Source: Bursaphelenchus xylophilus
Taxonomy: Eukaryota > Nematoda > Chromadorea > Rhabditida > Aphelenchoididae
NCBI GenBank assembly: GCA_904066235.2
Contig: CAJFCV020000001.1
Span: forward strand, 4,340,001 to 4,404,000
Direction: 5' to 3'
Length of the DNA stretch: 64,000 nt
Shown: positions 1-64,000 of the stretch, piece after piece
How the letters are laid out: each line of letters opens with the position of its first letter
Numbering within the stretch: the first letter of the stretch is position 1
Translations under genes and position numbers: made by a program
Notes under the pieces: model-generated
Told to the model about the DNA's origin: nothing
What the model saw: only the letters and a program-made list of their open reading frames with translations
The model's database searches: none

Positions 1-2
1 AC

Positions 3-281
3 AACACCTGGAAGGCCATGGAAGAGGTCTACAAAAAAGGTTTGGCCAAGTCCATTGGGGGCTCGAATTTCTCTGTATCTCTATTTGAGAGTATTATGCC
101 GATCTGTGAAGTCCCATTTCACATTCTTCAAGTCGAACAAAAAAAATTCTTCGATGAGGGCCTAGAAGGTTTAATCGATGATTGCCGAAACGAAAAAATC
201 TTCTTTACTATGTTTAACCCTCTTAGATCGTCGGTAATGATGAAAGTGTTCCATAGCGAGCGAGGATTATTAAGCCAGTAG
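3..281 (+). pseudogene. aldo/keto reductase fragment, cut by the window edge and truncated
   Basis: The reading frame is open from base 3 and looks like the middle of an NADPH-dependent aldo/keto reductase: TWKAMEEVYKKGLAK, then SIGGSNFS (the family usually has IGVSNF), then ICEVP and LQVEQ, ending near FFTMFNPLRS where active members have a PLG/PLA-type turn. Family members continue for about 100 more residues (IPKS cofactor loop, C-terminal loops). Here the frame ends at 281, and a fold-back element begins at about 276. The N-terminal catalytic Asp/Tyr/Lys/His would lie left of the window. The off-consensus residues and the missing C-terminus suggest a pseudogene. A downstream exon is not excluded, but I saw none. 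Confidence 0.6.
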
Positions 282-504
282 CAAAAAACGTACCATTTTG
301 CATCCGGGAAGCATCAAAAAGTGTAGTAAAATGCCTGCCTCGCCAACTAAAAAACTCTGTTTTGAAAAGCATTTCCCTCACAAAAAGATCGTGCTTTTGA
401 AATCGGAGTTTTTTCACTTGGAGAGGGAGGTATTTTGCTGCGTTTTTTATGCCTCTCGGGTGCAAAATGGTCGGTTTTTTGCCTCTGGATCAGGTCCTCC
501 ACTG
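276..504. mobile_element. degenerate copy of the 247-bp palindromic Tc/mariner-type MITE
   Basis: The sequence folds back on itself: GCAAAAAACG..TTTTGCATCCGGGAAG on the left pairs with CTCTCGGGTGCAAAATGG..GGTTTTTTGCC on the right, around inner arms AACTAAAAAACTCTG and CGGAGTTTTTTCACTTGGAG. The right end reads GGATCAGGTCCTCCACTG followed by TA, as in the better copies at 29329-29575 and 58462-58708. The left terminus has lost the GAGGGACC part. It abuts the truncated reductase, so it may mark the break point. Confidence 0.65.
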
Positions 505-976
505 TAGGTTAATATAGTATGACCAAAGTTTTCCAAAAAGTTTCAATTTCTACATAAAGATACCCTTGCCAAAAAGTTACCCGACCGTCCCTCCTCCATG
601 GTTTCTCGTTTGCAAGGGTTGTTGAATATCCCGGCCGAGCCTGCAAACTATTTACGATCGTAAACTTTCAATCTTCATTGGCCATCCAGATGACCCGTGG
701 AAAAATGAGAGGAAATAAAAAAAAATTCTTTTATTAGTTATTTTTTCTAACAATAAAATGTTTATTAATCACTCATAAATGTAACTTTTAGCATGTTAGC
801 ATGATACGTTTAGATCTGAAATTTGGGAATAAAACTTATTAAAGTAATAAAATTTCCGTCATTTGTCGCCCTCCTTGTCCGCCGGGTCAGTCGAAGAGCT
901 CGTGGCTGAATTTTTTTTTAGATTTTCAGATTTGACGCTCAGATTTTGATGAAACTTGCCACAAACTTACAAGGCA
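505..976. other. AT-rich intergenic stretch
   Basis: I see no credible coding exon, RNA gene or intact repeat. The bases at 934-960 (GACGCTCAGATTTTGATGAAA) are a stray end of the repeat family that follows. Confidence 0.5.
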
Positions 977-1281
977 TGTACCCCAAGTGCGACGTTCAGA
1001 TTTTCTTCAAATTTTGCACACACGTCGGCAATAGACTAACTATAAGTATCAATTCCTGAAAGTTTTAGTTCGCGCCTTGCAGGCGCGAGAAATATAATAG
1101 GCATGAAACTTTTCGTGCCGAAATTCGACAAAAAGTCTCAAATTTTCGCCGCCTTTCGATCTCAAAATCTCGGTTGTTTCTGCAAAGCGCGAGCTAGGAT
1201 TCTCGCATATATTTTAGAAAAAAATATTCTAAATTTGCGCCAAGTTTCATCAAAATCCGAGCGTCGCGCTTGGGGTACTTC
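977..1281. repeat. fold-back repeat, GTACCCCAAGTGCGACG family, copy 1
   Basis: The block opens with GTACCCCAAGTGCGACGTTC and closes with the inverse (CCGAGCGTCGCGCTTGGGGTAC). Its interior (CGTGCCGAAATTCG, AAAATCTCGG, GCAAAGCGCGAGCTAGGATT) matches, in inverse orientation, the copy at 17811-18248. Decayed copies lie near 21330-21690, 36780-36900, 55215-55371 and 62880-62935. The long terminal inverted repeats and lack of coding sequence fit a non-autonomous DNA transposon. A 122-codon frame crossing it is chance. Confidence 0.7.
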
Positions 1282-2045
1282 ACGTCAAAGAAAAAGTGAA
1301 AAAACAAGGAATCTCGGATCATTGATTTTTGACGAAATGTCGCTGAATTATCGAGTCACAAAAGAAAACTTTTCCAGAGAAAAAGTTTTTTTTCGAGAAA
1401 AATGTTTTTTCGAAGAGAAAAATAATTTTTCTATCTTGATAATTCTGTGGCACTCCGCAAAAAATCAATGATCCGAGATTCCTTGTTTTTTCAATTTTCT
1501 GAAAGAATTTTTTTGACGTGTACTTCCCTTGTAAATCGTTTTAACTCACCATTACTTTCACACTCCTCGGTTGGCACGCAAACTCCATGAAACCAGCTGA
1601 ATCCTTCGAAACAAACACAGTCCGCACGCCAAATTACTTTCTATTGCAAAACGTCAAAAAAATGGTTCGAGTCAAGTCTTCCCCCGGTCATTTTCATCAA
1701 GTGTTCCCCTCTGCAGAAATACCGTAATAAAACCGCAGAACAAGCTTCTGTAAATGCATAAATAAACAAAGTATGCAGAAATAAAGCAGACAAATTAGAA
1801 ATTACACAAACGAGACAGATAAATGTTTGCTTTGGCATAATTTGGGGCTTTGTTTCAAACCTTGGACAAAAGTAAGTCAATTTGGATGATCTGTAACTTT
1901 TCTTATGGAACGAAAGCTCAGGTTTTCTCCTTATAGGATTATAGGATATTGCTTCAGCTTTCAATAGGTACCTCATTTTTAGCCATTGCATCATCTTACG
2001 TTGAGTTCATTCTCAAAAACTGAAATTTATGACTTTTGAATTTAG
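1282..2045. other. intergenic DNA without recognised features
   Basis: AT-rich sequence with short imperfect inverted repeats around 1310-1500 (ATCGGATC/GATCCGAGATTCC with intervening T-runs). I find no supported exon. A 117-codon minus-strand frame at 1641-1994 has no recognisable motif. Confidence 0.4.
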
Positions 2046-2932
2046 ATGAAATCGACTGGTTTTACACAATCACCCTCCGCTGCAACTTCGACATCGCTGT
2101 ATTCCAGAGAGGACAAGAAACGAAGACAACAGGAATAGAGTCAGCTCATGCACGAGATAAAAAAAACTCAAAAATCACGATATTACACTACCCCAAGGTG
2201 ATCAAAATCGTGATATTCGTCAGAATTGGTAGGTTTTTTGCCTTAGATCCTCTTGATTTTAAGATATATTATACTTTAAAGAGTAGGCTTTCATAATCCG
2301 TCAAAATTTTTTAAATCGGAACATTAAATTTTGAGAAACTTCTAATTTATTTTTTTGCCCGGCAGGGATTTTTTACTGGAAAAATTGCTTTTTATTCATG
2401 TTATAGTTTTAGAACGTGGTTGGATACATCAGCAACACAACTGCGAGTAGATTATTGCAATCCCAAACACAAGACCACAGGCTTAGCCAGAAAGATAACG
2501 AAGAAATTTCGGATATTACAGTATCTCAGAATGACGAAAAGTTTGATGTTTAGTTGGAATTGGTAGTTTTTTTGCCTTAGATCTTCTTCATTTTAGGATA
2601 TATTATACTTTGAAGTATGGGCTTTCATAATCCGTTAAAATTTTCGAAATCAGAACATTAAATTTTGAGAAAAATTTCGATTTAATTTTGTGCCCAGCGG
2701 GGATTTTTTTGGAAAAATTCAATTTTAGTTCGCTTTATGGTTTCAGAATGTGCTCGGAGACGTCAGCAACAGAACTTTTAACTACAGGCACCGACGGCGA
2801 GAAGAACTGGCAGCCACCGCCAGAGCCTCAGGGAAAAAAATCCAAGAAATTACAAAGGAAAACCTGAAAAGCCTATTCACCTTTGAATTGATTCCAACCG
2901 ACGATGAAGAAGATATTAATGTTGTATCTTAA
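2046..2932 (+). pseudogene. possible gene remnant with a duplicated exon-intron block
   Basis: Three exon-like pieces follow splice acceptors. Piece 1 starts at an ATG (2046) directly after TTTAG. Piece 2 starts near 2412 (NVVGYISNTT) and piece 3 at 2747 (NVLGDVSNRT, ending at TAA 2930-2932). Pieces 2 and 3 share their first residues, and the introns after pieces 1 and 2 are near-identical over about 150 bp (GCCTTAGATC, CTTTCATAATCCGT, AACATTAAATTTTGAGAAA), so a unit of about 335 bp was duplicated. Pieces 1 and 2 both meet in-frame stops before their donors. Piece 3 is clean and acidic at its end, with a KENL tetrapeptide. The function is unknown; I infer a decayed or recently rearranged gene. 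Confidence 0.35.
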
Positions 2933-2997
2933 CACATCAGTTGTTCTTCTGCTTTTAGTTTGTTGTTAATTTTACGCTTTTTGGAAATGAGTGGGTT

Positions 2998-3222
2998 TTA
3001 ATAAGCATCGTATACAATGGGTGCCGAAATATTTGTAAGGATGGGCGCAGCTCGCAAAACCATTTTTTGACGGCAATAATTTGGCGTGCAGTCCGGCATG
3101 TATCTTGGAATACAGTCATCTTTATTATGCCCCTCAATGATATCCTGACAAGGCGCAGATCGTCGCGTACTCTTGGAATCGGCTGTTCTCGGGACAGTCG
3201 GGGGTTTTGGGCGGATATCTGG
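2998..3222 (-). pseudogene. cysteine-rich exon fragment, perhaps a broken ShK-type domain
   Basis: On the minus strand an acceptor-like TTTCCAG precedes a Cys-rich stretch. One frame gives DCPEN..YATIC..LSGYH and then stops. The frame one base over continues with DDCIPRYMPDCTPNYC. Joined, the spacing loosely resembles nematode ShK (SXC) domains, which would require a frameshift near 3145. The ShK reading is inference from cysteine spacing alone. The two frames could also be unrelated chance ORFs. Confidence 0.25.
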
Positions 3223-3232
3223 AAACAGAAAA

Positions 3233-3752
3233 TGAGCAAATTTATGGCCGCTAGTCACAGTGACGGACCTGGATCCAAACAAAACTCCGCCGATTTGTCC
3301 GCCGGACCAAAAAAATCAAAAATCTTTGAAAGATAATGTTGCTCTGATGGGTTCTTGTAGCTGAGATTTTTCCCGGACTCCTAAGACTGCTTTGATCCTT
3401 TGATAAAGCCTCCGCCGGAGAAAGAAAGTACGAAATTTTTGCCATCTGTGCATCGGATGAAAACAAAAAATCGCCCCAACCTCTTTTCCAACATGAATTG
3501 CAAAAGCCGAGGGCTTTTGCAAAAGCCTTCGTCTTCAGTGTACGCCCACTTCTAAAGGTTTATAAGCGGGCTGGTTACCGCTTGACTCATTCAACGGGAT
3601 TGTTGAGCTTGAGTTGTCAACTTACATAAAGGCAGGTCAAGAACTTACTACATATTAGAGATTTTTGTACTCTACACATTTGTAAATTTGGCAGAAAGCG
3701 ATTCAAGTACAGGCTTTGACATTTTACAATAAGATTCTAATTTCAGCCATTC
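3233..3752 (+). promoter_or_regulatory. upstream region of the first six-cysteine gene
   Basis: A 520-bp stretch without a supported exon. It holds a TATA-like TTTATAAGC at about 3559-3567, TTGACTCATT at 3582-3591 (related to the TTACTCA motif seen upstream of the paralogues), and an acceptor-like TTCTAATTTCAG at 3735-3746, seven bases before the ATG, that could receive a spliced leader. Confidence 0.35.
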
Positions 3753-4106
3753 ATGTCTAAGAACGCCTTTGTCCTCGTAATGGATTCCGCCGAGTACCAT
3801 TGCATCAGAAAGGCGGAAATAGATGCCTCTTGTAACAAGAATATGCTGATGCTGATTTCGGCGACTCAAATTATTATTGTCGTCCTTTTGGTAGTCGCTC
3901 TAACCACCGACGTATTCAACTCGGAGAAAGCGCTGGGAAAAAATCGATCCGCCAGACAGGCCGAGGAATTCAAGCCTCCGGCACAACGCAATGTGCGTCC
4001 TTGCGACGAGACCTGCACGAATGGAGGCGATGTTGCGACTTGTTGCAGATCGCACAGGCTGAAAGATGGGGTCTGCAATGATAGCGACAGAGCCATGTGC
4101 TGGTAG
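3753..4106 (+). CDS. type II membrane protein with six-cysteine ectodomain
   Basis: A single open frame of 117 aa. A short N-terminus with scattered charges is followed by a hydrophobic span at about residues 31-52 (MLMLISATQIIIVVLLVVAL) and a polar linker. The C-terminal module has six cysteines: CDETC, TNGGDVATCC, RSHRLKDGVC, and a final C just before the stop. With no cleavable signal peptide and the cysteines after the span, I predict N-in/C-out topology. The spacing C-x3-C-x8-CC-x9-C-x7-C is shared with the genes at 4545, 5552, 10838(-), 11499 and 14044. Its N-terminus differs from the other anchored members and lacks a PPxY-type motif. AATAAA lies at 4129-4134. Its biochemical role is unknown; a defence or extracellular binding role is only a guess from cluster context. 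Confidence 0.75.
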   Translation: MSKNAFVLVMDSAEYHCIRKAEIDASCNKNMLMLISATQIIIVVLLVVALTTDVFNSEKALGKNRSARQAEEFKPPAQRNVRPCDETCTNGGDVATCCRSHRLKDGVCNDSDRAMCW

Positions 4107-4544
4107 AAGCGGTGGCAAACAGACAGCAAATAAATTAAATTAATTATTTACAGTATTTGTTGACGATTTTACTTCTTGAAAGTTTACTTTGAACGGTCGT
4201 TTTCTACGAATAAAAATAGTGTAGTAACATGTGAATTGATTGATAATGATAAATGAATTCAAGAAGTAATTGCAATGAGACTTTTCAACAATCTCTACAA
4301 GCGATTAATAACGGCCCTGCAGAGAGTTAACTCCCTATTAAAAATCAGCACTTTCCACGAATTGATTGGCTTCAAATCCTGCAGAAAGAACCCATTCGGC
4401 AATCAGAAAAACATCAGCATTACTCACGCCGTCACCTTCCTTTTCTCACCCGTTATTTTGCAGGTTACACGCAGTAACCTGACTACTACTTTTTTGATTC
4501 AAAAACTTTCTTACATATAATAGTTAGTTTTGTCCAACAATTTG
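4107..4544 (+). promoter_or_regulatory. intergenic and upstream region of the 4545 gene
   Basis: It carries ATTACTCACGCCGTCACC at 4419-4436, about 115 bases before the next start codon, matching the TTACTCA element of other cluster genes. An 81-codon frame at 4275-4520 shows no motif and overlaps this element; I treat it as non-coding. Confidence 0.35.
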
Positions 4545-5268
4545 ATGTTGAAGCCGGCAAAGCTGTCGTTTATTTTGCAGTCTCAACAGATTTTTAAACC
4601 TCTGCCGTCTTACTCGCCGGTGAACAATTCAAGATCACTGTCTCTGAAGAACAAGAAGTTTCTGTTTTTAATTGTCTCGTTTCTTTTTCTTACAGTCCTT
4701 CTCGTTGTCGGTATAAAATTGGTCCTTTTCCCGAACTAACAAAGAATCCGGAGATAACACTTCCACAATTCGACGTAAGGAGGATTCAGGAGTTAGAGGA
4801 TAATTTTTGAGGTGCCTACGTTGAGATGCGGCCTAGAATTTAAAATTCGCGGCAACGCAGTTGAAAAAAGCTTGCGTCACGGCGGTTTTTGAATTGCACA
4901 ATGCAAAATAATATTATATAATAGCTTCTTGCCTTCAAAGTATAGTTCACATAGCGCTTACTTTATTTTAGAACCACAGTAATGAACGCATAAGTTTTTC
5001 AGCTCAAAAACTCAAGCCAACTCCACCGTCTCTTCAGCGCAACCACGACAAAATTAGCTCTCGTCCACAAACACAGAAACCCAAAAATCTGAAGCCTGTT
5101 GCGGCTTGTGATGCGACTTGCACAAACCGCGGAGATGTCGCAGCTTGTTGTCGCAAATACCGGTGGAAAAACGGGAAGTGTATTGTACAGCGACACAAGA
5201 ACAGACCGACAGAGGTCCGAGCGATTTGTTGGCGCGATAGGACAATGGCTAACAAAGGAGTTCTCTAA
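4545..5268 (+). CDS. two-exon type II membrane protein with six-cysteine ectodomain
   Basis: My model joins exon 1 (4545-4710) to exon 2 (5003-5268) across a 292-bp intron (G|GTATAA...GTTTTTCAG|CT), giving about 143 aa. Exon 1 encodes a Pro-rich tail with LPSYSP (an LPxY variant of the PY motif) and a membrane span (KKFLFLIVSFLFLTVLLVV). Without splicing the frame stops at 4737. Exon 2 is open in exactly the phase needed and encodes CDATC, TNRGDVAACC, RKYRWKNGKC and ..AICW. Its last inter-cysteine loop is longer (14 residues) than in the other members. The GTATAA donor is weak, so the gene could instead be a pseudogene with a stop in the middle. A cDNA would settle it. Confidence 0.55.
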
Positions 5269-5551
5269 CTGTGACGTGTAGATTCTCTTGAAAATATATA
5301 GTAAAAGTAAACATCCATCAATTGACTGATTCATTTCGAACTCTGCAATTAAAACCATTTTTGGAAAACGCAAAATCAATTGTGACAGGTCTGCTTACTC
5401 ATCCTGTTTATTACACTCTCTTCGCGTTACTTTGCACTTCCAAGAAGTATTACTTTCCGATTTTTATTAAGTTCTTGTTGCTTACCCTCTGTTGGGAAGA
5501 ACTGATACCTTTTTTAACCGTTGTTTTCGATCCCGTATTTGCTAAAATCTG
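5269..5551 (+). promoter_or_regulatory. upstream region of the 5552 gene
   Basis: It holds CTTACTCATCC at 5394-5404, about 155 bases before the ATG, and a TTTGCACTTCCAA block near 5431 that recurs upstream of the 6902 gene (near 6802). The two shared blocks suggest common regulation or duplication of the promoter with the gene. Confidence 0.4.
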
Positions 5552-6436
5552 ATGTCAAAGTCCGCGGAAGTGCCGTTTATTGCACGTTCAACACATATTC
5601 CGCCAGCTTTAAGCCCACCGCCGCGTTATTCACCAGGAAAAAACCCACGCTTTCTGTATCTATACAACAGGAAATTTTTGGTCCTGATTTCGCTGCTGTT
5701 ATTCCTAATTGCAATCACACTAATCGTCGGTGTGACGTTGATATGTTTCTCTAGAATTAATGGATCTAAGGAGCTCGATAAATCCAAGTCCGATGTCTCC
5801 AAGGAACGGCCACAACAGCCCAAGCTGGGGGAGCCGTCTGATGAGGACGTTAACACTCCTCACAATTTAAGAGTTCCAGAGAAAAATGATGACGTTAACA
5901 GGCCATTAAGTCAAAGGATGGAGCCTCAGAAGCTGGGGCCGGCAGAATCAGAAAAAGAAGAGAAAACATCACACCAGAGAAATTCTCAAGCGACTACTCC
6001 TCCTCAAGAAGTCGATCGTGCAAATGCGGAAGCGCCACAGGCAACGGAGGAAATGAAAAACCAGGCCGACAAGAGACGGTTGATTCTAAGAGTGGAGCCT
6101 CAAAAGCTGGAAGGGTCGCAGCAACAGAAGAAAGAGGCCACGCGTCCAACTCAGGTTCATCTCTCGGCTCTAGAAGCTACGATTCCACCTCAAGAATCAA
6201 TGTCACAACATGCAAATCCTCTAGAAAAGGCTCAAGAAACAACCAAGCCAGTGAACCAACCACCTGAACGCACGAAGGCCACAGTGAAGCCGTTTATTCC
6301 GCCCCGAGAACGCAATATAATTCCATGTGATGAAACTTGCACTAACGGTGGAGCTGTAGCCACTTGTTGTCGAGCGCATAGAATGAGCGATGGAATCTGC
6401 GACGAAAGCAGTCGAGCCATTTGTTGGAAGGACTAG
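5552..6436 (+). CDS. type II membrane protein with long Glu/Pro/Gln stalk and six-cysteine tip
   Basis: A single-exon frame of 294 aa. Residues 1-30 form the Pro-rich tail (HIPPALSPPPRYSPGKNP) with a PPRY motif at 23-26. Then come the family juxtamembrane NPRFLYLYNRK and a span (KFLVLISLLLFLIAITLIVG, about 41-64). A hydrophilic stalk of about 190 residues rich in E, P, Q and T follows, with a repeated phrase (RMEPQKLGPAES / RVEPQKLEGSQQ). The tip carries CDETC, TNGGAVATCC, RAHRMSDGIC and SRAICWKD. By the positive-inside rule the tail is cytoplasmic and the stalk extracellular. AATAAA is at 6491-6496. Upstream, TTACTCA lies at 5395-5401. Function unknown; the layout suggests a surface-tethered cysteine-rich module. 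Confidence 0.85.
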   Translation: MSKSAEVPFIARSTHIPPALSPPPRYSPGKNPRFLYLYNRKFLVLISLLLFLIAITLIVGVTLICFSRINGSKELDKSKSDVSKERPQQPKLGEPSDEDVNTPHNLRVPEKNDDVNRPLSQRMEPQKLGPAESEKEEKTSHQRNSQATTPPQEVDRANAEAPQATEEMKNQADKRRLILRVEPQKLEGSQQQKKEATRPTQVHLSALEATIPPQESMSQHANPLEKAQETTKPVNQPPERTKATVKPFIPPRERNIIPCDETCTNGGAVATCCRAHRMSDGICDESSRAICWKD

Positions 6437-6704
6437 CGGTCTACAGATTCTTTATGTTTTTTGTCTATCTAACATGAAATTTTCTATGTAAATAAAACAG
6501 TGTATTAATAAAACTTTAAATTGAATTTCTTCAATTACATATACTCTGAATAAAATTGTTTTCCAGATATATATAAACTGTAACATGTACAAAACATTAA
6601 ATAACCAATATTCGCGAAAGAAACAGATCCTCAGCAAATGAAAAATCTATTTACGTCCGTAGGTGTAGCCTTAAACTCTTTTTGTTTTTACCACAAATTG
6701 TGAG
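6437..6704. other. 3-prime region of the 5552 gene
   Basis: AT-rich spacer with AATAAA signals at about 6491 and 6506. I see nothing else. Confidence 0.4.
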
Positions 6705-6780
6705 AAAGAAAACAGTTCCATCAATGGTTTGACGTCGAAAAAAGCTTTTGGTCAAAACGTTGAGAGGGTTACTCATGCAT
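6705..6780 (+). promoter_or_regulatory. conserved promoter block shared with the 8404 gene
   Basis: The order GAAAACAGTTCCAT, GACGTC, (GGTCAAAACG), GAGAGGGTTACTCATGC is repeated in the same order at 8229-8310 upstream of the neighbouring paralogue. GTTACTCATGCAT lies at 6768-6780, 122 bases before the ATG at 6902. The GACGTC core resembles a CRE/bZIP site and TTACTCA resembles an AP-1-type half-site. That reading is inference from short motifs. Confidence 0.55.
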
Positions 6781-6901
6781 CTTACATTTCTTTCTTGATT
6801 TTGCACTTCCAAACGTTACTGCATATTATCTGCAGTCTACCTTTTTGTGGTGCTTTTAGATATTATACCACTTCTGTTCTTGGGGGTATAATCTCCTGAT
6901 A

Positions 6902-8056
6902 ATGAAAGGCGCAAGATCGCCATTTACTCAACCTTCGTCACACGTTCCTCCAAGTCTGGTTCCTACATCGCGCTCAAGCTCATCCTCAACGCCTCCGAGT
7001 GATAAGAGCTCGGGGTCAACACTCTCTATCTGCTCCGATTTACCTCCACCGCCTCCGTATTCGCGGGGCAGGAATCCGAGGTTTTTGTTTCTATACAACA
7101 GAAAGTTTCTGATTTTAATTGCCCTCCTGCTATTTATTATTGCGATTCTACTGGCTGTAAGCCTAGCATTGAGAAATTCGCCGAGTTTTGATGGTCCGCA
7201 GGACAAGCCAATTGTTGAGAAGACCACAGTCCCGTCCTGGCTGGGAACGTCTCAAAAATTTAGAACGCCTGAGCCACGTAATGATGGGCATGCTACAGTA
7301 GCGCAGGAAGCAAGTTCAAGGGCGGAGAGCGCTGGCGCTGAGAGGTCAGGAATATTATCCACGACGCCAACTGCCGGTTCACGGATAGGATCAACGGAGA
7401 GCAGCACCCTTGCCCAAGTCACAGAATCGACGACTATAGCTGCTGGTACAAAGATAGCATCTACAACTACGGTCACTCTACCAGACACAACGACGACGAC
7501 AACCGCCGATCCGATTAAGAATTCCAGGATTCACGCCGCAGTCTCTGAAGCCGAGTCAATGATCAACGCGGCTGCATCGGAGATGGGATACAGGATGCAT
7601 GCTGCTAGCACGGAAATGGCCGTGAAGATGAACGTCATCAGTTCAATGGCGAATACAAAAGCGGCCGGCGAAGAGATTATTTCGCGGATGAAAAGCGCCG
7701 GCAATGAGATGATTTCAACGATGAATGCCGCCGGCGATGAGCTGCGATCGAGGATGGACGCAGCGCTCGAAGAGATGCGAATGACGGCCGTTGGCGACAA
7801 GATGGGATCTGATATGGCCAAGGTCCGCGAAGAAGTGCAGTCCAAATTGAGTGCAATTGGCGCAGAGATCAGATCGCGGATGAACACGGCCGCCGCACAG
7901 GTGAGGCTGCGGATGACCATGGCTGCTGCTACAGCCGCCGAGGACATGAGATTGAGGATGAACAACGCCGGAGAAGAAATAAGAGCAATGTTGAACGCCT
8001 CTGGCGAGGAAATAAGAAGACGAATGATTGAAGCAATGAAAAACATGACACGATAA
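6902..8056 (+). CDS. type II membrane protein with 11-residue amphipathic repeat ectodomain
   Basis: A single-exon frame of 384 aa. The N-terminus (PFTQPSSHVPPSL, Ser-rich, then LPPPPPYSRGRNPRF) carries a PPPY motif and the family juxtamembrane RFLFLYNRK, followed by a span (FLILIALLLFIIAILLAVSL). A Thr/Ser-rich linker (TTTTTTADP) precedes about 180 residues of near-continuous hendecads: SRIHAAVSEAE, SMINAAASEMG, SRMKSAGNEMI, STMNAAGDELR, SRMDAALEEMR, SKLSAIGAEIR, LRMNNAGEEIR, AMLNASGEEIR. It has no six-cysteine module. Eleven-residue helical repeats are known from apolipoproteins, synuclein and LEA proteins, where they bind lipid or form coiled coils; a similar role here is inference. AATAAA is at 8127-8132. 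The long antisense frame through the repeats is a codon-bias artefact. Confidence 0.85.
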   Translation: MKGARSPFTQPSSHVPPSLVPTSRSSSSSTPPSDKSSGSTLSICSDLPPPPPYSRGRNPRFLFLYNRKFLILIALLLFIIAILLAVSLALRNSPSFDGPQDKPIVEKTTVPSWLGTSQKFRTPEPRNDGHATVAQEASSRAESAGAERSGILSTTPTAGSRIGSTESSTLAQVTESTTIAAGTKIASTTTVTLPDTTTTTTADPIKNSRIHAAVSEAESMINAAASEMGYRMHAASTEMAVKMNVISSMANTKAAGEEIISRMKSAGNEMISTMNAAGDELRSRMDAALEEMRMTAVGDKMGSDMAKVREEVQSKLSAIGAEIRSRMNTAAAQVRLRMTMAAATAAEDMRLRMNNAGEEIRAMLNASGEEIRRRMIEAMKNMTR

Positions 8057-8228
8057 TCTGTATGTATTTATATATTGTAACCCAGATGTCCAGGATGTGT
8101 TGATGTTAATGACGATTTAATTTGCCAATAAACAGATCTTTAGAAACGTGAGGCAGAGGATCTTCATCTGAAAGAGAAACCTTAAACTTTCGAATCAACT
8201 CTGAAATTACTCTTTTCTATCAGTACAA

Positions 8229-8310
8229 AAGAAAACAGTTCCATGAATTGCCTGACGTCAAAACGCACAATACCTCTTTGGTAAAAAACAGAGAAAGGTC
8301 ACTCATGCGC
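8229..8310 (+). promoter_or_regulatory. conserved promoter block upstream of the 8404 gene
   Basis: GAAAACAGTTCCAT..CCTGACGTCAAAACG..GGTCACTCATGCGC matches the block at 6705-6780. A full TGACGTCA palindrome sits at 8253-8260. The TTACTCA element is TCACTCAT here. The block lies about 95-175 bases before the start codon. Confidence 0.55.
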
Positions 8311-8403
8311 TTTACGCTCCTTCTTTTGTGTGACAGTTTAACGTATCATTAACCGCGGGTTTCTTTTATTCTAACACTTTTGTTTGAGTATATCTAAATT
8401 ACA

Positions 8404-9426
8404 ATGAAAGTGGCAAGATCACCGTTTACTCTACCTTCGCCACACATCCCACCAGCCTTAACTCCTTCAACGCATCCAAGGTTGCCAGCGCCACCGTCGT
8501 ACGTACAAGACAAAGGCCTGGATTTGAGACCGTCTACCTCTCCAGACTTTCCTCCGCCGCCTCCCTATTCGCGGCGGACGAACCCCAGATTTCTATTTTT
8601 ATACAATAGAAAGTTTCTGATCCTGATTTCCTTTCTGCTTCTTATTATTGCAATTTTATTGGTCGTTCAAGCGTTGAGGAGTTCTCTGGGATCTTACACA
8701 ACTGCCTCACAAAGCCAGACAATGTCTGAGAACACAACAGTCCCTATGAACGCCGCTGGCGAAGCAATGAAAGCTGATATGAACGCAGCATCCGCTCAAA
8801 TTGCCTCAACGATGGACACCGCACATAGAAGTATGTCAAGAAGGATGAACATTGCCTTCGTTATGATGACATCGAAGACGAAAAGAGCCGGCTCAGTGGT
8901 AAGAGCAATAGCCGAGGTCGGAGAGATGAGATCGGCTCTGAACTCGGCCGGATCGGACGTGATTTCAGAGATGAACGCCGCCAGCGACGAGATGATATCT
9001 AAGATGAAGGCTGCGGAATCCAAAATGATTTCAAGCATCAAGTCGACTGAATCCGGGATGGAAGAAATTATGAATTATTATGGCAACGAGATGGCTGCCG
9101 GGATGAATGCTACTGGTACAGAAGTGTTATCAATAATGAATATGATCGGCACAGAAATAGTAATTAGGATGGACATGGCCGCCAAGGAGGTGAAATTAAG
9201 ACTGAAAGATTCAGAGATGGGAGAAATCTTAAAAACCGCCGGTTTAGAGATGGAATCGAAGATACACGATGCCGGCAAGGAGATCAGCTCCAAAATGACC
9301 GCAGCTGGCGCAGAGATGCGATTGAGGATGGTGGCCGTTGGCTCCGATCTGACAAGGAAAGTACTTTTATGGGGGCTCCTACTTTTTGACGGGACATATC
9401 TCAAAAAATCAGAAAAAATGTGCTGA
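8404..9426 (+). CDS. type II membrane protein with hendecad ectodomain; C-terminus supplied by a transposon
   Basis: A single-exon frame of 340 aa, paralogue of the upstream gene. It has tail PFTLPSPHIPPAL, PPPPPYSRRTNPRF with PPPY, RFLFLYNRK, and a span (FLILISFLLLIIAILLVVQ). It lacks the long Thr linker, so the hendecads start soon after the span: STMDTAHRSMS, SALNSAGSDVI, SEMNAASDEMI, SKMKAAESKMI, SKIHDAGKEIS, SKMTAAGAEMR, LRMVAVGSDLT. The frame runs into the terminal inverted repeat at 9350 and ends inside it, so the last 24 or so residues (from KVLLWGLL to EKMC) come from element sequence. No AATAAA of its own is evident before the element. The gene is probably still expressible but may have lost its native end and 3-prime UTR. 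Confidence 0.8.
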   Translation: MKVARSPFTLPSPHIPPALTPSTHPRLPAPPSYVQDKGLDLRPSTSPDFPPPPPYSRRTNPRFLFLYNRKFLILISFLLLIIAILLVVQALRSSLGSYTTASQSQTMSENTTVPMNAAGEAMKADMNAASAQIASTMDTAHRSMSRRMNIAFVMMTSKTKRAGSVVRAIAEVGEMRSALNSAGSDVISEMNAASDEMISKMKAAESKMISSIKSTESGMEEIMNYYGNEMAAGMNATGTEVLSIMNMIGTEIVIRMDMAAKEVKLRLKDSEMGEILKTAGLEMESKIHDAGKEISSKMTAAGAEMRLRMVAVGSDLTRKVLLWGLLLFDGTYLKKSEKMC

Positions 9427-9946
9427 TCAAGGATATATAGATCTTAGCTGCCCATTTTAGGTTTTTAGGGGTGAAAACTCAATCGGAAGTTTACTTAAAG
9501 TCCTATATGAACCCCTTTTCGCTTAATTTTTCACAGGTTTACAATTTTTATTTTGGCTTAAAATGATGTTTATTGAGTTTCTAAGACGTAATAAGACAGT
9601 CTTGGCCCAAAAATTTATTTTTCCGACCTTCAACTTCAAAAAAAGTTGATTCAGCCCAAAAGGGAAATCGAACCTGTGCGGCGTCACCCTCTTGATTCCC
9701 AGATTACGACACTAACCACTCGGCCACACCGCTCTCTTCCGAAGGAAGAGACCGACTGCGCTTTTTATCGCTTCGAATGCCTGCGCCTTTTGTAGGGAAA
9801 TTAAGCCAGTTTTTGGGCATTTTCACCCCTAAAAACCTAAAATGGGCAGCTAAGATTTATATATCCTTGATCAGCGCATTTTTTCTGATTTTTTGAGATA
9901 TGTCCCTTAAAAAAGTAGGAGCCCCCATAAAAGTACTTTCCTTGTC
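9350..9946. mobile_element. 597-bp terminal-inverted-repeat element with an internal tRNA-like block
   Basis: The two ends are near-perfect inverted copies of about 125 bp: TGACAAGGAAAGTACTTTTA..GGGGGCTCC and its inverse, then AAGATATATA..TTTTTAGGGGTGAAAA. The middle holds a tRNA-like sequence on the minus strand (9655-9740) and no transposase. A relative with the same TGACAAGGAAAGTACTT end lies at 13215-13682 but has a different interior. I see no clear target-site duplication. The element joins the coding end of the 8404 gene on its left to an orphan palmitoyltransferase exon on its right. Confidence 0.85.
9655..9740 (-). tRNA. tRNA-like pseudogene (Ser/Leu class) inside the TIR element
   Basis: On the minus strand a near-consensus A box (TGGCCGAGTGG) and a B-box-like GGTTCGATTTCC are spaced as in a tRNA with a long variable arm. 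A T-run (ACTTTTTTTG) follows, which could end Pol III transcription. The anticodon stem and acceptor stem do not pair properly, so I call it a degenerate tRNA-derived sequence rather than a working tRNA. It may have provided an internal Pol III promoter to the element. Confidence 0.55.
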
Positions 9947-10006
9947 AAACTATTTTTACAAAGATTTTACAAAAAAAAAAAATTTTTTTAATTCCAAAAA
10001 CCTTAC

Positions 10007-10173
10007 CGATTTTGAAGAGACGTTCTTGCTCGATAACTTCTTTGTTGGTGGCCCGGGGAATGATTCCGGGGTCCGTGAATGAGGTTTTGAGGAGATTGGC
10101 CATAACCAGGAAGAAAAGGACGGCCGCGCACACCGGTAATGCCAAGGAAACCCGTTCGGCGATGAAAATGGCG
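10007..10173 (-). pseudogene. orphan exon of a DHHC palmitoyltransferase (ZDHHC9/14/18 type)
   Basis: On the minus strand a 167-bp open exon lies between an acceptor (ATCTTTCAG) and a donor (ATCG|GTAAGG). It encodes LALPVCAAVLFFLVMANLL followed by KTSFTDPGIIPRAT, which is the second membrane span and the signature TSFxDPGxxPRA turn of ZDHHC9/14/18-type protein S-acyltransferases. The catalytic DHHC-Cys domain should be encoded further left on this strand, but there the sequence is intron remnant, the TIR element and an unrelated gene. I found no other exon of this gene in the neighbourhood. It is therefore most likely a duplicated fragment. Confidence 0.65.
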
Positions 10174-10563
10174 CTGAAAGATACGGAACTACCAAGCCAG
10201 TGTGTTCCCTTTTCTTCTCACTATGGGATGTGCAATGAAACTTGTTTAAATTGTGACTTTTATCTCATTACGCTTTTTAACATGAAGTTTTAAATAGAGA
10301 TAGCATAATAAATAAATGCATATCATGAATAGATCATTGAACGAGCTCAAAATAGAAATTTGCTTTTAGTCATAAAGAAAAGAAATGAAATGAATAGCAG
10401 CATGAAGCGATAAACACACAACAGTTGGGTATCATTATCAAAATGCCAACCGTGATAATCTACTGGGGAGTTTGCTGAGGTCTGGCGAAGACTTGTCGAG
10501 TGTCTAGTTCGGGGGTTTATTACTGTAAACATTTTTAGCGATGCATATATTTATTTTTATTTA

Positions 10564-10774
10564 TTAGATCGTCCAGAAAGTTCGTGCGTTTTTTTCATTG
10601 CTTTTTTTTACGAGGATTGTTTGTTGTTTGGCAAATGGTATATATTTATTTGATACAGCCAGTCTTGTAGAGGAGAAAAAGCTGTATCAAATAAATATAT
10701 ACCATTTGCCAAAGAACAACAATCCTTGTAAAACAAAGCAATGAAAAAACGAACGAACTTTCTGGACGACCTAA
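10564..10774. mobile_element. 211-bp mariner-type MITE (fold-back)
   Basis: A nearly complete palindrome: TTAGATCGTCCAGAAAGTTC at the left end pairs with GAACTTTCTGGACGACCTAA at the right, flanked by TA on both sides. The inner arms GGCAAATGGTATATATTTAT..GATACAGC also pair, leaving a loop of about 20 bases near 10665. The TTAGRTNGTCC..AAAGTTCGT end and TA target site are typical of mariner relatives. There is no coding capacity. Confidence 0.85.
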
Positions 10775-10837
10775 TAGTTTGAGTGAGCCATAAAAAAAGA
10801 CGAGAAGCGGCTTCACAGAGAGCGATTGTACACATTT

Positions 10838-11050
10838 TTATTCATCAACTAAGGTAGCATTATAATTGAAACATTGTGCAACGCGGTTTTCTGGAACACA
10901 TTTGCCATCCGTACACAACCCATCCTCAAATCCATGTGCCCTACAGCAAGTGGCAACATCACCTCCATTCCAACAAGTCTCATCGCACGGGATTACATTT
11001 TTTCCAAGGGATACAGCGACAATAAGGAGAAAAACAAGGAACACTCTCAT
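10838..11050 (-). CDS. secreted six-cysteine peptide of the CDETC family
   Basis: A 70-aa frame with a clear signal peptide (MRVFLVFLLIVAVSLG) and then the module: CDETC, WNGGDVATCC, RAHGFEDGLC, plus two further cysteines (GKC, AQC) and a short polar tail. It is the same module as in the membrane-anchored neighbours, but without tail or anchor. The module has one extra cysteine, seven in all, so it may dimerise or leave one thiol free. The stop codon overlaps an AATAAA (minus strand, 10836-10841), so the 3-prime UTR must be very short. It is divergent from the 11499 gene across about 450 bp. Function unknown; size and cysteine content resemble host-defence peptides, which is inference. Confidence 0.8.
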   Translation of the reverse strand: MRVFLVFLLIVAVSLGKNVIPCDETCWNGGDVATCCRAHGFEDGLCTDGKCVPENRVAQCFNYNATLVDE

Positions 11051-11498
11051 AATTACAAATTAACAGCGACTGATTCAAGGAAAATCAAAAAGTATTCGAT
11101 TTTTATATTCATATTTTCTGACTTAAAAATCTTGAACCCGGATGCAAAGCCGGACCTTGTTTATCGAAAGAGTCAAGAGGCTTTCGTTGACGGCCAATAT
11201 CGCAAGTTTTTAACGTCATTTGTTGACCTTTAAAAAGCAAATTTGATAAGGAAATGAGACGAATAGCCGCAGAGTGGAGTAAATACTCAAAGCGATATGA
11301 TAGCGCGTGGAATTGATAGGACAATGACTAATCATGTCGTTTTTATGATGGGCTAGGGAAAGCAAAGCTCTTAAATTTCGTTGAAATTCAATGTCAAAAT
11401 GATTTTGTTCCGGTTTTGGTTCCGGTTTAGGGATTTTATAGCAAAATGTTTGGAATATAAAGGCCGCTAAAGCTGAATGAAAACAAGCACCATTTTCA
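11051..11498. promoter_or_regulatory. divergent intergenic region between two secreted-peptide genes
   Basis: It contains GGAGTAAATACTCAAAG near 11274-11290, whose minus-strand reading includes TTACTCC, and an ATATAAAGG TATA-like box near 11455, about 40 bases before the ATG of the plus-strand gene. The two genes may share control elements. Confidence 0.35.
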
Positions 11499-11741
11499 AT
11501 GAAATTTGTTGTCATTTTCCTACTATTCATCGGCCTTGTTGCCTCTTCACCCCTGACCCAGTCAAGGCCACCGGGGGACAAAGATTGCGAGGGCGGAATA
11601 ATGCAGGGCCTTTCTGGAAACAAGGTTTGTTGGGCTTGCACTGAAACCTGCACAAATCGAGGCGATGTTCAAGCCTGCTGTGTTGCTCATGGGTGGAAGG
11701 AGGGGGATTGCGATCAATATCATCATGCCATTTGTACTTAA
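11499..11741 (+). CDS. secreted six-cysteine peptide, divergent member
   Basis: An 80-aa frame with signal peptide MKFVVIFLLFIGLVASS, then a short pro-segment, CEGGIMQGL, and the module CTETC, TNRGDVQACC, VAHGWKEGDC and HAICT at the end. Two additional cysteines precede the module (DCEGG and VCWA), so a fourth disulfide is possible. AATAAA is at 11818-11823. It lies next to the minus-strand secreted paralogue, and the anchored six-cysteine genes lie on both sides. Confidence 0.8.
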   Translation: MKFVVIFLLFIGLVASSPLTQSRPPGDKDCEGGIMQGLSGNKVCWACTETCTNRGDVQACCVAHGWKEGDCDQYHHAICT

Positions 11742-12647
11742 TCTGGTTAACTAATTATTCTGTATTGAAAATTCGGCTGTATCTGCGTATAACATCTGCG
11801 TATAACATATTGTCTTCAATAAACAATAATTGTTTTATTTCTTACTGCACTTGGATCAGCATTCAAGATATTTGGAGTGGAGATAAAAAATGTACTACAT
11901 GTTTTACTTCACATCTTCTAGCATCAGAAGAGGTATGTCTTCTTTGCGACGAAGCAGGCGAAGTCATTGTTTTTTCAGGCTGATTTTTTTGAGGAAAAAA
12001 TGATCAAAATTGTGGTAATATTTTTTATTTTAATTACGCTTGTTACAGAATGAAAAGAAACCCTGAAATACTGTATACACTCATTTTTTTACAAATTAAA
12101 AAAATCAGTCAAAAAATTCGCCTTGGTCCCTTCGCCATACCCATTTTCCAAGGTGCTCTGCTTGCCCAGATGCATTGTTCAAAAGTTATATACACAGTTC
12201 GCCCAAGTGTACTGCTGTGATCCAATCAAGCAAAGCCATGAACTTTACTGCATCGAAGATACATCTGGAAGTCCGACTGTTTTAACGGTTGTTTTAAAAA
12301 TCTAAGGAAGAGCGGAAAGATTAATTGATGACTATTCGCGGAACCGACTGAAAATTTAGCAAAGTGAAGACGCAAGCGGAAAATTTAACTTTTCCTTCAG
12401 CTCACATCACAAGTTTTTTAACTTGCTGTTTTCTTCCGACCTAAGCGAACTGTTTTCTTCGTTCGCTTAATTTCCAACGACGCCAAAACGTTTCACTAAT
12501 TGCCTGAAAATTGGGGTCACATTTACACTCCTTCCGCCTATAAAACCTTGTCGTTACATGCATTACTTGTTATTTAACTTGTAACTATTCTGTTTAAGGA
12601 TTTTGAAGAGGTTTGCAAATAATCTTTTATTTTTGGCTGTACAAAAT
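11742..12647. other. intergenic stretch and upstream region of the 12648 gene
   Basis: I see no supported exon or RNA gene. The last 170 bases hold CGACGCCAAAACG near 12478 and GGGGTCACATTTACACTCCT near 12515, which look like decayed versions of the GACGTC and TTACTCA blocks upstream of the paralogues. Confidence 0.35.
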
Positions 12648-12938
12648 ATGTCTATGAAGAAGCAGCAGCCTCCGTTTACTGTACCTTCATCGCACGCTCC
12701 TCCTGGCTTAAGTCCATATGCAATTTACACTCTTCCCAACTCTCCGCCACTTCCGTATTCGCAAGAAATTGACTTGGAAGCAACAACACACACCTCTCCG
12801 AGGATTCCATCAACAGATCGTGCACAGAAGAAGAAACGCAGATTCCTTTTTCTGTACGATACAAGACTTCGGGTTGGACTGGCGGCTATGATACTTGTGT
12901 TGGCATTTGTGTTCGTCAAGAGTCTAATACTTGAGTAG
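12648..12938 (+). CDS. tail-plus-anchor-only paralogue of the cluster membrane proteins
   Basis: A 96-aa frame starting at the ATG that aligns with the starts of its paralogues (12603 would add 15 unrelated residues and begins with TTG). It has the tail QPPFTVPSSHAPPGLSP, then SPPLPYSQ where others have PPxY, then KKRRFLFLYDTR replacing RFLFLYNRK, one span (VGLAAMILVLAFVFVKSL), and stops two residues later. No stalk, hendecads or cysteines follow, and I find no such sequence before the TIR element at 13215. The nearest AATAAA is at 13172. It may be a truncated copy or a genuine decoy or partner carrying only the intracellular tail. Confidence 0.6.
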   Translation: MSMKKQQPPFTVPSSHAPPGLSPYAIYTLPNSPPLPYSQEIDLEATTHTSPRIPSTDRAQKKKRRFLFLYDTRLRVGLAAMILVLAFVFVKSLILE

Positions 12939-13214
12939 CAACGGAAAGGATCATACTTTTATTACTACATATTATACTAGTATGAATATGTCACAATAGT
13001 GCAATGTGATTCTTCATAGTGAGGATGTTTGGAATGATGAAGCAGGTATATATATACACCCCGCTGCCGAACTGCGGCTAAGGCACGCTGTCTGGCAGGA
13101 ATTGTGGTCTTTGATCAACATATACATATAAGTCTGACGATTATAAAAGAGACAAGGATTATACATAACTCAATAAATGTTGTTATAATAAATCAATTGA
13201 ACCGTCGTTTTTGT

Positions 13215-13682
13215 TGACAAGGAAAGTACTTCTACCGATATGGCGTTACAGGTCAAAACATATATCAAAAAAATCGCAGAATTATGCTGATTCAGAAAAT
13301 GTAAAAATTAGCTGCCTAATTTTAGTTTGTAAGGGGAAAAAAATCCTCAGAAGTTTTCGTACAACACCAGGAAAATGCCTTTTTGAGCACGTTTTTACTA
13401 ATTCTAAAAGCTTTGTTTGGAGCTAAAGTAAACCCTGGCATCTTGACAAGCATTAAAATACCAAATTTGATTAATACTATACCTTAATTACATAGTAGTT
13501 CCAATGCAAAAAAGTGCCATTTGCGTAGTGTTGCGAGAAAAGTTCAGAGGGGTTTTTCACCCTTACAAACCAAGATTAGGCAGCTAATTTTTACATGTTC
13601 TAAATCCGCATAATTCTGCGAATTTTTTGATATATGTCTCGATCTGTAACTCCAATACCCCATAGAACTACTTTCTTTGTGA
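13215..13682. mobile_element. 468-bp terminal-inverted-repeat element, relative of the 9350 element
   Basis: The left end TGACAAGGAAAGTACTTCTA and the right end GAACTACTTTCTTTGTGA are imperfect inverted copies. The arms continue for about 120 bp (ATATATCAAAAAAATCGCAG, AAAATTAGCTGCCTAAT, TTTGTAAGGG). The ends match the 9350-9946 element, but the interior has no tRNA-like block. There is no transposase. Confidence 0.75.
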
Positions 13683-14043
13683 TTTTTTTGTAACAGTGAT
13701 AGCAGTAAGAACGTTCCGTAATTTGCACACTCCTTCTTCGTCAAAAATGCTTATCTCTGCAAAAGTCGAGTTAATAAAAGTGTCAGAAATTGATTCCTGG
13801 CACAGTCCCAACCCTTGTCAGATCAAAATTGATGACTTCATGCAAAACTCTAAAATAAAAACAAAGTTTTATAATGCTGATTCATTTTGCAGCCGTTCCG
13901 AACTTACAACTATCAGAACACGTTATTACTCACATTTACTTTACTTCCGCCCCTTCTGTCTCACGTCCCAGAGTCTTTCCAATTTCCCGATTATCACATC
14001 GCTAACCTGTGTTTCTTGAAGTGCCCGTAAGAATATTTTTTAT
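13683..14043 (+). promoter_or_regulatory. upstream region of the 14044 gene
   Basis: It carries TTATTACTCACATTTACTTT at 13923-13942, about 110 bases before the ATG, in the same arrangement as the TTACTCA motifs of its paralogues. I see no exon. Confidence 0.4.
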
Positions 14044-14622
14044 ATGGATAGCCTGCAAAATTCTACGGCCAAGCCCGCGGAACTACCTCTACTTTATGCT
14101 GCAAGACATGTTCCAGTTGCGCTGACACCTCCTCCTTGCTATTCTCGACATGCGCCTGTAAGGAATCCAAGGTTTTTGTATCTGTACAACAGAAAACTAC
14201 TGATTGTAATTGCCTTGTTTTTATTTATTATATCGGTTTTGTTGGGCGTCGGTCTAACATGTCGCTTCTATCCAAGCGTTTGCGAAGCTGAGAACATCGA
14301 AGGATCCAAGAGCAAATCAGCGGTTAATCCAGGAACTAACAACAGTTCTCCAGCTAAGGGAGAGCTGCTTGGAAGTTCAGAGCCAAGAGGCCGCTATGCT
14401 GGACAGGCGGAGATGGAGCCTCTGATAGACCCAAACGCTAAAGTGCCCCTGCCGACCGAGAAATACGACAAACTACTAACTATGAAGGAAGTGTTGTCTT
14501 GCGCTAGAACCTGTGCTAGCGCAGAGAATCTTAAAAGTTGTTGTCAAGCCCATGGATGGAATGGAGGGGTTTGTATTAGCCACAACGAAGGGTTTCTCCG
14601 CGCGATTTGCACAAATGCGTAA
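14044..14622 (+). CDS. type II membrane protein with divergent six-cysteine tip
   Basis: A single-exon frame of 192 aa. The tail (ELPLLYAARHVPVALTPPPC, then YSRHAPVRNPRF) contains PPCY, a PPxY motif. The juxtamembrane RFLYLYNRK precedes a span (LLIVIALFLFIISVLLGVGL). A stalk of about 90 residues follows, and the tip has CARTC, ASAENLKSCC, QAHGWNGGVC and RAICTNA. The GGDVA part of the signature is replaced by AENLK, so this is the most diverged module. Two more cysteines lie just after the span (TCRF, VCEA). AATAAA is at 14714-14719. It closes the cluster on the right. Confidence 0.85.
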   Translation: MDSLQNSTAKPAELPLLYAARHVPVALTPPPCYSRHAPVRNPRFLYLYNRKLLIVIALFLFIISVLLGVGLTCRFYPSVCEAENIEGSKSKSAVNPGTNNSSPAKGELLGSSEPRGRYAGQAEMEPLIDPNAKVPLPTEKYDKLLTMKEVLSCARTCASAENLKSCCQAHGWNGGVCISHNEGFLRAICTNA

Positions 14623-14921
14623 GCACAAGTCTTCTGGACTGCGTTTTTATGTGTAATTTTTTTATGTATGTGTATATGATATGTTGTGTATTTATAGAGC
14701 TGTACATTCTTCGAATAAACAAAACTTGAATAACTATGTTGCGATGGCAGATTTTCACTTTTTATTCTTAATTTTCGGCCACTGAGACCACTTTTAATTA
14801 GTCGTATCACCGGCGACAAATTTTCATTTTTTTATCGCCTTTTGCTTCCTTCAATCTGACTGCACTTGCACACTTTCAAAATTTCCAAATTCCCTTTCGA
14901 AAGCGAGAAGAAACAATGCGT

Positions 14922-14993
14922 GCGTCTGTGGTGTAATGGTCAGCATGGTTGCCTTCCAAGCAATCGACACGGGTTCGATTCCCGTCAGACGCA
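14922..14993 (+). tRNA. tRNA-Gly (anticodon TCC)
   Basis: A 72-nt gene starting GCGTCTGTGGTGTAATGG. The acceptor stem GCGTCTG pairs with CAGACGC. The anticodon loop is CTTCCAA in a TTGC/GCAA stem, and the T arm is ACGGG-TTCGATT-CCCGT. The discriminator base is A. T-rich sequence follows from about 14998. A second, identical copy lies at 51055-51126. Confidence 0.97.
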
Positions 14994-17810
14994 GAAATTT
15001 ATTTTTTGGTTTTTTTGGATAATGCAATCTTTTTGACTAGTAATTTTGGAAGTTAACATCCTAAAAGCTTTTTTACGGCGTTAGTATATTTACTTTTATT
15101 ACTTCTCTAAACGCAAAATTTGGAGTTTTTGGCGGTTCATGCTGATTTTTTTTGGGTAAAATCCCTTAGGGCATGAACTTCGAAATTCATTCTCTTATGC
15201 GACCATTATAGTCAAACACATTTAACGCCTCAATTTGAAATTAAATCATCAAAAATCCTCAAGTTTTTCACCAAAATTTCCTCAAAACATCCGTATTACA
15301 GACTCGAAAAAATCATGTTCATATGTCCTTTAAGAACCGGATCGAAGATCAAAAAAAGAATGCCGATGAGTGGTGCTGGAGCAAAGCCCCGAAATTCCGC
15401 AGGAACAATAAAAGAAAAGGCGCCGGAAGAGGCTTGGAGATCACTCCTCGGGCCTCTCACTTTCACTCACTATTATACTCGATTAGTCATTTCGAATATA
15501 TTTATTTCGCCCGAGACAAGATCTGGAAACGCTTTTCTCCATTCCGTCTTGAGATCGACTTGACTTCTAGCTCCATTTCCAAACCATTCTTTTTTGATAG
15601 GAATGGCTCAAAATTGATGATTTTAAAATTTTTAACCGGTAATGTAGGCTGTAATATTATGTTTACATGTAGATATAGCAGTAAACATCCATTCTGAACT
15701 TTACTTACTCACTTTCAACCCAATTTTTCAACTTTTTTTAAATACAAGTTGTGATGGATAACATGATTAATATAAGTGTCTCAAACCTTATCTTTCCCTC
15801 TTGTTTTTTGCCGGAAAATGGTAATGTAAGGCCTCGGTATCATAAATTTTCATTTTCGACCAAAGTCAACTTGTCATCATGACCGATTTTCTCAATTTTT
15901 TTGCAAATTTTCGCGACTGTTTCAACGTTTTTGCCCTTTTAACCTCCGAAAAAGTAATTGCAATTTGAGCCCCTAATCACAACTCAAATTGCCGGCCCAT
16001 TCCCGCCTGAGGGCATAAATCGCGAGCACGGAAATTGTCGTTTTGGAAGGGATTAATCGTTTTGACAAGTCCCAATCACAACACCTCCCGATCTCCGGCG
16101 TTCGATCCTCGTTTCTTTTGTTTTAAAAACCGACAAATCTGTTATTTCTTGAGCCCTGAGGGCCTCTTCTCGGCCGCTCTCATAACTCGGCGTTCGGTTG
16201 GCCTCAGAGGTTTGATTCTTTTGACCGATTATAATCGATAAAATACGGGGGAGGCGAAATTTTTGGAAGGGAAAAAAGGCGGTATTTGATGCAAAAGATG
16301 ACGTCATGATTTGAAAATATTTTTATCTTGCGACGCAAATTTTGACTTGTTTTTTTGGTTACGCAGACTGTTTACGTACACATTTTGCGTAAACAAATAG
16401 GAGAATAACGAAATGAGTCTGGAAATATCTAATCCTCAATTTTTAAATAGCCCTTATCTCCGTTTTGTAATGAGGAAGCGATTTGCAGAGAATGTCGCGA
16501 ATTGAAGACACGAGCTTCTGCACAAAATCCATAAAACTCGAGCCTTTTATAGCATACTAGTTCGTCCGGAAACTGGGCTGATTTTTGAGTTTTTGAGGTT
16601 TGCATTGGGCACGAAAAGTCAGGGTGCCAACAACAGCCCAAAAAAGTAATTGCACAGTGCAAATTGAACTTTTGTTTTCTCACAGTGTATGTTGCCAAAA
16701 TGACTTCAGAAAATTTACGGATGAGCTTGCAAACCACGACGTTAGAATCCAGATTTTCGGTGCAAAGATATTACTTTTTCTGTAATCATTGTACTCCACA
16801 GTTCGAGTTTCAGTTGAAAAAATTGTCAAAAATGAAAAAAAATAATAATTTTGAGGCGCAACTCACAATGATTTTTGAACAGCGCCAGCAAAAAATTGAG
16901 CATTCTGCCCTTATTAGCGAAATAAATATATATATCATTATTTTTGCCAAGTCCACCGAAGCCCCAATAAGCTAGATTTATCACTGAAAGTTTACAGTTG
17001 TCGTATTTTACACTATTTTTTCTTTCTTTGGACACTAAATTTCTTTAGAGGAAACTCTGTTTTTGCCCTCTGTTTTAGTGATGTAGGCCCAAAATATTTA
17101 CTTTTCTGACTTACTGGATCTTGCTTACAAACACTTTAATTGTCATACGACGTATTTTACAATCTTTTATCTGTGATTTTCGTATCAACAGGCCATCTCA
17201 GAGCAATTTTATAATATTTTTATATTTTTTAATTTTCTGTTCATTAAATTAATTGTAAATTAATTTAGAAATTCACTGACTAAACGCCCGTTCTTTCCTT
17301 CCGCGGTCATTTGATTCGGAGCTCCAGAAGTGCCTCGCCTTTCCCCTCTCCCCCAACCTTGTGGCCATAAAATTCTTTTTCTGGCCATTCCTTCCTTCAT
17401 CTCCATCTTTGTCCCAACTAAAAAAACTTGTTTACTCATTTTGGCCATAGGCCTTCCGAAAGTGTCGTCCGCCAACTTTTTTACTTTCTCCCTGCGGCGA
17501 AATACGGCCGCTATTATGTAAAGTTAAAGAGAGGAAAAGTAAAGTGGAAACTATAGTAAGATCGGAAGAGGTAGGTAGTAGAAGCAGTAGTCGTAGTAAG
17601 GCTAAATTTGGAAATTATTTAGAAGGCCAGAAAAAAATGAACTTCCAAAAATGGGTTGTAATTACATCCTACTTGTGATTTTTTTTAAAAGTTTTGAGCC
17701 AGATACGAAAAAAAATTACTTATTTTTTATCAAATGCTGTGCAAATTTCGACCTAAAAATCTTGATAATTCTGCCAACGGTGCTAAAAAACTTAAATATT
17801 TCTTACAGGG
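14994..17810. other. intergenic DNA, no supported gene
   Basis: AT-rich with GC-richer islands around 16020-16230 and 17290-17470. The longest frames (124 codons at 15323, about 100 codons near 16430-16970) show no motif, domain or splice support. One GCACAGTGC palindrome lies at 16652 and one CGTATTTTAC at 17151. Confidence 0.45.
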
Positions 17811-18248
17811 GAAGTACCCCAAGTGCGACGCTCAGATTTTGATGAAACTTGGCACAGATTTAGAGTATTTTTTCTAAAATATAAGTGAGAATCCCAGCTC
17901 GCGCTTTGCAGAAACAGCCGAGATTTTTGGATCGAAAGTCGGCGAAAATTTAGGACTTTTTGCCGAATTTCGGCACAAAAAGTTGCAAACCTGTTTCTAC
18001 CGTAAAGTATAATGTTTCTATAAAAAATCAAATTTTTTCGCACGAAACTGCCAAAGTTATGGCCAAAAAGCGTTTTTCTCTCTGACCGCTCTCCACGTTT
18101 AGCGTGCTCTTTCGGCAGCAAAAATCGTTCGATATATCGGCGGCGCCCGCAAAGCTCGAGCTAAAACTTTCAGGAATTGATATTTAGTCCATGCCCGACG
18201 TGTGTGCAAAATTTAAAGAAAATCTGAGCGTCGCACTTGGGGTACTTC
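17811..18248. repeat. fold-back repeat, GTACCCCAAGTGCGACG family, best copy
   Basis: It begins GAAGTACCCCAAGTGCGACG and ends with the inverse (GCGTCGCACTTGGGGTACTTC). Both ends continue into CTCAGATTTTGATGAAACTT-like arms, although the inner halves differ. It is non-coding: the 109-codon minus-strand frame covering it follows the inverted repeat rather than any protein family. It resembles a non-autonomous DNA element. Confidence 0.75.
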
Positions 18249-21200
18249 TCGTGTTAGAACATTTGAATTCAACAAGGTCTGTTTTTCGCAATTTTACTAC
18301 ATTTTTTAAAATTATTTCTAATCAAAAAAAATTTTTTCCTCAAAAAAAATTTCAAGCCTTTTTCTCAATAATGCATTCCAATTTCTCAATAAATAAATCT
18401 TGTTTTTTTATTTTGTTGCCGATTTTTCCATATTTTCCACATTTTTTCCCACCTTTCCGCATTACATTACACTTCCCGAACACCCCCTCCTTGTTAACAT
18501 CCCCCATTCTGATTACTCTTTTATTCGGATTGGATTTCCATTTCGACAACTTCTTCCCGTAGCGTCTGCCGGCCTTTGGCGCCAACGACCTCGATTCCGT
18601 CAAGGTTCGCCCCATTTTTCCGCGCGGATAAAACTTTTTTTTATTCGATATAACAAAAGACGTTTGGGGAATTTTTAAACAAAACATTTTCTCTTTCCGT
18701 AATTGTTCTTGGGGATATTGAACTAAATATCAAACTGAAATTTTTTTAAATAATCAACCGGTCGATTTTTTTGGAAATTTTTTGATTCTGAAAAATTCCT
18801 AAAATTTGTCGTTGTAGCCACTTTTTTGAATCTTAAAATTGATTTTTTTTTTGCAAAATTTGAGTTCGAAAAAAGAATCGACCAGTCAATTTTTTAAAAA
18901 TTTTTAAATTTGAAAAAATCTAAAAAATACCGGAATGGTGACAGTTAAGGCTGAATTTCTCATTTTTTTTGTGAATACCTTAAAAATTTTTTATCAACCA
19001 GTCGAAATAAAAAAGTTCTTTTTATAAAAAGAACAATATCGTATGTCGTATTTTACCATTTTTTTAATAAAAATATTTCTGTCAGCAATTTTTTTTACGA
19101 ATTTTCCCCAAAGCTTTAGCAGAACGACCACTTTTTTTTACGATTCCCCCATTTTCGCTCTCTTCATTTTGAGCGAAAAAACGACTTTAATGCTTTGGAA
19201 GGGAAAAGTTATATGGAATCGATTGGGTAGATGTTGTTTTAGCCGAATAACTTTCGAATTGAGCGATGACCCTCTTCCCTCCGTTTGTTTTGAGGGCGTT
19301 TAGGGGGATTTGCGAAGCGCAAATTGGGAGCAATAATACTGTCGAGTAAGGGGTGCGATGGGTAAAAGTGGAAGGGTTATTTTGCACGAAGATGGGTGTA
19401 AAATACGGTCATTGTGTTGAATCTGTGCTTACAAGACATTTGATGGGATTTTGGGTCCAAAAAAACGCTTTAAAATTGGTGTGATGACCAAGAAAGCTAT
19501 CAAAAGGCTTCGCCGAATACACCACTTTCCGCGTCGGCGGAGAAAATTATCTTTTTGGAGAAAAAACCGCCCGTATCCTCCTTTCTCCTGAAAAAAATTT
19601 TTTTTGATATCTTGGCTGAGCGCCAAGAAATCGACAAATACTTTAGGCACACCCTGTAGTGTGAGTAGTCAAAATCTTATTGAAATTAGCTTGATCTCTA
19701 ACATATTTGGTGATGTTTTGTTCGCTCCCTGCATAATAAATGAATATATGCACCTTACCTCAGGTCATTTGTAATTCAATTGAATGGGATTCTGGGGATG
19801 GAGTTGCAACAAAAATGTTGCTATTCCCTTTAACTATCATATTTTTATGCTTTATCTTATTTGCTTCTTCAAAAAATGGTCAAAAAAATCTCGTATATCT
19901 CTTAGAAAATTTTACATCATGTCCCTATCAATTTCTAAAGTACCCTTTTAAAATTTAATTTTTGTCATCTTTACTCTCTGTTACAACGCCATTGATCTCT
20001 TTGGCTCCGCACTTGTTTTTCTTATTCCACTTTTTCTTTAATTTACCCTTTTCTCGAACACCCATGACCTCCAAAATTGTTCGATTGAACGTCAAAAGTT
20101 GTGATAAGGGCCGTTCTCTTCAGCTTCTTCTTATCGATCAATTTTCTTTTACGTTTTTTTTTAATTTTGAAAGTTTTTTCTCAAGCAACCCTTTAAAGTC
20201 ACCGAAACTAATGAAGACTCGTTTATTGCGCAATGGGAAATGCTGACTTGATGAAGAGTAGAAGGAGGAAATAAACTCAATGATAGGGCAAAGAACATGG
20301 CCGTATACGAGAAGGAAAGGTCGGAAAAAAAGTAGGGGAAAGAGAGGCGGAAGTTTAGTCAGGGAAACTTTACAACTTCCGATTAGGTTATTTTTGGAAT
20401 AAGTGCAATGCAAATTTGATTTTTTTATTGTTTTGGGCAAGGAATGTGGAGTAATGAGAATTTTAATAGTGATTTCGGCGAAGGTATGGAAATAGGGGAC
20501 AAAAGGATTTTTTTGAAAACTGTAACAAGCCTTTATTTTTGAAAATTTTAAGGAGCTAAAAGTCTTGAGATTTCCAGCGCTCACTAAAATATTCCTTGCG
20601 AGAAAGCACGCCAAATGAGGAGAGTCGGCAAGACAAAACATATTTTTTCAATTATTTTTTTTTAGTTTACTGCGAGCCACCAACGTCTAAATATTTTTTT
20701 TTTGTAAAATGCGAAATTTCGAAGTGTCAAAAAATTTATCGATTTTCCAGTTACACTTGGTCAAATTCGAGAAAAGTACGGCTTTTCGGAGAGATTCAGA
20801 ACTCATTAATAGGCGGAAAAAATAGCTACTGTCCGGATAGCCACTAGATAAATGAATTGAACCTTTTAGTATCGTTGTAAAATACATTTCCCAAGCCTTT
20901 TCATGTTTTCATATTTTTTGGAAGCCTTTACTATCTACCACAATTTCAATTTATGTCATCATCCTTTATTTTGCACAGTTTCACCTTGAACTTTTTCTCG
21001 TAAATCTTCGATCACTTTTGCAGCCAGCATGAAATATTTTTTGCGAAATATATTTTCAAAGTTTTACCTTGTTTTCCGCCGCTTTTATTGGCTTACGTGT
21101 TTATGTTGGAAAGTGCAACCTCAGGGCATATTTTGCATTAGATGAATGGCTTTGTTGGGCCCCCCGAAAACATAATTCTTGTTTTCCAAAGCGGGAATGA

Positions 21201-24200
21201 ATTGTAAAATGGATAAAGAGAAATGGACTGGACGATCTTTAGCGTATTTTTGATAGGGGTTTGGGATGTAAGATACGTTGTGTTGTAAAAAGACTTTGAT
21301 TTTAAAAAACAGCTAAATAAAACTAAAAATACGAGGGTTAGACTTTGGCTGAACTTGGCACAAAGTAAGAATACTAGGACCTTCTAGAGCATCTTCAAGA
21401 TCTAAAGCCGAGTTTTTTTTTGAATTCTGCGATAAAAATTGGTACTGTCTTCGGTGCCTTTGCATTGCCCCACAAGAAAAACATTTTCCTGCTAAATTCA
21501 AACTGGACTTGGTCAAAAAGAATGCCTTCTGTGGATTTAAATTACTTCTCGCCTGCAAAGAATGTTAACTGCTTTGGCTGAGGCTGTAAAGTGCGAGCTA
21601 AGGTTTTCCAGAATTAATAAGTGGTCTAGACAAATAATTCATGCAAAATTTGAAGACAGTCTGAGAGTCCCTTCTTCTTGAATACACACCTTTCAAATTG
21701 GACTACTGTGGAATCCCGCCTAAAAAGTGCGAATTCTTCGGCCACCATCCGTACAGCAGTATTTTCATATTTTCAGTCTTCTATTTTACAAACTTTAACC
21801 TAGGTCTCTGGTAGCTTTTATCACTAAAAATCCCATTTCTCATCACCTTTTCTTCGGTTCTTCTTCAAATTTCTAGATCCCAACCTCCATCTTTTTATGT
21901 TCCCTAAAGCAATCCTTTCCCCCCACTCCCAGGTATTTCTTGATAGACATAAATCTCGCCGCGGTTCTTCCCGCGAGATTCTTATATTTTATCGATTGTT
22001 CGCCCTTCCATTTTTGACACTTTTGAAACGTAAAACCACAAAATGCACACCTTCCTTCGGAAGGGGGGGAGATCGCTCTTCTTTTGATTTCATTTATTTT
22101 CTCTGATAAAATACTTTGTGTTTACATTATGAAGCGGGCTCTTCTCTCTCCCCTTTTATTACAAACCCATGCTTTTGTCTTCGGAAAAGGAATCGAAAAT
22201 TGGGAGAATCAACTCGTACTGTTGGAGGGTGATTACAACAAAAATAGATAGTTTTGTGTGGGTGCAGATTGGCACTACTGATAAGAAAAGGGTTTGCTCC
22301 TATTGTGTGGGGGTTTGGGTTGCATACATTCGTATTAGAAAGCTCAGTTGTGGTATGACAAATCTCCCCAAGGCACCAAAAAAAATTCTGTATGCCTAGA
22401 AAGTCCTCGTATTTTAAGCTCACTGTTGGTGCCCTTGGTAGAGATGTAGAGACTTTTTTTGAGAGGCAGCACGTAGAATGAAGAGAGTCTGTCAATCGAA
22501 ATACTTTTTTCGTTATGTCTCCGCCAATTAGAAGGAGATTTTTTTGTAAAATTATTTCCCATAGACAAAAGCCTCTTATTTTTTTCTAGTTAGAAATTGA
22601 AAAAAAAAGAAGATAGTTAGGCATTTCTTTATCATATTCCCAATTTTACCACAACCCAAAACACCTTCCTCCTCACCTCCCTCTCCTCGGTTGTCTTTAC
22701 AACCATTAACCTGCTCACTATATATATTGTTGTCGCATTTAAACCTGTTTTTTTACATATTCCAGCCTCTCCCTAAAGCAACTTTCTTTTTGCGTTTTAC
22801 TGAAAATGGAGATTTTGGAGGGCTGTGGATGGGTGAGGGGGGAAGAACCGGATAAAATTATTTATTGCCTTTGTCATTTGGGGGATTCGCGTGAGCGAAA
22901 AAAGTGTTTTAGGTTTGTATTACTCGCGATTTGTGGTTAGCTGAATTAGGTGAACGACATTAGTCATCAAGAAGTTCTGGTGGCTTTACATTTTCCAATC
23001 TTTGAGGATTTTGAGCCCAAAAATTCGCATTATTGTCTATTTGTAGGCGTTTATTTATTGCGTCAGCATAATAATCAGCCTTTAATGAATTCGAAGTTGA
23101 TTGAATCGCGTCCTTTTTCTTCACTCCAAGTTTTGAACTGATAAGTGCCCGAGGCACGTAAGGCAGTGCAACATTGAATTCTTTGCATTTGCTGATAAAG
23201 CTCGTAAAATTAGTTTTATTTTGATTATCAGGCGCTTTTGCGTCAACTTAACGCCATCTGGTCTCTTCCGCCGAGGTTTTGTTTGATCCGAAAGAGCCGA
23301 ATTCATTTCAAACTCCTTCGTCTCCCATTTTCCCGGTTTTCACATCCTTGGCATTCCGTCTCAAGCCATTAAAATTTTGAAAGAGCATGAGCCTGATGAT
23401 TCGTTTCGAAATTTGCGGCGCGTCCCCGACTCATTCGCTCATTTTGCGCCACGAAAATTTGCCAAAAAAAGGTTGTAATTGAGTTGTTCGTCCTCTTTCC
23501 GCGCTTTAAATTGTTATTTTTCGTGGATCTCACTGCCCAAGAGAACGGGGTCGTCACAAAAACCTTTTGGAAGGCGAATCTCCCCCTCTTCTTCCCCCTT
23601 CCTTTGGGTTTTTTTCGTCAGTGAACCCCAAAAAAGGTTAAGGCCGTTCCGTCGTTTCAAAGGTTACTCGCTTCTCTCCATAAAGGTTCCCCTCCGAAGT
23701 CTGTTCACTTTTAATTTCTCGCATTTTCGAGTAGAGGAAAGCAAGGTTATGGATTAATTAAGCTGGCGGATTTGGTGGTCATTGTGGGTTAGTTGCGCGT
23801 TATGTAAGGTAATCAACGTTACCATACGGTCATAAATGTCATGGCCATTCAATGTACAATTAATTTCTAACTCCATAAACCACCATTTTGGGCAGTCTTG
23901 ATCATAGATCGATCCTAAATTTAAAACTGTTTTGAAAATCCCTAAAGTTTTCTTAATCCTGAGATGGACTTTCATCCATTTCATCCTCTATCTAGCTTCA
24001 ACCACTTCTAAATGTCCTTTTCTTTCATAACTCATTGTTTACAGTGATTTTTTTACCAACCCATGCTTGATTTCGTTATCGTTGTTTTCCTCGAGTCCTC
24101 GATAAAAAATGTTTACGGATTATTTTTCAACATCCATTATAAGCTGTCCCATGTTTACAGGCACTTTAAACCGCGTTGTTTTTACATAAATTTACACCCC

Positions 24201-27200
24201 ACCGAGTTTTGTTTAAGCTGTTAGACTTTAGACTTTATTACCGGGATCGGTTCGAGGATTTGATAAAATTTTAAAATTCCCTTTCGTTCTCTATACGCCG
24301 GCGGGGCGATAAAAGAGCCCATAATTTTTTATTGATGGCCCAACAACTGACTTTTCGAATTATCGTGTTTCTCTTTCTCCCAAATTTATTTTGATTTGAT
24401 AGCTGAATAGTTTGGTTGATTTATTTTTACTCACTGATTACCCGTCTGGACTCTTTATTTTTATTGAATTTCGTTCTGATCGTTTGATAAGCGCGTTTTG
24501 TTCCGTGGTCTTCTAGATAGATACGTTCGGTTTATAACGGGGTAATCAAAGGGTACTTTCAGATCGTTTTCGACGAAGTGCGACTTGATCGAACACTTGC
24601 TTGACATGTTTTATCTTATTACGTAAAAGGGATAGCCCTGGGAAGCCTACCGCTTAAAGTTCGCCTTCATTGCCGCCTCCAATTGCAGAGTCAATCGCTA
24701 GCGTTCTACTAGCTAACCGTCTGTGCATTTGTCAAGTGCATATTCTTTAATAAACGTCTTCATCCACCCGTTCTTTCGTTGTCTGCCACATGTTCCTGAT
24801 CACGGGTTCAAACACCCAACACCTAACTAATCCGCGTCTCATTCTCTGCTGCAATTCCATGAGTCATTAATTATGCCGAATCCTCATTTATCCTCAAATA
24901 TCACATTCTCCTAACTGACTGCTCATTTCCAATTTCGAGTTTATTTTTATGTATGTTTGAACCTCTCAACAAGCATTCCGGTGCCTTCACGTGATCCCTG
25001 CCTTTCATATTTTATGTTTATAACAACACTTGTTTGAGCCCTTCTGTTTTCTCGACGAATGACTTGCGGTGTTCCACATAAGGAGGCAGCGAATTTAACC
25101 GAAACCAAATTAAACTCGCCCTTTTTATCAGGCGGAATGGGGTGAGAATGTGAACACGGGAAGGCGTTCAGGTTGGCCTTGTGAGTTATCAGTTTTTGGG
25201 AGAGCAGAGTTTACACTTCCCCGCCGTGTTTTGGCTAGTAAATCGCGGTTTTAAAGTGGATTTAGTAGTTAGTGTCCAAAACAAGGGATTACGGAGATTA
25301 AAACAGGAAGAGGGCAGGATATTTTTGAATTTCAAATTTCCCGCCAATACTGGCGTCCGGTTCAGCTTCATTGTTTAGTAGCTAGCTGCTTTATTAATTT
25401 CGGGTAGTGATCTTTATACTCATTGTCTTGCGGCTTGTCCCTGTTTACCTATCAAATCTTCCAGGAACTCACGAAGAACCCGAAAAGCCCTGGAGTGTTT
25501 GCACTCTTCTTCTCTCCTTCATAACCCACAACTATCAGTTAGAAACGACTTCAGTAATCTGCTTTTTCAAGTAAATTTACCCCACTCTCGACCTCCACTA
25601 AAACCCAGACGATATTATTCTCCAATTCCCATGTTTTTTACAATTACTTCTTTTCACGGGGTTAGCTGTTTACTCGGGGGTCTTAACTGTCTCGACTTGT
25701 CATAGCCGCCTCAGCCCTCGTCCTTGTTTCCGGTGCGTTTTGAGGTATTAGGTGGGTAAAGAGCGGGATGAGTTGATACCTTAATTTCGCGCGTTACTCC
25801 ATCATTTTCTCTGACACGTTCCGGGGTTAGCGCACTATCTGATCCAAGGGATTGACTTGTCTAGCTTCACAGTTTTAGTACGAGAGGAAATGGTCTATAA
25901 TCTGAGATTATCGAGTAGTCATCACGGTGTTCAATACATTGTGTAAGCCACACATTTCTCTCTGATCTTACAAGCTCTGCCGTTAATAATATTTTCCACC
26001 TACTCTCCTCTATTTCCCTAATCTTTTCACCCACTTCGATCACTATTTTACTATTCCTTCCGTTTTCTCCGCACTCCTTCTGGTTCTCTTCGGATCGCAG
26101 GCACTCTTCCGAGAGGCGCAATTTCTCGCGATCCACCGACGTGTGTACATCTTCCATCGCACTATTCAAATAAAGCATGGTTATTTCTTGTCGAGCGCAT
26201 GCTTTTGCCTTTTTGATCGGGCGCCGGAAGGGAGCGCGCCGATTGCGGAGGGCGCCCGACGCCCACAGATGGGAAGGGTTTGTCTTTATGGGGGTTAGCA
26301 CTCGCTTATAGCGGAATTAATTGCGAAACGATGCGCGTAGGTTTTATTATTACGGATTAGATGTCCAGAAAGAAGAGTAATTAGAGAGAGGGGGGATTTG
26401 TTTCAAGATGTTTGGTATTTGCAAGTATTAGCGGATGGTTTAGGAGGTAATCAGCGGGGATATTAACTAACATCAATGGAACTGCGTGGGTTTGGAGGAA
26501 GTGATGAGTAATTGAAGGGTTGTAAACGGCCTTAATTGGGGTTTGCGGTCAGCGGGAGGGCAAGTGGTCTTAGCAGTGACAGGATGTTGCAAGGAGTTGA
26601 TTACAGTGATGATTTGTGGTCATAATCTTGAAGTAATTAGCAAATGTGTCACCAAATTAGCTGTCGTTTACATTCCTGACCTCATTCTTGGCACTTTAGT
26701 GGCACTGTGCCTTCAAGCATGTGTGCAGCCCTTTGATGATGTCAACGTTGACGTCACAAAGCGACGCAAGTCCCAAGTCTTATAGCCTCTTTCCCTATCA
26801 CGCAGTCCATTATCCTTGTTCGAAAACCGTCAGTTTCGCAGCCCGATTTGTCGGCGCGTTTCCAGCATTCCCCTTCCACTTGCCTCGCCTTCATCTCCAT
26901 CTCCTTCGCTTGCTTCTTCCCCCCACATTTTTTCGCAATATCAATATTTTTAAGACTCCGCACCACTTCTTTTTCCAGACTTTACGGCTTTTCGCTCCGA
27001 AAAAGTCGTCTTGTTGGTAGCAGTAATACAACCCCTCCAAACACTGGGCTTTATACGGAGTCCGCACCGGAAATAGCGCGCTTCGCGGCGAGGCGAGGGC
27101 GCAGAGAGCGCGCGGCGAGCGGAGACGCCGGAGAGGGGGCCGTTTTAAGGCGCGCGTTCGCGCAATAACAGGGTGGTTTGGCTGGGAAGGGAAGGGGGGA

Positions 27201-28341
27201 ATGGTGTGTGTGTCGCTCTCTCAATTCCCTTTTTTTTGATTCCCCCCTTTCTTCTTCTTTTCGATATGTTTTTAATTCGAAATGCACCATTAATTCGGCT
27301 TTCTTTCAAACACCATTTAACCATTTTGGGCGAATTTCCCGACTCCTTTAACAGCTTTCGGCTCGGGCTTTTCGAGGGTTTCGTTTCGGCTTATCTTTAT
27401 GCAATTAATTGCACATTATGGCGGGCGGGATTGGGTTGTAATTATCGTTGTAAACCGATGAATTAGAGGGGATTTTTGTGGGGGTTTTGGTGTAAAGTTC
27501 ATTTTTTTGAGTTAATAGTAGAAAGGTTGATTTAAATAGAAATTATTGCAATTATTATGTCAGATCGGGGCTGTACTTTGCATTTCATTCTTACAGTTAC
27601 TACCAATAAGATACCAATAATACTACTCGCCTCTTCTTTTTTATCAATTTTGACCCCAGTTTCTCTCTTTTTACTTTACTTTGTACCCATTAATTTCTAT
27701 TTTTTCACACATTGCCTTGCCATTAACATAATCGGCACTCCATTTCCCAACTTTAAATTAAATTACCCATCTTCCGGGTCATGTTTTTTTTCGATTTCCC
27801 TCCGCTTAAATTAACTGGTCAAATGGTGGGTTTATGCAAATTTTTGGACTAGTTTTGTTGGGATTACGAAAGATTAATTTTTGATGTACAAAATGATGAC
27901 AAAAGAAGGCAGTAAAAAAGGATTTGCATAACATTATTCATGTAGGATTTTTGAGATATTAAACAAATTTTTTTAAAATGTCGTTTTTTGGGTGTGAATT
28001 TAATGATAGAGTTTTCTTTGTTTTACATTTTACTTTTTCATTAAATTTTTTACAATGTTTTGTCGGTTTGTTGTAAACTTTTTGGAAAGAAAAAGTAGTT
28101 TAAACTAATTCACGTTGTAATTATATAAATATAGCCTACGTATTTTGCTACGATATATACTAATAATTTACGCAAAACATGAATAAAAGATTAGCAAAAA
28201 AATTGCACTTTTTATTTGTTGTTTTTCTACGTCATTGAGCACTCAAAAATGAAGATTCTAGCTTCCGGGTAATAAAAAAACACACTTTGTTATTGTCAAA
28301 CATCAATGGTTTTGCCCTTTCTTGGAGTTATTACGAATTTA
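18249..28341. other. long intergenic stretch without supported genes
   Basis: Ten kilobases of mostly AT-rich DNA with T- and A-runs. Short frames abound but none shows domain, signal peptide or splice evidence. A diverged copy of the GTACCCC repeat family lies around 21330-21690. A TAGGCACACCCTGTAGTGTG fragment at 19643-19662 resembles the end of the mariner remnant at 37291-38538. Copies of CGTATTTTAC lie at 19047 and 19398 (inverse). From about 22 to 27 kb the sequence is less AT-rich and may hold regulatory DNA. Confidence 0.45.
27060..27170. other. GC-rich island
   Basis: About 110 bases that are strongly GC-rich (runs such as GCGCGCGGCGAGCGGAG and AAGGCGCGCGTTCGCG) in an otherwise AT-rich region. 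No exon is supported. It could be a promoter of an unseen RNA gene or a nucleosome-depleted element; I cannot decide. Confidence 0.35.
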
Positions 28342-29795
28342 TTAGGTTGGAAAGTTCGTACGATTTGCTACCCAACTTTGAAATTAATTTTTTTTACGCC
28401 GCGACCGACTGTCCACCGTAGATACCTAGTATATACAAGAGTACAGCGTGCAGATTTATGTGATATGTCCCAGTCCTTAGCTCGACCAAAACGAACATAA
28501 TTATAAGAGGTCCTCCGCTTTGGGGTAGTTTCGGGTGGGGTGCGGAATGCAAGCTCTAGTTTCCAAACCGTTTTTGCTGAAGCTCTGAAACTTTTTAGGC
28601 TATTTCTAGTAGTCTATCCGACTATGTTAACCACAGTTAAAACTCTTAAAAAAGTCTGTGGGATAAAATAATAGCTATTGTTTCAACCAAATCTTCAGAA
28701 AACGCCCCGCTTGAAAAAGTTTTTTTATTACTCCACGCATTGCTGATGGTCTGTCCGTATAACAGGGTTCAGTGAGGCACACGGGTAGCCCTTTACGTGC
28801 TACATGAATAACCCGGATCGTAGACGCTTCGGGTTAGGCGTAAAGAGGCAAAATTGCCACAAATATATAGCTCTAGAGAAATGCGTGTGATTTGCTGACA
28901 ATTAACAATGGTTACCCATTGCTTTATAAAGTAGTAGAACGAGACAGAGGCTCCATTTTCCACCCTAGAAAAGGAGGATTAGAAAACTGCTTTGAGCTGT
29001 TTTTTGAATTTTACGAATTGCTCCGATAGTTCACAAGCGAGTTTTTGAAAAATAAATCATTGAGTTCTGTCATGTTACGCAGTAAAACAATTGGCTAAGG
29101 ACGGGTAGCTAAGTGTAAGGGAGTGTCATTAGTTTTGGCGTATCATAGTTAAACCCATAGGAATACATCGGCAAGCGACTGTTGTAAATCATATTCAAAC
29201 TTGGTGGGTGTTGCTAAAGTCAAGTTTTCTGGCTATGTTTTGATTTAATCCCCGACTACTTCACGCATATTAAGAGCATCAAAAGAAAGCTTTTTAGCAG
29301 TGCCAAAACAGTTTCTTATTATGTCTTACAGTGAGGGACCTGATCCAATGGCAAAAAACGTCTGCTTTTGCATCCCGGAAGGGGCCAAAATGTCTCCAAA
29401 CCCTTCCTTTCTCTAAGCTAAAAAACTCCGCTTTGAAAAGCGCGCCCTTTCCTTCAAGGCGGGCTCTTCAAATCGGGGTTTTATAGCTTGGAGAAGGGAA
29501 GGTTTTGGAGTCATTTTGGCCCCTTCCGGGATGCAAAAGCCGACGTTTTTTGCCATTGGATCCCGTCCCTCACTGTATTAAACAAACCAGCTAAGGATCT
29601 CTACTTGTAGACCAAAGATGGGTAAATGTCTAAATTAAGTTCTCAGTTCGTACATGCTTAAGATGGCTGAGGGTTGTACTGCCAGATAGGGATGCCTGTC
29701 CCCTACCAATACCATATATTTGTGTTTGTCTTTTTCCATCAGCGCAAGAAAAAGTAGCAGCAGTAAAAAATCGTACGAACTTTCCGTCCAACCTA
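28342..29795. mobile_element. decayed mariner-like element, 1.45 kb
   Basis: TA-flanked ends: TTAGGTTGGAAAGTTCGTAC at 28342 and GTACGAACTTTCCGTCCAACCTAA ending at 29795, inverted copies apart from a small indel. Removing the nested 247-bp palindrome leaves about 1.2 kb, close to the usual size of mariner elements. I can find no readable transposase, so it is long dead or was non-autonomous. The end sequence is of the mariner type (TTAGGTTG..AAAGTTCGT). Confidence 0.7.
29329..29575. mobile_element. 247-bp palindromic Tc/mariner-type MITE nested in the mariner remnant
   Basis: It is TA-flanked and almost fully palindromic: CAGTGAGGGACCTGATCC at the left against GGATCCCGTCCCTCACTG at the right, with TGCATCCCGGAAGGGGCC pairing with GGCCCCTTCCGGGATGCA. 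The same element, of the same length, is at 58462-58708. The CAGTG terminus and TA duplication are typical of the Tc1/mariner superfamily. Confidence 0.85.
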
Positions 29796-32185
29796 ATACA
29801 AGTCCGTTCGGGAAGTCATAACTAAATTCTTTATAACAACTAAATTTTTTTAGGTTCCTTGTACAGAGGTTCCAGTGTAGTTTCCTAGCCAAATTTGATC
29901 TCACATTAACTCTGTCTAATCTTGGATTACCGCGTCAGCGGCCTGAGTTTGTCACCATTTCCCACCAACATCATTGTTTTGGCGTTCTAATCCCCAAAAA
30001 GCGGATTTTATTATAAATCTGATATTGGGACTTTATCTTTGATCGCGGGCACTCAATTTAACTAATTTTCGGGGAGACTGCTTACGTTTTTTTTGTAATA
30101 CTAGCAAGATTTTTGTACTGCCAGAAGATTTTTTATGGGATTCTGCAAGTATTTTTTATGAATTTTATAGGGAAATTTGAAAAAAATTGTTTGAGTTTTT
30201 TCCCTAAAAATCTTTGGTTTTTGGCCTAAATATCTCAAAAATGGCCCCGAAAATTCTAATCGACATTTTTCCCATTTTTTATCACAATTTTGGATATTTT
30301 TTTAAAGAACTTTCTCCAGTAATTGGATGATTTTTGGCCGGGTTTTCGGTTTTTGATTTTTATTTATTTGCGAACTTTTTTCCCATTTTCAAGCATCATC
30401 CATCCTCTCTAATGTCCGGCAAGAGTCAATTATCCCTGCGGTTCTGCGCGCTCCGTGCACTTTCCCCTCCTTTTATGGGCATTTCCAAGTTTTTGGACCC
30501 CTTTTTTCAACCCAATCCCTTCCCCCCAAAATTTGTCATATCTTTTTTGGGTTGGGGCCATATAAGGTGGCCATAAAAACAGCGGAAAACAAATCGATAG
30601 CGGCGGCCCAAAAAAGGCGAAAAGAGACGCACCCGCGGACACGTTACGCGGAGGGGAAGCACCACCAAAACTTTCGGAATTATATTTATTCGAGGCTTTT
30701 GTTTTTTGCGCCCTTTACATTATTTATGCGAGAAGGAGAGGGGCGTTTTGTCGGGAATTTCAACAGAATTTGCATGTTACGTCATATTGTGGGGGTTGTT
30801 TTGGTAATCTTTGGGATCTTTAATCAGTTTTGAGGGGTTTTGATACTTTTTAATGGCTTTTTAAGATAAAATACGAGCCGATACATCGATCAAATTTAAT
30901 GTCAATAGCATTCGAAAATTTAATAAATTGCTATAAACAGATTTTACGATTTTTTTGAAAAACGAATAGTTAGAGTACAGATGTCAGATTTTTTAAAATT
31001 TTACCTGAGGAGTCTGAGCACGGCTTTGACATTAACGGCCTTTAAAGAAGAAAGACTGTTGAAGATGAGGAGAGACAGTTAGAAAAAACCAAGTTTTAGT
31101 ATGTGTCTTTGTGAGTGAAAATTTTTCTTTTTATGGAAACTCTCGTATCGCATTTTGAAGAAGATCTAATTTTTCATTTTGAAAATTCCGAAAAATGTTG
31201 TATTTTAGGGATTTTTCATAAACTTTTTTCCGATTTTTCTACAAAAAAATCATCAAACTTTTGCTAGCCACCAAACTCAACAACAAACTTTTTGTTTTCC
31301 CCTTTCAAATTTCATCGTAAATGTCATGAGAAAAGTTTTTTGTTATCGCCTTCTGCAAACGCAAAAATTCCATAAATGGCGCGAAATATGAAATCTAATT
31401 AGGTGTAGGTGGAGAAACGTCATTTGGACGGGAAATGAGTGCTTTTCGTGTATTGTTTTTATTAGTTTAATGGGGAGGAATGACGAGGGATTTTTTTGAG
31501 ATTTTTTGGTTTTTTTGCACGGTGTGAAGAAAAAAATTTTTTGAAAATTTTGCACTGTGCATTTTGGAACTTGATTTGAAAAATTTTTACAATTTTTATG
31601 TACTTTTTACATTTTTTTATTTTTGTATTTTTCGATTTTTTCGACCGCACTGTGCGGAAAAATATGTTTATTTTTGCACAGTGCATTTTTTAACTCTACT
31701 ACACGTATTTTACAATATTTCTTTTTCTTTTTTGATTTTTGTATTTTTCGATTTTTTCGACCGCACTGTGCGGAAAAAGCTTTTTTTTCTAATTTTCTCT
31801 ACCGCGCCGTGTATTCAAAATAAAAAATATTTTGTGTTTAATTTTTATTTTTTTTACCGAGACTTTGCGTATTTTTCAAAATTTATTTTTTTTCAAACTA
31901 AAATCCCCCAATTTTTTCAGACAAATTACAGCCAAACTCACTTCAGCCACTTCCCACCCAAATTCCCCCAACTTTTTCCAAATTTTCCCCCTTCAAATCG
32001 CCTGCGGTAAACTTCCTCAAACTGACGTCATTCAGCTGGAATGCGCCAAGACCTAAACTCCAGGAAATACCGAACAAATCCCACTAAAAACCGGAGATTC
32101 TACTGAACTTTGCAACCACAAACCCAAAGATAAAACAGCGAATCAACCCACAACAGTGTCCACAAGTACCGAGTGTACCAAAAAA
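29796..32185. other. upstream region of the LIN-59-like gene
   Basis: No coding exon is supported. GC-richer DNA at 30410-30660 includes CCATATAAGG at 30558-30567, a match to the SRF CArG consensus. A GCACNGTGC-bearing segment of about 110 bp is tandemly duplicated at 31620-31660 and 31730-31780. An acceptor-like AATTTTTTCAG ends at 31920 and could be a spliced-leader site, leaving a 5-prime leader up to the ATG at 32186. Confidence 0.4.
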
Positions 32186-35100
32186 ATGAGCTTCGAAGCG
32201 GTCCCGTGCATGTTTAAGAGCCGCGATGAGACGGGAAAAGAGGCCCCAAAATGGGGCTTTATTATACGACCGTCCGGCTCGAATGGCCCTGGCCAGGTTG
32301 TCAGTGCTCCATCGACCTCAACAAGCGGTGGGCCAGTCAATTTGCAGCAGAGCCCGGTGAAAAATGTGAGTTTGTGGAAATTTTTTGGAGTTTCTGGAAG
32401 TTTAGGGAAAATTTTTGGTCAAAACATGATTTTTGGGGCAGATATACGTTGTGATAGGGTCAAGAACATGTTCTACATGCCAGTCTAGGTGGTCTTTAGC
32501 AATATAATAGTCGTTTTCGTCATCAAACCAAAGAAAATCAAAGGAAATTTTGGGTGGTTTTCATTTTTCGATTTTTTTGAAAATTAGGAGAACTTGAAGA
32601 TAAAGCCTTTAGTATCATTAGAAAGTTTATTCATTACCCTTTATAACGATATGTTATCCACTTATAATTATTGCTCTACCTTGAGATATTTGAATTTTTT
32701 TTACATCAATCCGTAATTTTTAGTCAAGTACAATATCGGCTTGATAGACCCGAAATCTTTGGTCGATAGAATAGTATTATATATAGTTTTGAAGCTTGTT
32801 TCTTGTTGTATCTAACGGTGTACATTGTGTAGTTTTCATCCACCGTTAAAAATTCGAAAAATTCTTTACTTCCTCAAATTTCAAGAAAATCCATTCCAAC
32901 TTAAATACACCGTATTTTACCCTTTCAGCCTTCGCAATCTCATCTGATCCCCTCCTCAATACCAGCTTCATCCATTCCCTCAACGATGAAGCTCACTCCA
33001 GTCGGCTCAGTCCCAGCATCGGCAGTTCAGCCAGTTCAGCCGATTTCAGCCCCAAAGACTCTTCAGTTGAAGCCCGCATTCAAGGCGTTAGTCCCAGCCG
33101 GCGCCAACAAACAGATCTTGGCCTCGAATGGGAAGGTGGCCTTGATCCCTGCGAGCAGTATCACAACTACGAATGGGGTCGCGACAAGTGTAAATAACGG
33201 CCAAATTGCGGTGAAACCAAAGACAAACAGCAAAAATGGACCTCAGGTTGGTTTTGAAGACTTTTTAAGGCAATATTCAAATTTTAAATTGATAAAATCT
33301 AGATAACTTTGACCTCTATCATAGTGTAAATACAATAGTATAATATATTTTTTTATTGTCTTGTTTTCGTGTTTTGACGCACTCCCAAAATTAATTCTAA
33401 TGAAAGAGCCCGCTGAAATTATTTTTTTGAAACTTTTTCCCTCCGGGTTTACGTCGAATCCCGACCAATTTCACATGATAATCTGTAAACAGGGGGATTA
33501 AGTAAGAAGAAGATTTCGAGAAAACGGCGAGCAAAAATCCAGTTCTCTGAGACTTTTAAAGGCCAGAAAGGTTGGAATCCGGGTGGGTATTAATCTTGGG
33601 AGATTTCCGGAGAATTTTCTGGATTTTCTTTGGGATTTGATGATCGAAAGTGGAGAGATTTGGCTGGAAACTTGTTGAGGAAGTTTTTGAGAATTTTTTT
33701 TGGGAACTTTTTTTGGAATTTGTAAACCGCGTTATGCAGAAAAGTCAAGAAAAAAAATGATTTATTCATTTTATATTTCAAAAAATTTTATTAAAAAAAT
33801 AAATGTACGCTTTAAAAAAACATTAATTTTTTTGGCCGCGTTATGCAGAATTTCTTTAAATTTTAAAATTTTTTCGATTTTTTTTTTTAACTTTTAAAAT
33901 CCAAAATCAATCCGTATACTTTGCAAAACCTCTCTCTTCCAATTCCAATCCCGTCCTTTTAACGGATTACTTTTCTGTTTATGCAGTCTCCAACAATATT
34001 ACATCCCTTCCTCACCTCGAGGTTTTGGCAAACAAAAAGTTTTTTGGACTTGTACGTCAGCTGCGAAATGTAGTCACTAATTGGATTATAATTGTACGGA
34101 AAAGTGTAAAAACCTGAAGGCAGTAATCGGGAAAGTTACTCGCCTTCTGTTTCGCACTCTGAAAAAAGGGGAAGTTGATTAGAGGTGGGAAATTAGTTTC
34201 GAAATAAACTTGAAGTGTTAATGGCTGTAGGAAAATTAATTTGAAGTATTGGAGATTAATTTTGGTGTGTCAACCAGTCATTTTTTAGCAATATTTTAGC
34301 TACAGGCGTTTCTTACAATAATTTCAAAGGTTTTTGCGAATTTTCGAATATTTTTTTAAAAATTTTTTCCATGTAATATAATTCGCAACAAACAGGTGTA
34401 CGTATTTTACCAAAAAATAGTTTAACCATACTTTTTCTTAATAATTTCTGTTGTTTTTATTATAATACGAATCATCACGTAGTTTTCGTGTGGGCTTTTG
34501 CTGAAAACCTCAATATAATCATTATTAAGGGGTCATAAACCGATGAGGAACTATTTAATTTTTAGAGATAAAAAAATCATTGAAAATTTGAAATCGTGTG
34601 TTTTACCAATTTTTTCGTTTTTTATTTGCAATTTTCCATAATTTTTTTTCAAAGAACAGCTTTTTTAAAATTAATTTTTTCCCTCGCTTCTTAAAAATGT
34701 AAACATAAATTTGCTCCTGTTTACGCGTTAGACGATAATTAATATTAAATGAGACCCCCCAAATCTCCTTCTAAACGTTTTTTCGGCCGCTGTTTTGGCC
34801 AGGATATGATGTCAATCTCTCCGCCTTTTCCCATCTTCATCGCTTGTTTAATTTCATTCCTGGTACTTTACATGTTTCGGATTAAAAAGTCATTTTGTTT
34901 TTGGCTGTTAATTTAACTATAATATAGCTCAGATTATATGGTTATGACATAATTTTCAGGCTTAAATTTTAATGAGCAAGGCTAAAAGTTAGATCTTTTG
35001 TTAATGAAATTGATAAAAGTTCACTTTCCAATTACAATTATATGTCTGGTTTTTGTTAAAAACAATTTTTTTTACTTCCCCCGTCTCACACTTTCAATTA

Positions 35101-38100
35101 TTGCCAGTTGTAAATACCAAACAATGTCTCGATATTCCCCTTAATTAAGAAGAGTGTCTAATTTTGGAGTTGTGCGTCTATTTTTGGCCCGAATTGTGTA
35201 TGGGATTTTGCGAAATCTTGTACATTATTTCTAGTGGTTTTTGGTTCGGAAAAGTCGGGAAAATTCCACAAAAAATCCCGAAAAAACAGTCCTTATCCCG
35301 AAAAAGACTACTTCTAAAATTACTAGTAATCAAACAGCTAAGGTCGTGGTGTCATGTGGAGAATAATTTTTGAACCCAAAACAAGATTTTTTAATAGTTT
35401 TTGGCCAAATTTAGCGCTGTTTACCCTTTACATTTTGTTAATGTCGCATTTATACACATGTTTACGCCCCGCGGGCTAATCCCTTTTTTGGCTGAGAGAA
35501 TGAATAATTGAGGGGGAAGTATTGATGTTTTTTTGGCCCACTTCCTCAATTAGAAATTTCGGAATGACATAATGGAGATTGTGAAGAAAAATAGGACCAA
35601 ATTAGTGGGAAAACAGGTGGAATTTGGCCTGTTTTGGGCAAATTAAGGCCGTAATTTATATGAATGAGGTGTAATGAATTGGATTATACTATGAAAAATC
35701 GGAATATTGCTATTAAAAAAGCATAGGTCTTCCGTTTCGCGGCAAAAATAATATTTTTATATTATTTTAGGTTATTTTAGACCAAAATTTTAAAAAGTGA
35801 ATTGCATAATGGATAACCATCAGATTCTCTTCAAATTTTGCAAGATTATTCTAATTATCATCATAATAATTATTCTATAGGTATTTTCAAAATCTGAATG
35901 CTGAACTTTGAGAAATTCGCATTTCTAGTCGTGCCTTATCAAAAAATTTTTTTTCGAAAACATTCGATTTGCCCTATTTTTTGTAAAACAAATATGCTGG
36001 TGGCCTACAAAAAGCGTTGATTGTTTTAATACATCATATAGATTTCATTCTTCTGCACTTTATTCAACCTTATTTTAAGTTTTTACCCTTTTTTTTGTCA
36101 TCATTTTCCAAATTTTTATCAAACTTTTCAACTTTTCGCCTCGAAAAATTGCTCATTTCCTCTTGGCATGGATCAAAAATTAATGTAAACCCCTCGGGCA
36201 TGTGACATTTTCTGTTTATCTCCAAACTTTTTTGGCCAAACTTTGAATTCAACTCCAAAATGACGCCTTATGTATGTTAATTGGGTTAACCTTTCATCTT
36301 ACTTCAACGTTTAAAACATCAAAAATTAAGAGCATTGGTTGTGCAAGGGAATGCAGGTGCCCGCAGAGGGAAGCACGACTAAATTTAGATTGTATATCTG
36401 TACACAGCCTCGGGCAAGCGTCTTTTGTTCGTATTTTTAGCCTGCTTTTGTGGGCGAAAATAGAAATTAAAGGGCAGGTCTGGGAAATTAGGAGGATTTG
36501 GAGGGGAAATTGAGAAAAAGTGACGAAATTAAATAACAAGGAAGTAGAGTAGTTATTTTTTTACAATTTTTGAAAAAAAAATTCGATTTTTTACCGAAAA
36601 TTTACTATGTAAAATTTAAAAAATGGATGATTTTCGAAAAACAAAGTTGACGTTCGCATCAGAGTGTAAACTACAATATTTCTGCAGAAAATCTATTTTC
36701 CCAAAGCTGAATTCAAAAAGATATAACCGAAAATGTTTTTTCTCTGTCCGACTCCTCATTTTCTTTTGTCTCTCGTCTTCAAAGATAGTTGAATATCTCG
36801 GCTGAGCTTGCAAAGAATGGGTTAAAATTTAAAGCAGTTAATTCATGGCCTATTTAGAGTAAATAGGCCTAGTTTGAGGAAAATCGAATATACGTGCCTG
36901 TGGCAATTTAGGCTTTTTTTTTAATTTTGGAATTTTTCAAAAATTACAAAATTTTTTGCATTTTTGGTTAATTTCAATGTCGTAGAAAGAATGCTTAGCG
37001 TTTTTTTAAAATTTTTCTAGCTGCAATAAATATTTTTTAAAATCAAAAACATTTTTTTTTTCTTTTGGCTCATTTTTTTATTTTCCCGCCAAAAGCTAAA
37101 ATTGTAACACTCGTACTATTTAACATTTGGCTCAATTACACTTTGGAGTGTTATATTTGTCTCGGTGTCCCAAGAATTCGTATAGTTTCGCTCCTCTCGG
37201 GCCTAATGCGATTATAAATGCCTTTTTCGGAGGTATTTTTGGTTGCTTTACACGATATTTTTAGCCGAGAAGAAAACCTAGACGACTATACAGGGTGCGC
37301 CAAAAATATTGGGACTCATATTTTTACTTGCCCTGCGGGCTGTAATGGTACAAGAGCAAAGTGGTCACTTGTGCAAACGTGCAATGCTCCCAAGAATCTA
37401 TCTTCAAAGTTTCAGGCAGAGTAGTCGTATACGACACCTGTTCTGCCATTATAAGTGCTCACAACTAAGGCCCCTGAGACACGGACCCCAAAATGGATAA
37501 AAATTGGAAACACTAGTTTTACCGTTGCATGCTATGGCAGAAATTCACTTTATATGACAGAGTAGCGGTCGCTTTTTATACACTAAAAATGATTTTTACT
37601 TATAATGACGATTTCATCTTTTACAGCTCGTCAAAGCCGGCCTAAAAACGCGCCGTTTTCCAGAAAACTTCGTAAGATCAAATATTTTTATGTAGAAGTT
37701 TCGACGTAAGGTTCCCAGCGTACTAGGCATCAGAGATACTTTTATAAGGACAACGAGAGTCTGACTAGTCGTCTTTGAAAAATTATTTTTTTATCTTCTG
37801 CCTCTGGGGGATGAAATAGTGACTACAGCGGTAGAATTTACTCTAAGGTTGCTCGTCAAGTGAGCTTGGACTGAAGATCGCTAAATGTAATTCAGTTTTG
37901 TCAACATGTATCCCGAGTACAGCGTTACGTCGATGTTTACGCTCAAGTACTTTTCAACTTGTAGTAAACTGCCAAAATATATCAAGCTTCGAAGGACCGT
38001 GCCTCCAATCCGCACCATAAAGTTTTTTCCATACAGGAACTGTCCCTGTGTAGGTGTAGATTTTCTTTTACAGTATGACAATTCCCTATGTACACACTCT

Positions 38101-41100
38101 ATAAACACAAAATTTTAGAGCAACACGGGCGATACTGTGGTATTGAGATCGTTAAAGACATAAAAATCCAAACTTTCGGGATTTTTTTTTGTTTTTTCGA
38201 CCAGCGCCGCCATATCGGTCGTCAACCATGATTACATACGTTGTTACGAAGTGAATAGCATGTGCTTTAAACACAATAAATTTGAAGGATCTTACTTTCC
38301 CTTAGCGGAAATAATGGCCAAATTGATTTCCCGGTCATCCATTTGAAAAGAAAATTTTGGTCCCCCAAAAACTTTTGAATATTTTTTCAAGTTTGCAATA
38401 GGCCTCAACCCTGGCATTACCGTTGCCGTATAGCAAGACCGTTACCTTTGCTAAAACGGCCAAAAGTTTTGATTCCAAGGCCTGCTGAAAAAAGCTACAC
38501 GGAATTGATTTTTGTCCCAATATTTTTGGCGCACCCTGTAGTTTTCGTGTTATTTTGTTGGGATGTACACGTACTCGGATAAAAAGTTCGGATTGGAAAT
38601 GGTGTTTAAGGATTCTGGGATGTTGTTCATGATGTATTGGGGGGATTAAAGGAAAAGGAGTGATATAAAAGGTGCAGATAAAAATCAGAAACTATTCGTG
38701 GGTCTAAAATTAGTCTTTGGGTCCATGTTTGACATTGGAATCAAAAAAATACAGAAAAAATTGAAACGAATTTTTAGAGTTTTTTTATTTTTGTCGTGAT
38801 TAAAAATTATTAAAAAAGCAGTAATAAAAAATAAAAACTAAAAATAACTATTTTTCATCGATTTTTTTAAATTTTTCCCATTAGATTTTTTTTTATTTTT
38901 ATTTGCCTAGGCCTAATAAATAAATTGCTAAAAAATATTTATTTCTTTTTTGTTTACTTTTTTTACTATTTTTTTATAAAAAAATATTAAATTTTTGGCT
39001 TTTCTATTTTTTACAATTAAAAAAATCTCAAATAAAAAAAATATATATTTTGTAAAATACGGAGCTGACTGTTTGTACCATTAACCAAATCTTCCATTCA
39101 CACCACTTTCTCCCCACAAACTGAACCTTATTTCTCTCCCGAACCCTCATGAAGTTCACGTTTTTTGGCCCGTTTCTCGCCACTGATTGACTTGTTTACG
39201 TGGCGCTGAGTTGTAACAACTCTCACTCAAAGTTCGCCTTTCTGTTTCCATCATTTATATCAGTGTTTCGACGAAAAAACCGAAAAGAAATTAAGAGTGA
39301 CAAAGCCCCGAAAAGGGGATTTTTTGTTTTTGTTTCGCTTATCAGTTAATCGTTTTTTGTTTCTCCCCAAAAATTTGGGTTTTCGCTTCGAAGATCGTTT
39401 AGTTTCGGCGTTACTACGACGACGGATTAAATTTTGGAACTGAATTTGTCCTTTTAACTTTTTATTCAATGGTTCGTAGTAAATAGTAGGCTACTTTACA
39501 GCGGGATTATTAAAAAAGTAGACTTGTTATTGCGGGATTAGGAAAATCCCCCGGATCTCGATGGATAATGGGTTTAAACTACAAAAATTTGCAAACATAG
39601 TCTGGGATGGGGTTTTACAATTTTTGAGGAGATGGTTTGGCTATAGCAAAGGGGGATTTTAATGAAAAATTTATTTTTTTACAAAAAATATGTAAAAAAC
39701 TTTTAAAAAGATCTTGGTAGTTCGGCGCTCCGCTTGCGGGAAAGTGTTTCGCATAGTATAAACACGTATTATTTTTGATTATTTTTTCGTTTTTAAGTCA
39801 AAATTTCGGGTTTTCATAAAAATTTTTGCAAAAAAGTATCAAAATCTATCAAATTTCAGCAATATTTTGACTTGCCGGCCCGTGTTTTACCCCGAGTGTA
39901 AACCAAATTTTATTTTTTTTCCTAAACTTTCCATTTTTCCTTAATTTTTGGCCAAAAAATTGTAAAAATCACAAAAAAAATCGTATAAAATCAAAAAAAC
40001 CACGAAATTTCACGATTCGTTTTTTACCCTCTCCTCATTTCAGAAATGCCCAGTCATTGAGCCCTCGACCAGTGCCGCGCCCCTCCCCAACATGCCCTCC
40101 ACTTCGTATCGGATGAACGATCTTCAGGAGGATCTGAATTCGATTGAAATGAACGAATTGATGCCCACGAATGGGGGAATCAACACGGAAGAGTACTTGG
40201 GAGGCCAAGGAATGCCCATGCCGAACACGAATGCGCATGGATACTACGGCGGATATGAGGGATACTATCAGCATTGCAACATGCAGACGGCTGGCACGTC
40301 ACAAAGTAGGTCGAAGAAAAATAAATACTAAAAATGAGCAGCGTATTTTACATTTTTTGAAGTCTTCAAAACAAATTATTGATTGAAAAAAAATCCAAAA
40401 AATATGTCATGATGACGTATTTTTTTGAAATTTTGAAAATGCATAAAAAAATCAAAAATTTTGAAATTTCATACCTAAAAGCACCAAAAATTTTCTTTTC
40501 AGTGCAACCCCTCCCCAGCACATCGATGAATACACAAATGAACCCATCGATGGGCCCTTCCATGCATCCCAACCCCTCAATAAACCCTCCAATCCACCAT
40601 TACAACGCCCCCTACGACTGTAATGTCTACCCATCAACGTCCTACCAGAACAACGGATATTACAATCAATGGCAGGCGCCGGTACAGCATCCGCATCAAC
40701 GAATCCATCAGGTCCAACAACAGGTCTCCACTTCTCCGGACTCGGGCATCCAATCCATCGACGGGTCCCCGCCCTCGATGGCATTCACCCCGCCCTTGAG
40801 TGGGGAGGCGTTCTCGGTGCAGGCGTTGCCCTACGACCCCGCCGAACCCACTCCAGCGCATCAGCCGCCTTCAGCATCGTCCATGTTGCCGCCCCTCTCG
40901 AATCAGCCTTGTGCGCCAGAGATCAGCGAAATCCAAACGAATGTAGCGGATCAGCACGCCGATTTATCGGATATGCCAACGCTGATTCGGGCAGATGAAG
41001 AGACCGGCTTGACGAATCGACCAGGCCCGTCCACCGAAGCCGAAGCCCCGATCCTGGATTCGAGTCCGAACTCGAATAGGTCGAGATCAGCGTCGGCGAG

Positions 41101-44100
41101 GCCAAGCTCCTCAATGAACGAAGACGTCTTCCAGTTCTTGGCCACAATGGGGCCAAATGAAATTATCAGCAAACTGAAGGACCATTGGCCTCAAGAAAAG
41201 GTTGGTTTCAAATTCGTAGCTATCTTATATTAATTTAGACATCAAATTATATTATAGTAGGGTCTAGTAAAATATTAGGTCATTTTGAGCAAAATTTCTA
41301 TTTTTTATGTAAAAAATCGTTTTTAATTATGCCTGATAGCTCCTTCTTTCCACTAGATGCAGAAAAGATTCGATTTTTTCTTGGACTTTTCTTGAAAAAC
41401 AAAAGAAAATTAATGTCATCGTTTGTCTAATATAAGGTCACTTTGGTCTCAATTTTTATTTTTCGGAGAAAAAATTGTTCCTCCATTATGTCTTATGGCC
41501 CATTCTTTATTATCGATAGTAAAGGTCTTGATATTTTCCTTGAATTTACTGGAAAAACTAAAGATTTTTTTAAATAGTTGACCAGTGGCTAAAATAAGGT
41601 TATGCCTCTCTGAATTTTGGAAAATTTTATTTTTTACGAATCAATCAAATCTCTTGTGTCTTAATAAGCATAAGATGTTTTTGGGACGCGTATTTTACCT
41701 TCTCTTCCCTTCCGAAATTGAACTTTCTCCCCGTTCTGTGCCATATTACTCATCCCTGTTTTCTCACCTTCAAAAACCCATCGAAAATGGCAACCAGATG
41801 TTTTTTCCGACCGTTCTTTCCTCCATTCTTTGTCACATTACCTGATCCGCCCCTTCCCAGCGAACGTAAACAACTCGCTCGCCCGAAAAGAAGTGTGCAA
41901 AAAGGTGGAAGGGGGGCCCGTTTCGAAACCACAGCCCGTTGATGGATCGTGGCGCCCCCTTCCCATTTTTTGTTTTGTTTTTCCATCTGCTCACGTGATG
42001 CGAGTGGAAGGAATGAAACCACAGACGCACAATGCCCTTTGCCAGTAATTTGGTGTTCGCTTTTTCGCGGCCGAAACAAAGAGTTTTTAATTGAATGGAG
42101 ACGTAAGATGCGTAATTTGGCGACAAATTTGAGGGATTTCCTACAAAAAATTGTTACTTTTTGTCTGAAAATTGTATGTAGCACATAATACATGTAGTTG
42201 TTTTTTATAAAATTTATCATTTTGGAGCCAAAAAAATGAGAGAAGTTAGTTGTTTTCGGAAATCCGCATAATCTTTTGTCGAAAAATTGAATATGAAAAT
42301 TTGCATAGCATCAAAGAAAAATCATAAAAATGGCATTTTCGGGCATTTTACATATCTTTTGAGCCTCTAAAAACTTTTGCGACATCTTTTTTATCCAAAA
42401 AACCCAAGCTGAACTTGAGTTTTATGCCCTCGTATTTTTCCCCGCATTTATCGCGTTTTCTCATAATCCTTCTCATGCTACGTTCTATCAACTGATACCT
42501 TGAAACGTGCCCTTTTAAATTCCTAATTCTGTCGTGTTTATGAGAAGTAAATTCTGAGCAAACGAACATGTGAACGCCATTTTTTCGGCCGCTCGGCCCT
42601 CCCCGCTTCGAACCTTTTTTCTGGCACTAGCGTTCCAATTTCCGCGGTCGCCGTGAAATGTCATGCTCGCAGATTTCGTTTCAGGCCCCGCGGGCTATGG
42701 GTTTAATACCTCCGAAAATGTGGGGGCATCGTATTTCAAGCCGAATTTGGCCGACTTTTTCTCCTCCAATTTTTCGGCCAAATCTCCGTCTCATTTTTAA
42801 ATGTCGTCGTATCATAACATGGTGGATTGTGTGTGGCGGAATTACGCACCGGATGAGCCATCCGCCACTTACTTTCCTTGTTGACATCCGTCGGCACAAA
42901 GAGGGTCCGGGGATTACGAAAAGCCGGCCGATTTCGCCGTCCGTTTTCGCCCCAATTTGGCGGATGATATGGCCGCGAGTAATTTCGCTGTCATCAGGGT
43001 TATCTTGGGCTTAGATTGCGGGAGAAGGCAGAGTTCGAAAGTCTCGAACTTTGCTGTGGACAGCTATTTGAATTTGGGATATTACACTAGAGCAGAGATG
43101 TGGAAAAGTGATCGTAACTTTTGGGCAATGTAAAAAATGGATAGGCTTTGATCGGAATATGCTGTAATGAGGTTTGGTCCATAACACTGCAAATTTTTAC
43201 TCGAAAATTTGCATAATTTTTTCATTTATACCCATTTTTAATTTTGATGACTTTTGATACTTTTCGTTCAACTTTAAGCTAAAAATTTCTTATTTAGAAT
43301 ATCTAAATAGCCAGTTTTTGGCTTTCATTGTATTGTCTAGTCTCTGTGAAGCATGATGATTTCTTTTTTGGACATTTTTTTCCAATTTTTTGCCGAGTTT
43401 TGTCACGATTTCCAAAATTATCCTCCAAATCGGAGTTCACTCCAAATTTCGTCATCCTGCATTCTAAATGCCCTCTATCCTCTTACGACTTCCCACTTAA
43501 CATATCTGCACTCCTCTCCTCTTAAGCCCATTACATTCAATTCCTTGGGATTTTACACCTGGCCGCCGTACTCTCGGGTTTGTTTACAATCCCCGGCCCG
43601 GCTCTTCGTAACGTTCGTTTCTTGTTTCTATGGAAATTCGAAACCCTCCCATGACATTGGGAGGGCGTGGCCGGCGGTGTTCGCCCCTCTGGCGTTCTCC
43701 CTTCTCGGTCTAATCTGCGGATTAATTAGGTTTTCGGTTATTAAATACCTTTCTTTTCCATTGGTTTACACGTCAATTTAGGCGAGGGAAAAGGGTGGGA
43801 ACAAGGGCGCAGAAATGTCGTTATGCGTTTTTGAGGGTGTTTTTTTCGAGGAAATAAAAATTTCGTGAGAATGTTGATGTCAGTTTCTTGGGGTTTCGCA
43901 CAGTGCGGGAATTAAGTTTGAATTTTTTTTGCACAGTGCGAAAAATTTTTGACTTTCGAATTTTCGAATTGAAAAAAATTTGATTTTTCATTTTTATGTA
44001 CTGTGATTTTTTTCAATTTTTTTTGCAATATTTGAATAATTCTTTGCGCTGTAAAAAAAATTTTTTCTTATTTTTAGAAAAAGTTTTTTTTCAAGAAAAT

Positions 44101-47100
44101 TTTCACATTTTTTCCGAGCCCACATTCTCTTATTTTTACCCCCAAAAAATCTCAATTTTCCCCTCAACTACATTACATTCTTTTGTCTACTACAATATTC
44201 CCATTGACCTTTTTTCAAAGAAATTTTGTTCCGTCTACGAAATCTCATCCGAAAGTCCGATAAACAACTCGGTTCCCATGATAATGCCCTCCTCCTCGAG
44301 TGGATTAGAATCTTTCGAAGAGGAGCATAATAAATTTTCGAAATCGGGGCCATAAAGTATAAGTCTCAAGGTCTTGTGATTGTTATTTTTGGATGAAAAT
44401 GTGCAATTAGGGTTTTTTACTAATAATTTTTATTTTGAAAAATTTTGGGAAGAGAATTAGACGAGAGATTATGGAAAAGGCAGAGAGATCAGAGAAAAAT
44501 ATTTTTGGTTGTATTTAGCAAAAAATTATTTTTATTTCTGCAAAACGCGGTCTAAAAATGGCTCAAATATCTTGTAAAAATCATGTCTCCATTTTGAAAA
44601 AAAAAAATTAATTAATATCTCATCATTTTGCCTCAGGCAGTTTTCCTCTTAATCAATTCAATTAACCTTTCAAACCAGTAAATTTTGATTTGTAAATACT
44701 TAAACAGCCCTAACTAAAAATAAAAATACTTTTTCAATCAAAATTCCCCTTCTAATCACCTGTTCTTTGCAGATCCAAGAGTTCGAAAAGTCCTTTATGC
44801 AGATCACGAAGCCGTCGGCCGAACGTTCCAAGTCCACCATCAAAGATACGACCAACTCGGAGGCGCTGCACGACCTCCAAATCAAGCCGATTCAGCACAA
44901 AAAAGAGCGATACTCCAACGTCAGAGAGGAGAACAATGAGAACCACGAGGAAACGGGCTCGTTGCGCCGGAAACGCATCAAAGAATACCGCCGAAACATG
45001 ATCCACAAGCTGAACCTGCGCATGAAGAAGATGGTCGACGAGGTGGCGGACAAGTTCAGCAGGTGCAGAGTCAAATTCCGACCGATTTATCGACTGACGC
45101 CGGCGTTTTGTCAACTAAATTGGAGGCGGATCGAGGAGAGGGCCAAGAAACCGCATCGAAAGTTGGGCCGAGTCACGCAGAAATGGGAAAACTTTCAAAT
45201 AAAGACGATGAAAAAGGAGGACATGAAACGACGACATACCTACACGGAAAGCAGTCGATCTGCATTCAAAAGTATAAAGAGGAGGGAGGATCAGGAGAAA
45301 TTGAAACGAAAAATGAGACATCAAAGTGAAGAGAGAGGAGAAGAAATGATGATCAAGAAAAGGGGACGGAAAAGGAAGAGAATCGAGGAAGATGGAAAGA
45401 AAATTGAAAGGTAAGGGGATGGAGACGAGGGTAAAATACGAGATTACTTTATTTTCTCTTTTTCAGTTTTTTGATTGCACCGTGCAATAAAAAAATTTTT
45501 GCACTGTGAAATTTTTGGTTGCACCGTGCAGTAATTTTTGGTGACTGCACCGTGCAGTGACAACAATTTCGCACAGTGCAATAAAAAAATGTTTGCACTG
45601 TGCATTCAAAAAATTTACTTTCACAGTGCAATAAAAGTTTTTTGTCGCACCGTGCAGTGACAAAAATTCGCACAGTGCAATAAAAATTTTTTGTCGCACT
45701 GTGCAATCAAAAAATTTTTGTCGCACAGTTCAAGCAAAAAATTTTTCGCACTGTGCAATAAAAAACTTTTGTCGCACTGTGCAGTAACAAAAATTTTGCA
45801 CTGTGCATTCAAAAAATTTGTTTGCACCGTGCAATCACAAAGATTTTGCACAGTTTTAATTCAAAAAAATCGAATTTTAGACTCCAAAAATTAGCAATAA
45901 TAATTCTTTGACCTGCACAAAAATCTCCTGAACCATCTGTGCGGGCAAATTAATCCGCTGATAAAAGCTTAATCCGTTCTAGAAGGTTTTTCTAACATTT
46001 TCTATTTCCAGTTCCAAGCCTAATCCCGAAAATACTCTGGATGTGGTGCCGATGGTTCGAAAACGGAAGAGATCAAAGAATATGAACAAGGATGAGTACA
46101 TCAAGATCCGGTGCAGTAAGTTTTTGGTCGATTTCGGATTTTTTTTTTTTTGAAAAATTGAAATTTTTTGAAAAAAATGGGATTTTCTCAAAATTTAATT
46201 TTCAAACAAAATAAAAAAATAATAATATCCTTTATTTTAGACGTCATGATCGACCAACCAGCCAAATTGTCGGACCCCGACGCCTGTGAATGCGAGCCAG
46301 AAGCGGCTTGTTTGACCAGAAACTGTCCTCATCGAGCGTTGAACATTGAATGCACCCAATCCACCTGTTCCATCCATTACGAATGCCGAAATCGTCGGAT
46401 GCTGAGCAACGAAGCGGTCCACCAACTCCAAATGTTTGACACGGCATCTCGCGGTCGTGGGATTAAGACCACCGTGCACATAAATCCCGGCCAATTTGTG
46501 TGCGAATACGTGGGCGAGGTCATGAAATTGGAGGCCTATCAAATGCGTCATCTTTTGAGGTCGGTGGAGCAGCCCAGATTCGGTGTCCAACTGACTCCGA
46601 ATTTCGTCGTAGACGCCACACAGAAGGGAAATATCGCGAGATTCATCAACCACTCGTGCCAACCCAACTGCGAGATGCAACGATGGCAGGTGGGAGCGAA
46701 TTATCGATTGGGAATTTTCGCGAAACGGGCCATCGAAGAGGGAGAGGAACTCACCTACGACTACCGGCTGTTCGCGAGGATGGAGCCGGAACAGGAGTGT
46801 CGCTGCGGTGAGGCCCGTTGCCAGGGCGTTATACCGTCGCAGATGCCTCCGCGGCCCATCCTCCAGGAGCCGGAGAAGCTGAGTCGGGACGAGGTGAAGA
46901 TTGTCCGCAAAAATCGTCTCTTTTTGGTTCGAAACTTGAAGAAAGTGAAGGGAAAGGCGACGAAATCGACCAGAATCTCGATTGAAGACTCCTCGGAACT
47001 CCTCGAATTTCTGCTCAACATCTACGAAGACATTGTGCAGCATGCAGAAAGCAAGGAGAAGCTGAAAAGATCGCGAATTTCCCAGCTGAAGACGCAGATT

Positions 47101-48830
47101 CAAAAAGTTTTCAAACTCAAGGACGATGAATTGGAGCTGATCCAATGCTTCGACCATGCCATCAAGGCCTGGATCAACACGTTGCAGGGAGCGTGCGAGA
47201 GACGCGCTATGGAGTCGTTGAAGTCCCATTATCTGCACATCAAGAAGACCCGCGATCTGGCCAAACACATGGAGGATCAGAAGAGCGCCGCGGCCAAGGA
47301 GTTGGTCAAGAGTTTCAGCGAAGACCGCAAGCGCACTTCCTTGAATGGCGCCGCCTCCAAGCGACAGGACACACGTGTTTTGTCGGCGGACGCCGATCTC
47401 ACCTATATGGACAAGGGATTGGCCCCGGTTGGGAGTTATGACAATGATTTGGAGGCTGTCAAAATCAACGAAAACGGAATGGAGGAAGAAGGAAACGAAA
47501 ATGATAGCAGTGATTGTGTTCGATGCATCTGTGGAATGTTCGAAGATGATGGGGAAATGGTCGAATGCGATCGATGCAAATTCTGGCTACATGCCGATTG
47601 CGTTAAGTAAGTAGACTAAAAAAGTTTTGAAAGTGAAAAAAATGACTTTTCTGTAGAGATCGGATACATCTTATACAATTTTAAGCTTAATTTTTCAAGT
47701 TTTATCAAAATCTAAATGCAAAATTTTGAAGAATTCCAAAAAGAAATGCTTTTTACTGCCTCCAAAATTAATTATTTTTATTCTCAGCTACGACAAAGAC
47801 AGCAGCGACGACTACGAATGCGATTTCTGCTCCAAAAAGCTGAAATCCGCTCCCAAAGTTGACATCATCCTGAATCCTCAGCCGGATCAAACACTTCCCA
47901 ACTGCACCTACTACCGTACTCTGGTCACCAACCGGGGTCTGCAGGTTCGAATCAATGAAGCCGTTTACGTGGAGAAGGAGATCAACGAGGACTACAAGGT
48001 GATTCTGAAGCAACTTCTGGACCAAACTCCCAGAAAGCGGAGCAAAAAGAGCGATGAAAAGAGGAGTCCCATCAAGGAGTACAAGAGCAAGCATCAGGAC
48101 AAGAAGGAGTGGAGACGGAGTGATCTCCGCTGCTTCCGGATCGAACGTCTCTTTACCGGCCCCAATGGGGAGAAGTTCGTCTTCGGATGCTATTATGCCC
48201 GTCCTCATGAGACCTTCTGCGATTCCAACCGACTTTTCCACAAAAACGAGCTCTTCTGGACCCCTCTGTTCAACACGTTGCCGTTGGATGCGGTCGTTGG
48301 CCGATGCCTCGTTCTCGAACCCTCGGCGTGGAGCGAAGGAAGACCGAAGGAGCCCTATTACAAAGAGGACGATGTGTTCGTGTGCGAATACCAAATCGAC
48401 AAAACTCAACGGACCTTCACGAAGATGCCGGTGGGAAGTCATTACCCGCCGAATCGAGCGAACTACGTATTCAACAAGTTCAACGAGCCAAGGAAATTGA
48501 AACGCGACTTCACGCCGTTTGTGCTGACGAATGCCGAGAAGAAACCGGACCGCCACGAGACCAGAGATCGATGTCTAAGCTCGGCTAAGGAATTGGTAGG
48601 TGGATTGTGGCATAAGCTTCGTACATAAGTAGTTTAAAAACAAAATTAAGCCGATTTTTGGCGAGAAAATAGGATTTTTTGCAAAATATCCGGTTTTCCC
48701 CCCATTTTTTTGTCTACAGTATTAAAAATATAATATAATTTGTAATCCTTTTGCTTTTCAGAACATGGAGAATCTACGCTCAATTGTCGCCAACATCAAG
48801 AAGCAACAGAAGAAGCGTCGCTCCAAGTAA
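32186..48830 (+). CDS. lin-59: ASH1/LIN-59-type histone H3 lysine methyltransferase, nine exons
   Basis: Exons: 32186-32365, 32929-33246, 40044-40305, 40503-41200, 44773-45410, 46012-46115, 46241-47606, 47788-48595, 48762-48830. All junctions are GT-AG and all phases fit, giving about 1480 aa. Residues 1-490 are low-complexity (Ser, Pro, Asn, Gln). A basic region follows, with an AT-hook-like KKRGRKRKR. Then come an AWS domain (CECEPE at about 749), SET with GRGIKT, NHSCQPN at 870-876 and GEELTYDY, post-SET CRCGEARC at about 920, a C4HC3 PHD finger at about 1159-1203 split by intron 7, and a BAH domain at about 1295-1425. ASH1 proteins methylate H3K36 and counter Polycomb silencing. No bromodomain is recognisable between SET and PHD, where ASH1L has one. 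The first exon may have an upstream leader; the start is the first ATG after the likely trans-splice site. Intron 2 is 6.8 kb and intron 4 is 3.6 kb. Confidence 0.92.
37291..38538 (-). mobile_element. decayed Tc1/mariner element in intron 2 of the LIN-59-like gene
   Basis: TA-flanked inverted ends CAGGGTGCGCCAAAAATATT and AATATTTTTGGCGCACCCTG, 1248 bp apart, which is normal for a complete mariner-size element. On the minus strand a fragment at 37881-38108 (FMVRIGGTVLRSLIYFGSLL, then EKYLSVNIDVTLYS) resembles the transposase core around the second catalytic Asp (typical pattern VMVWG..G..L.F..G..NS..Y). The frame is broken by stops and shifts, and the catalytic triad cannot be traced. It lies opposite to the host gene. 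Confidence 0.7.
45470..45860. repeat. array of about 16 GCACNGTGC palindromes in intron 5 of the LIN-59-like gene
   Basis: The unit is a 9-bp palindrome GCACTGTGC, GCACAGTGC or GCACCGTGC followed by AATAAAAAATTTTTGTC-like AT-rich filler. Cores recur on average every 24-25 bases, in both central-base versions, so the array is self-complementary at many registers. Isolated copies occur at 16652, 31552, 31647, 31676, 31763, 43898 and 43931. Minus-strand frames of up to 87 codons through the array are repetitive and not genes. Confidence 0.85.
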
Positions 48831-50168
48831 TCCGACCAGATCTTCACCATGACCACCCAAATATTCGACCCCTCCCCTAGTGATCCCATTTTCCCGCCCG
48901 GTTGATGTAAATACTGTAACAATTCCATTTGTATTTACAACTATATTAGGTTCTACGTCGTATACGCATAGATATCGGACTATTTTTCGACAAATTTCCG
49001 GGATTTTTTGTTCTTTATATTATCCATGATGACTAAAGTGAAAAAATTTCGAAATTGACAAAAAAGTAGTTTCTCTCGTAAAGTTTTGCATTTACCTCTG
49101 ATGTTGTTATGAAGTCACTAACAGCAAGTGCATTTATCCTCCCATTTCCAAGCAGCCAAACCATTTTTGGGTCGGGAAAACGCGCTCTTTTCCGCGACGA
49201 CCCGGCATTTTGCGGACCAGTTGTACGAGCTCGTAGAGATCGCCCAGCCTTATTGCTCTTAGTCTCCAGCTTCCCAGCGAAGTCATTTATCGTATTCAAT
49301 TCTCAATTCCCCTCTAGAAACATCGCTCTCTGAGAAATCTCGTTAAATTTGTTACCTTCTCCTTGTTAACCTCGTCCCATTCTTTTTTGTAAAGCCCAAC
49401 TTTTTGTTAGTCCCCACGCCCCCCGAAATAACCCAGTGCTTAAGAATGAAGTTTAACTAACGTCGATATCAAATTGTCTTCACCGAATATCTCCCATGTT
49501 GAACATAGATTTAATGCCATCAATATATATATATATATTTACATTGTGATTCATAATTGTTCATTGTTGTTACAAAATGAATATTTTTGGAAAGGAAGAT
49601 TAAATTATATTGATATAAGATCGTTTGGAATTTGTGGAGCGACAAAACGGCATCAAAAAAGATAAGATACAAAGGCAATACGTAAGTTGTGTCCCAAAAA
49701 GGTCGCGACTTCTCAGTAAGGCCTTGGCAAAGAGAAACCAGACATGAAATAACAAGAACTCAGGGTTTTTTCACTTTTCTTGACATATGGTATCTTTACA
49801 GACCACTGGAACATCCTCAACAAACGTTTCGGTAATACCCAGACGTAAATACGGAGATCTTGATCCGAAATATTTCGAAAACGGTATTTTTTTTATGTCA
49901 ATCCAAAGAAAACCCTAGAACATCAAACGGAAAGTGCAATATGACCTCTAGGTAACAAATTTGTATACTTTCGGCCCTCATTATCCGTATTTGGAAAAAT
50001 CAATATTTTTTGTCACACTTCGCCACAAATTTTGGCATTTCGTTTAATCGTGCAGAAAATATTTTATCTCTAAATTTTTGTTGAAATTTATAGAAAATGC
50101 ATCGAATCGGTTGCATTTTTGCTATTTTCCAGTAATTTTGTAAAACTTTTGTATTTTTTTAGACACCA
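48831..50168. other. intergenic stretch between the LIN-59-like and KH genes
   Basis: I see no exon. A TATATATATATATATTTAC microsatellite lies near 49524. The spacing of 1.3 kb is much longer than is usual within nematode operons, so the two genes are probably separate units. An acceptor-like TTTTTTAG at 50155-50162 precedes the next ATG by six bases. Confidence 0.4.
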
Positions 50169-51853
50169 ATGGCGGAGTCGTATCAGCCGCGCGGTCAATA
50201 TCAGCAAGACTATGAGGATACTTACGAACAAGGACAGCAATCAGAAGGGGCTCAGCGACGACCGCCAAAGAATCGAAAAGAGGTAAGTATTTCATTTTTT
50301 GTGTTGAATTTTAGGTAAACAATGTGGAAAACTTGTCTTTTTTGAGGTCATTTATATTATTTTAGGTAATAACCAAAATTTCTGTGAAGGATTTACCTAA
50401 AAATTTTGAAATTAAATTAATTTATTACCTATAGTATTATTTTACTTCATGTCTAGACCTCTTTAAGTCCTATTTTACAGCCTAATTTACCTTTGAAATC
50501 GAGAAATTGATAGTTTTAGTATTTGACACCTCATCAACCTCAAAATTGCCCCTACAAACTCCCCAGATTTGGCCCATTTATTGCCGATCCGACCCTTGCA
50601 CTCCATAATGTCGAGGCTGAGATTGCTTATATCCATCAAACACATCAACGATTGCCCGAATCTCTTCGAGTTCTTACTGATGGTAAGGATTTTAAAAATT
50701 ACGTAGAAAATGGATTTGATAGGATCTTTTGTAATATTTCGTCATGATTTTCCGCCATTTTATCCCTACGTTTTTATTTTTTAGAGACAAAACGGCTGGC
50801 CTGTAAATGGAATACGGATTGGATTGATTTCAGCGCCGGGAGCCCAGATTACATCCGTTTGGAGCAAAAAGTCTTCTTGCCAGAGCCGAAACGAGGTGTA
50901 AGAGTTTGAAATTTTATTTTATTTGAAGTTTAGGATATCCTCTGCAATTTTTTTGTTTGATTTTTGCCGAATTTTGACAAGAAAATGCAAGTTTACGCCC
51001 GCAGCGTGCGCTTCCCGCCAAAGCGTTCGCAAAAAGAAAAGGGAAAGGGAGCGTGCGTCTGTGGTGTAATGGTCAGCATGGTTGCCTTCCAAGCAATCGA
51101 CACGGGTTCGATTCCCGTCAGACGCAGAGGGATTTTTTCCGTTTTCTTTTGGATTTTTATATTGAAAATGGCTAAATAATTGCATCCAGGGTTTAAATTC
51201 TTAATTTTAGACATTATTTTAGTATCAAAATTTAATTTTTGCCAAAATTTCCGAATTTTTTCTAATAATTCCATTTTTAGGAGAATGTTGTTGGCCGCCT
51301 GCTTGGGAAACGCGGTCAAACCCTCCGCGCGATTACTCAAAAGTACAAATGCAAAATTCAAATTTGTGGAAAAGGCTCTAAAGGTGGTGTTGGTGTCGAA
51401 AAAGGCGCCGGAAGCAGAGATTCCCCTTACAATGCACCTCTTCATTGCGTAATTTTGATGGAAGGAGACCCCACAGAAGTCTACCATCGAATGGCCGATA
51501 TTCTCAGGTTAATATTTCAGATCTGCACTATGGTAAGAAAAATTTTAAAAAAAATTTATAGCGACATTAGCTAAAATTTATATTTATTTTGATGATTTCA
51601 GACTGAATCTTTCGAATTCGAAGGCCTTCCCATAGATTTGTATGTAAATAAATTTGACCAAAAAAATGAGAGTGACCAACAAGGAAATAATGATGGTTCT
51701 GAACGAAAGAGAAAGTTTGAAGACGACCAAAATGATAATCAACATAATGGAGTAAGTTTTGTCGCACAAAATATATCTCAAAATCTTTAGCGCTCCCGAT
51801 TTGACAGCCCAAGCTCCCAAAATCAAAATAACAGCGAAGAAAATGAAGGATAA
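50169..51853 (+). CDS. STAR-like KH-domain RNA-binding protein
   Basis: Exons 50169-50282, 50520-50682, 50785-50897, 51281-51532, 51602-51751 and 51791-51853 join in phase to give 284 aa. The N-terminus is rich in Q, Y and E. Residues 40-118 contain YKLPRFGPF and a helical segment. A single KH domain runs from about 119 (EQKVFLPEPKRG) through VGRLLGKRGQTLRAI, whose G-K-R-G loop (139-142) contacts RNA, to KYKCKIQICGKGSKGG and MADILRLIFQ at about 215. The VGRLLGxRGxTxxxI and GKGSxxG phrases are those of the STAR family (GLD-1, QKI, Sam68), which control splicing, stability or translation of mRNAs. The tail has a basic KRKRKFED-like stretch that may be nuclear-localising. In exon 4 the apparent inner intron (51508-51520) is only 13 bp, so I read through it. 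A tRNA-Gly lies in intron 3. Confidence 0.8.
51055..51126 (+). tRNA. tRNA-Gly (anticodon TCC), within an intron of the KH gene
   Basis: It is identical over all 72 nt to the tRNA at 14922-14993: same acceptor stem (GCGTCTG/CAGACGC), anticodon loop CTTCCAA and T arm. It lies inside the intron 50898-51280, in the same orientation as the host gene. A TTTTTT run follows at about 51134, suitable as a Pol III terminator. Confidence 0.97.
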
Positions 51854-52180
51854 TTAGGATTTCTTTGACCAAAAACTTGGTTTTATTGTTGATTTTGAAC
51901 CTCTCAAACACGAGGAATTATTTATTTTATGCTAAATGTAATTTCAAATTTATATTGTACTCACTTTTAAAGTCTCATTGTTAAATTATATATATATATA
52001 TATCTCTTGTATAATATAAAATTTTGCCATAAATAGAAACTGTATTTTTTTGCACAGGTTCAGAATAATTTATTCATAAGTTAGAAGAGATCTGAAGCCA
52101 AAAATACCGAGGACAAGCTTTAGTTTTTCAGGGCGCTGATATTGTAGTAGCCGAAAGGCTGGGAAACAAGAATTGAGCAG
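51854..52180. other. intergenic region between convergent genes
   Basis: The KH gene and the tubulin-cofactor gene converge here. A (TA)n tract lies at about 51986-52002. Nothing else is seen. Confidence 0.4.
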
Positions 52181-52583
52181 TCAAAACCCGGCTGCTGCTT
52201 GTATTTGCTCATTGGCCAGCTCAAGCTCACCCGATCCGTTGACGCTGTCCGCATTCTCCTTGATATAGCTGACAAGTTCGTCGCGGGCTGTACGGATTTT
52301 TCGCTCAACTACTGGGACCATTTGAAGTGTTTCCTGAAAAAATTCGGCATTCCCAAACCTTGATGGAATAACCTAAAATTCAACAAAAAAAAAGAGAAAT
52401 ACTTACTCTATAAGCTTCGTCCATCTTCTTCAACTCATAGGCATTCGGATCCGTGGCCTCCAATTCCTTGATTTTGGCCTTCTCCTTCTCCGCGTCCTTC
52501 TTGTAAAATTCGGACTCTTTGATTAGTCGTTTTAGCACATTAGTCTTTATTTTGAGTTGTTGAAGGGTCTTGCCATCCGCCAT
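52181..52583 (-). CDS. tubulin-specific chaperone A (tubulin cofactor A)
   Basis: Two minus-strand exons, 52407-52583 and 52181-52333, joined in phase 0 (AGA|GTAAGT..TTTCAG|GAAACA), encode 109 aa, the normal length of the family. The protein starts MADGKTLQQLKIKTNVLKRL, continues with KESEFYKKDAEKEKAKIKEL and DEAYRETLQMVPVVERKIR, and ends AAAGF. This matches cofactor A, a three-helix bundle that captures quasi-native beta-tubulin released from the CCT chaperonin and passes it on for alpha/beta dimer assembly in the cytosol. The high Lys/Glu content and predicted coiled-coil helices agree with that. I see no odd features. Confidence 0.9.
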
Positions 52584-52935
52584 TGTGCGTGCAGTCCAAG
52601 GAAAAGGCACTGAAAATGAAGAGTAAAATAAAATTTATATTGTAGTAGAGAAAAATTTCGAAAATTCAGGGGGAAATGAGTAATACAAAGAGTAAATGCT
52701 GTACTATTTCGAAACATAACTAATTACCTCGACAAAATTCGCCGTTTTTACAAAAACCGAAATTTTGGAAAAATAAAAAAGGTTGAAACGGAATGCCAAA
52801 ATTATTGTTTTCGTGCCGAGAGCAAAAAAATATAATGACTATGCGATCCAAAATCTAGAAGGTTTACCAAAAATTCATTTGGAACATAAAAGCAACAAAT
52901 GAAAATTTTTTCCTTATTTTATGGGAAAATAAGGG

Positions 52936-53166
52936 TTACGGCCTCGAAAACCCAGAAAAAAGCCAAAAGCGGAAGTTTGGCTGGTTGCGTCGAAGAACAG
53001 ATAGAAAACCCATGTGGTATAGTAAGCAGGGAAACAAAAGTTGAAGCTTTTTGAATTGGACGGGATAGTCGTTTCCAGGTTCGGCCTCTACTTCCACCGC
53101 GGCTCGAACAAAGCTCCCATTTTCGTCAATATGTAGTGGTTGTTGCATCGACGTCTTCATCAACAT
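52936..53166 (-). CDS. hypothetical small protein, uncertain
   Basis: An open frame of up to 76 aa on the minus strand, 350 bp upstream of and co-oriented with tubulin cofactor A. It begins MLMKTSMQQPLHIDENGSFV and contains RAAVEVEAEPGNDYPVQFKK and a hydrophobic patch (LLFPCLLYHMGFLSVL) that could be a membrane segment. The first half looks protein-like, while the second could be intron or UTR. I do not recognise a family. It could be the first exon of a longer gene or the upstream member of a two-gene operon. Confidence 0.35.
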   Translation of the reverse strand: MLMKTSMQQPLHIDENGSFVRAAVEVEAEPGNDYPVQFKKLQLLFPCLLYHMGFLSVLRRNQPNFRFWLFSGFSRP

Positions 53167-53226
53167 TTCAAATCAAGTTTCTTCGCCGTTTATTATATCC
53201 GTAAAAATAAACTAGCTGTGTTCAAT

Positions 53227-53385
53227 ATGGCCGGTATAACGACGCTTATTTATCTTGCATTGGTATCTTGTATTTACCAGATAGATGACGGCAATTGGTT
53301 GAATGCGATAGACCATCGAAATACAAGCATATTTAATAACCCTACGGTAATACATGACAATTCGCTCTTTCCTTTCCACTTTTGA
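53227..53385 (+). CDS. possible small secreted peptide, uncertain
   Basis: A 52-aa frame beginning MAGITTLIYLALVSCIYQ, a plausible signal peptide, followed by a polar IDDGNWLNAIDHRNTS segment. It is divergent from the minus-strand frame at 52936-53166. No AATAAA is close and no family is recognised, so it may be a chance frame. Confidence 0.22.
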   Translation: MAGITTLIYLALVSCIYQIDDGNWLNAIDHRNTSIFNNPTVIHDNSLFPFHF

Positions 53386-54144
53386 ATACAGTATTTGCAA
53401 ACGGGCGTTTGTTAAATATTATAAAACACATACATATTTATAAAACAGTGAAGTTGACGGTTTCGGAGACCGCATCTTAAAAAAATTTTGGAAATGGGCC
53501 TCTCTGGTTCTCTTTATATTCTGTGATCCTTGATGTGTGTGTGATGCAGAATATAAAAAAATTAAAAGAATATATTTATTAAATCATTGCACTCCATGAT
53601 CATAAACGTAAAATCGATGTCAAAAAATGATATTCATTTTTTACTGCATAAAAAATTTACTTTTCAATGCTGAAATCACGCAATCAAAATTTAAACATGT
53701 GTCAATTTTTTCAGAAAATGAACATTGCCCGTTTAGAAGTGCTCATTTCTTCTAGGATGCAACTGTAATTTACAGTATGAAAATCATTTTTTAGATTCTT
53801 CTTATACGATTGCACAAATAATTGTTTTTGTGTTCATACTAAAAAGTCCAAAAGTTGACAAGCTGTTGACCTTTTAAAAAAGAGCAGCTCAATTTTTATA
53901 CTTTTATCTCCCAAAAATTATATCCCAGAGCCATGACAACTAGACTGATCCCCTCTTCATTCTGTTACACATTTGACCATTACCGTATTTCCGAGCGAAT
54001 TCTTCCATTTCCCACGTTTCCACTCTCGCTTTCTTTAAAAAATCGTTGTCTCCAAGCGACAAGAGTCATCAATTCTTGCAAATAAATTATACCTCACGAC
54101 AAACTTTAATGCGGCCAATGTTTTCCTCGAGGCATTCGCCCGCG
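53386..54144. other. intergenic region upstream of the lectin-like gene
   Basis: AT-rich; no exon, RNA gene or known repeat seen. The sequence becomes pyrimidine-rich from about 53945 toward the gene start. Confidence 0.4.
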
Positions 54145-56990
54145 ATGGTGCAGAATTTTAAGATTTTACTTTTCATTGGACTAGCCAATTGCGCTTATTA
54201 CTATCAAGTTCCATCAAAATATGGGGTTGGCTTCGAAACAACCACTTTGAACATGACCAATGTGACGCTAGAAGAGTGCGCAGATGCTGCGGATGAGCTC
54301 TCGTTGCGAGTGTTTGTCTACTTCCTGGACAGTATGACCTGCAATGCGGGGGATGTGTTGATTGGCTCAACGAATTATGGAATGACCACTAGCTGTAAGC
54401 GAGCGGAGAAATAGTTAATCATGATTTTAATAGCGCAAGATTTTGTGAATGCGACGACCTTTATGCGATCGACCAGGAGGAATTGCAATTGTATGACCGG
54501 AAAGGAAACCGAGCTGAAGATTGCGGACTTGAGTAAGCGATATTAAAAATTGAAGAAGTGTAAGGGTCTTACATAAAACGTGAAGGAAAGTCGGAGGCTA
54601 CAATTTCCGGCGGAGGCGGCGCAGAGACTTCGTTTTTGGAATACGTATTTTTAGCGACATTAGTTTTTGTCTACAAAATAGCAAGGTTTTAAAATGCAAA
54701 CTGAGGTCGCTACGACCTTCTGAAGTAGGGGTATTACTACCCCGGAAACCAGTGCTTTTCGGTTGAAAATCACCGATAAATGTCGGATTTTTTCGGAGTT
54801 TTCGATAAGGTTGATGATGAGAACAAAGAAGGAGATGGCAAAAACGTTGCAAGTTTTACAAAAATTCGGCTACACTTCATTTGGGGCGGATTTCATTTGG
54901 GGGCTCTCCTTTGAGGATTTGGGGAACATGGATTGGCAAGCTATTGTACCAGACAGGCTTTGAGGTCTCAAAAAAAGGATGCTAAAATGGTTGGAAGTGT
55001 CAGAGAGCAGAAATGACAGCCAAATTTTTTAAATGGCTTTCCAAAAACGCGGAAAGGCTAGGCAAAAAGTGAGGATGAAGGGCAGCGCAATGTTTACATT
55101 TTTGTCCATATTTTTGCCAGCTATGTAAAGAAGAGATTGATTTTTTGCGGAAAGATTACTCTTTGCAGTAGAAAATTTATGAAAAGATATAATTAATGTT
55201 AACTTTTCTTCGAACTAAAAATCTTGGCTATTTCTGATCTTTCGACTAAAAATCTTGGTTGTGTCTGCAAAACCCGAGTCAGGAGTCTGGCGTGTCTTAA
55301 AAAATTATTCTAGATTTATGCCAAGTCTCTTCAAAATCTAAGCGTCGCAAGTGGTGTGCTTCCGCTATTTGTAGGCTTCTGTAAAGATACGACAAAATTT
55401 CATCATCCCGTTTTGCAATTTTCTTTTGATTTTTTATTTTTTTTCATTCTTCAAATGAGAGGCTAAATCGAACCACAATCGTTATTTCAGCCTACGGTGA
55501 CAATATATGCCCAGCAGGGGAAGAAATGGGCTTTGAGACGAATACTTCGTTGTGTCTCCGAAATGTAAGCGATATTGTCACTCTTAGCTGATATTCATTT
55601 CCTTTAGTCCTCCTCAATTTTCAACCAAAAATATTACAACTTCCGAAACAGCATTCAAGCCAACCTGCTGCAACGAGTTTTGAATCGAAGCCGTAAGTTT
55701 TTTTTACATAATCTCATCAATGTCATCACCGTATTTTACAAATTCAACCAATTTTTTAGAAGCCACAAAGATCACGGATTACTACTGCGACTACGATGTA
55801 GGCTTTGTCACTTTATTTGACGGAGCTGCGTATTGCTACATGAAAGAGTCGATGAACTTGACCTCGTCAAGTATTTTAATCCAAAATGGGTGTGCCAGTA
55901 GGATGACAAACTCAACGCCGGTCACATTCTTTCATCCGCTGGTGAGGGGGCTGTTAGTCAGTAAGTTCGCGATGTAAAAGATGGTCTATGGAATTTCAAA
56001 CTATTATATATATTATAGTATTTCTGCTCATTTCCTTTCAATGGTTTTTATCGAAAGGGAACCTTTTTTGGAAACTCCGCCAACAAATCATTTGCTAGCA
56101 AAAAACGGTGTTTTGCAAACACAAGACATTCAACAGTTTTGCAAACGAAACCATGGTAATCTGGGGTAACATGCACAGAAAAACAGCTGTTTTTTTAAAT
56201 TATAGCTTTTTAAAAAAATCAAAACAAGTACTTTGAATCTCGCTTTTACGACTTGAAAGACGAAATGTCACAGAATTTTGTGTTCTCCCACGCCCTTAAA
56301 ATAAAATAGAAATGATTTTAAAACTGCTGAAAATCAACTTTACAATCTGCTTGATTATTTTGAACTGTTTTGAAAAACTCCTTTCTTAGAAAGAGGGATA
56401 ACAAAAATTCTGCGAAATTTCGTCTTCTAGGCGGTAAAAGCGGTATTCAAATGCAGTTGTATGTATTACTCCTTTAAAAGAAGCGGAAAAAATTGGCTAG
56501 GACGCCGTACATTATTTACCTAAAGGCCGTATAGCTGCTACTTTTGCATGGTTTTTCTGGCTGGAAAACGAAAAATCAAAAAAAAGATCTCTGTCTATTG
56601 TCATGAAACATTCTCGAGCTCGAAAAAAATTCTTATTCCTTCGCTTTTATGTACACAAAAATACACAATCTGTTTTTTTTTTCTGGGTTGTCTGTACACA
56701 TTCATTTTCTAAATTTCGTTTTTATCTATTATATAATCAAGGTATTTTACCTGCTCTTTTCAGTGTACACATTCGGAAAGGCCGTACCGGGAGTTGTCCG
56801 GAATGGGAAGACGTTCACTTACTGGGACAACTCAACCGTCCCATCCAGTGAGCTCAATTGGATGAATGGCTACCCAACAAGTGGAGGGGATCTAGTTCGA
56901 GTTGACAAATCGACTTTTGAGATCTATAACACTGGTGCCGTCAACGACAGCTACTTGTCTTGCATTGGGCCGGCGTTGAAGAGAAGTTAA
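54145..56990 (+). CDS. secreted protein with a diverged C-type-lectin-like C-terminus
   Basis: Six exons (54145-54394, 54434-54532, 55491-55564, 55608-55692, 55760-55960, 56764-56990) join in phase to give 311 aa. The start at 54145 gives a good signal peptide (MVQNFKILLFIGLANCAYY). An in-frame ATG at 54109 would add 12 residues before it. The N-terminal part (TLEECADAADELSLRVFVYF, then CNAGD) resembles the PAN/CW modules of nematode secreted proteins. The C-terminal half starts YYCDYDVGFVTLFDGAAYCY and ends with NGKTFTYWDNSTVPSSELNW, MNGYP, GGDLV and SCIGPAL, in the order of a C-type lectin-like fold. The usual EPN/QPD sugar-binding motif and WND are absent, so calcium-dependent sugar binding is doubtful. 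Intron 1 is only 39 bp. Intron 2 holds a decayed GTACCCC-family repeat. Confidence 0.65.
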
Positions 56991-57676
56991 ATTAACTTCG
57001 GCTTGGGGTGATTAAATCTGGGGTAAAATTTTACATCTTTTGTTAGAGCTATCATAAAATCTTATACGTGTTTCAGCGTTTTTTTGCTGTTTTGGGTACT
57101 GTAACAAGAACTGAGCTGATTCGTGTTTGCATTATGAGATAAATAATTCGCAAGAACGTGGATTTTTACATCTTCCGTTCGGAATTGAAGATTAAATCCC
57201 TGCGAAGGCAAGGTCAGACCACGTTGTATCTAGGGGAGGCGAATACGAGGCCTGAATCAAAGATATTGTACAGTATACTTTGCGTGAAAAAACAGTCGTG
57301 TGAAGATCAAAACCAATGACGAAAACGTGAAAAGGAAAGGCCCGAAATTCAAAATTTTTAAAAATATGCTAGGGGTAACCAATTGCAAGTTAAGGACTAG
57401 TAACCTACAAGTAAAAAAACGATGATATTACTTACATAGGAAAACTGCGTAAATTTCGATTCTAGCTGGACGTTTCTCAAATCACTCCACCCTATCAAGG
57501 CACTCCTTCATTTTATTTTGTACCAGTTGGAAATTAAGCCAGGTTCGATTCTCTTCGCTGAACTGTGACAAACAAAGATGAGGTTATTTTATTATTGCAG
57601 GACGGTTTACAAATACAATATAATACAGGCTTTATAATATATACAAGGTCTCTATTTATCAGAATTTTGAACTCTG
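56991..57676. other. intergenic stretch
   Basis: No supported exon or known repeat. It separates the convergent lectin-like gene and the Gly-rich peptide gene. Confidence 0.4.
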
Positions 57677-58063
57677 CTATTTGCCATAGTAATAGTTTGA
57701 GCCGTAGTAACCTAAAAGAGACCAATGTCAAAAAAAAAACAGTCTCTCTGTAAACTCACCTGGATAACTTCCACTTGAATAATAGCTCCCATAATTGCTG
57801 CTTCCATATCCGCTGTTACCCCAGCCGCTATTGCCCCAGCCATTATTTCCCCAGCCACTATTACCCCATCCGTTACCATAACTATTTCCACCGTAATTGT
57901 TGCCATAGCCTTGGGAGCCCAACATTCCTGCTCTGGCACCGTAGCCAACCCCCATTCGAATCCCACGGGCGATCCAACCAAGCGCGCCCAAGCCGTGAAT
58001 AGCGTGGATCGCTGGGAGAGTGGCAAGGAATAGTAGTAGTAGTAGGAAGGTTGCTGATTTCAT
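57677..58063 (-). CDS. secreted Gly/Asn/Tyr-rich peptide precursor
   Basis: Two minus-strand exons, 57760-58063 and 57677-57711 (CCAG|GTGAGT..CTTTTAG|GT), encode 112 aa. It starts with a strong signal peptide (MKSATFLLLLLFLATLPAIH). Then come a short GLGALGWIARGIRMGVG segment and a low-complexity tail with repeated GWGNSG / GWGNNG units, ending SGSYPGYYGSNYYYGK. Nematode peptides of this type (the NLP/caenacin class of Gly- and aromatic-rich peptides) are secreted by epidermis and some are induced by infection. Membership here is inferred from composition only, and a cuticle or mucin-like role is also possible. No dibasic cleavage sites are visible in the tail. Confidence 0.75.
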
Positions 58064-58461
58064 TGCTGAAACGGAATAGGAAAAATAAAGGAGGCGCGTC
58101 CGAATAAGCTGACTGTACGTCAGAGATTATAAATACTAATTAACTTAATTTTTACTTCGAAAATTGCCAAGGGAAAAAGGAAAATTTATCGTATACAAGA
58201 CGTTTTTGCCTCTGGCAATTCTACTAGGCCTAGTAGAAAAGGAATTAGTCTTCCTGCCCTCTCTTTCTTCAATACGACTTGGCAAAGTCCGCCAGATTTG
58301 AAGGTCAACCATGCTTCGCCAAAACCCTGCCAAATCATACTGAAGCAATGGTGCCGTTTAAAAATTGACATACTTTTCGCAGCAAAAAACATAAAGGACT
58401 TGGCCGAATTTCTCGGAATTTATTTCATAACCCATTTTCCAAGTTTTGAATAATTCAAGTA
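58064..58461. other. upstream region of the Gly-rich peptide gene
   Basis: About 400 bases with no exon. A fold at 58200-58260 (GGCAATTCTACTAGGCCTAG) is locally palindromic. The MITE begins at its right edge. Confidence 0.35.
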
Positions 58462-58708
58462 CAGTGAGGGACGGGATCCAATGGCAAAAAACGACTTTTT
58501 TTGCATCCCGGAAGGGACCAAAATGTCTCCAAACCCTTCCCTTCTCTAAACTAAAAAACCCCGATTTGAAGAGCCCGCCTTGAAGGAAAGGGCGCGCTTT
58601 TCAAAGCGGAGTTTTTTAGCTTAGAGACGGGAAGGGTTTGGAGTCATTTTGGCCCCTTCCGGGATGCAAAAGGAGACGTTTTTTGCCATTGGATCAGGTC
58701 CCTCACTG
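58462..58708. mobile_element. 247-bp palindromic Tc/mariner-type MITE, second good copy
   Basis: TA-flanked, CAGTGAGGGACGGGATCC on the left against GGATCAGGTCCCTCACTG on the right. It has the same length and internal arms as 29329-29575 (TTGCATCCCGGAAGGGACC; GGCCCCTTCCGGGATGCA). It is near-identical to that copy but partly inverted in its centre, as expected of a palindrome. Confidence 0.85.
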
Positions 58709-58809
58709 TATCCCTACGGTATTTAAAATAATCTGTCCACAATTTGCTACAAAAGCAACTTCCGTCCATCCGCCGGCTCTCCACACTTTCCCACAAACCT
58801 CAGACTTAC

Positions 58810-61201
58810 TTTAAAACGGACTTTTTTACAAAGTGAAGCATGGCCCGGACATTGTTGCGGTGACCATCACCGAATTTCTTCAAATTTGGCTCATAGAACA
58901 CCCACAGGGCATATATCAAAAGCGTCAAACGTTTTCCCAAAATTTGCATTATTTCGGGATTACTGTAACATTTTGTGTTTTATAAAGCGGCCGTTGTCGT
59001 GGACCAGGTGATCGCCCTACGGGTCTGAAACTTCTTATCTGTATGTTTTCGAACATGGCCAACATTTTTCTAATTGAAACTTTTTTTGCATCTTTTCGTC
59101 TTTCGGTAGTACCGTAATCGTCATGATACCATATCGATTACTGTAAAAAATTGGAGCGAGTGTAACAAATTTTTAAACTTGATTATAAAAGTTGGACACC
59201 CTTCCCGTAAAATAAGACAAAAAAATCAAAAATAAAAATATAAGTTTTTGTGATATACGCGTTCAAAATTGCTATGTTCGGTTACTGTAGGACCAAAATA
59301 GAGACGATCAATTTTTAAACTTTCCATTAATCGCTACGGTTCACATATTAATAGCATGACATAAGAGGAATGTTTTCAGGTTGAAAAATTAATAATAGAG
59401 CTTTTATTTTAGGGTTTATACGAAGGTTACTGTAATTTCCAACTTTTATTAAGTTCGCTAACAATTTTATTGGAATGACGAATTTAGACAAGCTATCCGG
59501 GTCAGAAACGCGCATACATCATGGAAGACAGAAATCAGAATCGTAATACTACCTATTCCTGAAATAGTGGGAGATTACGGTAGCCGTACCCACTTTTTTC
59601 GCTGTTTGGCCGCGGCATTCTTTGGGACAGGTAGTGTAACAACTTTTGAGTCCTGAAGTTCATTCAGCATCACCAGGGGAGTATTTCAGCAAAAAATCGC
59701 GAAAATAAAAATATAAGTTTTTGAGAAAATCCTGGATTACGGTCATTTTAGGGGTTTTTGGGCCGTCTGGCCGCGGCATTCTTTGGAGCTGCGAGTGTAA
59801 CAACTTTTGAAGCCTGAAATTCATTCAGGATGGATAGAAGAATATTTCACCAAAAAATCGCGAAAATAAAAATATAAGTTTTTGAGAAAATCCCGGATTC
59901 CGGTCATTTTAGGGGATTTTTGGGCCGTCTGGCCGCGGCATTCTTTGGAGCTGCTAGTGTAACCAGATCTGAGACTGGAAATTTGTTCAGAATATATAGG
60001 AGAGTCTTTAAGAAAAAAATAGGGAAAATAAAAGTATAAGTTTTTGAGAAAATCCGAAATTACGGTCATTATAGGGGATTTTCTGTCCGGAACTACCGTA
60101 ATCCGGGATTTTCTCAAAAACTTATGCTTTTATTTTCTCGATTTTTTGCTGAAATACTTCCCTGGTCATGCTGAGTAAATTTGAAGACTCAAAAGTTGTT
60201 ACACTCGCAGCTCCAAAGAATGCCGCGGCCAGACGGCCCAAAAACCCCCTAAAATGACCGTAATCCAGGATTTTCTCAAAAACTTATATTTTTATTTTCG
60301 CGATTTTTTGCTGAAATACTCCCCTGGTGATGCTGAATGAACTTCAGGACTCAAAAGTTGTTACACTACCTGTCCCAAAGAATGCCGCGGCCAAACAGCG
60401 AAAAAAGTGGGTACGGCTACCGTAATCTCCCACTATTTCAGGAATAGGTAGTATTACGATTCTGATTTCTGTCTTCCATGATGTATGCGCGTTTCTGACC
60501 CGGATAGCTTGTCTAAATTCGTCATTCCAATAAAATTGTTAGCGAACTTAATAAAAGTTGGAAATTACAGTAACCTTCGTATAAACCCTAAAATAAAAGC
60601 TCTATTATTAATTTTTCAACCTGAAAACATTCCTCTTATGTCATGCTATTAATATGTGAACCGTAGCGATTAATGGAAAGTTTAAAAATTGATCGTCTCT
60701 ATTTTGGTCCTACAGTAACCGAACATAGCAATTTTGAACGCGTATATCACAAAAACTTATATTTTTATTTTTGATTTTTTTGTCTTATTTTACGGGAAGG
60801 GTGTCCAACTTTTATAATCAAGTTTAAAAATTTGTTACACTCGCTCCAATTTTTTACAGTAATCGATATGGTATCATGACGATTACGGTACTACCGAAAG
60901 ACGAAAAGATACAAAAAAAGTTTCAATTAGAAAAATGTTGGCCATGCTCGAAAACATACATACAAGAAGTTTCAGCCCCGTAGGGCTGTTGCCCGGTCCA
61001 CGACAACGGCTGCTTTACAAAACCCAAATTGTTACAGTAATCCCGGATTGGTTGAAATTTCGCGAAACCCTTCTTCGCTTTTCATCAACATGCTCAGGCC
61101 ATTCTGCTGGCCAAGTTTCAAGAAATTTGGTGATGGTCGTTGCAACAATGTCCGGGCCCCTTGGAGGGAAGCTTCAGTTTGTAAAAAACTCTGTTTTAAA
61201 T
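58810..61201. repeat. 2.4-kb giant inverted repeat
   Basis: The left arm (from TTAAAACGGACTTTTTTAC, through GGCCCGGACATTGTTGC and GGCCAACATTTTTCTAATTG) is repeated inverted in the right arm (CAATTAGAAAAATGTTGGCC at about 60926, GCAACAATGTCCGGGCC at about 61141, GTAAAAAACTCTGTTTTAAA at about 61181). The centre is near 60090. Similarity is very high in the inner 1.8 kb and lower at the tips. A tandem repeat of about 161 bp lies in both arms. I find no coding capacity. It may be a large fold-back transposon or a duplication made by inverted template switching. Confidence 0.85.
59697..60130. repeat. tandem repeat of about 161 bp within the left arm
   Basis: Units begin with GAAAATAAAAATATAAGTTT at 59701, 59862 and 60024, and contain GGCCGTCTGGCCGCGGCATT and AGTGTAACAACTTTTGA. 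The right arm carries two inverted units (near 60112 and 60276) against about three on the left, so copy number differs between the arms. Confidence 0.75.
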
Positions 61202-62398
61202 TGCTGGGAGAGGCGCGGGCGGTTACAAATGGCGGTTTAAGTATGCGTAGAAAATGTTACACCTGATCGGTTGCTGATTCCTCGGTTCCATGGAACCCAA
61301 GGGGTACGCTTGTGAAACATTTCTGGGTTTGACGAAGCGTTTTGACGTCAAATGTTACAATGTGATTCCGTTGTTATCGTGGACACCGAAAAATTGGGGT
61401 TTCTGACCGCCATCTGTCTATGTATGGATTGTGGTCGAAGAAGATGGTTGTGGATTTTGTACTACATATAATTGAAAACTCTGTGTGGACACATGCTACA
61501 AGAAGGATAGCGTTGCCTTTTATGGGAACATTTATTTTTTAAAAAGACACTTTTCCAAAATCTGAGCCTTTGCCACGGAGCTTGTGACACACGGTTTCTA
61601 AACTCCTGGTTTTGATACTTTGTCCCCTTGATCTACTTATAGTTAGCTATGTATGTATGATGTCGTATAATGTTTCGCCATTAAGAAAGCAGCCTAGTCA
61701 AGATTTCTTTTTGAAGAAAACACTAACCTCATGTACAGTGACAAAGATGACTCGCAAAACCACTACGTGGATAATGTGCACTATAAATGAATGTAAAACG
61801 CTTTCCAGTACTATAGAGAACACGATGTAATGAAATGGGAGTTGGTCGGTTCAAAATCCGGGCCAGACTGGCCAATAATCGTAAGGGTAGGTATACTTTT
61901 GAAACGGTCATAAATGCTAAAACGGTTGCCAAACCGACCGAATTTCTTTAATCGGCTGATTCCATACAGTAATACTTTCTTTGACATGCTCTTTCGAACG
62001 GCAAACCTTAGCTATGCCCTGTAATTTTCCAGGGTATGCTTTCGTAACGGAGTGTAGTAAATAAAATTTGCATATCTCTACAGCGAAGTTAGAACACAAC
62101 ATCTGAGTCACTAAATCAGCCAAAGATATGAAAAAAGATGGATTTTGATTTTTTTTTGTTTGAGGAAGGACTGTAGGCATCCAATAAATAAAGTTTATTG
62201 CATTCAAAATACCAAATACGATTCTACGCGCCGTATTTTACAAATATCTCAATACTATATTTATGTTATATTGCGAAGGTTTTTGTCTCGTCATTTGATC
62301 GACAATTTATCCATTGTAGCCTGGAAATACAATAAGATTGAATTAAAAGTTGGCATCCCGAAATAGAACGTATTTTACAAAATCTTACTGGTGCCGTA
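61202..62398. other. intergenic region
   Basis: No exon is supported. Two copies of CGTATTTTAC lie at 62233 and 62369, just past the 3-prime end of the next gene (minus strand). Confidence 0.4.
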
Positions 62399-62602
62399 TC
62401 ATCCGTAGAATGGATATCTAAATCCTCTTCCATAGCCGAATCCCCGGCCATATCCCCAGCGTCCTCCCCTCCAGCCTCGGTAGGCGAAGCCTGGCCGGCC
62501 ATATCCACGTCGGCCAAAGCCTCCACGCAAGGCCTCGGTGGAGACGAAGGTACAGGCAAGAAGAACGAGGAGGAAACAAAGAGAGAAAATGCTCAGCTTC
62601 AT
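62399..62602 (-). CDS. short secreted Gly/Arg/aromatic-rich peptide
   Basis: A single-exon minus-strand frame of 67 aa with a signal peptide (MKLSIFSLCFLLVLLACTFV) ending near STEA. The mature part consists of RGGFGRRGYGRPGF, YRGWRGGRWGYGRGFGYGRG and a FRYPFYG end. Gly, Arg, Tyr and Phe make up nearly all of it, giving a strongly basic peptide. It resembles the YGRG-type NLP peptides of nematodes, several of which are antimicrobial or wound-induced; the assignment is by composition. It is the second such gene in this part of the window, but it is much more basic than the 57677-58063 product. Confidence 0.75.
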   Translation of the reverse strand: MKLSIFSLCFLLVLLACTFVSTEALRGGFGRRGYGRPGFAYRGWRGGRWGYGRGFGYGRGFRYPFYG

Positions 62603-64000
62603 GATTGATCTGGAAACGCGACAGTTTTAGATTTCATTGTAAAAATGTTGGGTATGTAAAAAGTGTATCCTCGGTGTGTGAAATTGAAAGCAAGTCATAC
62701 AATATTTTGGTCAAAGGCTGGAAAAAAGCGAGACTTTTTTTGACAATTTTGGCGTAAAAGTTGCATGCCTATCTTACCGTAAATGTCTCAAAAAAAGTCA
62801 ATTAAAAGTCAATACGTTATGGAGCAACCTAAAACTTTGATTAACTGATATGTGATCTATATGCCAGTGTTGTACGCCATATTTAAAGCAAATCTGAGCG
62901 CCGCCCTTGAAAGCCTCCCGGTGTTAAATCTTACATATCCTCTTTCAAACCATCCCCCGATATCTGTACGATCACATAACGATAACAGTCGTTATCTGCC
63001 AAAGATAACGACAACAATAATCATTCTCCATTTGAACCCAAACCGGTTTCTGAACCCGTTCCGCTTCCCAAAAACAAATCCACAAAAGACAAACCGTAAA
63101 GCCGGATAAACCGACAGTTTCCTATTGTGCGTCGACTTATATAGCCGCCGCTTGCTCCACATACGAAAAACGACTCCCTCGGGAACCGCGGAATTACTTT
63201 TTATCGTCGAAAAGAGCAGCGAATTAGTCAACAGATCAGCTGGAATTCGTCAAATTAAAAACTGAAAGCCACGACAATTCTTGAGCGAGTTTCTTTGGCA
63301 GAACAACGTGAAGTGAGGGTGGAAAACAATGGGCTTTTTATAGCAATGCATATCATTACACATCAGGGTTCAGCGAAGAAAATCAACCTTCTTTGATGAG
63401 GTTTCGGAGACTTTTCATGTTTTTGAGATGAGTAAAGGAACGTCAGCAGATCATTTTTCATCATGAAATTATCGATGAAGCAGGTCAATATTTACTATTA
63501 TTGTTCTGCAAAATATGTGAGAAAAATGTTTTGGATGACCGAATTTCTGGATCTTTTCTGCAACGAACACCTTTGCAAAGCCTGGAATTTTTGGTCTTGC
63601 TTTAGGGAGTACTCCTAGCCATACACAACCATTGTTTATACCCTTACCAACGGGTGTCTTTATAACATATTTTTTGGACGATTTGTAAGTTTCGAGCCAG
63701 ATATGACAAAATTCCTTTATCAATTTCATTTATGCTGTGCTTTGGCCTTTATTTCATCACTGTGAGCCAATAGAACGGTGTTTTCCAAATATGCAATATT
63801 TGTTTTTACTACATGAGACCATAAATTTCAAACATGAATAATTACAGGTTAATGCATTATTATAATGTCTGCTTTCGAACTTCCCAACTTTTCCATGGCT
63901 GGCCTGAAAATAATAATTATTGTTAAAAAATTATGCATAACATGTCATCAAAAAGTTGTTTCAAAAAGCGGACTTACCTATCCCCATTTATGTGTATGGT
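62603..64000. other. terminal stretch without supported genes
   Basis: A fragment of the GTACCCC repeat family (AAATCTGAGCGCCGCCCTTG) lies at about 62890. An 86-codon minus-strand frame at 63469-63729 (with GINNGCVWLGVLPKARPKI) has some protein-like character but no recognised family or splice context. Confidence 0.4.

Follow-up and report, generated by a model that had tools for sequence, protein, structure and literature searches.

Genes at the locus and their shared anchor

The window, a 64,000-nt stretch of the genome of the pinewood nematode Bursaphelenchus xylophilus, a fungus-feeding, beetle-carried worm, contains a cluster of nine genes and one inserted element, which are listed here and referred to by their lower coordinates (with a minus sign for the reverse strand):

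3753..4106, forward strand: diapausin-like module (3990-4103), preceded by a hydrophobic span of another kind (3846-3902), without PPxY
4545..5268, forward strand: two-exon anchor gene, with exon 1 at 4545-4710, a predicted intron at 4711-5002 and exon 2 at 5003-5268
5552..6436, forward strand: 294-aa PPxY-tailed protein of predicted type II topology, with PPRY, span 5678-5734 and module 6314-6433
6902..8056, forward strand: 384-aa PPxY-tailed protein of predicted type II topology, with span 7109-7165 and repeat array 7517-8053
8404..9426, forward strand: PPxY-tailed protein of predicted type II topology (340-aa frame), with span 8614-8670 and an 11-residue array at about 8722-9348
9350..9947, no strand assigned: inserted inverted-repeat element that cuts into the 3′ end of the 8404 gene, with 128-nt arms (9350-9477 and 9820-9947)
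10838..11050, reverse strand: 70-aa secreted diapausin-like precursor, module 10871-10987
11499..11741, forward strand: 80-aa secreted diapausin-like precursor, module 11637-11735
12648..12938, forward strand: degenerate anchor gene, with a Pro-rich tail without PPxY, an RRFLFLYDTR juxtamembrane segment and span 12873-12929
14044..14622, forward strand: 192-aa PPxY-tailed protein of predicted type II topology, with PPCY, span 14197-14253 and module 14500-14610

The frames that an initial annotation of this DNA had proposed at 3753, 5552, 6902, 8404, 11499, 12648 and 14044 are all present. In 4545, exon 1 encodes the tail, with LPSY, and the span, and exon 2 holds the module (5107-5232); the predicted splicing is GT...AG with the acceptor tttttcag. 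The module of 5552 is C-terminal and follows a 191-aa stalk rich in P, Q, E and K; the stalk of 14044 has 75 aa. An AATAAA lies 22-91 nt past the stop in five of the nine genes (22 nt in 3753, 54 in 5552 and 91 in 14044) and at 190 and 233 nt in two others, all as raw distances, and is absent within 400 nt past the stop in 4545 and 8404.

Seven genes, six in the window and one about 460 kb away (C1:3886659-3887144, reverse strand, which also carries the module), have a common anchor, and the two loci on C1 were matched through it (E 1.2e-16). In all seven a Pro-rich N-terminal tail is followed by a basic juxtamembrane segment and a single hydrophobic span, with charges of +4 to +6 on the N-terminal flank and −1 to +3 on the C-terminal flank, a pattern that predicts a cytosolic N-terminus, in agreement with the single-span type II topology first proposed. 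The six window genes had also been said to share two motifs throughout; the tail and span do occur in all six, but the motifs do not. PPxY is exact in four of them (5552, 6902, 8404 and 14044), replaced by LPxY in 4545 and missing in either form from 12648, which makes five exact copies and one LPxY among the seven genes, and six tails of seven with one or the other. The core NPRFL[FY]LYNRK is intact in the same four genes (five of seven overall) and has diverged in 4545 and 12648. As proposed, 12648 has no ectodomain, its frame ending right after the span. For 3753, the reported combination of the module with another anchor was confirmed as to module and span, and the flank charges of that span (+1/+1) leave its orientation undecided.

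Searches for relatives of the anchor did not place it in a family already described, an outcome that would have gone against the initial annotation. The anchored proteins had no Pfam match above cut-off, and a database of 5.8 billion proteins yielded no relative of the whole 5552 protein among 1017 candidates, or of alignment A4 among the best 7996, in both cases among length-compatible, annotated proteins; no annotated protein of the window genes was returned from the database. The anchor family is small and apparently lineage-specific. The heptamer TTACTCA, found at −117 to −156 in five of the seven anchor genes (within 400 nt upstream), was not used as a shared promoter element, since 107 of 200 shuffles also gave a 7-mer common to at least five genes and the common descent of the genes accounts for it.

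Identity of the six-cysteine module

We found 12 intact modules, five of them on membrane spans (four on this anchor and one on another) and seven secreted. The secreted ones include 10838- and 11499, whose 70- and 80-aa precursors agree with the free peptides first described, and five further copies on C6 and C5; their signal peptides were judged by eye. The pattern is C-x3-C-x8-CC-x9-C-x7+-C, with x3, CC and x9 in all 11 aligned modules and a last loop of x7 in seven and x11-15 in four. Two of the 11 (10838- and 11499) have a seventh cysteine inside the segment used, which in 10838- lies in the last loop.

The initial annotation had assigned this module to no named family. Three approaches tie it instead to diapausins (PF08036): a profile search, an alignment between profiles and shuffling with the cysteines held fixed. 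An outside relative, P0008, which itself scores 30.4 bits against PF08036, was reached at E 8.6e-6, and hhalign gave 97.2% with P0008 and 93.6% with blapstin. At most 7 of 1000 cysteine-fixed shuffles equalled the real match for 10 of 11 modules against P0008, a result that depends on P0008 having itself been found by profile, and for 9 of 11 against blapstin, where 4545 and 11499 were equalled by 131 and 90 of 1000. The module of 11499 is the weakest match of all to P0008.

Direct searches returned less. No scanned Bursaphelenchus member reached the PF08036 cut-off of 25 bits (best 15.4 bits, 10838-), four of the nine members of alignment A3 matched this family at E ≤ 10, and a genome scan with PF08036 gave no match at E ≤ 1. 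In a plain sequence search of the PDB the diapausin 2e2f (E 8.9) came fifth, after unrelated chains at E 0.04 and 0.99 and a pair of plant defensins at E 1.2 and 1.3, and by Z score plant defensins and drosomycin equalled 2e2f. For the 10838- precursor, the structure that AF2 predicted from the single sequence (pLDDT 60.8) had a best Foldseek E of 1.0, with no diapausin among the matches listed. Three other identities were rejected: Conotoxin (PF02950), matched by 3753 at E 0.017, and Defensin and Gamma-thionin, each matched by two of nine A3 members, all lie below cut-off, and the profile link does not support them.

Judged by its sequence, the module is a divergent diapausin. Collembolan diapausins follow C-x3-C-x9-14-CC-x9-11-C-x6-9-C (PMC10051947, excerpt), and published Cys2-Cys3 spacings are x9 or more in the excerpts of PMC10051947 and PMC10269622. 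Because the x8 found in 11 of 11 modules, one residue under the collembolan range, and some of the last loops fall outside this spacing, we file the module as diapausin-like and not as a strict member of PF08036. All but one of the 11 modules have an acidic to neutral pI (4.3-6.9), an argument against a peptide that lyses membranes.

Repeat arrays and an inserted element

In 6902 the ectodomain is an S/T-rich linker followed by 11-residue amphipathic helical repeats; 8404, whose tail carries PPSY and PPPY, also bears an 11-residue array. The 11-residue periodicity of the two arrays lies beyond chance (z 9.7 and 10.4, 300 shuffles), and the repeat arrays first reported on this anchor stand. The final ~25 codons of the 8404 frame come from the inverted-repeat element. 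The arms of this element are 97% identical, and an arm had 40 scored genome matches at 98-100% among 809 candidates. The 6902 array matched the apolipoprotein domain PF01442 (E 3.4e-11, 43.6 bits, below the cut-off of 90) and apoA-IV in the PDB (E 2.2e-6); the 8404 array matched PF01442 weakly (E 0.0024, 18.0 bits) and no apolipoprotein in the PDB at E ≤ 1. The likeness to apolipoproteins may therefore be convergence on the 11-mer helix.

Conservation and phylogeny

Strict conservation inside the cell and fast change outside had been proposed. In the six pairs formed by genes with both parts, counting aligned residues only, anchors are 39-61% identical, modules 33-53% and stalks 17-40%, the module being lower than the anchor in four pairs, equal in one and higher in one. 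The stalk, 31 to 191 aa long, is the most diverged part. The proposal thus holds only in part: conservation falls off by degrees, and the anchor itself is not strictly conserved. An earlier impression that module and tail are equally conserved (53-65% and 53-71% between loci) was discarded, as that comparison took in five of seven anchors and six of 12 modules and omitted the most divergent copies.

NG86 estimates of dN/dS were 0.09-0.26 in seven of 10 anchor pairs and 0.17-0.41 in nine of 15 module pairs, the rest having no usable dS, and 0.22 between the 6902 and 8404 arrays (dN 0.57, dS 2.55). YN00 values were higher (0.13-0.66 in seven of 15 module pairs; 0.41 in one of 10 anchor pairs). 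Most dS values are near saturation, which makes the NG86 evidence weak.

In the anchor tree the four module genes stand apart from 6902, 8404 and 12648 at 80/90, which is not a strong fork; no branch is starred, two of the four inner ones are open, and those of 12648 and 4545 are long. The tree of the modules (17 rows) leaves 13 of its 14 inner branches open and gives no answer on where the module came from or whether it was transferred. The modular architecture, tandem duplication and differing ectodomains of the original description are real, but repeated domain exchange is not needed, as a single switch between diapausin-like ectodomains and 11-residue arrays would be consistent with the anchor tree, whose support is weak.

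Possible functions of the anchored proteins

Family assignment and topology are well supported by the sequences, and from these we infer function. The reading that we prefer, at roughly even odds (about 0.5), is that the anchored proteins carry a diapausin-like peptide that is displayed or shed for defence, with a tail under NEDD4-type traffic control. The peptide would sit at the outer C-terminal end of the single-span type II anchor, which would display it on epithelia or release it by proteolysis, and its activity might be antifungal or directed at ion channels, as reported for free diapausins. Inside the cell, WW domains of NEDD4-type ubiquitin ligases may recognise the PPxY tail, and the ligases would then govern how long the protein stays at the surface, its endocytosis or its sorting into vesicles; a common internal partner, as first suggested, is plausible through such binding. 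The 6902/8404 branch would have replaced the module or never had it, and its amphipathic 11-residue helical rod may bind lipid or oligomerise. What has changed in evolution would be the carrier, the module now being known on four kinds: secreted precursors, this anchor, the second span of 3753 and a thaumatin-like protein in Aphelenchoides avenae.

We consider it unlikely that the anchored proteins are precursors, for storage or routing, from which the mature peptide is always cleaved and released. Several secreted and anchored modules do begin alike (x-V/I-x-P-C), and basic residues directly precede the module in 5552 (RER-N), 3753 (QR-N) and the copy C6c (RR-V); such residues are not conserved among copies, however, no basic site lies directly ahead of the module in 14044 or 4545, and stalk lengths vary widely. 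Less probable still is a tethered modulator acting cell-autonomously on ion channels or receptors of the worm itself, and not on microbes. Lynx-type proteins are tethered modulators of this kind, and a tether without conserved cleavage sites would suit a neighbour on the same membrane; the acidic to neutral pI of most modules also favours this reading. Calcium-channel block has been described for diapausins (PMC3175473, excerpt), but the activities reported for relatives are mostly antifungal, and seven secreted copies coexist. That the genes are decaying, lineage-restricted duplicates of little present function, relics of one anchored gene, is equally improbable: 12648 lacks an ectodomain and PPxY, the end of 8404 is overrun by the element and no annotated protein was returned, but the NG86 ratios, weak as they are, the AATAAA signals and six anchor frames of 143-384 aa all point the other way.

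Beyond our preferred reading of display or shedding, a bolder one is at best tentative: a free antimicrobial peptide may have become a permanently tethered surface family under ubiquitin-ligase control, either coating the surface or modulating channels cell-autonomously, with the same anchor also showing an apolipoprotein-like helical rod.

Comparison with known systems

Three known systems resemble parts of these proteins. NDFIP is a PPxY membrane adaptor of NEDD4-type ligases, and adaptors of its type have a short cytosolic PPxY tail adjoining the span, as the anchor does; we found no sequence relation to them, their topology and ectodomains are unlike the anchor's, and ligase binding here is putative. 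Exchangeable apolipoproteins (PF01442) share 11-residue amphipathic helical repeats with 6902, whose array, unlike theirs, is membrane-anchored and under the score cut-off; the 8404 array resembles them weakly. As for CS-alpha-beta defensins (plant defensins, drosomycin), the profile link of the module goes to diapausins instead, whose pairing (C1-C3, C2-C5, C4-C6) differs from that published for insect defensins (PMC10269622, excerpt).

Diapausins are free antifungal peptides of beetles and some soil nematodes. With them (PF08036; Gastrophysa DSP 2e2f, blapstin, Pristionchus) the module shares six cysteines with adjacent Cys3-Cys4, a P-C-D start in many copies, a CCRAHG-like core, a length of ~38-41 residues and the occurrence of secreted forms whose leader is signal-like; it may also share the defensin-like fold that is predicted for it. 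It differs in the x8 spacing, the sub-cut-off Pfam score, the longer last loop of four copies and the position of five of 12 copies behind a membrane span, an arrangement that we did not meet in the open-access literature, where titles and the starts of abstracts mention no membrane-anchored diapausin and none from Bursaphelenchus. A survey of 109 nematode species, B. xylophilus among them, reports no diapausins in plant-parasitic nematodes in its excerpt (PMC10506718); our findings extend diapausin-like peptides to a species within that survey, and the divergent spacing and low Pfam score suggest why these copies were missed. The beetle link bears on the debated transfer of diapausins from insects to nematodes. 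Provided that the anchored forms are indeed displayed, they would count as an invertebrate defence peptide tethered to the membrane, and the same titles and abstract starts describe no such case.

Gene models and copies of the family

The initial annotation described six genes sharing one membrane anchor, a Pro-rich N-terminal tail followed by a basic juxtamembrane and a single span. Its frames at 5552, 6902, 8404, 12648 and 14044 (window start positions) each read as one open frame on the sequence, and 4545 holds as a two-exon model, with a predicted intron at 4711-5002 immediately 3' of the span-coding part; this sole predicted intron among family members marks the boundary between anchor and ectodomain. 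A seventh anchor gene lies elsewhere on contig C1, and searches of the genome (78,253,340 bases, of which 15,101,617 in C1) with the whole 5552, 6902 and 14044 proteins returned no further anchors by exon-by-exon matching, a lower bound. The genome also encodes GH45 cellulases, typical of Bursaphelenchus, with 17 exon matches. The six-cysteine module occurs in 12 intact copies, five behind a membrane span and seven secreted, with signals judged by eye.

Window 3753: module behind a different span
Window 4545, 5552 and 14044: anchor, stalk and module
Window 6902 and 8404: anchor and 11-residue repeat array
Window 12648: anchor, no ectodomain
Window 10838-11050(-) and 11499: secreted module precursors, both with a leading hydrophobic signal
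C1:3886659-3887144(-): seventh anchor gene, 179 aa, with tail, PPPY, NPRFLYLYNRK, span, stalk and one module (3886.7k)
C6:744-749k: three modules
C5:923.6-925.7k: two modules, inverted copies
C5 927.1k: broken module fragment, not among the 12

On C5 (923654-927170), a secreted diapausin-like gene (protein P0004) is thus present in two inverted copies plus the broken third fragment. Our module alignment takes 11 of the 12 modules, omitting the second C5 copy.

The best 19-residue segment has a mean hydropathy above 2.5 in all seven anchors, and the flank charges (+4 to +6 on the N-side versus -1 to +3 on the C-side) predict an N-in orientation; the differing span of 3753 has equal flanks (+1/+1), which give no orientation call from charge. 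A PPxY-type motif had been proposed for all six window anchor genes, and this stands in part: PPxY is exact in five of the seven anchors (in the window 5552, 6902, 8404 and 14044), 4545 has LPxY, and 12648 carries neither form. Motifs of both kinds are known ligands of WW domains of NEDD4-type ligases.

Other features of the window are:

10002-10187(-): exon-like open frame, with a 97% identical copy ~25 kb away at C1:4324873-4325055(+)
10562-10776: long, near-perfect palindrome with nested inverted arms of 33, 32 and 39 nt (94-97%)
13241-13654: second inverted-repeat element, between 12648 and 14044, with 144-nt arms (83%)
14921-14994 and 51054-51127: two tRNA-Gly(TCC) genes, the first ~300 nt downstream of 14044
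46168-48628: frame with a SET domain and, at its end, a PHD-like part (barely below the Pfam cut-off), then a BAH frame

The first frame, which we take to resemble a DHHC palmitoyltransferase over its N-terminal part, had no match in a Pfam scan; given its 97% identical copy, it looks like a gene fragment that was duplicated recently. The palindrome is probably a small transposable element, and the SET-BAH locus reads as an ASH1-like histone methyltransferase gene.

Identity of the cysteine module

All 11 aligned modules share the pattern C-x3-C-x8-CC-x9-C-x(7-15)-C; the G preceding Cys5 is invariant, and there is an A close to Cys6. Pfam evidence by itself is not convincing for membership of the diapausins (PF08036): 14044 scored E 0.38 and 10838- E 0.019 (15.4 bits, below the cut-off of 25), a PF08036 scan of the whole genome was empty, and a PDB sequence search reached diapausin 2e2f at E 8.9 only. 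A module profile searched against 5.8 billion proteins returned eight at E<=1, namely three from B. xylophilus, two from B. okinawaensis, one each from Aphelenchoides avenae and Panagrolaimus davidi, and P0008, which exceeds the PF08036 cut-off (30.4 bits). Profile alignment (hhalign) reached 97.2% for P0008 and 93.6% for blapstin, a published beetle peptide. When cysteines were fixed and the remaining residues shuffled (1000 times for each of 11 modules), at most 5 of 1000 shuffles reached the score against P0008 for 10 of 11 modules, a half of the test that is not fully independent, P0008 having been picked by the profile itself. Against blapstin, at most 7 of 1000 did so for 9 of 11; 4545 (131 of 1000) and 11499 (90 of 1000) were not separated. 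An AF2 model built from the six window modules (pLDDT 83.4) has a defensin-like fold, and 2e2f, a diapausin of solved structure, is among its tied best chains, with the top sequence identity listed, 34%; Foldseek with this model found nothing significant (best E 0.62). By the profile link, profile alignment and shuffles we assign the module as diapausin-like.

Repeat arrays and family history

The 11-residue lag is strict in both arrays (z 9.7 in 6902, 10.4 in 8404), which are 37% identical over 176 residues (NG86 dN 0.57, dS 2.55). Their natural reading is an 11-residue amphipathic helix, putatively lipid-binding or a right-handed coiled coil. The 6902 array resembles apolipoproteins by sequence, below cut-off (E 3.4e-11, 43.6 bits against 90; PDB apoA-IV, E 2.2e-6), whereas 8404 does so just weakly (E 0.0024; no PDB apolipoprotein at E<=1); convergence is a possible source of this likeness. 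The 8404 frame terminates within an inverted-repeat element. Of 809 candidate copies of this element's arm, 40 scored as matches at 98-100% identity (two arms of one element may both count), so the frame's true end was altered recently.

The proposed build of one anchor with different ectodomains is borne out. In the seven-row anchor tree (no starred branch, two of four inner branches open), the distant C1 copy groups with 4545, 5552 and 14044 (80/90). The next to join is 6902 (83/90), and one switch between module and array would thus suffice. Branching order in the module tree lacks resolution.

Strict conservation inside and fast change outside had also been suggested. Across six same-gene pairs (among 4545, 5552, 14044 and the C1 copy, which have both anchor and module), identity over aligned residues was 39-61% for anchors, 33-53% for modules and 17-40% for stalks, with the module lower than the anchor in four, the same in one and higher in one. 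For five anchors and six modules, with dS mostly near saturation, NG86 dN/dS was 0.09-0.26 for anchors (7 of 10 pairs) and 0.17-0.41 for modules (9 of 15), the remainder lacking usable dS; YN00 values were higher (modules 0.13-0.66 in 7 of 15; anchors 0.41 in 1 of 10). Leader plus propiece was looser than the module in two of three C6 pairs (NG86 0.81 vs 0.21, 0.53 vs 0.41; the third 0.18 vs 0.23). These identities and ratios reduce the contrast to a gradient, by which divergence appears to increase from tail to module to stalk.

Possible function and comparison with known diapausins

B. xylophilus is a fungus feeder carried by beetles. The anchored module could be a defence peptide, displayed on the surface or shed, with the tail placing its trafficking under WW-ligase control; no other reading fits better, though taken together its odds are roughly even, and we are much surer of family and topology than of function. 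Simple membrane lysis is counted against, since 10 of 11 modules are acidic to neutral. Free diapausins are antifungal, with action described as Ca-channel block (PMC10269622 and PMC3175473). In Pristionchus, five of eight diapausin genes react to grub carcasses (~4- to 8200-fold; PMC11180206), and for at least two a role in protecting hibernating stages is assumed (PMC3443458).

One survey reports diapausins as confined to free-living clade 9/V and Acrobeloides and absent from plant-parasitic nematodes, with B. xylophilus included and assigned 61 AMP-encoding genes (PMC10506718); the genes described here are a counter-example to that absence. The Panagrolaimus davidi match (P0007) agrees with a diapausin domain mentioned for Panagrolaimus in PMC6889759. 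The Aphelenchoides avenae match (P0005) is a partial thaumatin-like protein in which a Pro/Ser linker leads to a C-terminal diapausin-like module; B. xylophilus thaumatin matches at C6:8.575 Mb had no adjoining module among the matches listed. The arrangement is real, modular and, within the reach of our searches of literature and databases, previously undescribed, but built on a peptide family that is itself known.
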